DNA of 60,681 bases from a virus. The stretch is from positions 1-60,681 of the IMG/VR virus record IMGVR_UViG_3300037343_000006, one strand, 5' to 3'. Below the pieces are notes generated by a model. It saw only the letters and a list, made by a program, of their open reading frames with translations. It made no database searches and was not told where the DNA came from. The translations under genes and the position numbers were made by a program. Position 1 is the stretch's first letter. Every line of letters starts with the position of its first letter. Below are positions 1-60,681 of the stretch, in pieces.

Positions 1-127
1 GTTGCTGGACCAGCTTGCTAATATCCAGACTGGCCTTGAAGGCCAGATCGGTGACGTAGAAGCGTCGCTTCTGGACCGTGTGCAGGAGCTAGAGGATGCT
101 GGCATCCAGCGGGACGACGCCCTTGGC
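1..127. repeat. Terminal overlap, left copy
   Basis: Identical to 60555-60681. The length of 127 bases equals a common assembler k-mer, so it marks circular closure, not a biological terminal repeat. Confidence 0.9.
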
Positions 128-1060
128 GCTGCCTTGGGCGAGCTCGCTACGGAGCTTGGTGTCACTGAAGAAAGCCTGCTTCAGCAGATCGGGCAGACTG
201 AACAGTCGTTGCTGGACCAGATCGGCGGCCTTGAAACTCAAATCGGTAACGTCGAAGATGCGCTCTTTGCACGGGTGCAGGAGCTAGAAGACTCGGGCAT
301 TGCGCGGGATCAGGCACTGCAGAGCGCGCTTAGCGAGTTGGCAGGCCAACTCGGCGTTACTGAAACGACACTGCTTACCCAGATGGGGGAGACCGCACAG
401 TCCCTGCAAGATCAGCTTACTGGACTCGAAACTTCGACCCAGTCCGACCTAGATTTTATCTCGTCGCTCATTGGCAAACCTGCTCGTGATGTTACGCAGG
501 TTGACATTGACTTTGTGGCCGACCTAATCGCACAGCAAGAAGTTATCACGGACCTAAGTATGTCGCAGCGTCAATACGACGTGACGGGTGACGGTCAAAT
601 TACTCAGGACGACTTCGCCCTGCTTGAACAGGCATTGGCGGGCACCAATACTACCTTTGCTCCGGGGTCTATTTTTGGCCCCGCTACTGGGATATACGCA
701 CAGCAAGAGCAAAACCTCGCTACGCAGCTTGCCGCAGAGCAGCAAACGCAGCAGCAAATTGAACAGCAAACCCAGACCCAAACTCAGCTTGCGACACAAC
801 TACAAACCCAACTGCAGGCGCAGGACGAGGCAACACGGCGGCGCGCGTTTGGTGATTTTGTGCAGCAGCAAGAAGACGTGTACGGCCAGCGTGTAGACGT
901 GCGCACGCCTGATCCAACGCGGATTAACTACTTCTACGACTTCCAAAGCATGTTCGCTACGCCACAACAGGCGGCGCTGTTCCCCAGCCCCTATGCTGAG
1001 GGTGGACAAGTAGAGGGTACAACTGATAAGTTGTTACGTATAATCGGAGAGATGCAATGA
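1..1060 (+). CDS. Giant coiled-coil/ejection-type virion protein, C-terminal part
   Basis: The frame is open from the first base and has no start of its own. Position 2 is in phase with the gene starting at 55255 once the identical 127-bp ends are joined, giving about 2,119 aa as assembled. It begins with the last copies of a 69-residue helical repeat and continues into diverged copies to roughly base 450. A calcium-loop motif of the EF-hand/dockerin type (DxTGDGxIxxDDF) lies at 578-616. A Gln-rich stretch covers about 700-830. The last 20 or so residues hold a GGQV motif (1001-1012) similar to short motifs in other virion proteins here. The stop overlaps the next start (ATGA). I infer an internal or ejected virion protein from its place beside other ejection-type genes; the function is not demonstrated. 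Confidence 0.85.
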   Translation, partial: LLDQLANIQTGLEGQIGDVEASLLDRVQELEDAGIQRDDALGAALGELATELGVTEESLLQQIGQTEQSLLDQIGGLETQIGNVEDALFARVQELEDSGIARDQALQSALSELAGQLGVTETTLLTQMGETAQSLQDQLTGLETSTQSDLDFISSLIGKPARDVTQVDIDFVADLIAQQEVITDLSMSQRQYDVTGDGQITQDDFALLEQALAGTNTTFAPGSIFGPATGIYAQQEQNLATQLAAEQQTQQQIEQQTQTQTQLATQLQTQLQAQDEATRRRAFGDFVQQQEDVYGQRVDVRTPDPTRINYFYDFQSMFATPQQAALFPSPYAEGGQVEGTTDKLLRIIGEMQ

Positions 1061-1839
1061 CGTTATGGTCTAAAGCTTTAGATGCTTTAACTAACGCTGC
1101 CAGCAACGTGGATATGGGTGCGCTGCTATCGCTCGTAGGCAGCTACGGTATAACTAATTCAGGTTCGGAGTTCTTTAGCGGCACTTCGCCCCAAGTAGGC
1201 TATCAAGGTGGCATCCCAAGCTACACGTTTGAGCGTGCAGAAGTACCCGGTGCGTTTGATCCTGACCGGCGTCCCGGAAGCTCTGGGCAGCGGTATATGT
1301 CCCAGCGGATGTTTACGCCAGAAGGGCAAGCAAGCGCCATGCCTGCACTGGAGCAAGAGGCTCAAGGGCTCGCTGCGCTCAACGCTGCCAATCCAATGCG
1401 GCAATCTCGTCCAGCAGCTCCACCGCCCCGCCAGCAAGAAGCGCAACAAGGCAATCGCTCCCCGATTGTATCTCGGGCCCCTGCACGGGTTATTGAGGAT
1501 CGTCCTGTTATGGAGACCTTAGAAGGACTAGCGGGTTATACCCCCCGGTACGCTGCAGGGGGCATTGCGTCTATACAACCAAGAAAAGGCTACTATCTTG
1601 GCGGCCCTACCGATGGTATGGCAGATCAAGTTCCGGCGCAGATCGACGGACGCCAGCCAGCGGCACTTAGCGATGGCGAGTTTGTCATCCCTGCAGATGT
1701 CGTTAGCCATCTTGGCAATGGAAATTCGGATGCCGGGGCAAATCAACTCCACGGCATGATGGACCGTATAAGGCAGGAGCGGACCGGAACAACGCAACAA
1801 GGCAAGCAGATTAACCCTGCTTCCTTCATGCCCACGTGA
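1057..1839 (+). CDS. Putative internal virion protein with conserved DGEFVIPADVVSHLG C-terminus
   Basis: 260 aa, with its start overlapping the stop of the giant gene (ATGA), so probably translationally coupled. The N-terminal half is low-complexity, Pro/Gln/Ala-rich and probably disordered. The C-terminal third is compact: an AAGGIA motif (about 1555-1570), then GYYLGGPTDGMADQVPA and an Asp-Gly-Glu-Phe-Val-Ile-Pro block at about 1670-1710. I recognise this C-terminal block as recurrent in marine phage genomes, next to ejection-type genes and without an assigned activity. The neighbours suggest a minor virion or ejection component. No signal peptide or membrane helix is evident. Confidence 0.8.
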   Translation: MTLWSKALDALTNAASNVDMGALLSLVGSYGITNSGSEFFSGTSPQVGYQGGIPSYTFERAEVPGAFDPDRRPGSSGQRYMSQRMFTPEGQASAMPALEQEAQGLAALNAANPMRQSRPAAPPPRQQEAQQGNRSPIVSRAPARVIEDRPVMETLEGLAGYTPRYAAGGIASIQPRKGYYLGGPTDGMADQVPAQIDGRQPAALSDGEFVIPADVVSHLGNGNSDAGANQLHGMMDRIRQERTGTTQQGKQINPASFMPT

Positions 1840-1847
1840 GGTAAACC

Positions 1848-2720
1848 ATGGCAGGCGAAACCACAAACCCTACGACCGGCACTACAAACGTAGACCCGAT
1901 GGCTGGGCAGCAGACTGGTACGGAATCCTCCCTCTCTAACTGGGCTGGCCCCTACGTCACCGACATGCTCGGGCGCGGTCAGGCCATGGCTAATCAGCCG
2001 TACCAAGCGTACATGGGGCCGCTCACCGCTGGACCCTCTGCTGCGGAATCGGCGGCGTTCCAAGGTATTGCGGGCTTGTCCATCCCTACGGACCAGATGG
2101 GCGCGTATGTACCCCAGCAGTTCACTGCGGAATCTGCGCAGCAGTACATGAACCCGTATCTGATGGCGTCACTGCAACCGCAGATCGACGAAGCTCGTCG
2201 CCAAGCCGAAATGCAGCGGGTGCAGGACGCTGGGCGACTGACGCAGGCTGGTGCTTTTGGGGGCTCTCGGCAGGCAGTTATGGAATCCGAAGGCAACCGC
2301 AACCTCTTGCAAAACCTCGCGGGGATCACCGGTACTGGGTACGCCAGCGCATACGACCGCGCCATGCAGCAGTTTAACACTGAGCAAGGTCGCCAGATGG
2401 AAGCGCAGACCGCGGCTAACACCTACGGCCTTGCTGGCCTAACAAAGCAGGCTGAACTCGGCGGTATCGAGCGGGGCATCGGCCAAGCAGGTATGGACGC
2501 AGACCGCATGCAGTTCGAAGAAGAGCGCGACTTCCCGTTCAAGCAGGTCCAGTACATGCAGTCACTCCTGCAGAACCTGCCGATCGCGGCGCAGTCCTAC
2601 TCGTACATGCAGCCCAGCCAGCTGTCGTCGGTGCTATCCGGCGCGGGGGGCATCCAAGAACTATTTGATATGCTTACGGGCGCTGCGTCAGCAACCCCCG
2701 CTACTGGCACAACTCCTTAA
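1848..2720 (+). CDS. Putative ejection/internal virion protein
   Basis: 290 aa, 8 bases after the previous stop. Rich in Gln, Ala, Gly and Met. After a Thr/Gly-rich N-terminus, the middle (about residues 85-235) is predicted helical, with QIDEARRQAEMQ and a Gly-rich GAFGGSRQAV turn. This organisation resembles the small ejection proteins encoded beside large ejection proteins in short-tailed phages (P22 gp7/gp20/gp16 type), but I see no sequence signature that proves homology. It probably travels inside the capsid with the flanking proteins. Confidence 0.7.
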   Translation: MAGETTNPTTGTTNVDPMAGQQTGTESSLSNWAGPYVTDMLGRGQAMANQPYQAYMGPLTAGPSAAESAAFQGIAGLSIPTDQMGAYVPQQFTAESAQQYMNPYLMASLQPQIDEARRQAEMQRVQDAGRLTQAGAFGGSRQAVMESEGNRNLLQNLAGITGTGYASAYDRAMQQFNTEQGRQMEAQTAANTYGLAGLTKQAELGGIERGIGQAGMDADRMQFEEERDFPFKQVQYMQSLLQNLPIAAQSYSYMQPSQLSSVLSGAGGIQELFDMLTGAASATPATGTTP

Positions 2721-2731
2721 GAGGGTCTACG

Positions 2732-4663
2732 ATGGCAATCGACCAAGAAATTCAACGTAAAGTAGACGCCTATCGGGGCAATCCACAGCAGCTTATGCAG
2801 CGGTACCAGCAGAATCAACAGCTGATAGACCTCCTTGCGCTACAGAAGCTCAAGTCCGAGAAGGAAGCTGCGGCGCGCGATATGCAGATGAAGATGCAGC
2901 AGCAGCCGGGGACGATTGCGCAGCAGCGTGAAGCTGAGCTTCTTGATATGACAAAGCAAGAGATGATGCAGCAGACGCAAGGCGTCTTGCAGCAGCGTCA
3001 GGCGCAGCAGCAGCAGAATATGCAGCAGGTAGCTCAGCAGGGTCTCGGCGCACTTGCCAACCAGCGCCCTGCCGCTCCGCAGCCTGCCGCTCCGCAGCCT
3101 GCACCTCAAGGGGCTCCGCAAGGCCAGCCCATGCCACGTATGGCTCAAGGTGGGATCGTCGCGTTTGCGCCGGGTGGGTATGTCGGTGGGGTGACTCAAG
3201 AAGATATCGACGCGTATCGTGCGAATATTACAAAAAGTAGCGGGCAGAGCGGGCAGAGCTCTCGTAACACTTTTCATCGGCTTAGGCAGATGTCAGACGA
3301 AGCGATCGCACAGCGCATCGCAGCGTCACGCGAGCCAAGCTCGCGCCAGCGTAATAGGGCCGCTGCACGGCCGGGGTACCTAGATCGCATAATTAGCGGT
3401 AATTCCGCGGGCCCCACTGTGGGAGAACCCGGTGACAGTATCGGCACACTTTCGGGAGCTTCGCGGTCCGTAAGCGGCAAGGTGCCGCTCGAAACAGCCG
3501 CGCCTATTGCGCGGTTATTAGACCAAGAGGGTGGTCGGCCTGACCTCCTAGACCCAAGAAACCAAATTGTAGACCCGCGCCAACCGGGCACGTCTGACGC
3601 AGAAACCGCGCGTATGGGGCAAGCGCCAACTACGGGGGGCATCTCTACGCTAGGCCCTGACGACGGACTACGTGGCGGGCCTGCTCCTGCTACGGCGGGG
3701 ACACCTGATGCGGCTAGCTCTGGTATTGCGGGGCTTGGTGGCGGCCTACCCGGACTTGGCGGGGGCGGTGCAGATGCTGCGATGGAGCGTGGGTTCCAGA
3801 TTTCTGACCAATACACCGGACGCGCAGAAAAAGCTGGCCGCTACGAGGATATGGAATCCGAGATGCGGGCCCTCGATGCAGAGATCTACGACCCGCGCGA
3901 GGAGCGCCGGGATCAGCTCAAAGCGTTCTTGGCGGGCACTGCCAACACGACCAACTTCGGCTCAACCATGGCCGGTGGTACGTTGGCGTCGCTTAACATG
4001 CGGCAGAGCCAGAAGGCGGACCGTCGCAAGCGCCTGCAAGACGTCTTCGAGATGGCGGAGCGTGGTATGACACTTGACACTGCACTTGCTGAGGGTGGAC
4101 TGCGTCTTGGGCAGTCGATGTATTCTGAGGTTATGGCCAACCAGCGCGCTGCGCTTTCCGCCGCTGCGTCATTGCGGTCCTCAGAGCTACGAGCCGAGGT
4201 CGATCGCGCGAAGCTCGAGTATGATAAACTGAAGGACAACCGTAGCTTTGGCTTGCAAGAGCGTGAGCTTGAAATCGAGCAGGCTCGTAATGAAGCTACT
4301 CAGGCGCTGACCGCGGCGGAAAACGCCACGCGTACTTTTGCTGCTGTGTCCCTAGCCCTTGACCGTGTTCAGGATCAGGAAGCCGCGGTTCGCAAGTATG
4401 TGGTAGAAGCCTCTCAACTGCCAATCTTACAAGATCAGCTTATGCTGGCGACGGACGAAGAAGAAGCCGCAAACATACAGGAAGCAATAGCAGCTGAAGA
4501 GGTGGGTGTAGCTATTCGCGCGGAACAAATCTTTGACGCTATGCGCGGCGTAGAGACACGCGACCTGCTTGCTGCAGAATTGCTCTCGTTTACGGGCACC
4601 GGTGCGTCTATGCTATCCATGAAAGATATTGCGCGTATCGAGCAGCTTGACGGAGAAGAGTAA
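2732..4663 (+). CDS. Putative ejection protein, Gln-rich
   Basis: 643 aa. Residues 1-110 form a Gln/Met-rich helical region likely to be coiled coil. A hydrophobic Gly-rich motif follows (MAQGGIVAFAPGGYVGG, about 3140-3190), then a long Gly/Pro/Ala-rich probably disordered stretch to about residue 360, then a second helical domain with charged coiled-coil character to the end. The GGIV motif resembles GG-hydrophobic motifs in other virion proteins of this genome. It sits between two other ejection-type genes, with 11- and 3-base gaps. No enzyme motif is visible. Confidence 0.7.
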   Translation: MAIDQEIQRKVDAYRGNPQQLMQRYQQNQQLIDLLALQKLKSEKEAAARDMQMKMQQQPGTIAQQREAELLDMTKQEMMQQTQGVLQQRQAQQQQNMQQVAQQGLGALANQRPAAPQPAAPQPAPQGAPQGQPMPRMAQGGIVAFAPGGYVGGVTQEDIDAYRANITKSSGQSGQSSRNTFHRLRQMSDEAIAQRIAASREPSSRQRNRAAARPGYLDRIISGNSAGPTVGEPGDSIGTLSGASRSVSGKVPLETAAPIARLLDQEGGRPDLLDPRNQIVDPRQPGTSDAETARMGQAPTTGGISTLGPDDGLRGGPAPATAGTPDAASSGIAGLGGGLPGLGGGGADAAMERGFQISDQYTGRAEKAGRYEDMESEMRALDAEIYDPREERRDQLKAFLAGTANTTNFGSTMAGGTLASLNMRQSQKADRRKRLQDVFEMAERGMTLDTALAEGGLRLGQSMYSEVMANQRAALSAAASLRSSELRAEVDRAKLEYDKLKDNRSFGLQERELEIEQARNEATQALTAAENATRTFAAVSLALDRVQDQEAAVRKYVVEASQLPILQDQLMLATDEEEAANIQEAIAAEEVGVAIRAEQIFDAMRGVETRDLLAAELLSFTGTGASMLSMKDIARIEQLDGEE

Positions 4664-4666
4664 CAT

Positions 4667-7600
4667 ATGGCGCGGTATAATCTCACGCTTAAGGATGGCT
4701 CTGCGTTTGAAGTAGAGGCACCAGCAGGCGCTTCCCAAGCGGAAATCCTACGCCGCGCCAATCAACAGATGTCCGTCCGCGGGATGAACGAGCGTAGGGA
4801 CGCACGCACTGCAGAGCGCCAAACGCAACTTGCCGAATTGGACGCAATGCGGCCCCCGCCGCGGGAGCCAGAAACTGGCTTCCTCGGGGATTTAGTCGGG
4901 GGTTTCGGCGCGGGCGTCGTCAATATCGGCGAGACTGCAGCCCTCGGTGCCGCTACGCTGCTCGACGAGGAGCAAGAACTCGCAGCGCGTGAGCGCATCC
5001 AGAACGCGGCCAGCGCCATTCGGCCCAGTATGGGCGACGAGGAAGACCTCGCCTACAAAATCGGCTCTACCTTCGGCTCGATCGCCGGGTTTATCGGTGC
5101 AGCTGCCACCGTTACGTATGGTGCGGGCGCTCTCGGTCTTGGCGTTGCCGGTGCAGGTATCGCGGGCCTTGTCGGCGCGGGTACCCTTGGTGTTGGTGCA
5201 GCTACTGGTGAGGCAAGTGAGCGTGCTCGCGCCGCCGGAGCCACCCAAGAAGAACGCAACCGCGCAATTATGCAAGCCATCCCAGTCGGTGCTTCCGAAG
5301 TGCTTCCGCTTCGCCGTATTCTGGGCAAGCTAACCGGCGACCTCGGCGAAGAATTGGTTCAGACTTTCCGCCAGCGCGTAGTCAGCGCGTTGCGCACTGG
5401 TGGCGAAGAAGCCGCACAGGAAGCCGCAGCGGGCATCGCACAGAACCTTATCGAGCGTGGCTACAACATCGACCAAGCCGTCCTCGAGGGTGCGGGCGAA
5501 GCAGCTGCCTTGGGCGGCGGTGCCGGTGCGACCATTCAGGTACTCGTGGACTTGTTTGCTGGCCGCCGTGCGCGCGGTGCCACTCCACCACCAGAAGGTC
5601 CAGCGCAAGGTGAGTTGTTCCCCGGCGCTGATCTTGGCCAAGCGCCCACCCGTGTCATGGGTGACCAGCGTGAGATGTTCCCCGAGGAAGACTTGGGTAT
5701 GGCACCCGAGCGTCCGGACGAGCGCCAAGGCGAGTTGTTTAGCGCGCAGGATCAACAATCGGCAGCGTTTGCCCGCACCGCGCGCCGCGCGGATGAAGAG
5801 CGCGCCCGCCTTATGGAGCGCCCCATATCTGAGTTCGAGTCGGCAGGTGACCCGTTCTTAGAGCGTACCAAAGCCGAAAGAGATGCAGCTCGTGCGGGGA
5901 TAGCTGGGCTACAAAGGCCCGAGCAGCCGGAGCCTGAACAGCGGGATATGATCCGCGAACTCGAAGCGGCGACAATCCCCGAAGAAGAACAGCGTGCTCA
6001 GGCAGCCGCCCGTGAGCGTGAAGGACTTCGCGCCGCTGGACGTGGTGACGAAGCTGCATTTGAGCAGCCTGACTTGTTTGCACTGCAGCAAGAACAAGAG
6101 CGCCGTCGGCTTGGACCTGAAGAGCTGCGTCGGCCCGACCAGTTCATGGATGTGCCGGAAGCGGCGGAGACAGTTACGCCCGAGCAGCCCGATGCCATGG
6201 GTGATCTCGTGGATATGGCGGACCAGCGCCAGCGCACAGCGGCAGAAGATGCCGACATCGCAGACCAGCTCGCCGCTATCGACGCTGAAGAAGGCGCGCA
6301 GCAGCAACAAGCCGCGGCACTGCGCGCTGAGTCAGACATTGAGACCATCACCGGCCAGCAGGAAACGCAGCGGCAGCAAGCCACCGAGCAAGGTCGGCGT
6401 AGCATCCTACAAGATGTTATTAAGAAGACCCCGAGCCGCAACTACAACCGCGTGTCTCGGATGTACGAGGATGCGCTCACAAAGGCGGGTTATCAGGGCG
6501 ATAAAGCCAAGCCGACTGCGGCGGAAATCCAAACTATTCAGCGTGCTGTTAACGTACAGCGGGCCGAGCGCCCTGAGCCAGTGTCGCCTGTCGCAGAGCC
6601 GATTAAGCTGCCGCCTGAAGCTACGCAGCTGCAGGAGATGGAGTCGCGCATCCCTGAGCGCGCAGCGCAGCGCGAGCCAGAACAGCTTGGTATGCCCGGT
6701 ATCCGTCGCCGGATTCAAGAAGCACCCGCGCGTGAGGGCATGGCCCCAGAGGCGCAAGCCGCACCAGAAACTGTAACCGACGAGATGCTTGACCAGATGG
6801 GTATCGCTCCGCGGTCGCCCATTCGGCAGCGCCTACGTGGTAAGGACTTAAATGACCCTACAACGCGCGAAATCCTTACTTCTTTTGCGAATCAGCCACG
6901 TACTTCTCAGACTGCAGAGTTGGGTATTAGCCGCCGCCTTGAGGGGGTTCCCGAAGAGCAACCCGACCTCTTCGCACCTAGCGGAAGACGTAGCGCAGCT
7001 GCGCAGCCAGCTCCGCAACAAACACCTGCAGGCCCCGCAGCTCAGCCAGCACCTAGTGCGCAGCAGAACGCCCCGCAACAACTTGAACTTTTCCCAGAGA
7101 CCGCACAAGGGGTTACAGATGGCACTGCAGCACCTAACCAGCAAAGAGATCGAGCAAGCGTTCGCGGTGGTGGACGCGGCGTGGCAGGACCCGGAGGGGT
7201 CGGAGGTACGGGTGGAGGTGCCAGAACACCTACAGCACCTGAGCCCAGAGGACTGGGAGCACGTATCGCGAGCGCTGTACCTGCTGCAGCACCAAAAGCT
7301 GCAGAGCGTAGTACACTAGGGGAAGGCGGTACGCGTCGTAATGTTATGCCGACGCTGCCGCGGCGTCCGATAATCGACCCAAAAACTCTAAAGCCAATCC
7401 GCGAAGAGCGTGTCGGCCCGACGTCTCGTGCTCTTGCACCGCGCGAAAAGATTTCAGCAAAATCTGAACCCAAGGTCAGCGGTGACCAAGTCACCAAGCA
7501 GCTCGCGGACTGGTACGAGGCTAACGTCTCGGCACCGGCGAAGCGGTTTGTCAAAGAGCTCGGGATGTCGATCACAAGTCCGTTAACGATCGCCGACAAG

Positions 7601-10600
7601 GCCGCTATCTTAGCGCAGCTCAACACGAAGTCGACGAAGGAAAACAAGACCACCATCGGTGCGCTTAAGAAGTATCTCGGCAACTACCCTGACCCGGCCC
7701 TCGGCCTGCAGGATGCAATCGACGACGTAGTGGCGCAGAAGCCTAACTTCCGCCGTACAGAAGACATGACCGACGGAGAGTCGGAGTTTTTTGGGGCGAC
7801 CAAGGACGGTAAGACCCCCGCACGGGGTAAGAACGCAGCCCAGTACGTGCTTGATTGGGCCAGCAAGAATATGTCTGAAGCCACCAAACGGTGGACCGCT
7901 GGTAAAATCGTCGAGTCGAAGAACGCCATGCAGGCTATAGAGGCGTTTGAGTCTACTGACCTTGTCGCTACGCGGCGCGAACTAGAGAAAGCCTTCGAGG
8001 GTGGGTTCGACCCTACCAAGGATGCAGACAACAAGCGCCTCGCCGACGTGCTGGAGAAGCTGGGACTCGATGAGTCCGACCCGATGGTCCGCGGCATGCT
8101 CTATAAGGGGGGCATGTTTAACATGGCGGTGCCCCCGTCGCGCCACCCGCTGTCACAAGTCACTGTAGCGCTACTCCGTAAGGGCGATCTCGCAGGAGCG
8201 CTCCGCTCCGTCGCTGCATCCAGTGCCGATCCCGAAGTCGCTGCCGTGGCAGAGAAGCTAGCCAAGGTCGTTGGTGATACCAAAGTCGAGGTGGTTAAGT
8301 CAATCGCCCCCGGCGTACTTGGGCGGTTTACTGCGGCAACTAATACGATCTCGTTGGCCGAACCCACAAACAAATTGAAGCTCGATGGTGGCCTTAACAC
8401 CCACGTGCTCCTGCACGAGATGACGCACGCTGCCACGGCGTTCACACTTGTAAACAAGGGCCACCCGCTGACCCGCAAGCTGAAGAAAATCTTCGAAGAA
8501 ACCAAAGAGTTTATGCCCACTGCGTATGGCTCTACCAGTATCGAAGAGTTCGTGGCCGAAGCATTTTCAAACCCCGAGTTCCAGTCCATGCTGGCGGGGC
8601 TCAAGATTAAGGGCGACCCACTCACCCCGTTCGCAAAGATCAAAGCTGCGATCTCCAACTTCCTACGCTCGCTTGTCGGTAAACCTGTTAAGCCGGTTCA
8701 ATCGGCGTTGGAGCAAACCACCAGCATCATCGACAACATCCTCGCCCCCGCACCGGGTAACATCGGCACCGGTGAGTTCTTCATGCTGTCGCCAGTAGCT
8801 GCAGGTAAGCGCATCGCGGAAATGCTTGGGGACATACAAAAGCAGTCCAAGCCAGTGACTAAGGAGTTTGCGCAGAAATTTGCAGGCAATACCCGCGAGT
8901 TCTTGCGGGGCACCGCCACTGACAAAGCGAAGCGCGGCATGCTCGGCTTCCTACCATCGCAGGCGGTGGCAGACGTTGCTGAACGCAGCGGTATCAAAGG
9001 TGCCATGGACCTGCACAAGCTCATGGAAGAGCAGCGTGGCGCTATCAACAAGTCAGACCAAGCCGTTGAAGGCGTCCTAAAGTCTGTCGCCAACTGGGTG
9101 AAGTCACATCAAAACCAAGTCGATGCGTTGAACCGTGTGGTCTATAAGAGCACCATCGAGCAGGTTGACCCCTCGAAGCCGATATCAGCGTACGCCAACG
9201 ACCCAGAAAAAGCTAAGGCGTGGCGTGACATGCGCAACGACTGGCGCGCGCTGTCCTCTACGGGTGGCGACAAGGTGTACGCCCAGATGCGCGACACGTA
9301 CAAAAAACAGTACGAGAAGATGCGCGACGTAATCTACGGCAAGATCGACGAGACGATCACCGATGAAGCTGCGCGTAAGAAGCTGAAGAACGAGGTGTAC
9401 GCACGCCTGTTTGAGAGCGGCACCATCGAGCCTTACTTCCCACTGACACGTGCGGGTAACTACTGGCTGTCCTATGTTGCCGAGGGTGAGTTCACCGTCG
9501 AAGCATTTGAGACCATGGCAGAGCGGGACCGTGCGATAACTGACCTAAAGGCTGATACATCAGTTAAGGACGTCGAGAAGTTCGTCAACATAAACAACGC
9601 AAGCTACGCCAAAGCACCGCCGTCGTCGTTCGTGGGTCAGACACTGCAAACCCTTCGGGCAAATAGGGTGCCCGATGACGTGCAAGCTGAGATCATGCGG
9701 CTGTTCATCGAGACGCTGCCAGAGACGTCGTTTGCTAAATCGCTCCAGCGGCGTAAGGGCACCGCAGGGTACCAAGAAGATGCGATCTTCGCGCTCAAGA
9801 CCAAAGCCTTCGATCTTGGTCGGCAGGTGGAGCGCCTGCGGTACAGCGCCAAACTCCGCACCCTGCAGGATAGCATCAATGAGGATAACCGGCCCAACCT
9901 GACAGAAGAAAACAAGTACATCGTAGACGAGCTAAACCTGCGCGCCGACTTCGCACGTAACCCTCCGGGGGATGGGCTGGCCCAAGCTGCTAACCGAGCT
10001 GCGTTTGTCTTCACGATCGGCTTCAACGCTTCGTCCGCTGTGGTCAACCTCTCGCAGCTGCCTATGTTCGTCTACATGATGTTTGCTGGCAAGTATGGAT
10101 ACGGCGCTGCAGGCCGCGCCATCATGGATGCGTCTAAGCTCGTTACCAGCAGTGGGTTCAATCGTAAGAGCGACATGGTCGCCCCCTACGGCAATGAGAA
10201 GAACATCAAGGTCCGCGCGATGCCAAGCATCGACAACTACTTTGAGCTCGATGCCAACGGCGACTACGTCGTGCGCAAGGACTTGGACTTAGAGCCTGAA
10301 GTCATCGCTAAGGTTGAAGAGCTAAAGCCGCTTGTTGCGATGATGGCGGCTCGTGGCCAGCTAAACCGGTCGCTGTTTGCCGATAACCTTGGCATCGACA
10401 GCTCTGGCCGGGAGCGCGGTATTATCGACATGGCTACCGCGGCTTCGGCGTTCATGTTCCACAACGTAGAAGTCTTTAACCGGCAGGTCACAGCCATCTC
10501 GGCGTATCAGCTTAAGCTCGCGCGCCTTAAGAAAGCAGAGCCAACCCTGTCCACTACAGAGATGCAGACAAAGGCCGCAGAGCAGGCATTGGAGGATGCG

Positions 10601-11635
10601 CAAAGGACTAACGGCGGGTCGGTGCTTGAGACTGCGCCACGGCTCAGCCAGCAGGGGATCGGGCGCGTCGCGCTTATGTATAAGGCCTACGGCATCCAGA
10701 TGTACTACTCCATGTTTAAGACCGTCCGCGACGGTATGGAGGCGCACTTCGCCGGGGATAAAGACGCGCGCAATGAAGCACTTCGGCAGTTCGCTGGGGT
10801 GACTGGGGCGTCGTTCCTACTGGCAGGAGTCGTCGGTATGCCACTGGCGCGGGAACTCTTGCAGCTTATGAACCTGCTGTTCTTTGACGAAGAAGAAGAC
10901 ACCGCGGAGACACAGCTGCGCAAAGCGATCGGCGAAGGGTTCTACAAAGGCCCCGCAACTGCGCTTCTCGGCGTCGACTTGTCCAGCCGTATCGGTCTGT
11001 CGGGCCTCATCCTGCAGGCTAACCGGTTTAACCACGATGCCTCGCTCGAAGAGGACGTGTTCCACTATCTTGGGGGCCCTGCGTGGAGTATCATTTCTGG
11101 GTTTAATCGGGGTCGCCAAGACATTATGAACGGTGAGATCGAGCGTGGTGTTGAGGCCATGATCCCTGCCGGTATCCGCAACATGTATCAGGCTGCGTTC
11201 CGCTTCCCCAACGACGAAGGCATCTTGACCCGCCGCGGCGACCCGATCATGGACGACCTGTCCTTCGGCCAACTTGCTGCGAAGTTTGTCGGCTTCGCCC
11301 CTGCCGAGTACACCCGTACGCAGGAGATGAACCAGCAGACCAAGAACGTCGACCGGTCAGTAAACAGCGCACGGACTACGATACTGCGTCGTTACTATGT
11401 GGCTACCCGCATGGGTGACTCCGACGAGCGGCGTGCCATGATGCAGCGCATCAAGGACTTTAACCGTAGGCATCCCACGGCCCGTATCGACGCTGACTCC
11501 CTGCGTCGGTCTATGCGGCAGCACATGGAGACATCAGCTACGATGTATAACGGCATCTCGATCAGCCCGAACATGCGCCGTGCGTTGGATGAGAGCCGTG
11601 ACGAGTGGAACCAAGGGTTCCAACTCTTTGATTAA
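4667..11635 (+). CDS. Giant polyvalent ejection protein: clamp-type motifs, HExxH metallopeptidase, PLxRFG/LPD38-like C-terminus
   Basis: 2,322 aa, the largest gene contained wholly in the window. Residues about 128-180 are a Gly/Ala-rich hydrophobic segment with glycine-zipper spacing, suited to membrane insertion. Residues 300-820 are charged, Gln-rich and probably disordered, and carry six Qx(D/E)(L/M)F motifs at 314, 334, 354, 467, 765 and 805; the first three are spaced exactly 20 residues. A zincin signature LLHEMTHA puts H1250-E1251-H1254 as catalytic residues, with E1293/E1294/E1298 as candidate third ligand. The remaining ~1,000 residues are helical with hydrophobic stretches and resemble the large polyvalent protein domains (PLxRFG/LPD38 type) I know from phages. 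Inference: injected with the DNA, helping it cross the envelope and acting in the cell early. A minus-strand terminator hairpin begins at its stop. Confidence 0.8.
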   Translation: MARYNLTLKDGSAFEVEAPAGASQAEILRRANQQMSVRGMNERRDARTAERQTQLAELDAMRPPPREPETGFLGDLVGGFGAGVVNIGETAALGAATLLDEEQELAARERIQNAASAIRPSMGDEEDLAYKIGSTFGSIAGFIGAAATVTYGAGALGLGVAGAGIAGLVGAGTLGVGAATGEASERARAAGATQEERNRAIMQAIPVGASEVLPLRRILGKLTGDLGEELVQTFRQRVVSALRTGGEEAAQEAAAGIAQNLIERGYNIDQAVLEGAGEAAALGGGAGATIQVLVDLFAGRRARGATPPPEGPAQGELFPGADLGQAPTRVMGDQREMFPEEDLGMAPERPDERQGELFSAQDQQSAAFARTARRADEERARLMERPISEFESAGDPFLERTKAERDAARAGIAGLQRPEQPEPEQRDMIRELEAATIPEEEQRAQAAAREREGLRAAGRGDEAAFEQPDLFALQQEQERRRLGPEELRRPDQFMDVPEAAETVTPEQPDAMGDLVDMADQRQRTAAEDADIADQLAAIDAEEGAQQQQAAALRAESDIETITGQQETQRQQATEQGRRSILQDVIKKTPSRNYNRVSRMYEDALTKAGYQGDKAKPTAAEIQTIQRAVNVQRAERPEPVSPVAEPIKLPPEATQLQEMESRIPERAAQREPEQLGMPGIRRRIQEAPAREGMAPEAQAAPETVTDEMLDQMGIAPRSPIRQRLRGKDLNDPTTREILTSFANQPRTSQTAELGISRRLEGVPEEQPDLFAPSGRRSAAAQPAPQQTPAGPAAQPAPSAQQNAPQQLELFPETAQGVTDGTAAPNQQRDRASVRGGGRGVAGPGGVGGTGGGARTPTAPEPRGLGARIASAVPAAAPKAAERSTLGEGGTRRNVMPTLPRRPIIDPKTLKPIREERVGPTSRALAPREKISAKSEPKVSGDQVTKQLADWYEANVSAPAKRFVKELGMSITSPLTIADKAAILAQLNTKSTKENKTTIGALKKYLGNYPDPALGLQDAIDDVVAQKPNFRRTEDMTDGESEFFGATKDGKTPARGKNAAQYVLDWASKNMSEATKRWTAGKIVESKNAMQAIEAFESTDLVATRRELEKAFEGGFDPTKDADNKRLADVLEKLGLDESDPMVRGMLYKGGMFNMAVPPSRHPLSQVTVALLRKGDLAGALRSVAASSADPEVAAVAEKLAKVVGDTKVEVVKSIAPGVLGRFTAATNTISLAEPTNKLKLDGGLNTHVLLHEMTHAATAFTLVNKGHPLTRKLKKIFEETKEFMPTAYGSTSIEEFVAEAFSNPEFQSMLAGLKIKGDPLTPFAKIKAAISNFLRSLVGKPVKPVQSALEQTTSIIDNILAPAPGNIGTGEFFMLSPVAAGKRIAEMLGDIQKQSKPVTKEFAQKFAGNTREFLRGTATDKAKRGMLGFLPSQAVADVAERSGIKGAMDLHKLMEEQRGAINKSDQAVEGVLKSVANWVKSHQNQVDALNRVVYKSTIEQVDPSKPISAYANDPEKAKAWRDMRNDWRALSSTGGDKVYAQMRDTYKKQYEKMRDVIYGKIDETITDEAARKKLKNEVYARLFESGTIEPYFPLTRAGNYWLSYVAEGEFTVEAFETMAERDRAITDLKADTSVKDVEKFVNINNASYAKAPPSSFVGQTLQTLRANRVPDDVQAEIMRLFIETLPETSFAKSLQRRKGTAGYQEDAIFALKTKAFDLGRQVERLRYSAKLRTLQDSINEDNRPNLTEENKYIVDELNLRADFARNPPGDGLAQAANRAAFVFTIGFNASSAVVNLSQLPMFVYMMFAGKYGYGAAGRAIMDASKLVTSSGFNRKSDMVAPYGNEKNIKVRAMPSIDNYFELDANGDYVVRKDLDLEPEVIAKVEELKPLVAMMAARGQLNRSLFADNLGIDSSGRERGIIDMATAASAFMFHNVEVFNRQVTAISAYQLKLARLKKAEPTLSTTEMQTKAAEQALEDAQRTNGGSVLETAPRLSQQGIGRVALMYKAYGIQMYYSMFKTVRDGMEAHFAGDKDARNEALRQFAGVTGASFLLAGVVGMPLARELLQLMNLLFFDEEEDTAETQLRKAIGEGFYKGPATALLGVDLSSRIGLSGLILQANRFNHDASLEEDVFHYLGGPAWSIISGFNRGRQDIMNGEIERGVEAMIPAGIRNMYQAAFRFPNDEGILTRRGDPIMDDLSFGQLAAKFVGFAPAEYTRTQEMNQQTKNVDRSVNSARTTILRRYYVATRMGDSDERRAMMQRIKDFNRRHPTARIDADSLRRSMRQHMETSATMYNGISISPNMRRALDESRDEWNQGFQLFD

Positions 11636-11664
11636 AAAAGCCCCCCACGGTGAGGTGGGGGGCT
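11634..11664 (-). terminator. Rho-independent terminator of the leftward operon
   Basis: A perfect 10-bp stem (AGCCCCCCAC/GTGGGGGGCT, 11639-11664) with a 6-nt loop. It is followed on the minus strand by six T residues, overlapping the stop codon of the 2,322-aa gene. The plus-strand side lacks a T-run, so it mainly ends the leftward operon where the two transcription units converge. Confidence 0.9.
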
Positions 11665-11725
11665 AGTCAGGGAGGAGGAGAACATACAGAAACCTAGCGG
11701 CTTCTCCATGAACAACTTCACTGTA

Positions 11726-11950
11726 TCACAACGTACGCCACACGCGTAGCCCAAATCGACCGTCCTCAATACGCTCCTGCACCTGCATAGAAATCTTACG
11801 CCGCGCAGCAATTTTGCTAAGCTGCTTCTCTGCGAGCGCGGTGTTAACGCAGGGTACGAACACTGACATGCCCACCTTCATACCGTCCCAAGGGATGATG
11901 ATCCGAACACCATCGGGATGCAGGTCGTCCAGTCTAGGTATCTGAACCAT
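11726..11950 (-). CDS. Small hypothetical protein, last gene of the leftward operon
   Basis: 74 aa from the ATG at 11950, chosen because AGAGG lies 6 nt upstream; an in-frame ATG at 11956 is the alternative. It overlaps the end of the primase-helicase gene. Basic, with a helix (ALAEKQLSKIAARRK) and the C-terminal pattern EDGRFGLRVWR, which I have seen in short phage proteins of unknown role. No cysteines form a metal site and there is no membrane segment. A nucleic-acid-binding role is a guess from charge and context only. Confidence 0.75.
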   Translation of the reverse strand: MVQIPRLDDLHPDGVRIIIPWDGMKVGMSVFVPCVNTALAEKQLSKIAARRKISMQVQERIEDGRFGLRVWRTL

Positions 11951-14756
11951 CGGCATCCTCTACATCCAACTCAAAATCGACCTCGATTACATCCACCGGC
12001 GGTAGGCGCAGGTTGGTGCCTTTGGTGATCCGCATCTTACGCTTCGTAGCGCCCTTGTTTTTCACGAGGTCGAGGATGCACGACGAGTAGTCGATCTGCT
12101 GCTCAAGGCACCATGTCTTAAACGGTTTCAGCAGGATAAAGGCTTTCTTGGTGTCGGACTCGTACCGCGCGACCAGCTTCGTACGCGGGTTTGCCTCTGG
12201 CATAATCAGGGCGTCTATGCCGTTGACGTCGCCGTTGCGCTTGATGATGAGTAGGTTGCCGTTATGCTCGGCAAAGAAGTCCGCCAAAATCTGGCTAGAA
12301 GATGTTGTCATGTCTTCGGTAACGCCTTGGTTATAGCGCACCAGCTCAATCGCAAACTTGAACATCGCTGCTGTATCGTAGTTCACAAGCCCGAGCTTCT
12401 TGGCAATGATGGCAGCGGTCATGGTCTTAGTGATGTACTCCGACCAGAAGCGATTCGACGAACCCAAGTTACACTTAATGTCGACGCGCTCACGCACCTT
12501 CTCTTCCAGTGCGTTTATGCCGTCCATGTTCTGCATGTAGTGCTGGACAAACACCACCCCAGCGTGGCCGTAGTGTAGCGGCACGTTCTTTGAGAAGTCG
12601 TCAGTCATCGCCTTGTCACCACTGCCGTCGAAGAACTTATCAACGCGCGCTTCCAGCACTCGCTGGGCCTCTGCTTTCGGCGCGGCTTTCGCCAATGTGA
12701 TCTTTTCCACGAGGCTCATGTTGCCGGTCGAGAGGGCTAGAAACTTCCACTCAAACCCACGGGTGCGCTCTTGATTCGCCCCGCCTTCCATGCGGCCCCG
12801 CTGCATGCCCTCGGTAATCGCGTAAGTCATGTCCGATGCAGCCAAGGGCCGCATGTTAGTGATCTCATCGGTAGCGAACAAGATGTTCTTGTACACCTCT
12901 GCACGGTTCATACGGTGGTTCATGGTGTCCCGCTCTTTCAGCAGCAGACCCATTGGGCGACCCCACACAGATAGTGCCATGAACATAGCCGTGGTCTTCC
13001 CAAGGCCGGAGTCCTTGCTAAACATGTGCAGGAGCCCGCCGTTCATCGGCGAGGAGTGCATCAGCGCGCTGCCGAAACTGGCGCACAGTGCGAATTGATA
13101 GAGCTCCATGCCCGGCTTGTTAAAGAACTCTGCGTTCTGTCTCCACCCGTCGAGGGTGCCGCGCGGGGTAAGCGCGTCGAACAAGCCTGCGGTCTTAATG
13201 GATGCAGGGTTAAAGTCTATTTTGTTTGGGAATATCTCCCTGTCGCCAAGGATAAACGAGCCGCAGTTATCATCAGCCCAGCCGAACTGTGCGCGCGCTA
13301 TGTCTGCTGCGCCTTGCTGCTGCAGCTCTTCGATCCAGCGGATAGTGTAGGCCATAAGTTCCTCCAGATTTTTACCGAAGGCGGTGACGCCCTTGGCCCC
13401 AATAGCTTTACGAAATTCGTCCTTAGACGTTACAGCGATCTGCGGGACGGTGAACTCACGCACCCCGTCCTTTGGTAGATGCAGCCGGAACACCAGCGCG
13501 TCGGCGTCGCCGTCAGTCACCCGCCGCACAATGTATAGGTCGTTATGGTATATGCACTTCTCAATGGTGTCGCCGTCAGCGTCTTCGCCTCGGACATAGA
13601 TGCCCCCGTTGGCCCCACGGAAGTAGGGCTTGGGGTATGTCGGTATAACATAAATCTCTGGCTGCGCAGCGGGCGCGGCTTTGGGGCTCGGTGCGACCTC
13701 AATCACGTTGTCTGCTTCAGTGGCCTCACGGGTTCGTGAGCCAAGGACAACCGGCGACTTGATCTTACCCCACAGCGGGCACCCGCTGCAGACGCCGTCG
13801 TTGTACTCGTCGAACGTTGTGCAGAGGTATGGGCCCTTGATGCGGTCCATCTTATTGAACATCTCGTCCGGCGTGAACTCAGGATGCCGCTGCGAAATCT
13901 TAGTAGCTGCGCTATCCCCATCGGCACAATGCTTGGCGATCGACAGCCCTGCCCGCCACAGCGGCTCCGACATAGTCTCTTGATTGCGGTAGATATAGGC
14001 CAGCTGCATGCAGCCTTTACCCTTCGCGGTCTTCAGCATGATGTCCTTGAAGTAATGCTCGCGGTTGCCCATGAGCGCGTCCATCACAGCGTTGCTACCG
14101 CTGACCGGCGTAAACTTCTTTGGAACTGGTATCGGGTCGTTGCCCATAAGCTCTGAAAATTTATCGAAAGATACAGGCGCTACCGCGTCCATACCTAAAA
14201 CCCTAACGCGTTTAGGTGGGTTGTCCTTATGGTTATGAGTGCCCGGCATGCGTAGGATACGCGCTGCATCAGACGTTACTGCGGGGTCAGCCTTGAAGCC
14301 ATGCTCCTTGCACTTTGCCTTGAGGCGCTCAGCCACAGGCACCCACTCGGCCAGCGTCACGTCTTCATTGAGCGGCCAGTAGACATGTATCCCTCGGCCC
14401 GAGTCTACCGTAATCGGCTTAGGCAACCGCATCACTTTGCAGAAGCGGCGGAGCTCTTGCAGTGCGGTTGCTTGGTCAGGAAACTTCTTGGGGTTATCTG
14501 CTTCGCAGTCGAGGTCGAGGTAGAACGCGCGCTTGCGCGCTATGTTGTCAGCTTCTCGGGAAGCATCGGTGCCGAAAGTGCCGACCGCATAGTAAGAATT
14601 GTAGCCGTTCTGGTCAAACGCCGTGTTGGCGTCCATGAGCTGATCTATCGAGTCGTAGAACTTTTGTTTACGGCGGCTCGTTTCCGCATGTATTGCAAGG
14701 ACGCAGTACCAGCCTCCGCGGGCCAGCACGCTCTGCAAAAATCTTTTTGTTTCCAT
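11934..14756 (-). CDS. Primase-helicase: AEP-type primase fused to DUF927-like helicase
   Basis: 940 aa. The N-terminal third has archaeo-eukaryotic primase motifs: FYLDLD with D81 and D83 as metal ligands, SGRGIH ending at H124 (sxH-type nucleotide motif), and a conserved RMPGTHNHK block near residue 170. A Cys-containing linker (CSGCPLWG) follows. The C-terminal half has a P-loop SGLGKTT with K587 and a Walker B-like ATDEIT, fitting the DUF927/superfamily 3-like helicases found with such primases. It should synthesise primers and unwind DNA at the phage fork, together with the SSB-like and PolA proteins encoded upstream in the same operon. The SD is weak, and a hairpin lies in the 59-bp gap before the gene. 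Confidence 0.9.
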   Translation of the reverse strand: METKRFLQSVLARGGWYCVLAIHAETSRRKQKFYDSIDQLMDANTAFDQNGYNSYYAVGTFGTDASREADNIARKRAFYLDLDCEADNPKKFPDQATALQELRRFCKVMRLPKPITVDSGRGIHVYWPLNEDVTLAEWVPVAERLKAKCKEHGFKADPAVTSDAARILRMPGTHNHKDNPPKRVRVLGMDAVAPVSFDKFSELMGNDPIPVPKKFTPVSGSNAVMDALMGNREHYFKDIMLKTAKGKGCMQLAYIYRNQETMSEPLWRAGLSIAKHCADGDSAATKISQRHPEFTPDEMFNKMDRIKGPYLCTTFDEYNDGVCSGCPLWGKIKSPVVLGSRTREATEADNVIEVAPSPKAAPAAQPEIYVIPTYPKPYFRGANGGIYVRGEDADGDTIEKCIYHNDLYIVRRVTDGDADALVFRLHLPKDGVREFTVPQIAVTSKDEFRKAIGAKGVTAFGKNLEELMAYTIRWIEELQQQGAADIARAQFGWADDNCGSFILGDREIFPNKIDFNPASIKTAGLFDALTPRGTLDGWRQNAEFFNKPGMELYQFALCASFGSALMHSSPMNGGLLHMFSKDSGLGKTTAMFMALSVWGRPMGLLLKERDTMNHRMNRAEVYKNILFATDEITNMRPLAASDMTYAITEGMQRGRMEGGANQERTRGFEWKFLALSTGNMSLVEKITLAKAAPKAEAQRVLEARVDKFFDGSGDKAMTDDFSKNVPLHYGHAGVVFVQHYMQNMDGINALEEKVRERVDIKCNLGSSNRFWSEYITKTMTAAIIAKKLGLVNYDTAAMFKFAIELVRYNQGVTEDMTTSSSQILADFFAEHNGNLLIIKRNGDVNGIDALIMPEANPRTKLVARYESDTKKAFILLKPFKTWCLEQQIDYSSCILDLVKNKGATKRKMRITKGTNLRLPPVDVIEVDFELDVEDADGSDT

Positions 14757-14778
14757 TGCTCATGCCCACAGAAGAGGA

Positions 14779-14805
14779 GGCCGTGACCACTAGGTAGCCA
14801 CGGCC
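14779..14805. other. Intercistronic hairpin before the primase-helicase gene
   Basis: Inverted repeat GGCCGTG...CACGGCC (7-bp arms, 13-nt loop) between the SSB-like and primase genes. There is no T-run on either strand, so it is more likely an mRNA processing, stabilising or attenuating element than a simple terminator. Confidence 0.45.
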
Positions 14806-14815
14806 CGTTAAGTGA

Positions 14816-15715
14816 TTACTCGTCGTCGTCCCATGCTTCGACAAGATCACCGAGGTCATCGTCAGAGGCTTTTACTTCCTCTTTTTTCGACACCTTCTTT
14901 GGCTCTTCTACGGCTTCGCCTTCGTCCTCATCTGCAAGGACGTTGTTAGACTTCTTGGGCTCAGCCTTTTTCGGCTCAGCCTTCTCCAAAGCTTTCACGC
15001 CGTCTACTTTCGACACAGTCATAGTCAGTGCACGTGTGACGTCTTCGTGCTCACGCAGCTTGAGGACTTCTTTGAGGTCACCCTCATCCAGTGGGCGCGC
15101 TGCCTTAAAGAACAGCTTGGGTACATCGCTATCCTCGTCGAAGAGCAGGGTAGTGACGACTGCTTGGATCGGTGCGCCATGGGCCTTGAGGTAGCGGGCG
15201 TATGCCTGCATCGGCATGTTGCCGTTCTTGGCTTCGCCGAACACCGAGGTAGCCGACAGCTGGACTTGGTAGACCTTATCGTAGCTGTTCTCCAACGCCA
15301 CAGCGATACGCTGCGAGAAGCGGCAAGCACGTGTTTCACCTTGGCCGGAGCCGCGGACGTTCATTGCGCAGTCTGCGCAACGTGACGCTTGACGTTGATC
15401 CTCGGGCACGTCCGGTGCAGGACGCTCAGTATCGGCGGACCAGCATGTAGGCGGAGCCACTTTCTCAGGGTCGTAGACGCCAGCATAGTAGGTGCGAGAC
15501 ACCTTGGCAGCGTCGAGCACGACGACGTTCAGCGATCCGCTGCTGTTCACGCTGACTTGTTCGCCACCAACCAGCTCACGGAAACGTGAGCCCTTGAAGC
15601 TGATACGGCGCATCGAGCCGCCACCGCCAGCAAGGTTGTCGTTGGCCTGCAGCAGCAACTTGAACAGGTCACTGTTCACAAGGCTGTTGCCCTTAAAGAG
15701 TTCTAGGTCACTCAT
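14816..15715 (-). CDS. Putative single-stranded DNA-binding protein (SSB-like) with zinc cluster
   Basis: 299 aa, start supported by AAGGAG 7 nt upstream. A beta-rich core includes four cysteines (C91, C113, C116, C131) spaced as a zinc site. A Lys/Glu-rich linker from about residue 235 leads to a strongly acidic tail ending in Asp-Asp-Asp-Glu, the classical feature by which SSBs recruit partner proteins. It lies immediately upstream of the primase-helicase in the replication operon. I do not recognise a named family with certainty, so SSB is an inference from tail, composition and position. Confidence 0.65.
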   Translation of the reverse strand: MSDLELFKGNSLVNSDLFKLLLQANDNLAGGGGSMRRISFKGSRFRELVGGEQVSVNSSGSLNVVVLDAAKVSRTYYAGVYDPEKVAPPTCWSADTERPAPDVPEDQRQASRCADCAMNVRGSGQGETRACRFSQRIAVALENSYDKVYQVQLSATSVFGEAKNGNMPMQAYARYLKAHGAPIQAVVTTLLFDEDSDVPKLFFKAARPLDEGDLKEVLKLREHEDVTRALTMTVSKVDGVKALEKAEPKKAEPKKSNNVLADEDEGEAVEEPKKVSKKEEVKASDDDLGDLVEAWDDDE

Positions 15716-15726
15716 GTGCGTTCTCC

Positions 15727-16047
15727 TTACGCGTCTTCGTCAGCATCGAAATCAAATTCGAGCTGCACTTCATCAACCATGGGTTCACCCATGGACAGTA
15801 CGGAACCTTCGACGCCGGTAACAGCGACGGTGGTACTTTGTGTTTCACTTTCTTCCTTCTGCATTGCCATCAGAGCGGTCTGCACATCTGCACGGTTGAA
15901 GCGATATGTGTTGCCGAGTTTGATGTAGGTACTCTCAGGGATGTGACCCTGCCGCACCCACGCACGGATGGTAGAGACCGACACGCAGAAATACTGCGCG
16001 AGGCTCTCAATGGTTACGAACGGGCTTTTGTCTTGGGTCTCCGTCAT
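15727..16047 (-). CDS. Excisionase/MerR-like helix-turn-helix protein
   Basis: 106 aa. Residues about 10-58 form a helix-turn-helix of the HTH_17/excisionase type (TIESLAQYFCVSVSTIRAWVRQG followed by a wing with YRF and a second helix). The C-terminal half is acidic and contains QLEFDF, a possible peptide-binding motif. The start overlaps the stop of the upstream gene (ATGA) and has GAGGA upstream. With no integrase in the genome, a role as transcription or replication regulator is more likely than excision. It is a candidate binder for the palindromes in the control region. Confidence 0.8.
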   Translation of the reverse strand: MTETQDKSPFVTIESLAQYFCVSVSTIRAWVRQGHIPESTYIKLGNTYRFNRADVQTALMAMQKEESETQSTTVAVTGVEGSVLSMGEPMVDEVQLEFDFDADEDA

Positions 16048-16442
16048 TTTTTCCTCACAGAGATTGCGTACTCCGAGTCCACGTTAAGGCCCGGAGGTAC
16101 AGTGTCGGGGTTCTCGTCCAGAAACTGCTTAACAACAGTCTGGTTCAGACGCTTCTCAAAGAACTCTGGCACTGCATTTGTAAGAATAAACTTGTTCATG
16201 GAGTCCCAGTCACTGGTCCAGTAGCGCTTCTTTACACTGCGGTAGAACAAACCTTCCGAGGTACGAACGCTCTCGACGTTGTGTTCTTTGCAGTGGTCCA
16301 GCAACGCGCGCTTGACCTTGTCTTGCTGTGCTTTGAGGTGGTCGTCTTCTTGCTTGAATGTGGCCGACAGTTCCGCGCGCTTGTCTCTTATTTTTATATA
16401 GACGCGCGTCAGCTTCTCGACCGATACAGTGGTATCGCTCAT
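16044..16442 (-). CDS. Hypothetical coiled-coil protein in the replication operon
   Basis: 132 aa, SD AAAGGAG upstream of the ATG at 16442. The N-terminal 60 residues are charged and helical (RDKRAELSATFKQEDDHLKAQ), then a compact Trp-containing region (KRYWTSDWDSM) and a Lys-rich end. The layout is reminiscent of phage Gp157/Gam-like DNA-end-binding proteins, but I cannot claim membership. It overlaps the HTH gene downstream by 4 bases. Confidence 0.7.
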   Translation of the reverse strand: MSDTTVSVEKLTRVYIKIRDKRAELSATFKQEDDHLKAQQDKVKRALLDHCKEHNVESVRTSEGLFYRSVKKRYWTSDWDSMNKFILTNAVPEFFEKRLNQTVVKQFLDENPDTVPPGLNVDSEYAISVRKK

Positions 16443-16488
16443 GGTGTTCTCCTTTAGCTAGAAGTCTTAGATACTACCTAATCTTACG

Positions 16489-18024
16489 CTAGTCAAGTAT
16501 CTGTTTGTATAAGTCGATAATTTTTGTGTGTACGTCAATTCTGTTATCAAGCAGCGCGTACACGTGTTTTTCTACAGCAGAGCCCTGCAGCTGCACGACA
16601 GTACATGGGTGCTTTTGTCCCGACCGGTGGACCCGCGCGTTAGCCTGTGCATAGGTCTCCAGTGAGGATGTTGGCCCCCACCATACGACAGTATTGGCTG
16701 CGGTTAAAGTCACACCATGTGCTGCTGACTGGGGCTGGATCACCAATATCTTGGGGTCAGGGGTCTCTTGGAAGCGTTTGAATATCTCGGTCCGCCGCGT
16801 TACAGGCACGTCGCCGCGAATCACCTCGGTGGTCACCCCGTCCTTGCGCAGCTTGTCCACAAGAATGTCGATCGTGTGCCGGAACGGTACAAACACCAGC
16901 ACCTTCTGGCTGCTTTCGTCGATGACTTCTTTCAGTACGTTGTACCGGTTCTTGATGTCGAACTCTAACGTCGAGCCGTCGTCGGTGTAGACCGCCCCTG
17001 CGCTGATCTGCAGTAGCTTGTTCATCACGATCGCTGCGTTGACCGCGGTGACTTCCTCGCCAGCCGCTTCCATGACGAGCTTGTTCTTCAGCTCGTTGTA
17101 GTACTTCTTCTGCTGGCGTGTTAACTCAACGACCCGCTTCACATAGGTCATGTCTGGCAAGTCTAGGCACTCGTCCTTGGTAAACCGGATAGCTGGCTGC
17201 AGTGCGTTGTAGACAGTCTCGGTGGCACCCGGCTTCTGCATCCACTTGAACTGCGTGATCTTCATCATCACTTGGTCGCGGAACGACCCGAAGTACCGCG
17301 GGACAGCGCTGGGGTTGACCAGCTTGGCTAAGCCAAACGCATCGAGCGGCGACTGCGCCGCTGGTGTACCCGTCATCATCCAGAGCCATGTGTCGTCAGT
17401 GATTAGTCGGTTTAGGCATTTCCACCGCTTGCTCTGTGAGTTCTTGTAGTGCGTCGCCTCGTCAACAATGATGAGGTCGAACTTGCCGTTGCGTATCTCT
17501 TCCTCGACGATCTCGACGCCATCGAAGTTAATGACGACGAACTCAGCGCCAGCGTTGATGATCTGTTTGCGCTTTTTGGCGTCGCCATGGGCCACGCTTA
17601 CCGTCCGGTGCATAGCCACCTCGAACAAGTCAGCGCGCCACGCGGAGTCCATAATAGACAGCGGGCAGATAACCAGTGCGCGACGTACCTTGCCTTGCTT
17701 CATCAGGAAATCTGCAGCCCAGATAGCCGATGCGGTCTTGCCAGTGCCCTGCTCGTTGAAGCAGAAGGACTTCCTATGCAGCGTGAGAAACTCGGCGGTT
17801 GTCCTCTGGTGGTCCATCGGCTTGTACCGGCCCGGCCAGTCGTATCGCCCAGAGATCGGTGAGGGTGCCTTGACCCCCAGACTGCGGAGGGTCTGCACCT
17901 CGTCGACGCCCCAGCTTACCGCTACTTCGTGCGGTCCGGTTGCCTTACTCTTAGGGATCGTTTCAGTGACACGTTTTGGATTGCGCAACTTAAGCAGCAG
18001 CGCCTTGCCGTTGATGATCTTCAT
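16489..18024 (-). CDS. SNF2-family (SF2) DNA helicase/translocase
   Basis: 511 aa. Motif I is GTGKT with K96; motif II is DEAT at 188-191; TGTPA is motif III; the C-terminal RecA-like lobe has VFVPFRHTID, GVTLTAANTVVWWGP and the QANARVHRSGQ motif VI with arginine finger, as in SNF2/RapA-type enzymes. It should use ATP to translocate on or remodel duplex DNA during replication or recombination. The start has SD GGAGAG, and a perfect GTTAGTG/CACTAAC hairpin ends 12 nt before the ATG. Confidence 0.93.
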   Translation of the reverse strand: MKIINGKALLLKLRNPKRVTETIPKSKATGPHEVAVSWGVDEVQTLRSLGVKAPSPISGRYDWPGRYKPMDHQRTTAEFLTLHRKSFCFNEQGTGKTASAIWAADFLMKQGKVRRALVICPLSIMDSAWRADLFEVAMHRTVSVAHGDAKKRKQIINAGAEFVVINFDGVEIVEEEIRNGKFDLIIVDEATHYKNSQSKRWKCLNRLITDDTWLWMMTGTPAAQSPLDAFGLAKLVNPSAVPRYFGSFRDQVMMKITQFKWMQKPGATETVYNALQPAIRFTKDECLDLPDMTYVKRVVELTRQQKKYYNELKNKLVMEAAGEEVTAVNAAIVMNKLLQISAGAVYTDDGSTLEFDIKNRYNVLKEVIDESSQKVLVFVPFRHTIDILVDKLRKDGVTTEVIRGDVPVTRRTEIFKRFQETPDPKILVIQPQSAAHGVTLTAANTVVWWGPTSSLETYAQANARVHRSGQKHPCTVVQLQGSAVEKHVYALLDNRIDVHTKIIDLYKQILD

Positions 18025-18036
18025 GTTCTCTCCAGT

Positions 18037-18053
18037 GTTAGTGAGGCACTAAC
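18037..18053 (-). promoter_or_regulatory. GTTAGTG/CACTAAC hairpin before the SNF2 helicase
   Basis: Perfect 7-bp arms with a 3-nt loop (AGG on plus). It occupies the gap between the HNH-like and helicase genes. On mRNA it is followed by ACTGGAGAGAAC and the ATG, so the SD is the first thing after the stem. Confidence 0.75.
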
Positions 18054-18333
18054 GTTTTTTGGGGCTGCTCAGTGCACCGCCTGCAGCTCTGTTTTTACTC
18101 TGGCTTTGCACGGTGTACCCGTCCTTGTTCGTGCCGCCTTTAGAGAGCGGCTTCTTATGCGCGATGTCTTTACCCTCACGCTTATCGGCTTTACCGTTAC
18201 CGTTGGCATCCTTGCCGGTCTTGTCCATGGCGCGGCGGGCGCGTTGCCGCTCCATTCGATCAGTATGCTCGCCGCGGGACTTCTGCTGTTCGTACTCTTT
18301 CTTGTACGGACGGGGCTTCTTTGTATATGGCAT
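18049..18333 (-). CDS. HNH-like small basic protein
   Basis: 94 aa from the ATG at 18333, which overlaps the stop of the Cas4-like gene (TGATG). Very basic. The C-terminal half reads DIAHKKPLSKGGTN...YTVQSQSKNRA, matching the core of HNH endonucleases: Asp-Ile-x-His, the GG turn and the Asn-Arg of the last helix. The canonical CxxC zinc pairs are absent and the final His is not obvious, so it may be a reduced nickase or a non-catalytic DNA binder. It sits between a nuclease and a helicase gene. Confidence 0.7.
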   Translation of the reverse strand: MPYTKKPRPYKKEYEQQKSRGEHTDRMERQRARRAMDKTGKDANGNGKADKREGKDIAHKKPLSKGGTNKDGYTVQSQSKNRAAGGALSSPKKR

Positions 18334-18998
18334 CAGTTTGCTCCGTTGTGTGGACACTCTAAAACCGGGCAGTGTTTGCGGCACAGGCCGCTCGGCCTCG
18401 GGTTCCATACATCTACATCAAAAGCCTTCTTCATGGCAGCGTGTTTTGCTAGCCACTTGCGCCACAGCTCTTCCTTATTGAACTCAGTGTAGTTTGCTTT
18501 GACAAGGTCGTTGGCTACCACAAACAGCAACCCTGCACGGATGCGCTTAACCTGCGGGAAGTGTGCGAACACTGTCAGTGCCATCAACTCCAACTGGCCC
18601 TTGTCTGCGTACCGCGCGGACTTCCCAGTCTTGTAGTCAATGATCCATGCAAGGTCGCCATCAAGGATGATGAGGTCGGCGATACCACGGAACCAAACGT
18701 CTTTATCAAAGAACCCACACGGAGTTAGGTTTTCAGTAAGTCCCATCTTACGCTCACACAACTTCTCACCTGTGCGGGCTTTGAGTGAGTCGAGCACCTT
18801 GGTCACAAAACTGAACTTCGGCGGGATCGGCTTGTCGTCCCGCATGAACTCCTCGGCAGCTTTGTGGAACTCGGAGCCGTAGCGGATTGCTTCGGTCTCC
18901 GCGAACGGGAACTGCTTGAGGACGTTCACATGGTAGAACTGCTTGGGGCAGGTCTCGAAAGACTTCAGTTTACTGTAGGACCAAGGCGCTGCGCTCAT
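18333..18998 (-). CDS. Cas4/RecB-like PD-(D/E)XK exonuclease with predicted Fe-S cluster
   Basis: 221 aa. The nuclease core shows GxxxHxxxE (H45), ADLI with D108, DYK with D121 and K123, and QLELMAL with Q135. One N-terminal cysteine (C17) and three C-terminal cysteines (C206, C210, C215) give the 1+3 layout that holds a 4Fe-4S cluster in Cas4/AddB-type enzymes. It would process DNA ends to give 3' overhangs. The ATG overlaps the stop of the DNA polymerase gene, so the two are coupled. There is no CRISPR array in the genome, so a recombination role is more likely than spacer acquisition. Confidence 0.9.
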   Translation of the reverse strand: MSAAPWSYSKLKSFETCPKQFYHVNVLKQFPFAETEAIRYGSEFHKAAEEFMRDDKPIPPKFSFVTKVLDSLKARTGEKLCERKMGLTENLTPCGFFDKDVWFRGIADLIILDGDLAWIIDYKTGKSARYADKGQLELMALTVFAHFPQVKRIRAGLLFVVANDLVKANYTEFNKEELWRKWLAKHAAMKKAFDVDVWNPRPSGLCRKHCPVLECPHNGAN

Positions 18999-20824
18999 TC
19001 ACATTCTCCGTAGCTTTTTGCTGTTCCTGCTTCGCAGTCCACGGGTAGGCCAGCGGCCCAGTCCGGAACCCAACGCATTGAGTCTTCGATGTATGCCTTG
19101 GCCGCGTCAGTTTCGGCGTCGGGTACGCAGCATACGATAGAGTCATGCACAGTCAACACTACTTTGTATCTCTTGGCAATACGTAACATCTGCTCACCAA
19201 TGATACAGCGTGCTATGGCTTGGCAGACGTTCTCTACCACCTTGCCGCCGTAGATTTTATTGTCTCCCCTGCGTACCTTATAGTAATACTGCGGGCCTTT
19301 TTCTTCCTCGACTGCGAACAGTCCGCTGTAGTACATAGGCAACCCGCTCGGCATAATGAGTGCCTTATTGGCGGGGTCCACTCCGATCACACCAGATTTG
19401 CCGAAGGTCACCTTGTCCCCCTGCGCCATGTAACGCAGCATGACCTGCGCTTCTTTCCACAGGTTGCTGATGTTCCAGTTAGCGTTGCGGTAGATGTTGA
19501 TGACCCGCCGTGCTTCGTCGAAGGGCATGTCAAACCCGAACGTCTTTAGCTGCGCTTGGAACTTGACCGCACCCATGCCGTAGCCCGCACCGAGGATTGT
19601 GGTCTTACCAACAAAGCGCTGGTCCTTGGTCACGTCGTCTACCGCTACACCGTAGATTGTTGACGCCATCTTCTTGTAGACGTCTTCTCTGTTAGTGAAC
19701 GCACTAACAAGGTCTTCCTGCCCAGCCAGCCATGCAAGCACCCGTGCCTCGATCTGTGCGGAGTCGGCCTCAATAACCGTATGCCCTTGGGGCGCGATGA
19801 TCGCCTTCTTCAACGACTTGGCGTTGGGCCCCCTGCTCGGCAGGTTCTGCAGGTTGATCTTATCGTCGCCACCCCAGCGCCCAGTATGCGCAGCATAGTA
19901 ACGCACAGGGACAGGTAGCTTGCCGCGCTCGGCGATGCCGATGAACCGCTGCGTCCTTGTCTCTTCTAGCGTGGACTTGGTGCCCATCCGCGCAGACACG
20001 AGTGCTTGCACCCGATCGTCATCGTGCTCTAGAAGCGCCTTAAACTCTTCGTCATTCTTGGCAAAGGCGAAGGTCTCCTTGCCCGTCGTGGGGCTTACCT
20101 TCATGGGCGGAGCGACGCCTAGCATGTTCAGCAGGAGCGCAAACTTCGGGTTCGACATGAGGTCGCTCTTGTCCTCGATGCCTGCATCGACGAGCAGCTT
20201 CTCCTTGCGTTCCTGCACCGCTACGAGGTGCGCTTCTAGCTGTGACTTGTTTAGCTCTAGCGTCGGCTCAGTAAACATGCGCAGGGTCAGGTCGATCAGG
20301 CGAAGCTCCTTCATCGGGAACTTCTTGGCCATGATCTGAAACAGGCTGTAAGTCAGCTCCACATCGTTGATGCAGTAGTCCCCGTAGGTGCTGAGTTCTT
20401 CTGGTAAGAAGTCCAGACGTCGCTTGCCCATGGCCCGCACTACCTCGGTGCCCTTGACGCCTACGCCATAGCGGTCGGCCACAGCCTTGAGGGATGCAGA
20501 GGCTTCGACCCCGTGCAGTGCACGCGCCATGTGCATCGTGTCGGCTAGCGCCTTGGGGTGAACGTCGAAGTGCCACGACGCTATGGCACCGTCGAACATG
20601 GTGTTGTGCGCCAGCATCATGCTGTTAGCCCAGTCAAACCGCTGCAGATACTTCTTGATCTGCCCCATGGTCCCGCTGGCCCATTCGGGCTCACCGTTGT
20701 TGACCTTAACGCTGACGCCAACGACTTCGAACCGCTCGTCGCGGATATACTCTTCGGTCGTCATCTTCGATAGGGAGTAGTCCTTGTCGTAGTAGGTCTC
20801 CATGTCAAATGTAATCAGGTCCAT
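18995..20824 (-). CDS. polA: Family A DNA polymerase with 3'-5' exonuclease domain
   Basis: 609 aa from the ATG at 20824, chosen because GGAGA lies just upstream and the protein then opens directly with the exonuclease motif FDMET (D7, E9). The polymerase domain has motif A DSAQIEARV with D354, motif B-like KTTILGAGYGMG, and motif C HDS at H560-D561. It lacks a 5' nuclease domain, like T7-type phage enzymes. It is the replicative polymerase, encoded with helicase, primase and SSB-like genes. A perfect GTTAGTG/CACTAAC repeat lies inside the gene at 19691-19708. Confidence 0.95.
   Translation of the reverse strand: MDLITFDMETYYDKDYSLSKMTTEEYIRDERFEVVGVSVKVNNGEPEWASGTMGQIKKYLQRFDWANSMMLAHNTMFDGAIASWHFDVHPKALADTMHMARALHGVEASASLKAVADRYGVGVKGTEVVRAMGKRRLDFLPEELSTYGDYCINDVELTYSLFQIMAKKFPMKELRLIDLTLRMFTEPTLELNKSQLEAHLVAVQERKEKLLVDAGIEDKSDLMSNPKFALLLNMLGVAPPMKVSPTTGKETFAFAKNDEEFKALLEHDDDRVQALVSARMGTKSTLEETRTQRFIGIAERGKLPVPVRYYAAHTGRWGGDDKINLQNLPSRGPNAKSLKKAIIAPQGHTVIEADSAQIEARVLAWLAGQEDLVSAFTNREDVYKKMASTIYGVAVDDVTKDQRFVGKTTILGAGYGMGAVKFQAQLKTFGFDMPFDEARRVINIYRNANWNISNLWKEAQVMLRYMAQGDKVTFGKSGVIGVDPANKALIMPSGLPMYYSGLFAVEEEKGPQYYYKVRRGDNKIYGGKVVENVCQAIARCIIGEQMLRIAKRYKVVLTVHDSIVCCVPDAETDAAKAYIEDSMRWVPDWAAGLPVDCEAGTAKSYGECE
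19691..19708 (-). promoter_or_regulatory. In-frame GTTAGTG/CACTAAC repeat inside polA
   Basis: 18 bp, 4-nt loop, aligned to codons and read as Val-Ser-Ala-Phe-Thr-Asn, shortly after motif A of the polymerase. Length divisible by three keeps the frame. Confidence 0.65.
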
Positions 20825-21038
20825 TTGTGTTCTCCATATACCGCTGCAGTGAGTGCAGGGTTTTCTTTGCTTGATAGTCGTTGGGCTTCGACGAGTTGTT
20901 GCCGATGCAAACAACCCGCCGTCCGTTGTGATGCAGGAAGTAGTGATCGCGCTTCTTCACTACTTCCCACCCGTCATCCAGCTGCTTAATCGTTTCTCGT
21001 ATTAGCGGGTGGACTTGCTTCGGTATTGGGTCGGCCAT
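20805..21038 (-). CDS. HicA-like small protein
   Basis: 77 aa from the ATG at 21038, supported by AAGGAG 6 nt upstream. The pattern GWEVVKKRDHYFLHHNGRRVV followed by a Lys-rich TLHSLQRYM helix resembles the double-stranded-RNA-binding-like fold of HicA mRNA interferases, including a histidine in the KR-D-H position. No HicB-like antitoxin lies beside it. It overlaps the start of polA by 20 bp. It may be a solitary phage RNA-binding or RNA-cleaving protein; alternatively a divergent dsRBD-like fold without toxicity. Confidence 0.7.
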   Translation of the reverse strand: MADPIPKQVHPLIRETIKQLDDGWEVVKKRDHYFLHHNGRRVVCIGNNSSKPNDYQAKKTLHSLQRYMENTNGPDYI

Positions 21039-21456
21039 CTGCTTCTCCTTGCATCTCAATCAGCCGCTGCAGGTGGTGCACAGCTTTCTGTATGTCCTGC
21101 ATCCCGCCTTTGCTTCGCTCACGTGCGAGGTAGGCGATCGCTACACCCTTGTGGTATCCGCGGTACTCTTCTGGTGTGAGCCATGCTTCCATAGCTTCCC
21201 AAGGCTGCACAGCCATGTCCTTATAATGCGCGCCACCGACTTGGTTGTCTAACGCACTCGGTGTTTTGTTAGTGTGCACACTAACCTCCTCTCTCCAGTT
21301 GGGCGACGAGATACGGGCCATCGTTTGCTCTGCAAACTCCTCGCTAACGTCACAATTAATTCCTACGTCGTACGCCGTGGCCTGCCGGTTCTTCAGCAGG
21401 TATGCCCATACTCTTTCTTCTGTCAGGTTATAGGCCACGTTGTTTTCTCTGCGCAT
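20986..21456 (-). CDS. DUF3310 protein, paralogue 1
   Basis: 156 aa from the ATG at 21456. The N-terminal half holds a short helical segment (EERVWAYLLKNRQATAYDVGINCDVSEEF). The C-terminal half is a full DUF3310 domain: VGGAHYKDMAVQPWEAMEAW, YRGYHKGVAIAYLARERSKGG and a DIQKAVHHLQRLIE helix. The family is common in phages and often called nucleotide kinase-like, without proof of activity. A second copy of the same architecture lies at 22403-22780. A GTTAGTG/CACTAAC repeat is embedded in frame. Confidence 0.85.
   Translation of the reverse strand: MRRENNVAYNLTEERVWAYLLKNRQATAYDVGINCDVSEEFAEQTMARISSPNWREEVSVHTNKTPSALDNQVGGAHYKDMAVQPWEAMEAWLTPEEYRGYHKGVAIAYLARERSKGGMQDIQKAVHHLQRLIEMQGEADGRPNTEASPPANTRND
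21268..21285 (-). promoter_or_regulatory. In-frame GTTAGTG/CACTAAC repeat inside DUF3310 paralogue 1
   Basis: 18 bp, 4-nt loop (self-complementary TGCA, so the whole element is a perfect 18-bp palindrome). Read as Val-Ser-Val-His-Thr-Asn. It lies in the linker before the DUF3310 domain; paralogue 2 has no such repeat at this place. Confidence 0.65.
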
Positions 21457-21557
21457 ACCAAATTCCAAATTTCCATAGTAGTTTATAGGGTGACCACTTC
21501 GGGGCCATGACCAACGCCATGTGGCACCACATCTCAACTTCAAAATACTTCTGTGAT

Positions 21558-21866
21558 TTACTCGATGCCATCTGGCACCGCCTTTGTTAGTGTATCCCTA
21601 ACATGTTTCATGTTGTCCTCATTGACTACTAACGCCACCCCGCCGGTTTCGGCGATGTGCTTAAGGTTCTTTTCTTGCAAGGGTGTCGGCTTGTTCTTGC
21701 CTGCCTTGCACTCAATCCCGAAGAACGTTCCTCGATAACAGCCCACGATGTCGGGTACGCCGCCGGCACCATAGCCTCCAGTCACGGGGTAGAAGTAGTA
21801 AGCACCCATGTCCTTAAGCTGCTGCACCACGACCTTTTTAACTTTAGCTTCCGGCGTCATTGCCAT
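21558..21866 (-). CDS. VRR-NUC domain nuclease
   Basis: 102 aa from the ATG at 21866 (alternative 21860), overlapping the end of the upstream gene. Compact PD-(D/E)XK nuclease of the VRR-NUC family: GGVPDIVG with D39, FFGIECKAG with E52 and K54, and TPLQ with Q64. These stand-alone enzymes act on branched DNA such as Holliday junctions, which fits resolution of replication intermediates before packaging. A near copy of the dispersed hairpin (GTTAGTG/CCCTAAC, 21586-21602) lies inside the gene. Confidence 0.9.
   Translation of the reverse strand: MAMTPEAKVKKVVVQQLKDMGAYYFYPVTGGYGAGGVPDIVGCYRGTFFGIECKAGKNKPTPLQEKNLKHIAETGGVALVVNEDNMKHVRDTLTKAVPDGIE
21586..21602 (-). promoter_or_regulatory. Degenerate copy of the GTTAGTG/CACTAAC repeat
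   Basis: One mismatch in the right arm (CCCTAAC), 3-nt loop, within the C-terminal codons of the VRR-NUC gene. Confidence 0.4.
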
Positions 21867-22218
21867 TCGCGGCCCCCTCTGCATGTGCGTCGCGCACCAC
21901 TTCCGTGATGTATTCGGCCACTGATGCGCAGCCGATTTTGTCCGCCTCAACCGCCAGCCAGTCCAGCTGGTCCGGTGTTAGCCCAAGCAGGATGTCGCTC
22001 ATAAACCCCAACTTAATCTTACGGTTGGCAAACAGGTATTTTACCCGCTGTCGCGGTGTTGATTTATTCTTGCGTGGCGGGACCATGCCCGCCTTGCGCG
22101 CATCGACGACAGCCCTGACGACCTTGGTATACCCGAAGCCGGTGGCTAGTTGTATCGCAGCGTGGCTGTGACCTGCCATGTGCAGTTCAGCAACGCGTCT
22201 CGTGTCATCACCCATCAT
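21844..22218 (-). CDS. Putative helix-turn-helix DNA-binding protein
   Basis: 124 aa from tandem ATG codons at 22218/22215, overlapping the previous stop. Residues 5-40 resemble a helix-turn-helix (RRVAELHMAGHSHAAIQLATGFGYTKVVRAV). A basic linker (PPRKNKSTPRQRVK) leads to a helical C-terminus. It could regulate the operon or prime replication. I do not recognise a named family. Confidence 0.7.
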   Translation of the reverse strand: MMGDDTRRVAELHMAGHSHAAIQLATGFGYTKVVRAVVDARKAGMVPPRKNKSTPRQRVKYLFANRKIKLGFMSDILLGLTPDQLDWLAVEADKIGCASVAEYITEVVRDAHAEGAANGNDAGS

Positions 22219-22406
22219 GGCCGTGCAACCGGACGCAGGAACGGCACGCCTGTATCGCGGCAGTATGCGTCCACCTGTTGGCCCCAAAGCGCCTCCAATG
22301 CTTCGACCATCGCAGGCATCTGGTCGCACACTGCAACCGTTTTGCCCGTGATGTGGCCGACTTCCATGCTGCCGATTGCGAAGATGATTAGGTAAATGCT
22401 GGTCAT
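22215..22406 (-). CDS. Small protein with hydrophobic N-terminus
   Basis: 63 aa from the ATG at 22406, with AAGGAGAA just upstream and an ATGA overlap with the preceding DUF3310 gene. It opens with SIYLIIFAIGSMEVGHITG, which could be a signal-anchor or simply a buried strand, followed by a soluble Cys-containing helix. Function unknown. Its start and stop both overlap neighbours, supporting a real translationally coupled gene. Confidence 0.65.
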   Translation of the reverse strand: MTSIYLIIFAIGSMEVGHITGKTVAVCDQMPAMVEALEALWGQQVDAYCRDTGVPFLRPVARP

Positions 22407-22780
22407 TGGTTTTCTCCTTTCATAGAGTCTGCCATCTCCACAAGGCGTTGCAGGTGGTGGATGGCCTTCTCGATATCCTCTAGGCCGCCCTTGTCCCGCT
22501 CTCGTGCGAGGTAGGCGATGGCCACGCCCTTGTGGTACCCACGGTACTCGTCTGGTGTGAGCCATGCTTCCATGGCCTGCCATGGCTGGATGCCCATGTC
22601 CTTGTAGTGGTTGCCGCCAACCTGTGTGGCCAGTGTAGATGTAGTCATAGCTTTCTCCGCTGCTTCTCTAATAAATACTTCTCGTGGTGTGCCGACCCTG
22701 TCGAGCAGGCTCTGCGCAAACTGTTCAGTCACACCACAAACATCGGCGGCCTCTGCCTGCTTCTTAGATAAATCCTGCAT
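22403..22780 (-). CDS. DUF3310 protein, paralogue 2
   Basis: 125 aa from the ATG at 22780, overlapping the exonuclease stop (TGATG). The N-terminus (SKKQAEAADVCGVTEQFAQSLLDR) parallels the N-terminal helix of paralogue 1. The DUF3310 domain (VGGNHYKDMGIQPWQAMEAW...YHKGVAIAYLARERDKGG) is very similar at protein level, and the DNA is also clearly alignable (22437-22620 against 21055-21240). The two copies therefore arose by duplication and are kept about 1.3 kb apart in the same operon. Confidence 0.85.
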   Translation of the reverse strand: MQDLSKKQAEAADVCGVTEQFAQSLLDRVGTPREVFIREAAEKAMTTSTLATQVGGNHYKDMGIQPWQAMEAWLTPDEYRGYHKGVAIAYLARERDKGGLEDIEKAIHHLQRLVEMADSMKGENQ

Positions 22781-23313
22781 CACAACACCCGCGCGTTGCT
22801 GGCATAGTCGACCGCGATCAGGTGCAGCGCCTGTGACTTTGCGTCGTCCAGCGCGTTGTGATGTGTGCCTGCGCGCTCCATCTTCACCTCGGGATATAGG
22901 CCCTTCACGGTGCGGTAGCACTTGTCCTTCCAGAACTCCCACATCGGCACACCGCAGCGCTTGCCAGACTCGTGCATAATCACGTTGTCGAACGTGGCCC
23001 CGTTACCCCAGACGCCTTTGAGGTTGTCGCCGTAAGAGCAGACGAACTGCATGAAGTGCCGCAGGCCTTCTTCAAGACCAACGGCATCATCTTGCCTGTC
23101 GGTCAGCGCGTCCTGCGCGATTTTGTCTTGCCCCAGCCACCACATGACAGTGGATGGGTCGATCACGGCACCGGAGCGCACAGCGCTGTGCAGGGACACC
23201 GTGCAATAGAACTCTCGGTCAATCCCTTTGGCGTCGAACGCCACGGCGCCGATGCTGACGATTGGCGCATCTGCGCGGGTGCCCATGGTTTCTAAGTCGA
23301 TCATGATGTGCAT
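22780..23313 (-). CDS. DnaQ-like 3'-5' exonuclease (DEDDh)
   Basis: 177 aa, with AAGGAG upstream of the ATG at 23313. DEDDh motifs: D6-L-E8 in motif I, GATFDN with D109 in motif II, and HHNALDD giving H151 and D156 in motif III. The domain covers nearly the whole protein, as in T4 DexA and RecE-type phage exonucleases. Likely roles are trimming 3' ends in recombination or degrading host DNA or RNA primers. Confidence 0.9.
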   Translation of the reverse strand: MHIMIDLETMGTRADAPIVSIGAVAFDAKGIDREFYCTVSLHSAVRSGAVIDPSTVMWWLGQDKIAQDALTDRQDDAVGLEEGLRHFMQFVCSYGDNLKGVWGNGATFDNVIMHESGKRCGVPMWEFWKDKCYRTVKGLYPEVKMERAGTHHNALDDAKSQALHLIAVDYASNARVL

Positions 23314-23359
23314 TTTGGTTCTCCTTTGTTATGTCTCAGGCATAATGCCGACCGCTTAT

Positions 23360-23524
23360 TCAGTCTCTCCCAAGAAACTCATTGTGTCCTTGGCCCACAT
23401 GCAGAACGTTCGCCAGCTTGGCCTCCAGTTCCTCGATGCGGTCGGCTTGTGCTAGCATCACTCTCCGCACGTCCGTGATGCCATCAGCCAGACGCTCAAC
23501 GCTCATTCGGTCAATGCTGGTCAT
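23360..23524 (-). CDS. Small coiled-coil protein, 54 aa
   Basis: 54 codons from the ATG at 23524, overlapping the stop of the upstream 63-aa gene (ATGA). Opens with MTSIDRMSVERLADG and contains a heptad-like helix (MLAQADRIEELEAKLANVL), suggesting a short dimeric coiled coil. Stop at 23360-23362. Function unknown. Overlapping start and operon position are the main support. Confidence 0.6.
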   Translation of the reverse strand: MTSIDRMSVERLADGITDVRRVMLAQADRIEELEAKLANVLHVGQGHNEFLGRD

Positions 23525-23712
23525 GTCTCTAATCTCCATTCCATGTTTCTGTTTCTGATCTCCTCCAGCAGTTCATCCGCCTTCGGGTTGTCGTGGCGCA
23601 GGCAGGTCTTGTAGCAGTTGAGCAGGTACTCATCGCCCAACGTATCAATCCAGACGGGCCCATCGTGGCTGAACCACTGACCTCGGCCCACACGTTCTTG
23701 TGGGTCACTCAT
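23521..23712 (-). CDS. Small hypothetical protein, 63 aa
   Basis: Starts at the ATG at 23712, which overlaps the stop of the membrane protein gene upstream (TAATG), and ends overlapping the 54-aa gene. Acidic/aromatic: GQWFSHDGPVWIDTLGDEYLLNCYKTCLRHDNPKADELLEEIRNRN. The C-terminal half is helical, with two cysteines. No recognised family. Confidence 0.65.
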   Translation of the reverse strand: MSDPQERVGRGQWFSHDGPVWIDTLGDEYLLNCYKTCLRHDNPKADELLEEIRNRNMEWRLET

Positions 23713-23948
23713 TACATCCCTCCCAACTCTACGATTAATATACCTGCCAAAAAGACGCAGAATATAACGTATGCCCACACATGCAGCGCGTCGATGGGTG
23801 CCTCGGCCCGCCTAATCTGGCGACGCTTACGGGACTGCGCTCGCAGCATGCGCTCTTTCTCGGGGCGGGACGTAGCCGCCCATCCGGGCCCTTGGTACGG
23901 ACTTATCATCTTGTTCAATCGTTCGAGGTCGTGTGGGTCTTTCTTCAT
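23712..23948 (-). CDS. Small C-terminally anchored membrane protein
   Basis: 78 aa from the ATG at 23948 (SD GGAGAG). A very basic region (RPEKERMLRAQSRKRRQIRRAE, residues about 28-50) precedes one C-terminal transmembrane helix (VWAYVIFCVFLAGILIVEL) ending three residues before the stop. Positive-inside topology predicts the body in the cytoplasm with a tail anchor. Function unknown; membrane proteins of this form in early phage operons may modify the envelope or tether replication. Confidence 0.7.
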   Translation of the reverse strand: MKKDPHDLERLNKMISPYQGPGWAATSRPEKERMLRAQSRKRRQIRRAEAPIDALHVWAYVIFCVFLAGILIVELGGM

Positions 23949-24000
23949 GGCGCTCTCCGCGGTAACTGGTTTCGGTTTGTGGGTGGGGGCCGAAGCCCCT

Positions 24001-24017
24001 GTTAGTGTCGCACTAAC
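24001..24017 (-). promoter_or_regulatory. GTTAGTG/CACTAAC hairpin at a gene end
   Basis: Perfect 7-bp arms, 3-nt loop. The stop codon (TAG) of the upstream 126-aa gene is formed by the repeat itself. The next start (23948) is 52 nt away. Confidence 0.7.
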
Positions 24018-24393
24018 AAAACACCCAATATGTTTCGTCGTTGATACGCCGACCCACACCCTCGACAGGTTCAGTCGGTGGGGTACAGCTCAGCATACTG
24101 AGTAAGGTAATCTTCTCTCGCATCCAGTCCGGAAGCGATTCGATACCATCGTAGTTACCATCTACTATCGCGTCAACACTTTCTAGGCCAATACATGCTA
24201 CACGAACATGTCCGATCACACCGTCTACAGTAACACGGTATATGTTATCATCAGGTGGTAGCTTCTCGGTATCGCCGACCCAATACGCCGCGCGCTGGCT
24301 ACACCTGTACCAGCCATGTGCTTGGACTAGGTCGCGGTATTTTATAAACTTCATACCTCTGTAGTCAGCGAAATCTTTTTCACCTAGCCACAT
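24013..24393 (-). CDS. Hypothetical protein, 126 aa
   Basis: ATG at 24393 with GAGGGGATG upstream, overlapping the end of the 288-aa gene. Mixed alpha/beta, with several tryptophans and tyrosines (GWYRCSQRAAYWVGDTEKLPPDDNIYRVTV), then an acidic stretch (SVDAIVDGNYDGIESLPDWM). No membrane helix, no metal motif, no family recognised. The stop lies inside a GTTAGTG/CACTAAC repeat. Confidence 0.75.
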   Translation of the reverse strand: MWLGEKDFADYRGMKFIKYRDLVQAHGWYRCSQRAAYWVGDTEKLPPDDNIYRVTVDGVIGHVRVACIGLESVDAIVDGNYDGIESLPDWMREKITLLSMLSCTPPTEPVEGVGRRINDETYWVFC

Positions 24394-25246
24394 AAAACAT
24401 CCCCTCTGTGTGTTTGAAGCCCACGCCGGGCACGAACGCGCCGTCCTCCACCATACTCATCACTGCCAACCGACCAAGTATATGCTCGGGCAAGTCGTCA
24501 TAGTATGTCTCGATCTCACCCATCATGGGCCAGTGGTTCTCGGCTTTGTCCACGGGCACAACATCGAACCGCTGCTTACCCCCACCCTGCGTGATCGAGA
24601 CAAACAGCATGTTGTAGGGCTGCTGTGCGTTATCATTCTCGGCCCCCAGTGCGAAATACTCGGTGAGCCTGTCGGTCAGTGTCGTGTCGAAAAACGTATG
24701 CTCGCTTGTTATGAGGCGCTTGAGTTCTACTAGCACAGGGGCGTCCTTCCTGTTATAGAGGCCTGCACCAAATAGTCTGACCTCTTCGCTCGTCATCACC
24801 TCGCGCGCTGACTTCCGCATCTGGCTGATGGCATCACGGACGTGTGAGTACGTGTGCTCCACCAACTCCTTCGGCGATAGCCTGCGCAGAAACTTCTTGG
24901 CGCTCTTCACGGCGACACTACATTTAGAACTCATCACCATGGTATGCTGCGTGGAGCCGCTGCTGTATTTACCGTTCACAATGTTGCGAGCACGCACGGC
25001 GTAGACGTTGCCGCCCTTGCCGTTCTGGCTGAAGTTACCGAACCCTATGGCACCCATGGCGATGTGGTCCTCTGGCATATAGACCCAAGCCCAGTTGTTA
25101 TTACGTAGTGTCGTGCGGCATCCGGGGATCGCCGCCTCTACATCTCGGCGAAAGTCACGCAGCACAGCGTTATACGGGACTTGCTCCTCCCGCTTGTCGT
25201 GCTCTTCCAATAGCTGGCGTACGTATGCTGCTTCCATCTTACTCAT
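24380..25246 (-). CDS. Hypothetical protein, 288 aa
   Basis: ATG at 25246 with AAGGGA 7 nt upstream. N-terminal charged helix, then a beta-rich region with NNWAWVYMPEDHIAMGAIGFGNF and VYAVRARNIVNGKY, then helices and a C-terminal acidic segment. It lies directly downstream of the 349-aa gene, whose C-terminal half and this N-terminal half both describe presentation-type mixed folds, but I cannot link them by sequence. Unknown function. Confidence 0.75.
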   Translation of the reverse strand: MSKMEAAYVRQLLEEHDKREEQVPYNAVLRDFRRDVEAAIPGCRTTLRNNNWAWVYMPEDHIAMGAIGFGNFSQNGKGGNVYAVRARNIVNGKYSSGSTQHTMVMSSKCSVAVKSAKKFLRRLSPKELVEHTYSHVRDAISQMRKSAREVMTSEEVRLFGAGLYNRKDAPVLVELKRLITSEHTFFDTTLTDRLTEYFALGAENDNAQQPYNMLFVSITQGGGKQRFDVVPVDKAENHWPMMGEIETYYDDLPEHILGRLAVMSMVEDGAFVPGVGFKHTEGMFYVAR

Positions 25247-25250
25247 CGCT

Positions 25251-26300
25251 TCATCCCTTCACTTCTTTTACCAAGCCAAGCTGCTTGTTGACCCAGCGGT
25301 TAAACGCTGCCTTGACCTGCTTCACGTCGTCCTCGTCCAAGCATGGCGTAAGAAGTTCAGACTGCTTCACAGCCACATAGGCTAGCTGCAACCGCATCGG
25401 GTGCGCTTCATCCGCCATGATCTGACGTGATAGTTTTGGTTCGAGCATATTCGCTAGGCTCCATGTGTTGCTAACCTCAGTGCCTGTCTCCTTACCCCAA
25501 TCGGCTAAGCCGTCACGCAAGCTACGCTCATATTGGTAGTCACGCGTCGGCATGAGCGGGCCAACAGCTAGTACCCAGTCACGGAACGCTTCGACGTGCG
25601 GCTTTAACTTGGCCTTGGTCTTGAGGTCCACACGCTTCTTCGGAGGCACAGGGACTGGCTTGCCACCACTGACAAACTCCCACAGATAGCCACGCCCTCC
25701 CATTATGTCAGTGCGCTTGAACGTGAGCGACGCCCCGTCGTCCTTGACTCGCTGCCATTCGAGCCATTTGGGGGTATTGCCACCACGCACCGTAGCGAGT
25801 TCTTTTTGTGTGTTCTCCCACACCACGCGCGGCACTGTTTTACCCTTAGCGAGATAGTATGTGCCGCCTGCAGCCTCGATGAAGTGCTTGCCGTTGCGGT
25901 TACGGAACCACACGCCTGCTGGTGTATGTCTATATAAGAACGCATACCGCATGTTGTGGGCACCATTGCCTGCCCCGTTACGGATTGTGACCGTCTCGGT
26001 GCCGTCCTTGTGCTTGCGCCACACGATCGGTGCGTAGAACGCCATGTCTTTGAGTGTCGGCGTGTATGCGACATCCCCCCTGTAGAGCCACTTGCCGAAG
26101 TACTCGTCGCCATATTGGAAGCCATCAGACAGCGCGTAGCAGTTGTCACTGACCTTGGCGATGCGCTCCCACTTGCGCCCACGATCACCGATTGGTCGTA
26201 TGTCTTTACCTGCGTTGGCTGCACCGCCCAGTGGCTTGGTGCGCTCATACCACGATTCGACGTCAGCGAACGTGTTGAAGCTAGAGTAAGTAAGTGCCAT
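25251..26300 (-). CDS. Hypothetical protein, 349 aa
   Basis: ATG at 26300 with AAGGAGAG upstream, preceded by a perfect GTTAGTG/CACTAAC hairpin 18 nt away. Residues 1-210 are beta-rich and aromatic (YGDEYFGKWLYRGDV, TETVTIRNGAGNGAHN, YRHTPAGVWFRNRNGKHF). A Pro/Lys linker (PVPVPPKKRVDLKTKAK) leads to an all-helical C-terminal 110 residues. Not recognised. The two-domain layout and high Trp/Tyr/Arg content would suit nucleic-acid binding, but that is speculation. Confidence 0.75.
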   Translation of the reverse strand: MALTYSSFNTFADVESWYERTKPLGGAANAGKDIRPIGDRGRKWERIAKVSDNCYALSDGFQYGDEYFGKWLYRGDVAYTPTLKDMAFYAPIVWRKHKDGTETVTIRNGAGNGAHNMRYAFLYRHTPAGVWFRNRNGKHFIEAAGGTYYLAKGKTVPRVVWENTQKELATVRGGNTPKWLEWQRVKDDGASLTFKRTDIMGGRGYLWEFVSGGKPVPVPPKKRVDLKTKAKLKPHVEAFRDWVLAVGPLMPTRDYQYERSLRDGLADWGKETGTEVSNTWSLANMLEPKLSRQIMADEAHPMRLQLAYVAVKQSELLTPCLDEDDVKQVKAAFNRWVNKQLGLVKEVKG

Positions 26301-26318
26301 GTTATCTCTCCTTGGTTT

Positions 26319-26335
26319 GTTAGTGTCGCACTAAC
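26319..26335 (-). promoter_or_regulatory. GTTAGTG/CACTAAC hairpin before the 349-aa gene
   Basis: Perfect arms, 3-nt loop TCG on plus, identical in loop to the copy at 24001. It supplies the TAG stop of the 136-aa gene, and on mRNA is followed by the AAGGAGAG SD. Confidence 0.75.
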
Positions 26336-26741
26336 CGAAGTTGTGTGTGAGGCGGCGCTCGATGCCGCACATGTCGAATAAGAAACTCATCATCTCCCCG
26401 CTGGGATCAGCCTTCTTCTCAGTGGTTTCGATGTCGCTGAGTTCCTCGCCGATGCGATAGTATAGTGAAGCGAACGGATGCCCACGTTCCTGTGCGAAGT
26501 TAGACGCCACGTCGATCAGGTGCTCGATACCCTGCACGTCGTCGTCGTTGTCATACCACTTGACATCTTCGGCTGCGTAATACAGCACGGGGTATTCACC
26601 CGCGTCGTAGTTCTTCCACCTCGCAGGTGCGAGGTTGTTGTCCGTCACACGCTGGTCCATCACATAGACTGCCAACACCTCGTCGCGTTGTGCCTTGTTC
26701 TTGAACGCCACAGCGATCAACACGTCACTTCTGTATCCCAT
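26331..26741 (-). CDS. Hypothetical protein, 136 aa
   Basis: ATG at 26741 chosen for GGAGAAG upstream; an in-frame GTG at 26852 overlapping the VWA gene stop would add 37 residues. The sequence MGYRSDVLIAVAFKNKAQRDEVLAVY with a later YYAAEDVKWYDNDDDVQ looks like a compact alpha/beta protein with an acidic loop; related short proteins occur in phages without assigned function. It sits between the VWA/metallopeptidase and the 349-aa gene. Confidence 0.75.
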   Translation of the reverse strand: MGYRSDVLIAVAFKNKAQRDEVLAVYVMDQRVTDNNLAPARWKNYDAGEYPVLYYAAEDVKWYDNDDDVQGIEHLIDVASNFAQERGHPFASLYYRIGEELSDIETTEKKADPSGEMMSFLFDMCGIERRLTHNFG

Positions 26742-26848
26742 GTTTCTTCTCCATATCTTTTTCTGTTTCGGTGTTAAGTGGTCTGGTGGGCTGCTTGCTA
26801 CCCACCGAGCCACACTTGTTATTACGACTAGGCCTACCTGCCGCCACT

Positions 26849-28078
26849 TCACATATCCCTCGATTCAATGTGCACGGTCTTGCCCACGTCAGGGCTGGCC
26901 CGCTCGTTGTCCAACACAGTCCACAGCACAGGGTGGTGCCACTCACCCCAGCCACCGAACAGATAGCCGTCGGTCAGCACGATCACTGCCTGCGCCTTGA
27001 TCTGTTTGTCTGCGATGTATTGTGGCACACAGCGCACGTCGGTGCCGCCGCCGCCCTTGGGCTTGGTAGACTGCACGATGTTGTCCGCTTCGGCCCCTTC
27101 ATACCGCTCGTCACCTGCCACGCGCGTGTCCCAATACAGGATGCGAATAGCCTCGGGGTGCACCGTGTCCGCCACCGATTTGATTTCGGCGAGGAAGGCA
27201 CCTAGTTCACGCGCACCGATGCTGCCTGACGTGTCGATAGCCACCACGATCTCACCGATACTCTCGCTGATACCACTCGGCAGGTAGATACCCGCGCCGA
27301 TGTAACGACGGTTGGGCCTGCGCCATGTCGAGTAGTCATTGCCCTGACAAGTTGTTTGCACGAAGTCACGCAGCACCTCGCGCCAGTCCACTTGTGGCTG
27401 CAACAGTTCAACCATGTCGCGGTCAGCACCACTGCCCAGCTTGCCAGCAGCCAGCGCACCTTGCCGCACAGCCTCGTCGATCTCACGCGCCAAGTCCCGC
27501 TGTTCTTCTGCGGTCATGTCGGACGCATCATCCCAGCCGTGCTCATCGAAGCCAGTTCCCGTGTTAGTGCCGCCACTAACACCACTGCCCTGCCCCTGCC
27601 CCTGCCCCTGCGGGGGCGGGTTCTTCTTGAGGTCGTTGAACACCTGCGCGCTGTCCCACCCACGATACTTGTCGTCGTAGCACCCGATGCTCAGCTTGCC
27701 GTCCATGGTGGCGAACAGGTCAGCGTTGTCGTCGACCAGCTTACCGTTGATGACGTAGTCACAGGCCATGTTGGCCAGCTGCGCGTTCTCCTTATAGAGA
27801 TGTTGCCACGTGGTGAGGTGGCGATAGAGTTTGTGATACACCTCGTGCAGCACAAGGAAGCGCAGCTGTCTGTCGTTGAGGTCGGCGATGAAGTCAGCGC
27901 CATACACCTCGTCCTTGCCGTTGGTATATGCAGTCGGACAACGCCACGCGTCATGCTCGACACGTCGTGCTCCGATCATCAGCACACCTACCAGCGCCCT
28001 GTATTTGAGGTTAGCCATGATGTCGATCACAGCCTTCTGCACCCTCTGGTCTGGCGTTAAGTTACCCATCATCAGCAT
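26849..28078 (-). CDS. Metallopeptidase/VWA-like protein (DUF2201 type), partner of MoxR
   Basis: 409 aa. An HExxH zinc motif lies early (H78-E79-V-Y-H82 in LHEVYHKLYRH), in the DUF2201 N-terminal metallopeptidase-like domain. A Pro/Gln/Gly-rich linker at about 153-180 follows, then a VWA-like domain with a MIDAS DTSGS at 282-286 and a GGGGTD motif. This two-domain form is the usual companion of MoxR AAA ATPases, like CobT with CobS or ViaA with RavA. MoxR is encoded two genes upstream. The pair could form an ATP-driven remodelling or metal-insertion machine acting on a host or phage target. Start is at 28078; an in-frame ATG at 28072 is possible. Confidence 0.88.
   Translation of the reverse strand: MLMMGNLTPDQRVQKAVIDIMANLKYRALVGVLMIGARRVEHDAWRCPTAYTNGKDEVYGADFIADLNDRQLRFLVLHEVYHKLYRHLTTWQHLYKENAQLANMACDYVINGKLVDDNADLFATMDGKLSIGCYDDKYRGWDSAQVFNDLKKNPPPQGQGQGQGSGVSGGTNTGTGFDEHGWDDASDMTAEEQRDLAREIDEAVRQGALAAGKLGSGADRDMVELLQPQVDWREVLRDFVQTTCQGNDYSTWRRPNRRYIGAGIYLPSGISESIGEIVVAIDTSGSIGARELGAFLAEIKSVADTVHPEAIRILYWDTRVAGDERYEGAEADNIVQSTKPKGGGGTDVRCVPQYIADKQIKAQAVIVLTDGYLFGGWGEWHHPVLWTVLDNERASPDVGKTVHIESRDM
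27563..27580 (-). promoter_or_regulatory. In-frame GTTAGTG/CACTAAC repeat inside the VWA gene
   Basis: 18 bp, 4-nt loop, codon-aligned as Val-Ser-Gly-Gly-Thr-Asn in the flexible linker between the metallopeptidase-like and VWA domains, where extra residues are easily tolerated. Confidence 0.65.
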
Positions 28079-28079
28079 G

Positions 28080-28400
28080 TTATTGTGCTCCCATATCTGA
28101 CCCGCCGAACAAGCGGGTCCACCAGCGTTTTAATGTCGACGTGGTAGTATCACTAACCACGTGTTTAGTTGCGTCCTCACTTGTTAGTGGCACACTAACA
28201 GTCTCGTATCTTTTCGGCTGCTTGTGCAGGCCCGTGACGTAGATGCGCTGCTGCACCGCGCCTCTCGAGCGGTTAAGTGCTTTGGCAATATCCCACGTGT
28301 CAAACCCTGCATGATACATGGTAAGCAATGTGTCAGTGTGCTCGTCCGTCCATGCTGTGCCGGTGTTACTCGGCGTCTTGCGCTTGTATCTCTTAGCCAT
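28080..28400 (-). CDS. SANT/Myb-like helix-turn-helix protein
   Basis: 106 aa from the ATG at 28400 (GAGGAG upstream). After a basic start, residues 14-58 read as a three-helix DNA-binding unit (AWTDEHTDTLLTMYHAGFDTWDIAKALNRSRGAVQQRIYVTGL), the type found in GcrA-like and Myb/SANT phage regulators. It lies between the MoxR and VWA genes. A GTTAGTG/CACTAAC repeat is embedded in frame downstream of the HTH. Likely an early transcription regulator. Confidence 0.8.
   Translation of the reverse strand: MAKRYKRKTPSNTGTAWTDEHTDTLLTMYHAGFDTWDIAKALNRSRGAVQQRIYVTGLHKQPKRYETVSVPLTSEDATKHVVSDTTTSTLKRWWTRLFGGSDMGAQ
28183..28199 (-). promoter_or_regulatory. In-frame GTTAGTG/CACTAAC repeat inside the SANT-like gene
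   Basis: 17 bp with a 3-nt loop. It starts on a codon boundary (Val-Ser-Val-Pro-Leu-Thr), like the 18-bp in-gene copies, but the odd length shifts the reading of its right arm. A second, diverged half-site (GTTAGTGATACTAC on minus) lies 27 bp away at 28144-28157. Confidence 0.65.
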
Positions 28401-28411
28401 TGTTTCTCTCC

Positions 28412-29503
28412 TCACTTCTTATCTGCTGCAAACAGGTAGTTGTTCTGCATGGCCCACGCCGTGAACTTCTTGTTGGTCATCACCATAGCCTGCTTGGAAT
28501 ACTTGGGAGCACGCACACCATTGGCGAACATACCCTGCGCTTCCTTGTCGAGCCGCTGCATATATTCCATCCACGCATCGAGCCAGTCACGCTCCAATGA
28601 TGCAAGTGTCCGATACACCACCATACAAATAGCTGCGGCAGAGGCAGGCACTAGTGCATTGAGCGGGTCTTTCTTGATGCTCTCCAGCGAGGGCAGCTGG
28701 TCAGCCAGACTGACAAAGGCCATCAGGTCCATCGCCGCACGGTCACCGATCGTGCCCATGAGCGCCGCCGTTGTAGTCTGCTGGTCGATCAGGTGGCGTT
28801 CCTTGAGAACATCCGAGGCAGCTTCGAGCGAGCGAGGTGTGACGAACGCTGCACGCTGTGCCTTGGGGTGGTAAATATATGGGTTCTCCTCGGGGTCTTT
28901 GATGTCCTCGAAGCCAAGGAACAGCTGCGGGTTGTCCTTGCACCAGCCCAACAGGGTGTGGTCCACGCCGTTGTTGATGCCCCACTCGATCCACTCCATG
29001 TTGCTCGGCTTGCGCGCAGTCACCACGGTGATGCGGTTACGTGCATGAGGTGGCAACAAGTCACCGACACCCTCGGCACCGAGGTTAGTGGTGGCGAACA
29101 CAACGCTGTCAGGATGCAGCTCGTAGCTACCGATCTTGCGCTCCAGCATGAGACGTAACAGTGCGTTCTTCACGGCGGGATTAGCCTTGCCATACTCGTC
29201 GATCATCAGGATAATTGGCCCGCCATGGTGCGCACCCAACTCCTCGTTGGTGGCATAGGTCACGTATCCTTTCCCGCTCGTCTTCATTATCTCAGGCAGC
29301 GTGATGTCACCCAAGTCCTTGGTGGTGCAGTCGAAGTAACACGCGGTGTGTTGTGGTAGATCGTTGGCGAGCGTGCGCAGCAGGCTGCTCTTGCCTGTGC
29401 CCATGTGGCCTTGCACCAGTGTGGTGCGCTTGTGACCCGTCGCCTTGATGAGTGCTGCGATCTGGTCGAGGTTGATGTGATACATCTGTTGTGCGGTAGT
29501 CAT
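28412..29503 (-). CDS. MoxR/CobS-like AAA+ ATPase
   Basis: 363 aa. Walker A GHMGTGKSS with K38, Walker B ILMIDE with D102-E103, sensor 1 FATTN with N140, and the MoxR-type substrate-loop region between them. The C-terminal 150 residues are helical. MoxR ATPases work as hexamers with VWA partners to remodel proteins or insert cofactors; the VWA partner is encoded two genes downstream and a DUF3150-like protein one gene upstream. Its ATG is preceded by AAGGAG and, 20 nt upstream, by a perfect dispersed hairpin. Confidence 0.9.
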   Translation of the reverse strand: MTTAQQMYHINLDQIAALIKATGHKRTTLVQGHMGTGKSSLLRTLANDLPQHTACYFDCTTKDLGDITLPEIMKTSGKGYVTYATNEELGAHHGGPIILMIDEYGKANPAVKNALLRLMLERKIGSYELHPDSVVFATTNLGAEGVGDLLPPHARNRITVVTARKPSNMEWIEWGINNGVDHTLLGWCKDNPQLFLGFEDIKDPEENPYIYHPKAQRAAFVTPRSLEAASDVLKERHLIDQQTTTAALMGTIGDRAAMDLMAFVSLADQLPSLESIKKDPLNALVPASAAAICMVVYRTLASLERDWLDAWMEYMQRLDKEAQGMFANGVRAPKYSKQAMVMTNKKFTAWAMQNNYLFAADKK

Positions 29504-29523
29504 GTGTAGTTCTCCTTGGTTGT

Positions 29524-29541
29524 GTTAGTGGCGGCACTAAC
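29524..29541 (-). promoter_or_regulatory. GTTAGTG/CACTAAC hairpin before the MoxR gene
   Basis: Perfect arms, 4-nt loop GCGG on plus. It fills the 73-bp gap between the DUF3150-like and MoxR genes and ends 20 nt before the MoxR ATG, directly before the SD. Confidence 0.75.
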
Positions 29542-29576
29542 GCCGCCTGTTTTGTTATGGTTCACTAGCCGACATC

Positions 29577-30458
29577 TTAGATGTCGAGCGAGGGCAGGGC
29601 CTTGATCGCTTTGTCCACGTTGCGCTTAGTCTCGCGGCGCAGCCACTCGTCCTCACGCAGTGCATCGGGTGTCACACCACGCATGGCTTCTTCGAGGTTG
29701 TCTGCCATGGCAGCCATCTGCATGTCGTTGGCCACGTTACACACACGCATCAGGTCGATCATCTCGGCCACGTTCTCCACGAGTGTGTCACGAAACACCT
29801 TCTTCTGTTCGTGGTCGGCGTAGTCGAGCCGCTCGCTCATGCGGGACAGCGCGTCGTATGTCCGCTTCCACACGTCCTTCATGGCGACACCCAACTGTGT
29901 GGTGTAGTAGTTCTGGTAGTGCGCGCGCAGTTCCTCGGCTGCGTCGTTGGCAATGTCGATGCGGAAGTCACCTGCATCGGGCAGCGGGATGTAAGTCAGC
30001 CTGAAGCTAAACTTGTTATGCAGGCTCTCGGTCGTGGGGTAGTCGGCGCGGATGAACAGGTCGCCCAGCTTTGTCTGTGCCTGCATGATCTCCCAGTCGT
30101 ATGCGTTCAGGAACAGCGCCACGAGCCGCCCGTATTCTGCCTGCAACGCGGTCATCTGCGCGTGATACTTGAAATACTGCGCTGTAGGCAGCAGGCGCAG
30201 CCCCGTGTCGGACCACGGCATGGTCATGGAATAGTGTGCGTTTCGCAGGTTGGCTGTGAATTTCTGCACTGCGCTCAATTCGGCGCAGTCGCCCAGCAGC
30301 TTCTTGTTCACGTTAGCTACGCCGTCAGCCGCGTAGTTCTGCGCTGTGATGTCCTTGGATGCGCGCTTGTCCAGCTTGCGTCCAGTCCACGTTGAGATGC
30401 TGAGTTCGACCAGCATGGATGACGACGAGATCGTCGGGGTATTAAAATCATTAGGCAT
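29577..30458 (-). CDS. Helical protein upstream of MoxR (DUF3150-like)
   Basis: 293 aa, SD GGAGAG before the ATG at 30458. Largely helical, with an SSSSMLVELSISTWTGRKLDK N-terminal block and a long central helical region, ending in a charged helix. Position, length and the Trp-Thr-Gly-Arg-Lys motif fit DUF3150 proteins, which I know as neighbours of MoxR/VWA genes in phages. The assignment is from memory of such clusters, so moderate. It is the first gene after the promoter at 30526-30566. Confidence 0.7.
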   Translation of the reverse strand: MPNDFNTPTISSSSMLVELSISTWTGRKLDKRASKDITAQNYAADGVANVNKKLLGDCAELSAVQKFTANLRNAHYSMTMPWSDTGLRLLPTAQYFKYHAQMTALQAEYGRLVALFLNAYDWEIMQAQTKLGDLFIRADYPTTESLHNKFSFRLTYIPLPDAGDFRIDIANDAAEELRAHYQNYYTTQLGVAMKDVWKRTYDALSRMSERLDYADHEQKKVFRDTLVENVAEMIDLMRVCNVANDMQMAAMADNLEEAMRGVTPDALREDEWLRRETKRNVDKAIKALPSLDI

Positions 30459-30475
30459 CGTGTTCTCTCTCCAGT

Positions 30476-30493
30476 GTTAGTGCCGCCACTAAC
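30476..30493 (-). promoter_or_regulatory. GTTAGTG/CACTAAC hairpin before the DUF3150-like gene
   Basis: Perfect arms, 4-nt loop. It lies at the end of the ~73-nt leader that starts at the 30.54-kb promoter, 17 nt before the ATG. Confidence 0.75.
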
Positions 30494-30525
30494 AAGTGAC
30501 GGCTGGTTTGTTGTAGTGTGTTTTT

Positions 30526-30566
30526 GTGGTATATCTTACTATACCACAACGTCGTCCTTATCGCAA
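30526..30566 (-). promoter_or_regulatory. Leftward sigma70-type promoter PL2 with palindromic operator
   Basis: On the minus strand: TTGCGA (30566-30561), 17-nt spacer, TATAGT (30543-30538). A palindrome GTGGTATA-N6-TATACCAC (30526-30547, perfect 8-bp arms) covers the -10 box and start site. It overlaps the 3' end of the 89-aa gene. The same arrangement occurs at 31568-31609. Confidence 0.75.
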
Positions 30567-30808
30567 ATTTGGTGGACCCTGCACTGATCGTGCAGCGTGA
30601 GGTGTATGTCTGCCCGCTCGGCTTTCATGATTACGCGCTCGGTATCCCTGCACCACCAACTCTCGGTCCGCCCGCCCGCCTCGTAGACCGCGAGAAAAGG
30701 CGCGAATGGGTCAAACGTATCTTCCCATATATCCAACGGGCCCGCCTGCCCACGAAACACAAGGGGCCATAGGTTTGTCTCGGCGCGCACGTTCCATCGC
30801 GGCGTCAT
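30539..30808 (-). CDS. Hypothetical acidic protein, 89 aa
   Basis: ATG at 30808, AAGGTG upstream, directly after the stop of the zinc-ribbon gene. Trp-rich (WNVRAETNLWPLVF, SWWCRDTERVI) with an acidic C-terminus (CDKDDVVV). The last codons overlap promoter PL2. No family recognised. Confidence 0.7.
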   Translation of the reverse strand: MTPRWNVRAETNLWPLVFRGQAGPLDIWEDTFDPFAPFLAVYEAGGRTESWWCRDTERVIMKAERADIHLTLHDQCRVHQICDKDDVVV

Positions 30809-30809
30809 G

Positions 30810-31013
30810 TTATCGCACCTTCTGGTTAAGTTGTTTCAGTTCGGCTTTCTTGTTCACCCGCGTGTAGCCCTGCTTTGGCAGGGGGACGATGCACCATGAG
30901 GTGCGCATCGCGATAGCGGCTTCCTCGCCGCATGGCAGACAGGTCTGGTAGCCCAGCGCGCGCCGCGCAGCGGGATAGGTGTCACCGCAGGTGAGGCAAT
31001 AACAATCAAGCAT
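30810..31013 (-). CDS. Small zinc-ribbon protein
   Basis: 67 aa from the ATG at 31013. Two CxxC pairs (C6/C9 and C25/C28) with the intervening YPAARRALGYQ form a typical zinc ribbon; a basic tail (KKAELKQLNQKVR) follows. Probably binds nucleic acid or RNA polymerase, as many early phage zinc ribbons do. The start overlaps the previous gene's end and is preceded, 13 nt upstream, by a dispersed hairpin. Confidence 0.8.
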   Translation of the reverse strand: MLDCYCLTCGDTYPAARRALGYQTCLPCGEEAAIAMRTSWCIVPLPKQGYTRVNKKAELKQLNQKVR

Positions 31014-31212
31014 CTTCTTTCTCCTTGTTAGTGGCGGCACTAACAGCCTCGTCGAAGCTGAAACCCGCATGCACGTCGCACCCGATGCCGTAGGCCTGAT
31101 CGACCTTGATGTTGGCACGGTAGAGTGCAGTGAGTTGCTCGTCGGTGAGCGGGCAGGTGGTGAACCCATAGAACGCGAAGTCGCGCATGATAGTTGCGAT
31201 ATACCATTTCAT
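31006..31212 (-). CDS. Small hypothetical early protein, 68 aa
   Basis: ATG at 31212 with AAGGAGAAG upstream. Sequence opens MKWYIATIMRDFAFYGF and continues with a helix-rich region (LTDEQLTALYRANIKVDQAYGIG) and an acidic end. The C-terminal codons contain a GTTAGTG/CACTAAC repeat that also serves as leader of the zinc-ribbon gene. Unknown function. Confidence 0.7.
   Translation of the reverse strand: MKWYIATIMRDFAFYGFTTCPLTDEQLTALYRANIKVDQAYGIGCDVHAGFSFDEAVSAATNKEKEDA
31027..31044 (-). promoter_or_regulatory. GTTAGTG/CACTAAC repeat serving both coding and leader
   Basis: 18 bp, 4-nt loop. Read in frame as Val-Ser-Ala-Ala-Thr-Asn at the end of the 68-aa gene, and at the same time 13 nt before the ATG of the zinc-ribbon gene, with AAGGAG abutting the stem. 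Confidence 0.75.
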
Positions 31213-31222
31213 CTTCTTCTCC

Positions 31223-31504
31223 TTACTTGTTCTCGCTGTATGACCAGCGTTCTCGTGTTAGTGGGTTGGTCTTGTTAAATGCACCGAAGGTGCGGGACTC
31301 GGCCTCGTCGCGGTTCCACTCTTTGTGCTTGGCACGGGGGGCTGTCTTGACGCCTGCTTTGGCCCGCAGGATGAACGCTTTGCCTTGGGCTTCTCGGGCG
31401 ACAGCGGCACGATAGTGGGTGGCGCACAGGGTGCGCAGCTCTTCTTTTGTCAGGCCCGCGAGGGGTCGCTGGTTCTTGTCTTGTGATAACATCTTTTCAC
31501 ACAT
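31223..31504 (-). CDS. First gene of the leftward operon, basic 93-aa protein
   Basis: ATG at 31504 with AAGGA upstream. Basic and helical: LAGLTKEELRTLCATHYRAAVAREAQGKAF, then Lys/Arg-rich (KTAPRAKHKEWNRDEAE). No family recognised. As the first product from promoter PL1 it is a candidate immediate-early protein acting on the host. A GTTAGTG/CACTAAC hairpin lies 15 nt before its start. Confidence 0.7.
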   Translation of the reverse strand: MCEKMLSQDKNQRPLAGLTKEELRTLCATHYRAAVAREAQGKAFILRAKAGVKTAPRAKHKEWNRDEAESRTFGAFNKTNPLTRERWSYSENK

Positions 31505-31519
31505 CGGGTGGTGTTCCTT

Positions 31520-31536
31520 GTTAGTGCGTCACTAAC
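31520..31536 (-). promoter_or_regulatory. GTTAGTG/CACTAAC hairpin in the PL1 leader
   Basis: Perfect arms, 3-nt loop CGT on plus. It is the only element between the PL1 start region and the first gene's SD. Confidence 0.75.
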
Positions 31537-31567
31537 AGTGGCGCGGGGTGTTGCAGGGGAGTATTTG

Positions 31568-31609
31568 GTGGTATGATTTAACTATACCACGCCTATCAGG
31601 CTATGTCAA
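31568..31609 (-). promoter_or_regulatory. Leftward sigma70 promoter PL1 with palindromic operator
   Basis: Minus strand: consensus TTGACA (31609-31604), exact 17-nt spacer, TATAGT (31586-31581). A palindrome GTGGTAT-N9-ATACCAC (31568-31590) overlaps the -10 box. It should drive the whole leftward operon, with a leader of about 70 nt before the ATG at 31504. The operator implies repression by a dimeric DNA-binding protein. Confidence 0.85.
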
Positions 31610-32009
31610 ATGATGGTGAATGGTGGTGAATAGAGGTAAGGGGACGTATGTTCTTGGATGTTCTCACTTCTAATAGGTCGCGAACGCGCAGTGCCTTGAT
31701 TTCATTGAAATGTTCGGATGTTCGTTTTTTAGTTAAAATAGTATATACCTATTAAAAACCCTTCTTGGATTCAGCGATTTGCGAACATGCGGGGGGACAG
31801 CTGCGCTGGGATGTATTAACTGCATTCTCGACAATTTGCGAACATTTGTTTGTTTTCAATGACTTACAAAAAACCATTTGCGAACATTTGTTTGTTTTCA
31901 ATGGGTTACAAAAAGGCCATTTTGCGAACATAGAGAACATTGTGGAATATCAATGGGTTACGCGGACACGCACCATCAGATGATACTTTACGATAGGCGC
32001 TTTTTTGGC
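31610..32009. other. Non-coding control region between leftward and rightward promoters
   Basis: About 400 bp without a supportable gene. It is clearly more AT-rich than the flanks, with A/T runs at 31725-31760, the iteron-like repeats and GTGGTGAAT direct repeats near 31612-31630. Open frames here are short, lack SDs, and are built from the repeats. A replication origin or early switch is the likely use. Confidence 0.6.
31777..31931. repeat. Iteron-like direct repeats (ATTTGCGAACAT family)
   Basis: ATTTGCGAACAT occurs at 31777, 31834 and 31876, and as ATTTTGCGAACAT at 31919. The last three are about 42 bp apart and part of a longer unit (GAACATTTGTTTGTTTTCAATG then TTACAAAAA). Inverted ATGTTC motifs occur at 31648, 31658, 31710 and 31718. 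Located in AT-rich non-coding DNA beside the early promoter, they could be replication-initiator or repressor sites. Confidence 0.6.
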
Positions 32010-32051
32010 TTGACAACCAGAAGAAAAACCTCCATACACTACGTGTATGGA
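32010..32051 (+). promoter_or_regulatory. Rightward promoter-like element PR1 with palindrome
   Basis: TTGACA at 32010-32015, 17-nt spacer, CATACA as a weak -10 (32033-32038). A palindrome TCCATACAC-N3-GTGTATGGA (32031-32051, 9-bp arms) covers the -10 and start region, as an operator would. No gene with a convincing RBS follows in the next 400 bp. Confidence 0.55.
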
Positions 32052-32116
32052 GTCCAGCACGCCACTCAACCCCCAGCTGTGACACTCGACGCTCCCCTAA
32101 GAACTGGTTTCGGTAT

Positions 32117-32133
32117 GTTAGTGTCACACTAAC
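32117..32133. promoter_or_regulatory. GTTAGTG/CACTAAC repeat downstream of PR1
   Basis: Perfect arms, 3-nt loop TCA on plus. It closes the first of two diverged tandem units of the control region. Confidence 0.65.
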
Positions 32134-32144
32134 AAAATAGGGGC

Positions 32145-32187
32145 TTGACAACCGCAGGTAAAAGTTCGATACACGGAGTGTATCGAA
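32145..32187 (+). promoter_or_regulatory. Rightward promoter-like element PR2 with palindrome
   Basis: TTGACA at 32145-32150, 17-nt spacer, GATACA as -10 (32168-32173). The palindrome TTCGATACAC-N3-GTGTATCGAA (32165-32187, 10-bp arms) shares the core ATACAC-N3-GTGTAT with PR1, 135 bp upstream. The segments after both promoters share CTCGACGCTCC and CTAAGAACTGGT and end in a GTTAGTG/CACTAAC repeat. Confidence 0.55.
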
Positions 32188-32271
32188 TCCTACAGCACAC
32201 TCAACCACGCCGCGAACGACTTATCGCGCGGTGCTGCGGCTCGACGCTCCTCTAAGAACTGGTCTCAATTT

Positions 32272-32288
32272 GTTAGTGTGACACTAAC
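32272..32288. promoter_or_regulatory. GTTAGTG/CACTAAC repeat downstream of PR2
   Basis: Perfect arms, 3-nt loop TGA. It closes the second tandem unit, just before the duplicated leftward terminators. Confidence 0.65.
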
Positions 32289-32311
32289 AAAGATGGCGTA
32301 ACGGCAGGCAC

Positions 32312-32344
32312 AAAAAAAGGCCCGCCCGCCGAAGCGGATGGGCC
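32312..32344 (-). terminator. Leftward rho-independent terminator, distal copy
   Basis: On the minus strand an 11-bp GC-rich stem (one mismatch) with a TTCG tetraloop is followed by seven T residues. It is the second terminator reached from the 172-aa/24-aa cassette. Confidence 0.85.
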
Positions 32345-32386
32345 AGTGTCACGGGGTCATAAGTAGGAAGGCGTAACGGCAGGCAC

Positions 32387-32419
32387 AAAAAAAGGCCCGC
32401 CCGCCGAAGCGGATGGGCC
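32387..32419 (-). terminator. Leftward rho-independent terminator, proximal copy
   Basis: Identical to the copy 75 bp away. It begins 4 bp beyond the stop of the 24-aa gene, so it ends the cassette transcript. Confidence 0.9.
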
Positions 32420-32423
32420 AGTG

Positions 32424-40216: not shown

Positions 40217-40816
40217 ATGGCATATCCTACCGTTGACGCCCCATACGGGCTGAAGCCGATCAATTTGATCGGTGGTCAGGTGTTCGCTGGTGCTACGCGC
40301 CAGATTCCTATTGCTTCGGGCTATGCAACGAACCTGCTGAATGGCGACGTTGTTAAGCTCGTAAGTGACGGTACTCTGGAGAAAGACACCGGAACTACGA
40401 CCGCAACCCCCGTGGGTATTTTTCTTGGCTGCAGATACACGGACCCAAGTCTGGGTTACGAGCTGTATAGCCAGTATTTCCCCGCAAACACCGTAGCATC
40501 CGACATTGTCGCGTATGTTGCGGATGATCCCGACCAGCTGTTTAAGGTCGCCGTCGTGTCTGGCACGACTGTGATTGCAGGCGTTGGCCGCACCGTCGTT
40601 GGTAACAACGTGGCGCTGGTACAAAACGCTGGGACGACCACTACTGGAAACTCGAAAGTCGCCGTGCTTTCGACTTCTGCAGCCACCACGAACACTCTGC
40701 CGATTCGCGTCATCGACGTTATTCCGGATACCAAGACTGGTTCCGATACGTTTGTTGAGCTGGTCGTCAAGTGGAATTGGGGCATGCACCAGTATCAAAA
40801 TGCAACCGGCGTATAA
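40217..40816 (+). CDS. Putative capsid decoration protein
   Basis: 199 aa, beta-rich and Thr/Val/Gly-rich (TTTATPVGIFLGC, TLPIRVIDVIPDTKTGS). The start MAYPTVDAPYGLKPINLIGGQ is a pattern I associate with structural proteins placed next to the capsid gene. Lacks helices and has the composition of decoration proteins or head spikes. Strong SD (AGGAG) before the ATG and before the capsid gene suggests high expression. Confidence 0.75.
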   Translation: MAYPTVDAPYGLKPINLIGGQVFAGATRQIPIASGYATNLLNGDVVKLVSDGTLEKDTGTTTATPVGIFLGCRYTDPSLGYELYSQYFPANTVASDIVAYVADDPDQLFKVAVVSGTTVIAGVGRTVVGNNVALVQNAGTTTTGNSKVAVLSTSAATTNTLPIRVIDVIPDTKTGSDTFVELVVKWNWGMHQYQNATGV

Positions 40817-40829
40817 GGAGTAATGTAAC

Positions 40830-41738
40830 ATGGCAATTTCACGCGCCCAGCTACTCAAAGAACTCCTTCCGGGGCTGAACGCTCTGTTCGGTTTGGAGTA
40901 CGCCAAGTATGGTGAAGAGCACGCTGAAATCTTCGAGACCGAGACATCTGATCGCTCGTTTGAAGAAGAAACTAAGCTGTCTGGCTTTTCTGCAGCACCC
41001 GTCAAAAACGAAGGCTCCGCCATCTCGTATGACAATGCTCAGGAAGCATGGACTGCTCGCTACACCCACGAGACCATCGCTATGGGCTTCGCCATCACGG
41101 AGGAAGCCATCGAAGATAACCTGTACGACTCTCTGTCGTCTCGTTATACCAAGGCGTTGGCCCGTGCTATGGCGTACAGCAAGCAGGTAAAGGCAGCGGC
41201 GATCCTCAACAACGCGTTTGACGCAGGCACCACCTACGGTGACGGCCAGACGCTTTGTTCCACTGCCCACCCGTTGGTTTCGGGTGGCACTAACTCCAAC
41301 CGTCCTTCGGTTGCTGCTGACCTCAACGAGACTTCGCTTGAGGCTGCAGTTATCCAGATCGCGGCTTGGACTGACGAACGCGGGATGCTCATTGCATCCC
41401 AGCCACGCAAGCTGGTTATCCCGCCTGCGCTGCAGTTCGTTGCTACTCGTCTACTGGAGACTGAAGGCCGTGTCGGTACCGCCGATAACGACCTGAACGC
41501 TATCCGGAACAACGGGGCGATCCCTGAAGGCTACACGATCAACCACTATCTGACGGACACCAACGCTTGGTTCCTGATGACGGATGTTCCAAACGGCCTG
41601 AAGCACTTCGTCCGTGCACCGATGTCGACGTCCATGGATGCTGACTTCGACACAGGTAACTCGCGCTACAAGGCACGTGAACGTTATTCGTTCGGTGTCT
41701 CGGACCCGCTGGGTATCTTCGGTTCGCCCGGCGCTTAA
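40830..41738 (+). CDS. Major capsid protein, Mu gpT-like HK97 fold
   Basis: 302 aa. N-terminal arm LLKELLPGLNALFGLEYAKY, central EAWTARYTHETIAMGFAITEEA and a C-terminal YKARERYSFGVSDPLGIFG follow the Mu-like gpT head-subunit family. Preceded by AGGAG and followed at 21 bp by a strong terminator, as expected for the most abundant product. Folds with the scaffold and probably the phage GroES-like protein. Confidence 0.93.
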   Translation: MAISRAQLLKELLPGLNALFGLEYAKYGEEHAEIFETETSDRSFEEETKLSGFSAAPVKNEGSAISYDNAQEAWTARYTHETIAMGFAITEEAIEDNLYDSLSSRYTKALARAMAYSKQVKAAAILNNAFDAGTTYGDGQTLCSTAHPLVSGGTNSNRPSVAADLNETSLEAAVIQIAAWTDERGMLIASQPRKLVIPPALQFVATRLLETEGRVGTADNDLNAIRNNGAIPEGYTINHYLTDTNAWFLMTDVPNGLKHFVRAPMSTSMDADFDTGNSRYKARERYSFGVSDPLGIFGSPGA

Positions 41739-41758
41739 TCGCACCGGCACCGTTAGGG

Positions 41759-41788
41759 AGGGGCTGCTTCGGTGGCCCCTTTCTTTTT
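41759..41788 (+). terminator. Rho-independent terminator after the capsid gene
   Basis: A 9-bp stem (AGGGGCTGC/GTGGCCCCT, with wobble) closed by a TTCG tetraloop is followed by TTCTTTTT. It separates the head genes from the small-protein and tail genes. A second imperfect hairpin (CAGCCGCA...TGTGGCTG, about 41822-41841) lies in the leader of the next gene. Confidence 0.9.
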
Positions 41789-41866
41789 GTTTTGTTATCG
41801 TGTATTCTACCTACATTCCTGACAGCCGCATAGTGTGGCTGACTTGACCCACGACAGGAGATACAC

Positions 41867-42115
41867 ATGGGTACTACAACGTTTAGCGGACCGGTAGTTT
41901 CGACTAACGGCTTTGTTGGCTCCATCACAGGCGATGTTGTTGGCGCAATCAAACTCCCCACATACACCGTTGCGAACGCCCCATCGGCGGCTACAGCAGG
42001 CGCGGGCACTATCATCTATGTGTCCAATGGCGCAGCGGGTTCCCCGATTCTCGCGTTCTCTAATGGCACTGACTGGAAGCGGTCGGATACCGGCGCTACC
42101 ATCGCAGCAACGTGA
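41867..42115 (+). CDS. Small structural protein, 82 aa
   Basis: ATG with AGGAGAT upstream. Thr/Gly/Ala-rich beta sequence (TTFSGPVVSTNGFVGSITGDVVGAIKLP, IIYVSNGAAGSPILAFSNGTDWKR), the kind found in head or tail decoration subunits. The terminal SNGTDWKRSDTGATI pattern is common in phage head-fibre-like proteins. First gene after the terminator, suggesting independent expression. Confidence 0.7.
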   Translation: MGTTTFSGPVVSTNGFVGSITGDVVGAIKLPTYTVANAPSAATAGAGTIIYVSNGAAGSPILAFSNGTDWKRSDTGATIAAT

Positions 42116-42123
42116 GGTGAGCT

Positions 42124-42237
42124 ATGACAATTAAATGGACACTCCCGACACCGGAAGAACTCGCAGCGCGCGGGCTCGACGCGGATGGAAACCCGATCAA
42201 AGCTCCAAAAGTGGCCCCCAAAAAGAAGGAGGGCTAA
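42124..42237 (+). CDS. Very small basic protein, 37 aa
   Basis: ATG at 42124 (GAGGTGAG upstream): TIKWTLPTPEELAARGLDADGN, then a Lys/Pro tail (KAPKVAPKKKEG) and TAA, 3 bp before the next gene. Codon content and tight packing between genes support it. Function unknown; first of a run of short lysine-rich proteins. Confidence 0.65.
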   Translation: MTIKWTLPTPEELAARGLDADGNPIKAPKVAPKKKEG

Positions 42238-42240
42238 CGT

Positions 42241-42519
42241 ATGTCTAGCTCCGATCTTCGGACAAAACGCGTCACCGCAGCGGGGTCGCTAGCTGTAGGC
42301 CCAGCTCGCATCCGGCAGGTTCAGGTTTTGACCACTGCAGGCGGTGCCGGTCGGCTGACCGTGACTGATGGTGACGGGGGCCCACTGGTTCTCGACATCG
42401 ACTTTATTCCGTCTGACTCGCACTCGATCAACATTCCAGACTACGGGATTCGTTGCTCTTCCGATGTCTTTATCACGGCGCTTACAAACATTAGCGCCAT
42501 GACCGTGTTCTACAGCTAA
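42241..42519 (+). CDS. Small structural protein, 92 aa
   Basis: ATG with GGAGG upstream. Beta-rich (RIRQVQVLTTAGGAGRLTVTDGDGGPLVLDIDFIPSDSHSINIPDYGIRC), predicting a compact jelly-roll-like or Ig-like fold. Probably a minor head or decoration protein by position; not recognised at family level. Confidence 0.7.
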   Translation: MSSSDLRTKRVTAAGSLAVGPARIRQVQVLTTAGGAGRLTVTDGDGGPLVLDIDFIPSDSHSINIPDYGIRCSSDVFITALTNISAMTVFYS

Positions 42520-42527
42520 GGTGCAGT

Positions 42528-42791
42528 ATGGCGAAGTCTCCAGCATGGCAGCGTAAGGAAGGCAAGAACCCAAAAGGTGGGCTCAATGCCAAAGGCCGCG
42601 CGTCTGCAAAAAAGCAGGGGATGAACCTAAAGCCCCCGGCCCCCAAGGCCAAGGCTGGCACAAAGGACGGCAACCGCCGTAAGAGCTTCTGTGCCCGGAT
42701 GTCTGGCATGAAGAAAAAGCTGACAAGTGAGAAGACAAAGAACGACCCGGATTCTCGGATCAATAAAAGCCTTCGGGCGTGGAACTGCTAA
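42528..42791 (+). CDS. Lysine-rich small protein (DUF6321-like)
   Basis: 87 aa, about a quarter Lys/Arg. Begins SPAWQRKEGKNPKGGLNAKGR and ends RRKSFCARMSGMKKKLTSEKTKNDPDSRINKSLRAWNC; the SFCARM...KLT...DPDSRINKSLR block is a recurrent phage motif that I recall as DUF6321. Possibly DNA-binding in the virion. Stop overlaps a minimal frame of 10 codons. Confidence 0.75.
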   Translation: MAKSPAWQRKEGKNPKGGLNAKGRASAKKQGMNLKPPAPKAKAGTKDGNRRKSFCARMSGMKKKLTSEKTKNDPDSRINKSLRAWNC

Positions 42792-42834
42792 TGCCACCGA
42801 AGTCGGGGCACCGCAAAGCGTAGGAGATAAACTC

Positions 42835-43206
42835 ATGATGAAGAAATACCAGAACGGCGGCATGGCATCGTCTGACCGCCCGAAAATGCGCCCAAAGGCG
42901 CGTCCAGATGACCTTATGGAAGGTAGGAGCTCGGCTGCACCGGCTCGGTCGATCCGCCCCCGCAAGCGCCCCCAAGAAATTGAAGACATGATGTCCTCCG
43001 ACACGGCTGTAGGCCGCGGCAACCGCGCGTCGATGCGGGAAGCCATGGAGATGCCTGAAGGCATGATGGCTGGCGGTAAAGTCGGCATGCACAAAATGCC
43101 TGACGGCACCATGATGAAGGATTCCGCACATAAAATGAAGGCTGGCGGTAAAGTACGGGGTGCGGGTATGGCGTCTAAGGGCGTCCGCGCCTGCAAGATG
43201 ATGTAA
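42835..43206 (+). CDS. Basic Met/Gly-rich small protein with GGK motifs
   Basis: 123 aa, ATG at 42835 after TAGGAGATAA. Contains YQNGGMAS at the start and two copies of an AGGKV element (43070-43085 and 43140-43155), in a Lys/Met-rich context ending KGVRACKMM. Low complexity, no predicted domain. The GGKV element is shared with the proteins at 43206 and 44642 and resembles GG-hydrophobic motifs in the ejection proteins. Confidence 0.7.
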   Translation: MMKKYQNGGMASSDRPKMRPKARPDDLMEGRSSAAPARSIRPRKRPQEIEDMMSSDTAVGRGNRASMREAMEMPEGMMAGGKVGMHKMPDGTMMKDSAHKMKAGGKVRGAGMASKGVRACKMM

Positions 43207-43364
43207 TGCGCAAGCGCTACAAGAAAGGTGGGGCGGTCAAAGACGACTGCTATAGCAAGGTAAAATCTCGCTATAAGGTCTTTCCGTCCGCCTATGCTTC
43301 TGGGGCTATTGCCAAGTGCCGCAAGGTCGGGGCAAAGAACTGGGGCAACAAAGGGTCGAAGTGA
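43206..43364 (+). CDS. Very small basic protein, 52 aa
   Basis: ATG overlaps the previous TAA (TAATG), and the stop overlaps the next ATG (TGATG). Opens RKRYKKGGAVKDDCY and continues KSRYKVFPSAYASGAIAKCRKVGAKNWGN, a pattern recurring in marine phage and virus genomes. Two cysteines, strongly basic. Function unknown, but the conserved SAYASGA..KCRK core argues for real selection. Confidence 0.75.
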   Translation: MRKRYKKGGAVKDDCYSKVKSRYKVFPSAYASGAIAKCRKVGAKNWGNKGSK

Positions 43365-43642
43365 TGGCGGTTCGCAAGACGGAGAAAGGTGCGGCACTGA
43401 AGCGCTGGTTCAAAGAGGACTGGAAAGACGTGCGCACTGGTAAGGCTTGCGGACGCCAAGAGGGCGAAAGTCGGGGTACTCCGTATTGCAGACCAAGCAA
43501 GCGGGTGTCTGGCAAGACCCCTAAGACTAGCGGTGAAATGAGCTCTTCAGAGAAGAGCAAGAAGGTCGCTGAGAAGAAACGACTAGGGCAACCAGCGGGT
43601 AAACCTCGTAGGGTGTCAGCAGCAAAACGGGGTAGCAAGTGA
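43364..43642 (+). CDS. Lysine-rich protein, 92 aa
   Basis: ATG at 43364 overlaps the preceding stop. ALKRWFKEDWKDVRTGKACGR followed by PYCRPSKRVSGKTPKT and a Lys/Ser/Arg-rich tail; two cysteines flank a KACGRQEG turn. Related cationic proteins with WKDVRTGK..CGR appear in many marine phages (DUF5872-like, from memory). Possibly binds packaged DNA. Confidence 0.7.
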   Translation: MAVRKTEKGAALKRWFKEDWKDVRTGKACGRQEGESRGTPYCRPSKRVSGKTPKTSGEMSSSEKSKKVAEKKRLGQPAGKPRRVSAAKRGSK

Positions 43643-44322
43643 CCACATCCGGTACCACAGCGTTTAACATGGACTTCACGGAGATCGCCGAGGAAGCATG
43701 GGAACGTGCGGGCCGCGAGATGCGGTCTGGCTATGACCTTCGCACTGCGCGGCGGTCTATGAACTTGATGACGATCGAGTGGCAGAACCGCGGCATCAAC
43801 ATGTGGACCATCGACGAGGGGGTTCTAAGCCTTTCGCAAGGTGTAGCACAGTACGCCCTACCTGCGGACACCATCGACCTACTTGAGCAGGTTATTCGCA
43901 CAGGGGCAGGCAGCAGGCAGCAAGACCTTAATATCTCGCGTATTAGCGTTAGCACCTACTCCACGATTCCTAACAAGACCAACACCGGTAGGCCGATTCA
44001 GGTGTGGATTGAGCGTCTCCGTGACGCCCCACGGATTAATGTCTGGCCGGTGCCGGACTCTAACAACTATACGTTTGTTTACTGGCGCATGCGCCGCGTC
44101 CAAGACGCAGGCTCCGGGGTTCAAACTGCGGATATGAACTTCCGCTTTCTCCCCTGTCTGGTAGCGGGGCTGGCGTACTACATCGCGATGAAGGTGCCCG
44201 AGCTCATCGACCGTATCCCGCTCCTTAAGGCCGAATACGAGGATCAATTCCGGCTTGCTGCCGAAGAAGACCGTGAGAAGGCTCCAATACGGTTCGTACC
44301 TAGCGTGAGGATGGTCCGGTGA
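43639..44322 (+). CDS. Head-tail adaptor (P22 gp4-like)
   Basis: 227 aa with a GTG start overlapping the previous stop. The pattern EIAEEAWERAGREMRSGYDLRTARRSMNLMTIEWQNRGINMWTI, a YALPADTIDLLE strand pair, and a C-terminal helix (LLKAEYEDQFRLAAEEDREK) are those of the adaptor that forms a ring under the portal in P22-type short tails. It should lock the packaged DNA and connect to the gp10-like protein. Confidence 0.8.
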   Translation: MTTSGTTAFNMDFTEIAEEAWERAGREMRSGYDLRTARRSMNLMTIEWQNRGINMWTIDEGVLSLSQGVAQYALPADTIDLLEQVIRTGAGSRQQDLNISRISVSTYSTIPNKTNTGRPIQVWIERLRDAPRINVWPVPDSNNYTFVYWRMRRVQDAGSGVQTADMNFRFLPCLVAGLAYYIAMKVPELIDRIPLLKAEYEDQFRLAAEEDREKAPIRFVPSVRMVR

Positions 44323-44630
44323 GTAATCGGTTTGCCTCAAGCCAAAAAGCGATCGGCATATGCGATATATGCGGGTTTCAATACCCGCTACGTAAGCTAC
44401 GCACTACCTTCGTTAAGGGTCGCAAGACAAACTTATTATCTTGCTCAACATGCTGGGACCCGGATCACCCCCAGCTTAAGTTAGGCGAGTTTCCGGTGGA
44501 GGACCCGCAGGCCCTCCGTAACCCACGCCCCGATAGCTCTGAATACGCTCAAAGCCGTGCACAGATCATCCCAGTACGGCAGATAGTTGGCACTGGGTTT
44601 ATCGGGCAAGTCACAGTAATAACTTCATAG
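44319..44630 (+). CDS. Zinc-ribbon structural protein
   Basis: 103 aa, GTG start overlapping the adaptor stop. Two CxxC pairs (C15/C18 and C42/C45) flank a basic hairpin (RKLRTTFVKGRKTN), a zinc ribbon. The region after has DPDHPQLKLGEFPVEDPQALRNPRPD, a motif I recognise from marine phage genes beside adaptor genes. A virion or assembly role is inferred from position. Confidence 0.75.
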   Translation: MSNRFASSQKAIGICDICGFQYPLRKLRTTFVKGRKTNLLSCSTCWDPDHPQLKLGEFPVEDPQALRNPRPDSSEYAQSRAQIIPVRQIVGTGFIGQVTVITS

Positions 44631-44641
44631 GAGATACACTC

Positions 44642-44797
44642 ATGCCTAGCTGCGGAACCAAGAAGATGATGTCTGGTGGTAAAGTCAAAAGCCAGACGAA
44701 GAAGATGAAGAAGCCCGCCAAGAAATCTGGCGGCACGAAGGTCCGTGGCACCGGTGCAGCCACTAAAGGTATCATGGCCCGCGGGCCAATGGGGTAA
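44642..44797 (+). CDS. Very small basic protein, 51 aa
   Basis: ATG at 44642 with AGGAGATAC upstream, stop 44795-44797. PSCGTKKMMSGGKVKSQTKKMKKPAKKSGG then KVRGTGAATKGIMARGPMG. The GGKV element and the RGTGAATKG..RGPMG ending are shared with other short virion-region proteins. Extremely basic; a DNA-condensing or tag-carrying virion component is possible. Confidence 0.7.
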   Translation: MPSCGTKKMMSGGKVKSQTKKMKKPAKKSGGTKVRGTGAATKGIMARGPMG

Positions 44798-44800
44798 GGT

Positions 44801-45430
44801 ATGGATTACGCCGAGCTGAAAGCAAACATCGAAGATATCTGTGAAACGTCGTTCACCGACGACCAGCTTGCCATGTTTGTTAAACAGGCGGAGCAGAAAA
44901 TATACAATACGGTCCAGATTCCGGAACTCCGCAAGAACGTGACGGGTACGGTAACCTCTGGGAACAAGTACCTTTCTATGCCCGAAGATTTCCTGTACTC
45001 TTTCAGTATGGCGGTTGTAGAGGAGTCCGGTAATTATTCGTACTTGCTTAACAAGGACGTAAATTTTATCCGGGAAGCCTACCCTGCGCCGGGGGGTATT
45101 GGCGTACCCAAACACTACGCGTTTTTTGACGGTAACGCATTTATTTTGGGCCCTACACCCAATGCGGACTACACCGTAGAACTGCATTACGGATACTACC
45201 CGGAGTCCATCGTTACCGCAGGTACGACGTGGCTAGGGAACGAGTTTGATTCAGCGCTACTAAACGGTGCGCTGGTTGAAGCTATCCGCTTCTTGAAAGG
45301 CGAGCAGGACGTCGTCAACATGTACAATCAACTGTATGTGCTTGCGATCGGGCTGCTCAAGAATCTCGGGGATGGCAAAATGCGTCAGGACACATACCGT
45401 TCTGGCCAAGTACGCACTGCCGTGAGCTAA
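44801..45430 (+). CDS. Phage adaptor/neck protein
   Basis: 209 aa. Helical opening (YAELKANIEDICETSFTDDQLAMFVKQAEQKIYNTVQIPELR), a beta-sheet centre (YLSMPEDFLYSFSMAV, GNAFILGPTP, YTVELHYGYYPE), and a C-terminal helix (EAIRFLKGEQDVVNMYNQLY). This is the arrangement of the phage adaptor proteins (gp6/gp15-type) that sit on the portal or neck. Confidence 0.8.
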   Translation: MDYAELKANIEDICETSFTDDQLAMFVKQAEQKIYNTVQIPELRKNVTGTVTSGNKYLSMPEDFLYSFSMAVVEESGNYSYLLNKDVNFIREAYPAPGGIGVPKHYAFFDGNAFILGPTPNADYTVELHYGYYPESIVTAGTTWLGNEFDSALLNGALVEAIRFLKGEQDVVNMYNQLYVLAIGLLKNLGDGKMRQDTYRSGQVRTAVS

Positions 45431-45441
45431 GGAGATAAGAC

Positions 45442-45861
45442 ATGGCTATCACACAAGCGATGTGCACAAGTTTCAAGACTGAGCTTCTTGGCGGCGTGCA
45501 CGACCTCGACACTGACACGATTAAAATTGCGCTGTTTACTAGCTCGGCGACCCTCGGGGCGACGACTACAGCGTATGCTACAACAAATGAGGTTGCCGGT
45601 ACCGGGTACACCGCTGGGGGCAACACCCTAACTGGGGCAACGATTAGCTCCAGCGGTACAACCGCGATTGTGGACTTTGACAATACTACGTGGGCGTCTT
45701 CGACGATCACTGCGCGCGGTGCGATGCTATACAACGCATCTAAGGCCAATCGAGCTATTGCGATCCTTGATTTTGGGGCTGACAAGACCTCTACTGACGG
45801 CGACTTCACCATCCAGTTCCCGGTAGCGGACGCATCGAACGCTATCCTCCGCATCGCGTAA
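45442..45861 (+). CDS. Tail-associated structural protein, 139 aa
   Basis: ATG with AAGGAGAT upstream. Begins [21 protein letters not shown], followed by [21 protein letters not shown] and [10 protein letters not shown], a conserved set seen in phage structural proteins of unknown exact place. Beta-rich with C-terminal [13 protein letters not shown]. Probably part of the tail or fibre base. Confidence 0.8.
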
Positions 45862-45871
45862 GGACATAAAA

Positions 45872-46486
45872 ATGGTCACTCTCGTAAACAGAGCCAAAGT
45901 TGCTACCGCCACGACTGGCACTGGTACAATCACGCTTGGCTCTGCTGAGAGTGGCTACCAGACCTTTGCTGATGCTGGTGTGGTCGATGCTAATGTGGTC
46001 CGCTACGTCATTGAAGATGGCACAGCTTGGGAGATTGGTTCAGGCACCTATACGGCCACTGGGACTACGTTGTCACGCACGTTAGGGGAAAGCTCGACAG
46101 GCGCTCTGTTGGACCTCTCAGGTACTGCTGTGGTGTATGTGTCGGTAGCGGCGGATGATCTACAGAGTGCCATAGGGTTTTCCGACAGCCAGACTGCCAC
46201 TACGTCTAGCACTGCGTCTACAGTCATCGCTACCTACGCCACAACCACGTATAACGCAGCTAAGATTGTTGTTGTGGCTGACAACGGCACAGACCGCACG
46301 GTAAGCGAGCTGCTCGTTACGTGGAAGGGGGCCACGGCCTATGCGACTGAGTATGCCGTCGTAAATACGGGTACGGCTTCTTTGGCAAGTTATGACGTAG
46401 ATGTATCCGGTGGGAACTTCCGTATCGTTGTCACTGCAGCTTCTTCTACATCGACCAACTACACGGTAAAGGCGATCGTGCTATAA
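45872..46486 (+). CDS. Structural protein, possible fibre/spike component
   Basis: 204 aa. N-terminal half ([59 protein letters not shown]) is a known phage virion module found in fibre-type proteins. C-terminal half is a Thr/Ser/Val-rich beta domain. It lies between two tail genes, 10 bp after the preceding one. Confidence 0.75.
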
Positions 46487-46513
46487 CCAGCCTAACTAGG
46501 GGAGAGTGAACCT

Positions 46514-48430
46514 ATGGCTAACGACAAAGATTTTCGTATCAAGAACGGCTTGCAGCTGGGCGGCAGCTTGGTGGAAGCCGTTGGAACGATCACAGGCACA
46601 ACTCTTGACCTGACTTCTGGTAACGTGTTCAGCTACACACCTACGGCGGAAACTACGTTTGTGTTTAGCAACCCCCCTACGACGGGTACTGCCCTCGGAT
46701 TTACGCTTGAACTCAATGGTGAATTTATTGATGGCGGCTATGACCTAGCTAATGCAGAGCCACCTGCTTATGGGTACTTCTCTGTATCTGCTCAAGACAC
46801 AAATCCAAACGGAGTGTTCTTCAAACCAGACGGCACAAAGATGTACGTTATTGGGTCTACTGGAGATGATGTAAACGAATATGATCTAAGCACAGCTTGG
46901 GATGTTTCTACTGCATCTTACCTTCAGAACTTCAGTGTTTCCGCTCAAGAAAGCCAGCCACAAGGTATCTTCTTTAAACCCGATGGCACAAAGATGTATG
47001 TTATTGGTCGTCTTGGAGACAATGTTAATGAGTATGATCTGAGTACAGCTTGGGATGTAACGTCGGCCAGTTACTTACAGAACTTCAGTGTCGCTGCCCA
47101 AGAACTAGAACCAACCGGTATCTTCTTCAAACCTGATGGCACTAAGATGTACGTTATTGGGTTCAGTGGAGATGATGTTAATGAGTATGACCTAAGCACA
47201 GCTTGGGATGTAACTTCAGCTTCTTACCTTCAGAACTTCAGTGTTGCTACTCAAGAAACAACTCCAACCGGTATCTTCTTCAAACCCGATGGCACAAAGA
47301 TGTACGTTATTGGGTCTACTGGAGATGATGTAAACGAATATGATCTAAGCACAGCTTGGGATGTTTCTACTGCATCTTACCTTCAGAACTTCAGTGTTTC
47401 CGCTCAAGAAAGCCAGCCACAAGGTATCTTCTTTAAACCCGATGGCACAAGGATGTATGTTATTGGGGCTTCTGGAGCTGCAGTCTTTTCCTACACCCTA
47501 AGCACAGCTTGGGACCTAAGCGCTGCCGGCACTGAAGGGTACTTCAGTGTTGCTGCTCAAGAAACAACTCCCAGCGGCATTTTCTTCAAACCAGACGGCA
47601 CTAAGATGTACGTTATTGGGTTCAGTGGAGATGATGTTAATGAGTATGACCTAAGCACGGCTTGGAATGTTTCTACTGCATCTTACCTTCAGAACTTCAG
47701 TGTTGCTGCTCAAGAAACAGCTCCAGCCGGCATCTTCTTCAAACCTGATGGCACTAAGATGTATGTTCTTGGGCAAGCTGGAGACGATGTTAATGAGTAT
47801 GACCTAAGCACAGCTTGGGATGTATCTTCAGCTAGTTACCTTCAGAACTTCAGTGTTGCTGCTCAAGAAACAACTCCGACCGGTATCTTCTTCAAGCCCG
47901 ATGGCACTAAGATGTATGTTATTGGGTCTACTGGGGATTATGTTAATGAGTACGACCTAAGCACAGCTTGGGATGTTTCTTCAGCTAGTTACCTTCAGAA
48001 CTTCAGTGTTGCTACTCAAGAAACAACTCCAACCGGTATCTTCTTCAAACCCGATGGCACAAAGATGTACGTTATTGGGCAAGCTGGAGACGATGTTAAT
48101 GAGTATGACCTAAGCACAGCTTGGGATGTTTCTTCAGCTAGTTACCTTCAGAACTTCAGTGTTGCTGCTCAAGAAACAACTCCACAAAGCATTTTCTTCA
48201 AGCCCGATGGCACTAAGATGTATGTTATTGGGTTCAGTGGAAATGCAGTATGGCAATACTCAACAGGCTTTGTCGGAGATGCGACCTTCACATACCCTGC
48301 GTCTGTCGAGTGGCCAGCAGGTACACCCCCTACCTCCCCTGCTGACGGTGAGACAGACCTACTGACATTCCTCACGCAAGATGGTGGCACAACTTACTAC
48401 GGACGCTTGATAGGCGACAACTTCAGCTAA
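46514..48430 (+). CDS. Tail protein with ten 51-aa propeller-like repeats
   Basis: 638 aa. After a 90-residue N-terminal domain, ten tandem copies of a 51-residue repeat follow (FSVxxQExxPxGIFFKPDGTKMYVIG, then NEYDLSTAWDV and SYLQN), with copies 5 and 10 diverged in the second half; then a short C-terminal domain. GIFFKPDGTKMYV is a four-stranded blade-like pattern, so a beta-propeller is likely. Such a protein may bind the host surface. The DNA is visibly more AT-rich than neighbouring genes, and copies 1-2 and 4-5 share 160 identical bases, signs of recent acquisition and recombination. Confidence 0.85.
   Translation: MANDKDFRIKNGLQLGGSLVEAVGTITGTTLDLTSGNVFSYTPTAETTFVFSNPPTTGTALGFTLELNGEFIDGGYDLANAEPPAYGYFSVSAQDTNPNGVFFKPDGTKMYVIGSTGDDVNEYDLSTAWDVSTASYLQNFSVSAQESQPQGIFFKPDGTKMYVIGRLGDNVNEYDLSTAWDVTSASYLQNFSVAAQELEPTGIFFKPDGTKMYVIGFSGDDVNEYDLSTAWDVTSASYLQNFSVATQETTPTGIFFKPDGTKMYVIGSTGDDVNEYDLSTAWDVSTASYLQNFSVSAQESQPQGIFFKPDGTRMYVIGASGAAVFSYTLSTAWDLSAAGTEGYFSVAAQETTPSGIFFKPDGTKMYVIGFSGDDVNEYDLSTAWNVSTASYLQNFSVAAQETAPAGIFFKPDGTKMYVLGQAGDDVNEYDLSTAWDVSSASYLQNFSVAAQETTPTGIFFKPDGTKMYVIGSTGDYVNEYDLSTAWDVSSASYLQNFSVATQETTPTGIFFKPDGTKMYVIGQAGDDVNEYDLSTAWDVSSASYLQNFSVAAQETTPQSIFFKPDGTKMYVIGFSGNAVWQYSTGFVGDATFTYPASVEWPAGTPPTSPADGETDLLTFLTQDGGTTYYGRLIGDNFS
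46832..46991 (+). repeat. 160-bp identical block, copy 1
   Basis: Identical to 47291-47450 (offset 459 bp, exactly three repeat units), within the propeller-like tail gene. Indicates recent recombination or gene conversion. Confidence 0.9.
47291..47450 (+). repeat. 160-bp identical block, copy 2
   Basis: Partner of 46832-46991; the next base pair differs (AAAGATG against AAGGATG). Confidence 0.9.
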
Positions 48431-48443
48431 ATAGGATCTCCAA

Positions 48444-48959
48444 ATGCACGTTAAGATCACAAACGACCAGCCCGTAGAATTTCCCTACACAATCGGGCAA
48501 TTTCGTCGTGACCACCCTGAGACTAGCTTTCCTCGCATCATTCCTGACACGATGCTGAAGCGCCATCTGGTGCATCCAGTGATTGAACTGTCTAAGCCAG
48601 CCCATGAGCCGTTGGTACAAAATTTAGTAATGGGCGATATGCCTCACAAAGAGGTGATCCGTCTGAAGACAGAAAACGACGCCACAAACCATATCACAGG
48701 CGAGGTAGACCAGTCTCAGGTAGGTCAGCCTATTCACGGTAATCGCTGGTTCATTGGCTACACGGTCGTCAATAGGCCACAAGATCAGGCGGAGGCAGCG
48801 GTTCGCAACCATCGTGACCAACTCCTGCAAGCAACAGACTGGCAAGCGTTAAGCGACAACACCATGAGCGAGGCAATGACAACCTACCGTCAAGCCCTGC
48901 GCGATGTGCCAGATCAGGATGGGTTCCCGTATAGCGTGACTTGGCCCACCAAACCTTGA
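48444..48959 (+). CDS. Tail fibre assembly chaperone-like protein
   Basis: 171 aa, directly after the repeat-rich tail gene. C-terminal block RDQLLQATDWQALSDNTMSEAMTTYRQALRDVPDQDGFPYSVTWP matches the phage tail assembly chaperone family (Pfam Phage_TAC type, DWxxL....W.xYRQALRD). The N-terminal domain begins VKITNDQPVEFPYTIGQFRRDHPETSFP. Typically each such chaperone serves the fibre gene just upstream, here the propeller-like protein. Confidence 0.8.
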   Translation: MHVKITNDQPVEFPYTIGQFRRDHPETSFPRIIPDTMLKRHLVHPVIELSKPAHEPLVQNLVMGDMPHKEVIRLKTENDATNHITGEVDQSQVGQPIHGNRWFIGYTVVNRPQDQAEAAVRNHRDQLLQATDWQALSDNTMSEAMTTYRQALRDVPDQDGFPYSVTWPTKP

Positions 48960-48970
48960 GGTAAGCCCCC

Positions 48971-49594
48971 ATGCTCGGTTTCTCCCCACTAGCGTCTACG
49001 CCCCTCGCTGCGCTCCCTGAGGGCGCAATAACCGTTTCTGGGGTGTTGGCTACTGGGCAGGTTGGGTCGGTCATTGTTAGCCTTCCTATAGACGTACTGG
49101 TAACTGGTGTTGCGGCGGCGGGAGCGCTAGGCTCAGTAACTGTATTTGGCACCTCCATAGTAACGCCAGCTGGCGTTGTAGCTACTGGCGCGGTGGGTAA
49201 TGTCGCCTCCTCCGCAAACTCTACGATCCTGCTTACTGGGGTTGTAGGTACAGGGCAGACGGGAACCGCGACTGTGTCCATCGCGGTAGACGCAAACGTT
49301 TTCGGGGTGTTCGCCCAGTCAGCGGTAGGAACCACAGCGCAAACTGGCGGGGCTAGCGTAGCCCCAGCCGGAGTATTTGCGGACGCAGGGCTAGGCACTG
49401 CGATAGCGTCGATACCGGTTACGTTCTCGGTTATCGGCAACAGCGCCAACGGGCTTGTTGGAGACGTCACTTATGTGTATAACCAGATAGTGAACGTCAC
49501 CGGCGTGCAGGGCACGGGGTTGGTCGGCAAGATCAACATCTGGGACGAAATAAACGATTCACAAACGCCCTTCTGGGTAGAAATTCCTACGTAG
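48971..49594 (+). CDS. Repeat-rich beta structural protein
   Basis: 207 aa of short degenerate repeats, roughly 20-25 residues, with the pattern V-x-G-V-x-A-T-G-x-V-G-x-V (ITVSGVLATGQVGSVIV, LVTGVAAAGALGSVTV and so on), and a C-terminal WDEINDSQTPFWVEIPT tail. Similar repeat proteins occur in phage tails and are thought to form fibrous stacks. Role inferred only. Confidence 0.75.
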   Translation: MLGFSPLASTPLAALPEGAITVSGVLATGQVGSVIVSLPIDVLVTGVAAAGALGSVTVFGTSIVTPAGVVATGAVGNVASSANSTILLTGVVGTGQTGTATVSIAVDANVFGVFAQSAVGTTAQTGGASVAPAGVFADAGLGTAIASIPVTFSVIGNSANGLVGDVTYVYNQIVNVTGVQGTGLVGKINIWDEINDSQTPFWVEIPT

Positions 49595-49603
49595 AGGTCC
49601 CTG

Positions 49604-51001
49604 ATGGCAAGCACATTCTCTAACCTCAAGATCGAACTCATAGGTGACGGCGAACAAGTTAGTGTGTGGGGGGCCACCACTAACAACAACTTAGAAGCTA
49701 TTGAGCAGGCAGTCGGTGGGTACGCGGACGTAGATTTTGCGACCGACGCGGACAAAACATTAACCTACGTGGACAGTAACGCTGCACAGCCGTTCCGGGC
49801 CCTATACTTTAACGTGACATCTACCGGATCGCTTACAGCTACACGCAAGCTAATTCTGCCCGCAGTGCAGAAGATGTATATTGTAAAGAACGCCACGACC
49901 GGCGGGCAGACTATTACAGTAGAAATTAGCGGGGGTACGGGTGTCGATATCCCCAACGGTGAAACCTACATCATCTACGCTGACGGCACTGACGTTGTCT
50001 ACGCCGCGCCGGGGCTGTTCTACTTCGATGAGATCAAAGTTCTATCCGCACCCAACGCCACGGTGCCGGTCATTGCGTTGAAGGCAGAAGGCGCGGAAAC
50101 CAACATAGATGTGGCAATCGTACCCAAAGGCGCCGGTGCCCTGACGGCTGATGTGGCTGACAATACCTCTGCGGGGGGCAACAAACGCGGCGCTGGCGCG
50201 GTGGATTTGCAAACTTCTCGGGTGGCTGCGTCTGACGTCGCCGCGGCACCAGCATCAACGATCTCCGGAGGTTCCGATAACTCCGTCTCCGCGACCGCTA
50301 ATAGTGCCGTTGTTGCGGGTGGCGCGACGAACCAAGCCAACGCCGTCGCTTCTGTGGTATCAGGAGGTAGCACAAACAACGTTGCCGCTACTGCGCTGTA
50401 CAGCGCCGTCTCGGGCGGTAGAGATAACAGTACGCAAGCACAGTACACCGTCGTGGGTGGGGGGCGCGATAATGCGATCGAGGCTAACGCCGACTATTCT
50501 ATTGTGTCGGGTGGGTACCGGGCTGTAGCTGCGCGGTACGGGCAGGAGGTTATCGCCTCCGGTGCGTTTGCCACCGCTGACGGGACGGCCCAACTCTCCC
50601 GCCAAGTGCTCCGTGCAGAAACATCTGGCAACGCTATTACCCGCCTTACTTCTGATGGATCGGGAACCGCTAACGCCTACAACGTGGTAAACCTACCCGC
50701 CAACGCCTTGTATGCCGTGCACGCTATTCTCGGGGCTAAAGATACAAACCCAGCGGTTGCCGATTCCCGCATGTGGGAAATTAAAGCGCTACTTAAGCGG
50801 GGTACGCTCGCGTCGTCTACTGAACTTGTGGGCACAGCAACCATTACCAACATTGCCGAAGATGCCGGTGCGTCCGGGTGGGTCGTAGCCGTAACCGCCG
50901 ACACCACGAACGGGGCTGTGTCCATAACAGTTACCGGGGCGGTAGCCACGACAATTCGTTGGGTTTGCAGCGTGTCTACTACTGAACTGGGTAATGGGTG
51001 A
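49604..51001 (+). CDS. Tail fibre/spike with YadA-head-like repeats
   Basis: 465 aa. N-terminal 150 residues (ASTFSNLKIELIGDGEQVSVWGATTNNN...) are a virion-attachment type found in many marine phages. Residues about 205-310 contain repeats like STISGGSDNSVSATANSAVVAGGATNQA, the SxVxGGxxNxA pattern of left-handed beta-roll trimeric adhesin heads (YadA-like). A C-terminal 140-residue beta domain could be the receptor-binding tip. Probable trimeric fibre or spike. Confidence 0.82.
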   Translation: MASTFSNLKIELIGDGEQVSVWGATTNNNLEAIEQAVGGYADVDFATDADKTLTYVDSNAAQPFRALYFNVTSTGSLTATRKLILPAVQKMYIVKNATTGGQTITVEISGGTGVDIPNGETYIIYADGTDVVYAAPGLFYFDEIKVLSAPNATVPVIALKAEGAETNIDVAIVPKGAGALTADVADNTSAGGNKRGAGAVDLQTSRVAASDVAAAPASTISGGSDNSVSATANSAVVAGGATNQANAVASVVSGGSTNNVAATALYSAVSGGRDNSTQAQYTVVGGGRDNAIEANADYSIVSGGYRAVAARYGQEVIASGAFATADGTAQLSRQVLRAETSGNAITRLTSDGSGTANAYNVVNLPANALYAVHAILGAKDTNPAVADSRMWEIKALLKRGTLASSTELVGTATITNIAEDAGASGWVVAVTADTTNGAVSITVTGAVATTIRWVCSVSTTELGNG

Positions 51002-51279
51002 TTACAGTGACCGACGACGCGCGCTTGGAGAGAATGGAAAAGAAGTTGGACACGCTGTCTGAGGCGGTTGTGTCGCTGGCGCGCATGGAAGAGCGTATGA
51101 TTACGCTGTTCAAGCGCATGGATAAATACGATGATGCGCAGACCCGGGTGGTCGACCGGGTCGAGAAAGTAGAGAAGATTACCGTGCAGCGCGGGGTCGT
51201 CTTCCACATGCTAGACAAGTTATTCTGGGTCGTTGTTGGTGCAGGCGTGGCCCTCATAGTAAAGCTAGGGGGGCAGTGA
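50998..51279 (+). CDS. XhlA/holin-like membrane protein
   Basis: 93 aa, GTG start overlapping the previous stop (another GTG at 51007). Residues 8-50 are a charged amphipathic helix (LERMEKKLDTLSEAVVSLARMEERMITLF) and residues 67-90 one transmembrane segment (LFWVVVGAGVALIVKLGG), the layout of XhlA-type haemolysin/holin accessory proteins. Adjacent to the amidase, its stop overlapping the amidase ATG. Likely helps permeabilise the inner membrane. Confidence 0.8.
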   Translation: MITVTDDARLERMEKKLDTLSEAVVSLARMEERMITLFKRMDKYDDAQTRVVDRVEKVEKITVQRGVVFHMLDKLFWVVVGAGVALIVKLGGQ

Positions 51280-51944
51280 TGCGCGAGATAGACGAGATCA
51301 TCATCCACTGCACCGCTACCCGCCCCGAGTGGTGGAAAACCAGAACCACTAACCAGAAAGTCGCCGAGGTGCGTCGCTGGCATGTCGAAGAAAACGGTTG
51401 GGCAGATATTGGCTACGCCACCCTTATTGACCGGAACGGCACCCGTGCCGCGGGGCGCGACCTCAACAACGATGGAGATACCTTCGATGACATCGGAGCG
51501 CACACCAAGGGCCGCAACTCGCGGTCTATCGGCATTGCACTGTTTGGTGGGCATGGTTCGGCGGCCAACGGCAAGTTTGAGGACAACTTTACTCCAGAGC
51601 AGGATGCCGAGCTACGCAAGCTGATCGCGGAGCTGAAAGAACGGTTCCCGACGATCAAGAAGGTATCCGGCCACAACGAATACGCCAACAAAGCGTGCCC
51701 CGGGTTTAACGTAAAGCACTGGCTAGAGCAGGCCCCAGAGCGGGAGTCGCTGGCGGAATCGCGCACGATTCAGATGTCGCAGGTAGCAAAAGCTGCTGCC
51801 ACCGCCGGGCCCGTTGTAGGATACTTCGCGGATATGCCGTGGCAAAACCTGCTAATCTTGTCTGCTTTAACCCTCGTTGTCCTTATGGCAACAGGAGTAA
51901 TCGACGTTGAGCGCGTCCGGAAATGGCGGCGTGGTGTTCGGTAA
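51279..51944 (+). CDS. N-acetylmuramoyl-L-alanine amidase (T7 lysozyme-like) with C-terminal membrane helix
   Basis: 221 aa from the ATG at 51279. Zinc ligands H10, H132 and C140 and catalytic Y46 and K138 align well with T7 lysozyme (H17, H122, C130, Y46, K128). After the ~150-residue enzyme a linker leads to a transmembrane helix at about 190-207 (LLILSALTLVVLMATGV) and a basic end (VRKWRRGVR). The membrane tail is not part of standard T7-type amidases and may hold the enzyme at the inner membrane until lysis. Cuts the amide bond between MurNAc and the peptide. Confidence 0.9.
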   Translation: MREIDEIIIHCTATRPEWWKTRTTNQKVAEVRRWHVEENGWADIGYATLIDRNGTRAAGRDLNNDGDTFDDIGAHTKGRNSRSIGIALFGGHGSAANGKFEDNFTPEQDAELRKLIAELKERFPTIKKVSGHNEYANKACPGFNVKHWLEQAPERESLAESRTIQMSQVAKAAATAGPVVGYFADMPWQNLLILSALTLVVLMATGVIDVERVRKWRRGVR

Positions 51945-52167
51945 GCTACGCATATGGGCTGTGGCCGCAGCAGTGGCCCTAGCTGTAGTAGCAGCCGCCT
52001 ATTTTCGCGGACGTAGTGAGGCAAACTCTGATGCGCAGGTAAAGGGCTACCAGAACACGATAGACAAGATGCGAACTGCTAGGGAGGTTGACCGTGAAAT
52101 CGAGATTCTGGACGATACCGGCCTCGCTGATCGTGCTTCTAAGTGGCTGCGCGACGCTGGTAAATGA
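51907..52167 (+). CDS. Inner-membrane spanin (Rz-like)
   Basis: 86 aa from TTG 51907 (AGGAG upstream), overlapping the amidase end. Residues 13-32 form an N-terminal transmembrane helix (LRIWAVAAAVALAVVAAAYF), then a periplasmic coiled-coil region (DAQVKGYQNTIDKMRTAREVDREIEIL). With the overlapping lipoprotein gene it forms a spanin pair that joins inner and outer membranes for final lysis. Confidence 0.8.
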   Translation: MSASGNGGVVFGKLRIWAVAAAVALAVVAAAYFRGRSEANSDAQVKGYQNTIDKMRTAREVDREIEILDDTGLADRASKWLRDAGK

Positions 52168-52300
52168 CACATACTGCGACCTAACAGAACTGCATTTATT
52201 TGCTGACGCGCATGTTGTAGAGTGGTTGCTAAGAAATGACCGCGAGCTGCTGCAAAGCATCGTTGCGGCTAACGAGAAGTATGACCGCCTATGCCCCTGA
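52094..52300 (+). CDS. Outer-membrane spanin lipoprotein (Rz1-like)
   Basis: 68 aa from GTG 52094, with AGGGAGG 6 nt upstream. Signal peptide ending in a lipobox (LLSG-C, cysteine about residue 18), then a short periplasmic part. It starts inside the Rz-like gene in another frame, the classical overlapping Rz/Rz1 layout. Its presence indicates a Gram-negative host. Confidence 0.8.
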   Translation: MKSRFWTIPASLIVLLSGCATLVNDTYCDLTELHLFADAHVVEWLLRNDRELLQSIVAANEKYDRLCP

Positions 52301-54147
52301 AGAAGCTCGTATTCAAGCCCGGCATCAACCGCGAACGCACGGACTACACCAACGAGGGTGGGTGGTTCGACTGTGACAAGGTGCGTTTTCGGCAGGGGTT
52401 TCCGGAAAAGATCGGCGGCTGGCGGCGTATTTCTACGGCGGCGTTCCAAGGTGTGTGCCGGTCACTTCTGAAGTGGGTAACGCTAAACGGGGTGAGCCAT
52501 ATAGGCGTCGGCACGAACTTAAAGTTCTATATCGAGGGTGGCGGTGTCTACAACGACGTGACCCCAATCCGCGCTACGACCAGCCTGACTAACCCCATAA
52601 ATACCACCAGCGGGTCGGCGGCGATCGAGATTCTAGACGCAGCTGGCGGCTTCGTTACTGGCGACTTCGTCACTCTTTCTGGTGCTTCGGACGTAGGCGG
52701 CATCCCTGCGGCGGCGATCAACAAAGAACACCAGCTCACGGTCACAGGCACGAACACATACTCGGTTGATGTGGGTGTGGCAGCTACGTCTACCGTTACC
52801 GGGGGCGGCGGGTCAATCACCGCTGCGTACCAGATAAACGTCGGGGCTGAGTTTTCTATACCACTCGTCGGGTGGAGCGCAGGTAGTTGGGGTCAGGGGG
52901 CGTGGGGTGTAGGTGTATCGACGGCAAACCCAATCCGGTTGTGGAGTCAAGCTAACTTCGGCGAGGACCTTATCTTCGGTCCGCGGGGTGGCGGCATCTA
53001 TTATTGGGATGCTTCAAACGGGGTGGGTACGCGCGCAGTAGTCTTAACATCCCTCCCCGGTGCGTCAAACGTCCCGACAATTCATAACTTTACCCTCGTG
53101 TCTGACATTAGCCGGTTTGTATTCGCTTTCGGGTGCAACGATCTGGGCAGCTCGACGCAAGACCCCCTGCTGATTCGGTGGTCAGACCAAGAAAACGCAG
53201 CGGAGTGGACTCCCTCGGCAACAAACCAAGCTGGAGGACTACCCCTGTCTCGGGGAACTGCGATCATAACGGCCATCCAGTCACGTCAGGAAATTCTCGT
53301 TTGGACAGACTCCTCACTATATTCCCTGCAGTATATCGGCGGGGAAGAGGGTTGGGGCGCGCAGCTCGTCGGGGACAACATTTCAATCGCATCCCAGAAC
53401 GCAGTGGCGTACGCTAATGGCGTAGCTTACTGGATGGGGCGTGATAAGTTCTATATGTACGATGGTCGGACGCTCCCGCTCCCGTGCGATGTCCGGCGGT
53501 TTATATTCACCGACTTTAATGACAAGCAGTATGCACAAGTATTTGGGGGCACAAACGAGGCGTACCACGAAATCTGGTGGTTCTATTGCTCTGCAAATCA
53601 GCTAGAGATCGACCGCTACGTCGTCTACAACTACCTCGAAAACACGTGGTACTACGGCACCATGGGTCGCACGGCATGGTTGGATACTGGCCTGCAAGAG
53701 AACCCGATCGCTGCTACCTACCAGCGCAACCTTGTGAACCACGAGGTCGGGGTCGACGAGGATATCGACGGTGTGAACCAGCCGATTGAGGCGTACATCA
53801 CGTCTACTCAATTCGATATTGAGGACGGCGATAGGTTTTCGTTTATCTGGCGCGTCCTACCGGATATTACGTTCCGTGGGTCTACTTCAGCTAATCCCGC
53901 CGCGCAGCTCACCATAATCCCTATGAACAACTCAGGCTCGGGCCATAACAACCCGCAGTCTGTTGGGGGTAGCAGCACTGGCACTATCGCGCGTACCGCG
54001 GTCCTTCCAGTGCAAGCGTTTACACAGCAGCTCGACATTCGTGTCCGCGGTCGGCAGCTCGTCCTCAAGCTGGAGTCCAACGAGCTTGGCGTGCAGTGGC
54101 AGCTCGGCTCTCCGCGCATTGACCTGCGCCCTGACGGGAGGCGCTAA
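52291..54147 (+). CDS. Tail hub/DNA stabilisation protein (P22 gp10-like)
   Basis: 618 aa. Starts PLKKLVFKPGINRERTDYTNEGGWFDCDKVRFRQGFPEKIGGWRR, the conserved opening of gp10-type proteins I know from P22-like and marine short-tailed phages. The rest is beta-rich with propeller-like blades (SQANFGEDLIFGPRGGGIYYWD, VAYWMGRDKFYMYDGRT). It should form the hexameric hub closing the tail under the adaptor. Starts inside the spanin gene end by 10 bp. Confidence 0.85.
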   Translation: MPLKKLVFKPGINRERTDYTNEGGWFDCDKVRFRQGFPEKIGGWRRISTAAFQGVCRSLLKWVTLNGVSHIGVGTNLKFYIEGGGVYNDVTPIRATTSLTNPINTTSGSAAIEILDAAGGFVTGDFVTLSGASDVGGIPAAAINKEHQLTVTGTNTYSVDVGVAATSTVTGGGGSITAAYQINVGAEFSIPLVGWSAGSWGQGAWGVGVSTANPIRLWSQANFGEDLIFGPRGGGIYYWDASNGVGTRAVVLTSLPGASNVPTIHNFTLVSDISRFVFAFGCNDLGSSTQDPLLIRWSDQENAAEWTPSATNQAGGLPLSRGTAIITAIQSRQEILVWTDSSLYSLQYIGGEEGWGAQLVGDNISIASQNAVAYANGVAYWMGRDKFYMYDGRTLPLPCDVRRFIFTDFNDKQYAQVFGGTNEAYHEIWWFYCSANQLEIDRYVVYNYLENTWYYGTMGRTAWLDTGLQENPIAATYQRNLVNHEVGVDEDIDGVNQPIEAYITSTQFDIEDGDRFSFIWRVLPDITFRGSTSANPAAQLTIIPMNNSGSGHNNPQSVGGSSTGTIARTAVLPVQAFTQQLDIRVRGRQLVLKLESNELGVQWQLGSPRIDLRPDGRR

Positions 54148-54770
54148 TGTCTAACCGCATCGAACGCCCACAACCTCCCGCGCTTCCTCAGCCGCCTGCT
54201 GGGTACGACCGCCGCTATACCGACCAGCTCAACAACGTGTTGCGGCTGTTCTTTCGGCGGCTCACCGCCACAGTGAACGAGTTGCTTAGCACTGAAGACG
54301 GCGGGCGGTACCTGTACATGCCTCGTGGCTTGTTCTACAGCACTGCCGACCAGACTGCCGCGGCTACAAACACTGGATACCCCGTTGAGTTAGAAACTAC
54401 CTACCTTGGAAACGGGGTTAGTATCGGCGGCACCAACGACACGCGCGTCACCGTATCTGCGGATGGTGTGTATAACTTCCAGTTTTCTCTGCAGTTAGAG
54501 CATTCGGGCGGGAGTGCGTGTGCGTTGTGGGTGTGGATTAACAAGAACGGCACTGATGTGCCGTACGGGGCCCACCGCTATACGATCAAGGGAAATGATT
54601 ACTTTGCGGTTAATTGGAACTTCTCTATAGACTTAACCGCAGGGCAGTACGTCGAGATGTACTGGGCCGCGGACGACACAGGACTTACAATCCACTCTGA
54701 GGCTCCGACAGCCCCACATCCGGGTGTTCCCGCTGCGGTTATGGCGGTTAGCTTCGTCAGTAATTTATAG
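54147..54770 (+). CDS. C1q/TNF-like tail fibre protein
   Basis: 207 aa, overlapping the previous stop by 1 bp. N-terminal Pro-rich linker and helix (RRYTDQLNNVLRLFFRRLTATVNELL), probably a trimerising stalk. C-terminal 130 residues form a jelly roll of C1q/TNF type: TRVTVSADGVYNFQFSLQLEH, ALWVWINKNGTDVPYG, AVNWNFSIDLTAGQYVEMYWAADD, HPGVPAAVMAVSFVS. This fold often makes the receptor-binding or decoration tip of phage fibres. Confidence 0.85.
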   Translation: MSNRIERPQPPALPQPPAGYDRRYTDQLNNVLRLFFRRLTATVNELLSTEDGGRYLYMPRGLFYSTADQTAAATNTGYPVELETTYLGNGVSIGGTNDTRVTVSADGVYNFQFSLQLEHSGGSACALWVWINKNGTDVPYGAHRYTIKGNDYFAVNWNFSIDLTAGQYVEMYWAADDTGLTIHSEAPTAPHPGVPAAVMAVSFVSNL

Positions 54771-54781
54771 GAGTTCGTTTG

Positions 54782-55255
54782 ATGGCGACCGTTACAGACA
54801 GCAAAAAGCAGTTTTTGTCTGCTCCCGAGATCATTATGCGCTTTGCGCAGGAGCTAGACGAATCCGGGTACCCCTTGCAGAATGTGCTCGCAGCCATTGC
54901 GGAAGAACTTAACCTACCAAACACCGATCAAGTGCAGATCGGCAACACCGTGTTCATTGGGCATACCGGTAAGGGTAAGCACAAGAACGTCATGGAGGGT
55001 CGCGCTCTCAACGTAGATACCGCGAATAATTTTCTGCGGGCCGGGCTCAAGTACCTAGCCTATCTGCAAAACAAGGGCATCCGGTACTACCGTACCGACT
55101 TTAAGACTGACCAGTACGTATCGGCGTTTAAGTTCTGGTATAAGAAGGTCGAAGGTTCGGACACCGAGATTGACGTCGTGCAGCTGGATACCGGTATGTA
55201 CCGCGCTTACATTTACATTGGGGACGAGTCCCTCAAAGAGTTCTGGAGAGCCTAA
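54782..55255 (+). CDS. Hypothetical virion-region protein, 157 aa
   Basis: ATG at 54782 (AGGAG upstream). Compact alpha/beta: EIIMRFAQELDESGYPLQNVLAAIAEEL, TVFIGHTGKGKHKNVMEGRALN, RAGLKYLAYLQNKGIRYYRTDFKTDQYVSAFKFWYKK. The order resembles acetyltransferase-like or internal proteins placed before ejection genes (as T7 gp13), but no catalytic motif is certain. Its stop overlaps the giant gene start (TAATG). Confidence 0.75.
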   Translation: MATVTDSKKQFLSAPEIIMRFAQELDESGYPLQNVLAAIAEELNLPNTDQVQIGNTVFIGHTGKGKHKNVMEGRALNVDTANNFLRAGLKYLAYLQNKGIRYYRTDFKTDQYVSAFKFWYKKVEGSDTEIDVVQLDTGMYRAYIYIGDESLKEFWRA

Positions 55256-58200
55256 TGCCACCTCTTTTTATCGCCGCAGCTGTTGGGGCCGCCGCAGGAG
55301 CTGGCGCTGTCGCGCTTGGAGCTGGCGCTGTCGCTGCTACCGTTGTGGGGGTAGGCGCAGGTGTTATCGCCCATAAGTCAGGTGCGGCTGACTGGGTGTT
55401 TGATAAGATTGTGAAGCCGGTGGGAAACGCGGTTAAGAACGTATTAACGTCCGATATTGGCCAGTTTGTCCTTAAAGCTGCGGCGACGCTGTCCGGCAAC
55501 GCTTGGGCTATACCTCTAATCGACGGGGCCGCGACATTAGCAAACGGTGGTGATTTCGGCGACGCGCTGAAGTCTGCGGCTATCTCGTACGTCGGCGGCA
55601 AAGTGGGTCAGCTTGGCGGAGAACTGGCATCGCAGGCATTGGTTAATGCTGGGGCGTCAGAGTTTGCTACGCAGGTTATTAGTTCCGCGGCTGGCTCTGG
55701 CTCAGGCAGTGCGTCGGTCGCACTCATTATGGGGCAAGACCCGGTAAAGGCGTTTATTCAAGGCGGTTTATCTGGCGGGCTTAGCGCTGCAGCCGGATGG
55801 TTGGAGACCAACACTGAGGGTGCGTTTTCGAAACTACCCGATGCGGCTCGCAACGTAATCACCTCGGGGCTTTCCGCCGCGCTTACTGGTAAAGAAATTA
55901 CTTCAGACCTCGTCTGGAACGCCCTGCTCACAAGCGAGGGTGTAACAAAGACCATAAACAACTTCCTCGGGGAGAACGTCGGGCTTAAAGATAGCCTTAC
56001 AGAGAATCAGATCAGCGCGCTTACACTCGGCATCCAGCGTACTACCGCCACGGCGTTTAGCGGCGGTGACGTACCTGCGGCTATTCTCAACCAGCTTAGC
56101 CAGTACGGCGAAAAAGAGTTTGGCGAGTGGCTGGATAACAGCAAGTTCGGCGATACGGTAAACAATTCCCTAGACAAAATAACTGGGGATTATCAACGTA
56201 CCGAAGCCCAAGCCAAAAAGATGGATGGGGTTGTACAACAACACTCTAGTGCAGTCGCTAACTACGACAGCACGGTTCAGCAGATCAATGCAGGTGTGAC
56301 CGAGCAAGAGCGCCTGCGCACTGTTTATGATCGGGCGCTGCAGAACTTCCAAGCCAACGAGAACCAGACAAACGCCGATGCGTTGACTACCGCGGTTAGA
56401 AATTTAAACAATTACGCAGCTGATTTCGACACGCGCTACACAAACACGCTCATACCCAATCTCAACCGCTACGAGCAGCAGGCCGCAGACTTAGCGGCGC
56501 AGTTTGATGTAGAGACGAAAAACTATAATACGCTAGTCACAGACTTGTCGGTTTCCGCGGACCGCGTCGCCGAAGACCTTAAGCCCGTATATTCTGAGCT
56601 TGATCGGCAGTTTGTTAAGTTTATGGACCCGAACTTTAATGAGTCTGAGTACCGGCAGATCGCTGGGCTCGACGCTGACGACGATGCCTATCTGCACTGG
56701 CTGAGTGTGGGTAAGGAAGAAGGCCTGCCAAGCAACATGGCGGCGTACAAAGAAGAGTACGGGTCGTATCGGCAAAACATTATTAACTCCGTGCTGGATC
56801 GCGCGGGCCTGTCGCTCACAGATATGACTCAATTCGAGCGTGCGGCGTTTCTTGCGGATATCGACGAGCGGTATCCAACACTGCAAGACCTGCGCAACGC
56901 CCCAACACAGACGCTAGCCGACGAACTCCTCACCAACCAATCTATATCCGACCGGGCAACTGCGAAAAAGTACACCGCCGGATCGACACAGATCACACCA
57001 GAGATTAACGATGCATTGGCTCGCGCCGGGCTCGAACGGGGTATGGTCGGCGAGTACCTAACTCAAGACGATGTTCGCGCGTTGACTACGCCTCCAGTGC
57101 AGACGCGCGAAGAGGTTGTTCGCCCCACGGACGTCACCGATACAGATATCGCCAATGGTTCGGCGTCGTTATTCGTGAACAACGATGGCCTGCTTGAGTG
57201 GGGCAACATAGATATGAACATTCCATACTGGGATTCAAACCTCAAAAGGCTCGTGCGGAGAACCCCCCATATCGTAGGTACTGAATTACACGGCGGGTAC
57301 GGCATAGTAGACGCTTTCACTGGGGAACGCGTTGATAACGTGCTTCGGTTTTACATCACTAAGAACTTAGGAGACTTACGGGAGGACAACCCCAGCCTGT
57401 TTATTCAGGCTGTAGGGGGCCTCAGTGAAGCTGCCGGTGCGATTATTGACACGCAGGTTGGGCAGGCTGTGTCTGAGTTTGCTCGGAACGTTGTAAAATA
57501 TACTCAGACTCAGATGTCGCCTACTGAGATAGACACGTCTGATATGTCTCCTGAAGCCGCCGCGATTGCTGAACATCTTGTGAATAAAAATAACGCGTAC
57601 AAAGAGAATATACTCAACGGTGCTGGGTTAGCGGCACAAATGGGTGGCGACATACTGAGCGGGTTTAACGGCCTTTTTATATACGCCAACATCGACCCAA
57701 AAACCACGCCGTTTGCAGGGTGGGCAGACGACCTCATCACCGTGTCTACCCAGTTAAAAACTCCAGAGTGGCAAGAGGCGTTCAACCGCGCAGACATGCG
57801 CCGTAGGGGCATTGACCCAGCTACTGGGCAGCCCATCGAGCGCGAGTTTAGCCGCCTCAACGCACTGACCGATTTTGCGGGGGCGATTGAAGAAGCGCCT
57901 GTGCAGTTTGTTGTTGAGGCTATTGGGGTTGAAATAGGTCAGGAAGTTATTTCGTGGTTTCTCGGTGGCGCGGTCACAAAGGTAGCGAAACTAAGCGCGC
58001 GGGGGATGGGGAGAGAGATAGGCGAGCAAATGGCTCGGCGGATAACCGCGAGTAATGTCTTTGCTTTAGATATCGCCGAGTCTGCGGGGGGCGCTGCCGG
58101 TAGCGCGTATGACGAGTCGCTAAGCGCTGCGCTTAACTCTGGTATGAGCCAGAGTGAAGCAGAAACCTACGCCGCTGACATAGCTAAAACCGCTGGGATT

Positions 58201-60681
58201 ATAGCCGCCACGCTAACGATTGCGTCTGCGGGTATCGGCGGTAACGACTTTGAGCGGCTTATGCTCGGGGTCGACGAGCCCGGCGCTGTGGCTAACGCGT
58301 TTGATTTCTTAGTAGACAGGATCGCGACCGGTGCCTCCGTAACGATAAAAGAAGGTATTCAGGAGGCCTTCGAAGAAGGGCTGCCCTCACTGTACGTTGA
58401 AACGAGTTTGGCGCAAATTGACCCGAACCGCGGAGACATCCTCGATTCCGTAGCGCGTGACGCCCTGTTCGGTGCGTTTGTTGGTGCAGGTACGGCGGGG
58501 TCGATGTACACAGGCAATGTCGCTGCCGACGTATTGTTCCGCACAAACGCTGCAGTGCGTGACGCCATCGCTAATGGTGGGTCAGACCCAGAAGGCACGA
58601 AGGCCGCGTTGACGCGCTTAGGGTTAGACGACGAAGTCGCGCAGAACAACCTGCTCAGCACCGTTAACGATGAATACCACAGCAACGGAGATGTATCCCG
58701 TGCGTTCTCGGCAAACCCTGACTTCCGCGTAACTAACGCAGACATCCTAAACGGCGTGTTGAACTCCACAGGACAAGACGTCGCCACGTACGTGAACACC
58801 TACGTCGACCAGCGCTACGTCGATATCGCTGAGGTAAAGGCAGCTGCAGCTGCCGAAGGCGTCACGCTCACTGACGCGCAGGCGCAGGATATGGTCACAC
58901 AGACCGCTGACCCCGAAGCTACGCAAGCTGCGCTGTATTCGATCCAGCAGAAATACGACCCGGATGCAGTCAACGAGCAGGAAGCGCGCGAGGCGTTTCA
59001 AGCGCAGGGCTTTGACCCATCTGCTGAACAGGTTGCGCAGTTCGTGCGGGAAGGCGCTGAGGACAGTACCCTCCAAGAGCTGTCACAGTTTGTCGACGTT
59101 AATCAGGTTACTGAAGAAGAGGCCCGCCAATACTTTGCGGACATCGGCTACGATGCGACTGACGAAGAAGTCGCGCAGTTCGTGCGGCAACAAGCTGAAT
59201 CCGAAGTACAGAACGAAGTCGGTGCGTACACAGACCTCCGCATGGTGGACGTCGATGAAGTCCGTTCCGCATACGAAGCACTTGGGCTGTCTCGCCCAAC
59301 ACAGGCAGATTTAAATAAACTTATAGGTCAATACGCCGAAACAGACCTCGCGGGCCGCGCAGAAGAGAACCTGCCGAAAGCACAATTTAACTCGCTGCAG
59401 GCACAGCTCGAAGAGTTCCGGCAGGCCCTCGAGAATGGGGGGGTGCCATCAGATCAGATTGAACAGCGTATTGAAGAAGCTAGTACGGCGGTTCGCGCAG
59501 AGCTTGAGGCGCTGGGCTACACGCTTGACGAAGATATTGGCGAGCTGCGCGACGATGTTGCAGCCTCCGAACAGCGGTTGCTGGACCAGATCACAGCAAA
59601 CGAAGAAGCGGGCATGACCCGCGATGAGGCCATTCAAACTGCCGTTAACGAGCTAGCTACCGAGTTTGGTGTAGCACAAGAGGACATCTTTAGGCGCATT
59701 GGGGAGACAGAGCAGTCTCTCAACGACCGTATTTCCGGCGTCGAAACCGCCGTAGAAGACCTCGGCACCCAGCTTGGTGAAGTAGAAGCCTCGCTTCTTG
59801 ACCGTGTGCAGGAGCTAGAAGATGCTGGCATCCAACGCGACGACGCTATCCAGTCTGCTGTAGACGACCTTGCCGCGGAGCTTGGCACTACCCGCGAAGA
59901 ACTTCTCGCGGAAATCGGAGCTACGGAAGAAACGCTCCTGCAGACCGTTGCCGATACGCAAGCAGCGCTTGAGACACGGATTACCGGCGTCGAAACTGCC
60001 GTCCTTGACCGTGTGCAGGAGCTAGAGGATGCTGGCATCCAGCGGGACGACGCCCTTGGCACTGCCTTGGGCGAGCTCGCTACGGAGCTTGGTGTCACTG
60101 AAGAAAGCCTACTTCAGCAGATCGGGCAGACTGAACAGTCGTTGCTGGACCAGCTTGCTAATATCCAGACTGGCCTTGAAGGCCAGATCGGTGACGTAGA
60201 AGCGTCGCTTCTGGACCGTGTGCAGGAGCTAGAGGATGCTGGCATCCAGCGGGACGACGCCCTCGGCACTGCCTTGGGCGAGCTCGCTACGGAGCTTGGT
60301 GTCACTGAAGAAAGCCTACTTCAGCAGATCGGGCAGACTGAACAGTCGTTGCTGGACCAGCTTGCTAATATCCAGACTGGACTTGAAGGCCAGATCGGTG
60401 ACGTAGAAGCGTCGCTTTTGGACCGTGTGCAGGAGCTAGAGGATGCTGGCATCCAGCGGGACGACGCCCTCGGCACTGCCTTGGGCGAGCTCGCTACGGA
60501 GCTTGGTGTCACTGAAGAAAGCCTGCTTCAGCAGATCGGGCAGACTGAACAGTCGTTGCTGGACCAGCTTGCTAATATCCAGACTGGCCTTGAAGGCCAG
60601 ATCGGTGACGTAGAAGCGTCGCTTCTGGACCGTGTGCAGGAGCTAGAGGATGCTGGCATCCAGCGGGACGACGCCCTTGGC
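55255..60681 (+). CDS. Giant coiled-coil/ejection-type virion protein, N-terminal part (continues at base 1)
   Basis: Open to the window end without a stop, 1,809 codons here; it re-enters at base 2 and ends at 1060. Residues 5-40 are Ala/Gly-rich and hydrophobic (glycine-zipper-like). Helical coiled-coil regions follow (residues about 300-440), then a mixed part with short hydrophobic stretches, and from about residue 1440 almost continuous charged helix of 69-residue repeats. The size, glycine-zipper start and position among ejection-type genes suggest an internal protein that enters the cell with the DNA. Because the assembly closes inside identical repeats, the true length may differ by multiples of 69 residues. 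Confidence 0.85.
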   Translation, partial: MPPLFIAAAVGAAAGAGAVALGAGAVAATVVGVGAGVIAHKSGAADWVFDKIVKPVGNAVKNVLTSDIGQFVLKAAATLSGNAWAIPLIDGAATLANGGDFGDALKSAAISYVGGKVGQLGGELASQALVNAGASEFATQVISSAAGSGSGSASVALIMGQDPVKAFIQGGLSGGLSAAAGWLETNTEGAFSKLPDAARNVITSGLSAALTGKEITSDLVWNALLTSEGVTKTINNFLGENVGLKDSLTENQISALTLGIQRTTATAFSGGDVPAAILNQLSQYGEKEFGEWLDNSKFGDTVNNSLDKITGDYQRTEAQAKKMDGVVQQHSSAVANYDSTVQQINAGVTEQERLRTVYDRALQNFQANENQTNADALTTAVRNLNNYAADFDTRYTNTLIPNLNRYEQQAADLAAQFDVETKNYNTLVTDLSVSADRVAEDLKPVYSELDRQFVKFMDPNFNESEYRQIAGLDADDDAYLHWLSVGKEEGLPSNMAAYKEEYGSYRQNIINSVLDRAGLSLTDMTQFERAAFLADIDERYPTLQDLRNAPTQTLADELLTNQSISDRATAKKYTAGSTQITPEINDALARAGLERGMVGEYLTQDDVRALTTPPVQTREEVVRPTDVTDTDIANGSASLFVNNDGLLEWGNIDMNIPYWDSNLKRLVRRTPHIVGTELHGGYGIVDAFTGERVDNVLRFYITKNLGDLREDNPSLFIQAVGGLSEAAGAIIDTQVGQAVSEFARNVVKYTQTQMSPTEIDTSDMSPEAAAIAEHLVNKNNAYKENILNGAGLAAQMGGDILSGFNGLFIYANIDPKTTPFAGWADDLITVSTQLKTPEWQEAFNRADMRRRGIDPATGQPIEREFSRLNALTDFAGAIEEAPVQFVVEAIGVEIGQEVISWFLGGAVTKVAKLSARGMGREIGEQMARRITASNVFALDIAESAGGAAGSAYDESLSAALNSGMSQSEAETYAADIAKTAGIIAATLTIASAGIGGNDFERLMLGVDEPGAVANAFDFLVDRIATGASVTIKEGIQEAFEEGLPSLYVETSLAQIDPNRGDILDSVARDALFGAFVGAGTAGSMYTGNVAADVLFRTNAAVRDAIANGGSDPEGTKAALTRLGLDDEVAQNNLLSTVNDEYHSNGDVSRAFSANPDFRVTNADILNGVLNSTGQDVATYVNTYVDQRYVDIAEVKAAAAAEGVTLTDAQAQDMVTQTADPEATQAALYSIQQKYDPDAVNEQEAREAFQAQGFDPSAEQVAQFVREGAEDSTLQELSQFVDVNQVTEEEARQYFADIGYDATDEEVAQFVRQQAESEVQNEVGAYTDLRMVDVDEVRSAYEALGLSRPTQADLNKLIGQYAETDLAGRAEENLPKAQFNSLQAQLEEFRQALENGGVPSDQIEQRIEEASTAVRAELEALGYTLDEDIGELRDDVAASEQRLLDQITANEEAGMTRDEAIQTAVNELATEFGVAQEDIFRRIGETEQSLNDRISGVETAVEDLGTQLGEVEASLLDRVQELEDAGIQRDDAIQSAVDDLAAELGTTREELLAEIGATEETLLQTVADTQAALETRITGVETAVLDRVQELEDAGIQRDDALGTALGELATELGVTEESLLQQIGQTEQSLLDQLANIQTGLEGQIGDVEASLLDRVQELEDAGIQRDDALGTALGELATELGVTEESLLQQIGQTEQSLLDQLANIQTGLEGQIGDVEASLLDRVQELEDAGIQRDDALGTALGELATELGVTEESLLQQIGQTEQSLLDQLANIQTGLEGQIGDVEASLLDRVQELEDAGIQRDDALG
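59800..60681 (+). repeat. 207-bp tandem repeat array (69-aa units)
   Basis: Units start with GACCGTGTGCAGGAGCTAG at 59800 (diverged), 60007, 60214, 60421 and 60628 (cut by the window end), exactly 207 bp apart. The last three are almost identical. A further shortened unit appears at about base 265-290 after the closure. Confidence 0.95.
60555..60681. repeat. Terminal overlap, right copy
   Basis: Same 127 bases as the window start; lies in the 207-bp repeat array. Confidence 0.9.

Follow-up and report, generated by a model that had tools for sequence, protein, structure and literature searches.

The disordered linker of a 2322-residue phage protein would, in the reading favoured here, be a docking strip on which the host beta sliding clamp (DnaN) is bound multivalently, the protein itself being a polyvalent virion or ejection protein; we put the probability of this reading at about 0.6. 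The protein is encoded in IMG/VR virus record IMGVR_UViG_3300037343_000006, whose 60,681 bases were analysed throughout and are called the window below. Turnover of the linker motifs in distant relatives follows sliding-clamp rules, which suggests that these viruses may seize the host replication machinery on entry.

A polyvalent-type protein at the end of the late module

The structural genes in the window include a terminase, a portal and a gpT-like capsid gene; its replication genes encode a family-A DNA polymerase (PolA), an SNF2-type helicase, a PD-(D/E)XK nuclease and a DUF927 primase/helicase. The genes upstream of the 2322-residue ORF match genes of phage DSL-LC04 that adjoin its 'DNA transfer protein'. 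The features of the ORF are as follows (window coordinates, strand, description).

4667..11635, +, polyvalent-type protein of 2322 aa with the motif array; last gene of the late module
4667..5566, +, N-terminal domain, aa 1-300, delimited by invariant alignment columns and AlphaFold2; conserved GEASERARAAGAT
5564..5752, +, disordered segment with motifs 1-3, aa 300-362; pLDDT about 30-40
5606..5620, +, motif 1, QGELF, aa 314; in homologues L004, L005, L007, L009 and L010, gone in L003, L008 and L019
5666..5680, +, motif 2, QREMF, aa 334; distribution in homologues as for motif 1
5726..5740, +, motif 3, QGELF, aa 354; orthologous site QLNLF/QLSLF in relatives
6065..6079, +, motif 4, QPDLF, aa 467; conserved context FEQPDLFA
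6899..7360, +, disordered segment with motifs 5-6, aa 745-898; pLDDT about 30
6959..6973, +, motif 5, QPDLF, aa 765; QADLPLF (hexamer-like) in L007
7079..7093, +, motif 6, QLELF, aa 805; motif match
8309..8650, +, predicted zincin-like metallopeptidase domain; HEMTH at aa 1250-1254 (nt 8414-8428), E1298
9011..9394, +, LPD39 (Large polyvalent protein associated domain 39), aa 1449-1576; Pfam PF18858, E 2.4e-13, above cut-off
10385..11599, +, C-terminal region common to PLxRFG/'DarB-like' phage proteins; phrog_10089, E 8e-66, and tblastn

The N-terminal domain opens with a small beta/helical part, continues as a hydrophobic stretch rich in Gly and Ala (aa ~135-180), and gave no match in a Pfam search. 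For residues 1151-2322, a profile search recovers solved metallopeptidase chains with the zincin fold (E 5e-4); H1250, E1251, H1254 and E1298 are invariant in the alignments of relatives, and the region has a weak SprT-like Pfam match besides. This zincin-like domain is a possible self-processing peptidase. Foldseek searches with both AlphaFold models gave nothing significant, the models being of low confidence and too weak for fold searches. LPD39 is found in 9 of 12 relatives. The phrog_10089 ('DarB-like antirestriction') match covers the last 400 residues, and the C-terminal third has tblastn matches in 33 phage records with annotations such as PLxRFG, DarB-like and DNA methylase. Because Pfam detects neither a DNA methylase nor an SNF2 domain in the 2322 residues, the protein is not a DarB, with which it has the C-terminal region alone in common.

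Proteins of such make-up and zincin relation have been named 'polyvalent proteins' and inferred to be packaged and injected (Iyer et al., 2017; PMC5512222). The protein combines disparate domains with an LPD/effector component (LPD39, the zincin match and the PLxRFG C-terminus) and has a late/virion gene position at the end of the late module. From this polyvalent architecture, the late-module position and the PLxRFG/DarB-like C-terminus, the protein is likely to be ejected; it would be packaged in the virion and delivered to the cytoplasm.

Several other regions of the window deserve description. Genes for a DUF2201 metallopeptidase/VWA protein, an AAA ATPase and a DUF3150 protein are consecutive at 26849-30458 (-), and this cluster includes a GcrA-like gene (28080-28415) that scores exactly at the Pfam cut-off and hints at an alphaproteobacterial host. 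ATPase and VWA genes likewise lie close together in Planktothrix phage Pag-Yong1. Two 75/76-nt tandem duplications, perfect or near-perfect (32295-32450 and 33113-33268), lie ahead of the terminase gene in a stretch that is largely non-coding, and within a tail-fibre-like ORF (46514-48430) a 153-nt unit is repeated nine to ten times (46788-48245, +). The gene for a second large late protein (55255-60681 and 2-1060, +) overruns both record ends and carries a 207-nt tandem repeat with a coiled-coil-like unit (60007-60681, 98% matches), inside which the record breaks. Since base-to-base joining of the ends is not in frame, the record either breaks within this repeat or has collapsed at it. In many relatives, the tail of this second protein (nt 968-982) is conserved as SIFATPQQ..[LMK][FY].SPY followed by GGQVEDENDMLLRILGE, a block reminiscent of a tag for packaging or docking. 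QAALF near its C-terminus was rejected as a clamp motif: relatives have QAQKF, QASRY, QEAFY and others in its place, inside the conserved SIFATPQQ..F.SPY block, which is not clamp grammar.

Six clamp-type motifs in the linker

The first-pass annotation had placed six sliding-clamp-type motifs at residues 314, 334, 354, 467, 765 and 805, and all six are found there. In 5000 shuffles of residues 300-900, Q..[LM]F arises 0.085 times on average and at most twice, against the six observed. The exact 20-residue repeat claimed for motifs 1-3 is likewise real and corresponds to a 60-nt unit in three tandem copies, with 15-nt cores at 5610, 5670 and 5730 and an identity of 73-93%. As one repeated unit, motifs 1-3 are not independent draws, so that a count of six overstates the surprise, and the evidence against chance therefore comes mainly from relatives. 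A seventh match, QLPMF at aa 1797 (nt 10055), was left uncounted; it lies in a hydrophobic C-terminal region, is conserved in most relatives as SQ[LVI]P[LM]FV and was judged structural.

The proposal that all six motifs lie in a probably disordered region applies to five of them, with a pLDDT of about 30-40 in an AlphaFold2 model of residues 1-1100 (13 sequences). Site 467 is borderline: it sits at the edge of a helix, residues 463-468 having a pLDDT below 50 and a helix starting from residue 470.

Enrichment and residue grammar in relatives

A first scan of IMG/VR viral contigs with the 2322-residue protein gave 19 loci. A profile scan with the N-terminal part gave 466 related stretches, 80 of which were kept, and removal of near-duplicates left 63 proteins. 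The linkers of these 63 relatives (about 50,000 residues) contain 138 Q..[LM]F pentamers where 4.7 are expected from shuffles; such counts are inflated by the relatedness of the sequences, whereas the contrast with 20 control patterns in the same linkers, which occur at 0-2.8 times expectation, is not. The control patterns comprised changed first residues, other spacings, reversal, altered positions 4/5 and hexamer forms.

The residue preferences are sharp. With position 1 freed, Q is present in 135 of 161 matches; with position 4 freed, L (113) and M (22) together fill 135 of 142; and with position 5 freed, F is found in 127 of 203, or in 93 of 109 after Q[LPG][DE]L. Position 3 is D or E in 127 of the 138 pentamers (92%). 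At position 2, where clamp motifs are tolerant but favour Leu or another aliphatic residue, P (47), G (37), L (29) and R (12 of 138) are the residues recorded, and in the window Leu stands there in QLELF alone. The surroundings are acidic, E being enriched 4x at -1 and 3.2x at +3. In known clamp motifs, Gln at position 1 is important, position 4 admits only Leu or Met and position 5 Phe or Leu, Asp is slightly preferred at position 3, and the flanks are acidic (PMC11139829).

The pentamer is present in 51 of the 63 family members, often at new positions, and absent in the other 12. Clustering by flanking sequence yields 25 unrelated contexts, where 4.7 matches would be expected (Poisson P about 5e-11), even under a rule that puts 112 of the 145 motifs in a single cluster. 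Hexamers of the form Q..[LM].[FLI] show no general enrichment in the linkers of relatives; the specific form Q.[DESN]LP[LF] occurs three times there against 0.28 expected.

Other proteins on the same contigs stay at background, with 42 motif matches against 40.8 expected. The notion that clamp motifs are a general PLxRFG trait was rejected, as the proteins of 14 isolated phages contain 0-2 matches for 0.14-0.75 expected; the large polyvalent protein of Pag-Yong1 has no motifs. The array thus belongs to the linkers of this clade and not to PLxRFG proteins or Gln-rich sequence generally, and since the PLxRFG proteins of isolated phages do without the motifs, these are dispensable for the function of the common C-terminal part. 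Taken with these negative controls, the residue grammar and the turnover in 63 relatives lend strong support to the clamp-type assignment made in the first pass.

Searches outside IMG/VR viral contigs were less productive: querying genome contigs with the 2322-residue protein and phages with its N-terminal part found no relative, and a plasmid query found C-terminal PLxRFG matches alone. FEQPDLFA was also tried on cellular genomes as a means of naming the host and was rejected, its matches being mostly bacterial epoxide hydrolases and a coincidence.

Turnover of individual sites

Conservation in homologues, on which the first-pass annotation had made its claim depend, gives a mixed picture that on the whole favours the claim. 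Site 467 is kept in all eight close homologues, each of which has at least two motifs; at other sites there are losses. Sites 1-3 are missing as a block in three of the eight (L003, L008 and L019), site 6 is missing in several relatives, and site 4 has become QPDLL in three distant ones (L012, L015 and L074). Site 3 reads QLNLF or QLSLF in five of the eight close homologues, compared with QGELF in the window, so that both free positions differ while Q, L and F are constant. Elsewhere, other relatives have QLDLF, QMDLF, QLTLF, QVDMF and QADMF, and the Q, L and F codons of the motifs show synonymous drift among relatives.

QADMF is the motif of Pol III alpha, and the site-5 variant QADLPLF of L007 is similar in form to QLSLPL, the six-residue motif of Hda. 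QLNLF is the motif of Pol V, and QLSLF is the PolC consensus (PMC11139829; PMC3919608). Conservation around site 467 extends beyond the pentamer (FEQPDLFA), and therefore another or additional role is possible for this site.

Proposed mechanism and alternative explanations

On the strength of the motif grammar, physical binding of DnaN by the motifs is quite probable. The protein would enter the cell together with the phage DNA, and its Q-x-[DE]-[LM]-F peptides would fill the protein-binding pockets of the clamp. Each peptide might bind weakly to moderately, with avidity supplied by up to six peptides per chain and by the dimeric clamp. Pol III and other clamp clients would be displaced and the host replisome held, while the phage would replicate with its own family-A polymerase. 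Growth of E. coli is reported to be inhibited by an expressed cytosolic QLDLF peptide (PMC11139829). Docking of the Gln is less favourable in MutL when Pro occupies position 2 (PMC11139829); as position 2 is mostly Pro or Gly here, single motifs such as QPDLF may be weak and the array may act by avidity.

Neither the window nor any of 12 related contigs has a beta-clamp gene, PolA is present in the window and in 11 of the 12, and clamp motifs are absent from the PolA, primase, SNF2 and nuclease proteins of the window. With a motif-less polymerase of its own and no phage clamp, the phage's replication would be harmed less than the host's by filled clamp pockets. The first-pass proposal that the host replisome is captured or blocked is plausible: net inhibition of host replication, by blocking or holding, is the purpose that we prefer, tentatively and at somewhat less than even odds. 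Slightly more doubtful is the full scenario, in which widespread, uncultured podovirus-like phages would use a virion-delivered multivalent clamp trap to seize the replisome before phage gene expression, possibly also aiming the zinc peptidase.

The same motif evidence would fit a clamp that is recruited and not blocked, with the ejected protein tethering the incoming genome or gap-filling/ligation enzymes for immediate replication or repair, and polyvalent proteins have been described as a means of giving replication an early start (Iyer et al., 2017; PMC5512222). However, the family-A polymerase, primase-helicase and nuclease that the phage itself encodes all lack clamp motifs, and dependence on the host clamp is not evident; we regard recruitment as rather unlikely.

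A further possibility is that Q-x-[DE]-[LM]-F addresses another partner, either in the phage (a structural or assembly factor) or in the host (a protein other than the clamp), and that the resemblance to clamp motifs is accidental. Short motifs are ambiguous, as the coincidental FEQPDLFA in bacterial epoxide hydrolases illustrates, and the preference for P or G at position 2 is unlike the best clamp ligands. But the known clamp grammar covers the fixed Q1, L/M4 and F5, the acidic residues at position 3 and in the flanks, and the swaps to QLNLF, QLSLF, QLDLF and QADMF at homologous or new sites, which makes an unrelated partner unlikely, a shade more so than recruitment. We know of no other bacterial ligand with the Q1, L/M4, F5 and acidic-3 grammar.

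The zincin signature downstream of the linker (HEMTH, aa 1250), with its invariant H/E/H/E residues, raises the idea that the motifs aim the peptidase at clamp-bound proteins for cutting, or that self-cleavage frees the motif strip; self-processing by such zincins has been proposed (Iyer et al., 2017; PMC5512222). Zincins are, however, also present in polyvalent proteins that have no described clamp motifs, so that the pairing may be incidental, and Foldseek on the low-confidence model found nothing, leaving this idea improbable. Functionless low-complexity duplication, to which the 60-nt tandem repeat of motifs 1-3 might point, is very hard to reconcile with motifs in 51 of 63 relatives, in unrelated contexts, with the clamp positions alone fixed and the codons for Q, L and F drifting synonymously.

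If the docking-strip reading is true, an array of up to six evolving clamp motifs delivered by the virion would let host takeover begin at time zero by a new route. The linkers of giant polyvalent proteins, otherwise anonymous, would gain a function, and an antibacterial target would gain natural multivalent ligands. To find the host targets of injected proteins, one simple reading rule is to look for motif turnover in their disordered linkers.

Comparison with known systems

The polyvalent proteins of Iyer et al. (2017) are like the window protein in their giant, late, multidomain form, LPD domain, zincin-like peptidase and presumed injection; their description (PMC5512222) does not use the words clamp or disordered and describes no linker motif array. 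In Bcep22-like and Lastavirus podoviruses, the proteins annotated PLxRFG or 'DarB-like antirestriction' have the C-terminal region (phrog_10089) and the late-module position in common with it, but the window protein is without a methylase or SNF2 domain, and the proteins of the 14 isolates are without the motif array. JC1 gp69, which has a DarB-like annotation and is likened to the window protein by that annotation, was detected in virions by mass spectrometry (PMC9144972).

Gp168 of phage Twort is a phage protein directed against DnaN (PMC11139829), and its likeness to the window protein would be one of target. It fills the DNA channel of the clamp and not the peptide pocket; this sole phage clamp inhibitor met in the open-access literature thus acts on another clamp surface. 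A phage virion protein with an array of clamp motifs was not found in that literature.

To our knowledge, known clamp ligands have one or two motifs each, whereas the window protein has up to six predicted motifs per chain, is a phage late protein and often has P, G or R at position 2. With the bacterial clamp-binding motifs (CBMs; QL[S/D]LF, QxxLF) of Pol III alpha, PolC, Pol V, Pol IV, Hda and IS transposases, its motifs share Q1, L/M4, F5 and an acidic or small residue at position 3. Acidic flanks and location in disordered tails are further points of likeness to CBMs, and the turnover of motifs among IS transposases resembles that in the window family (PMC11139829; PMC4549789).
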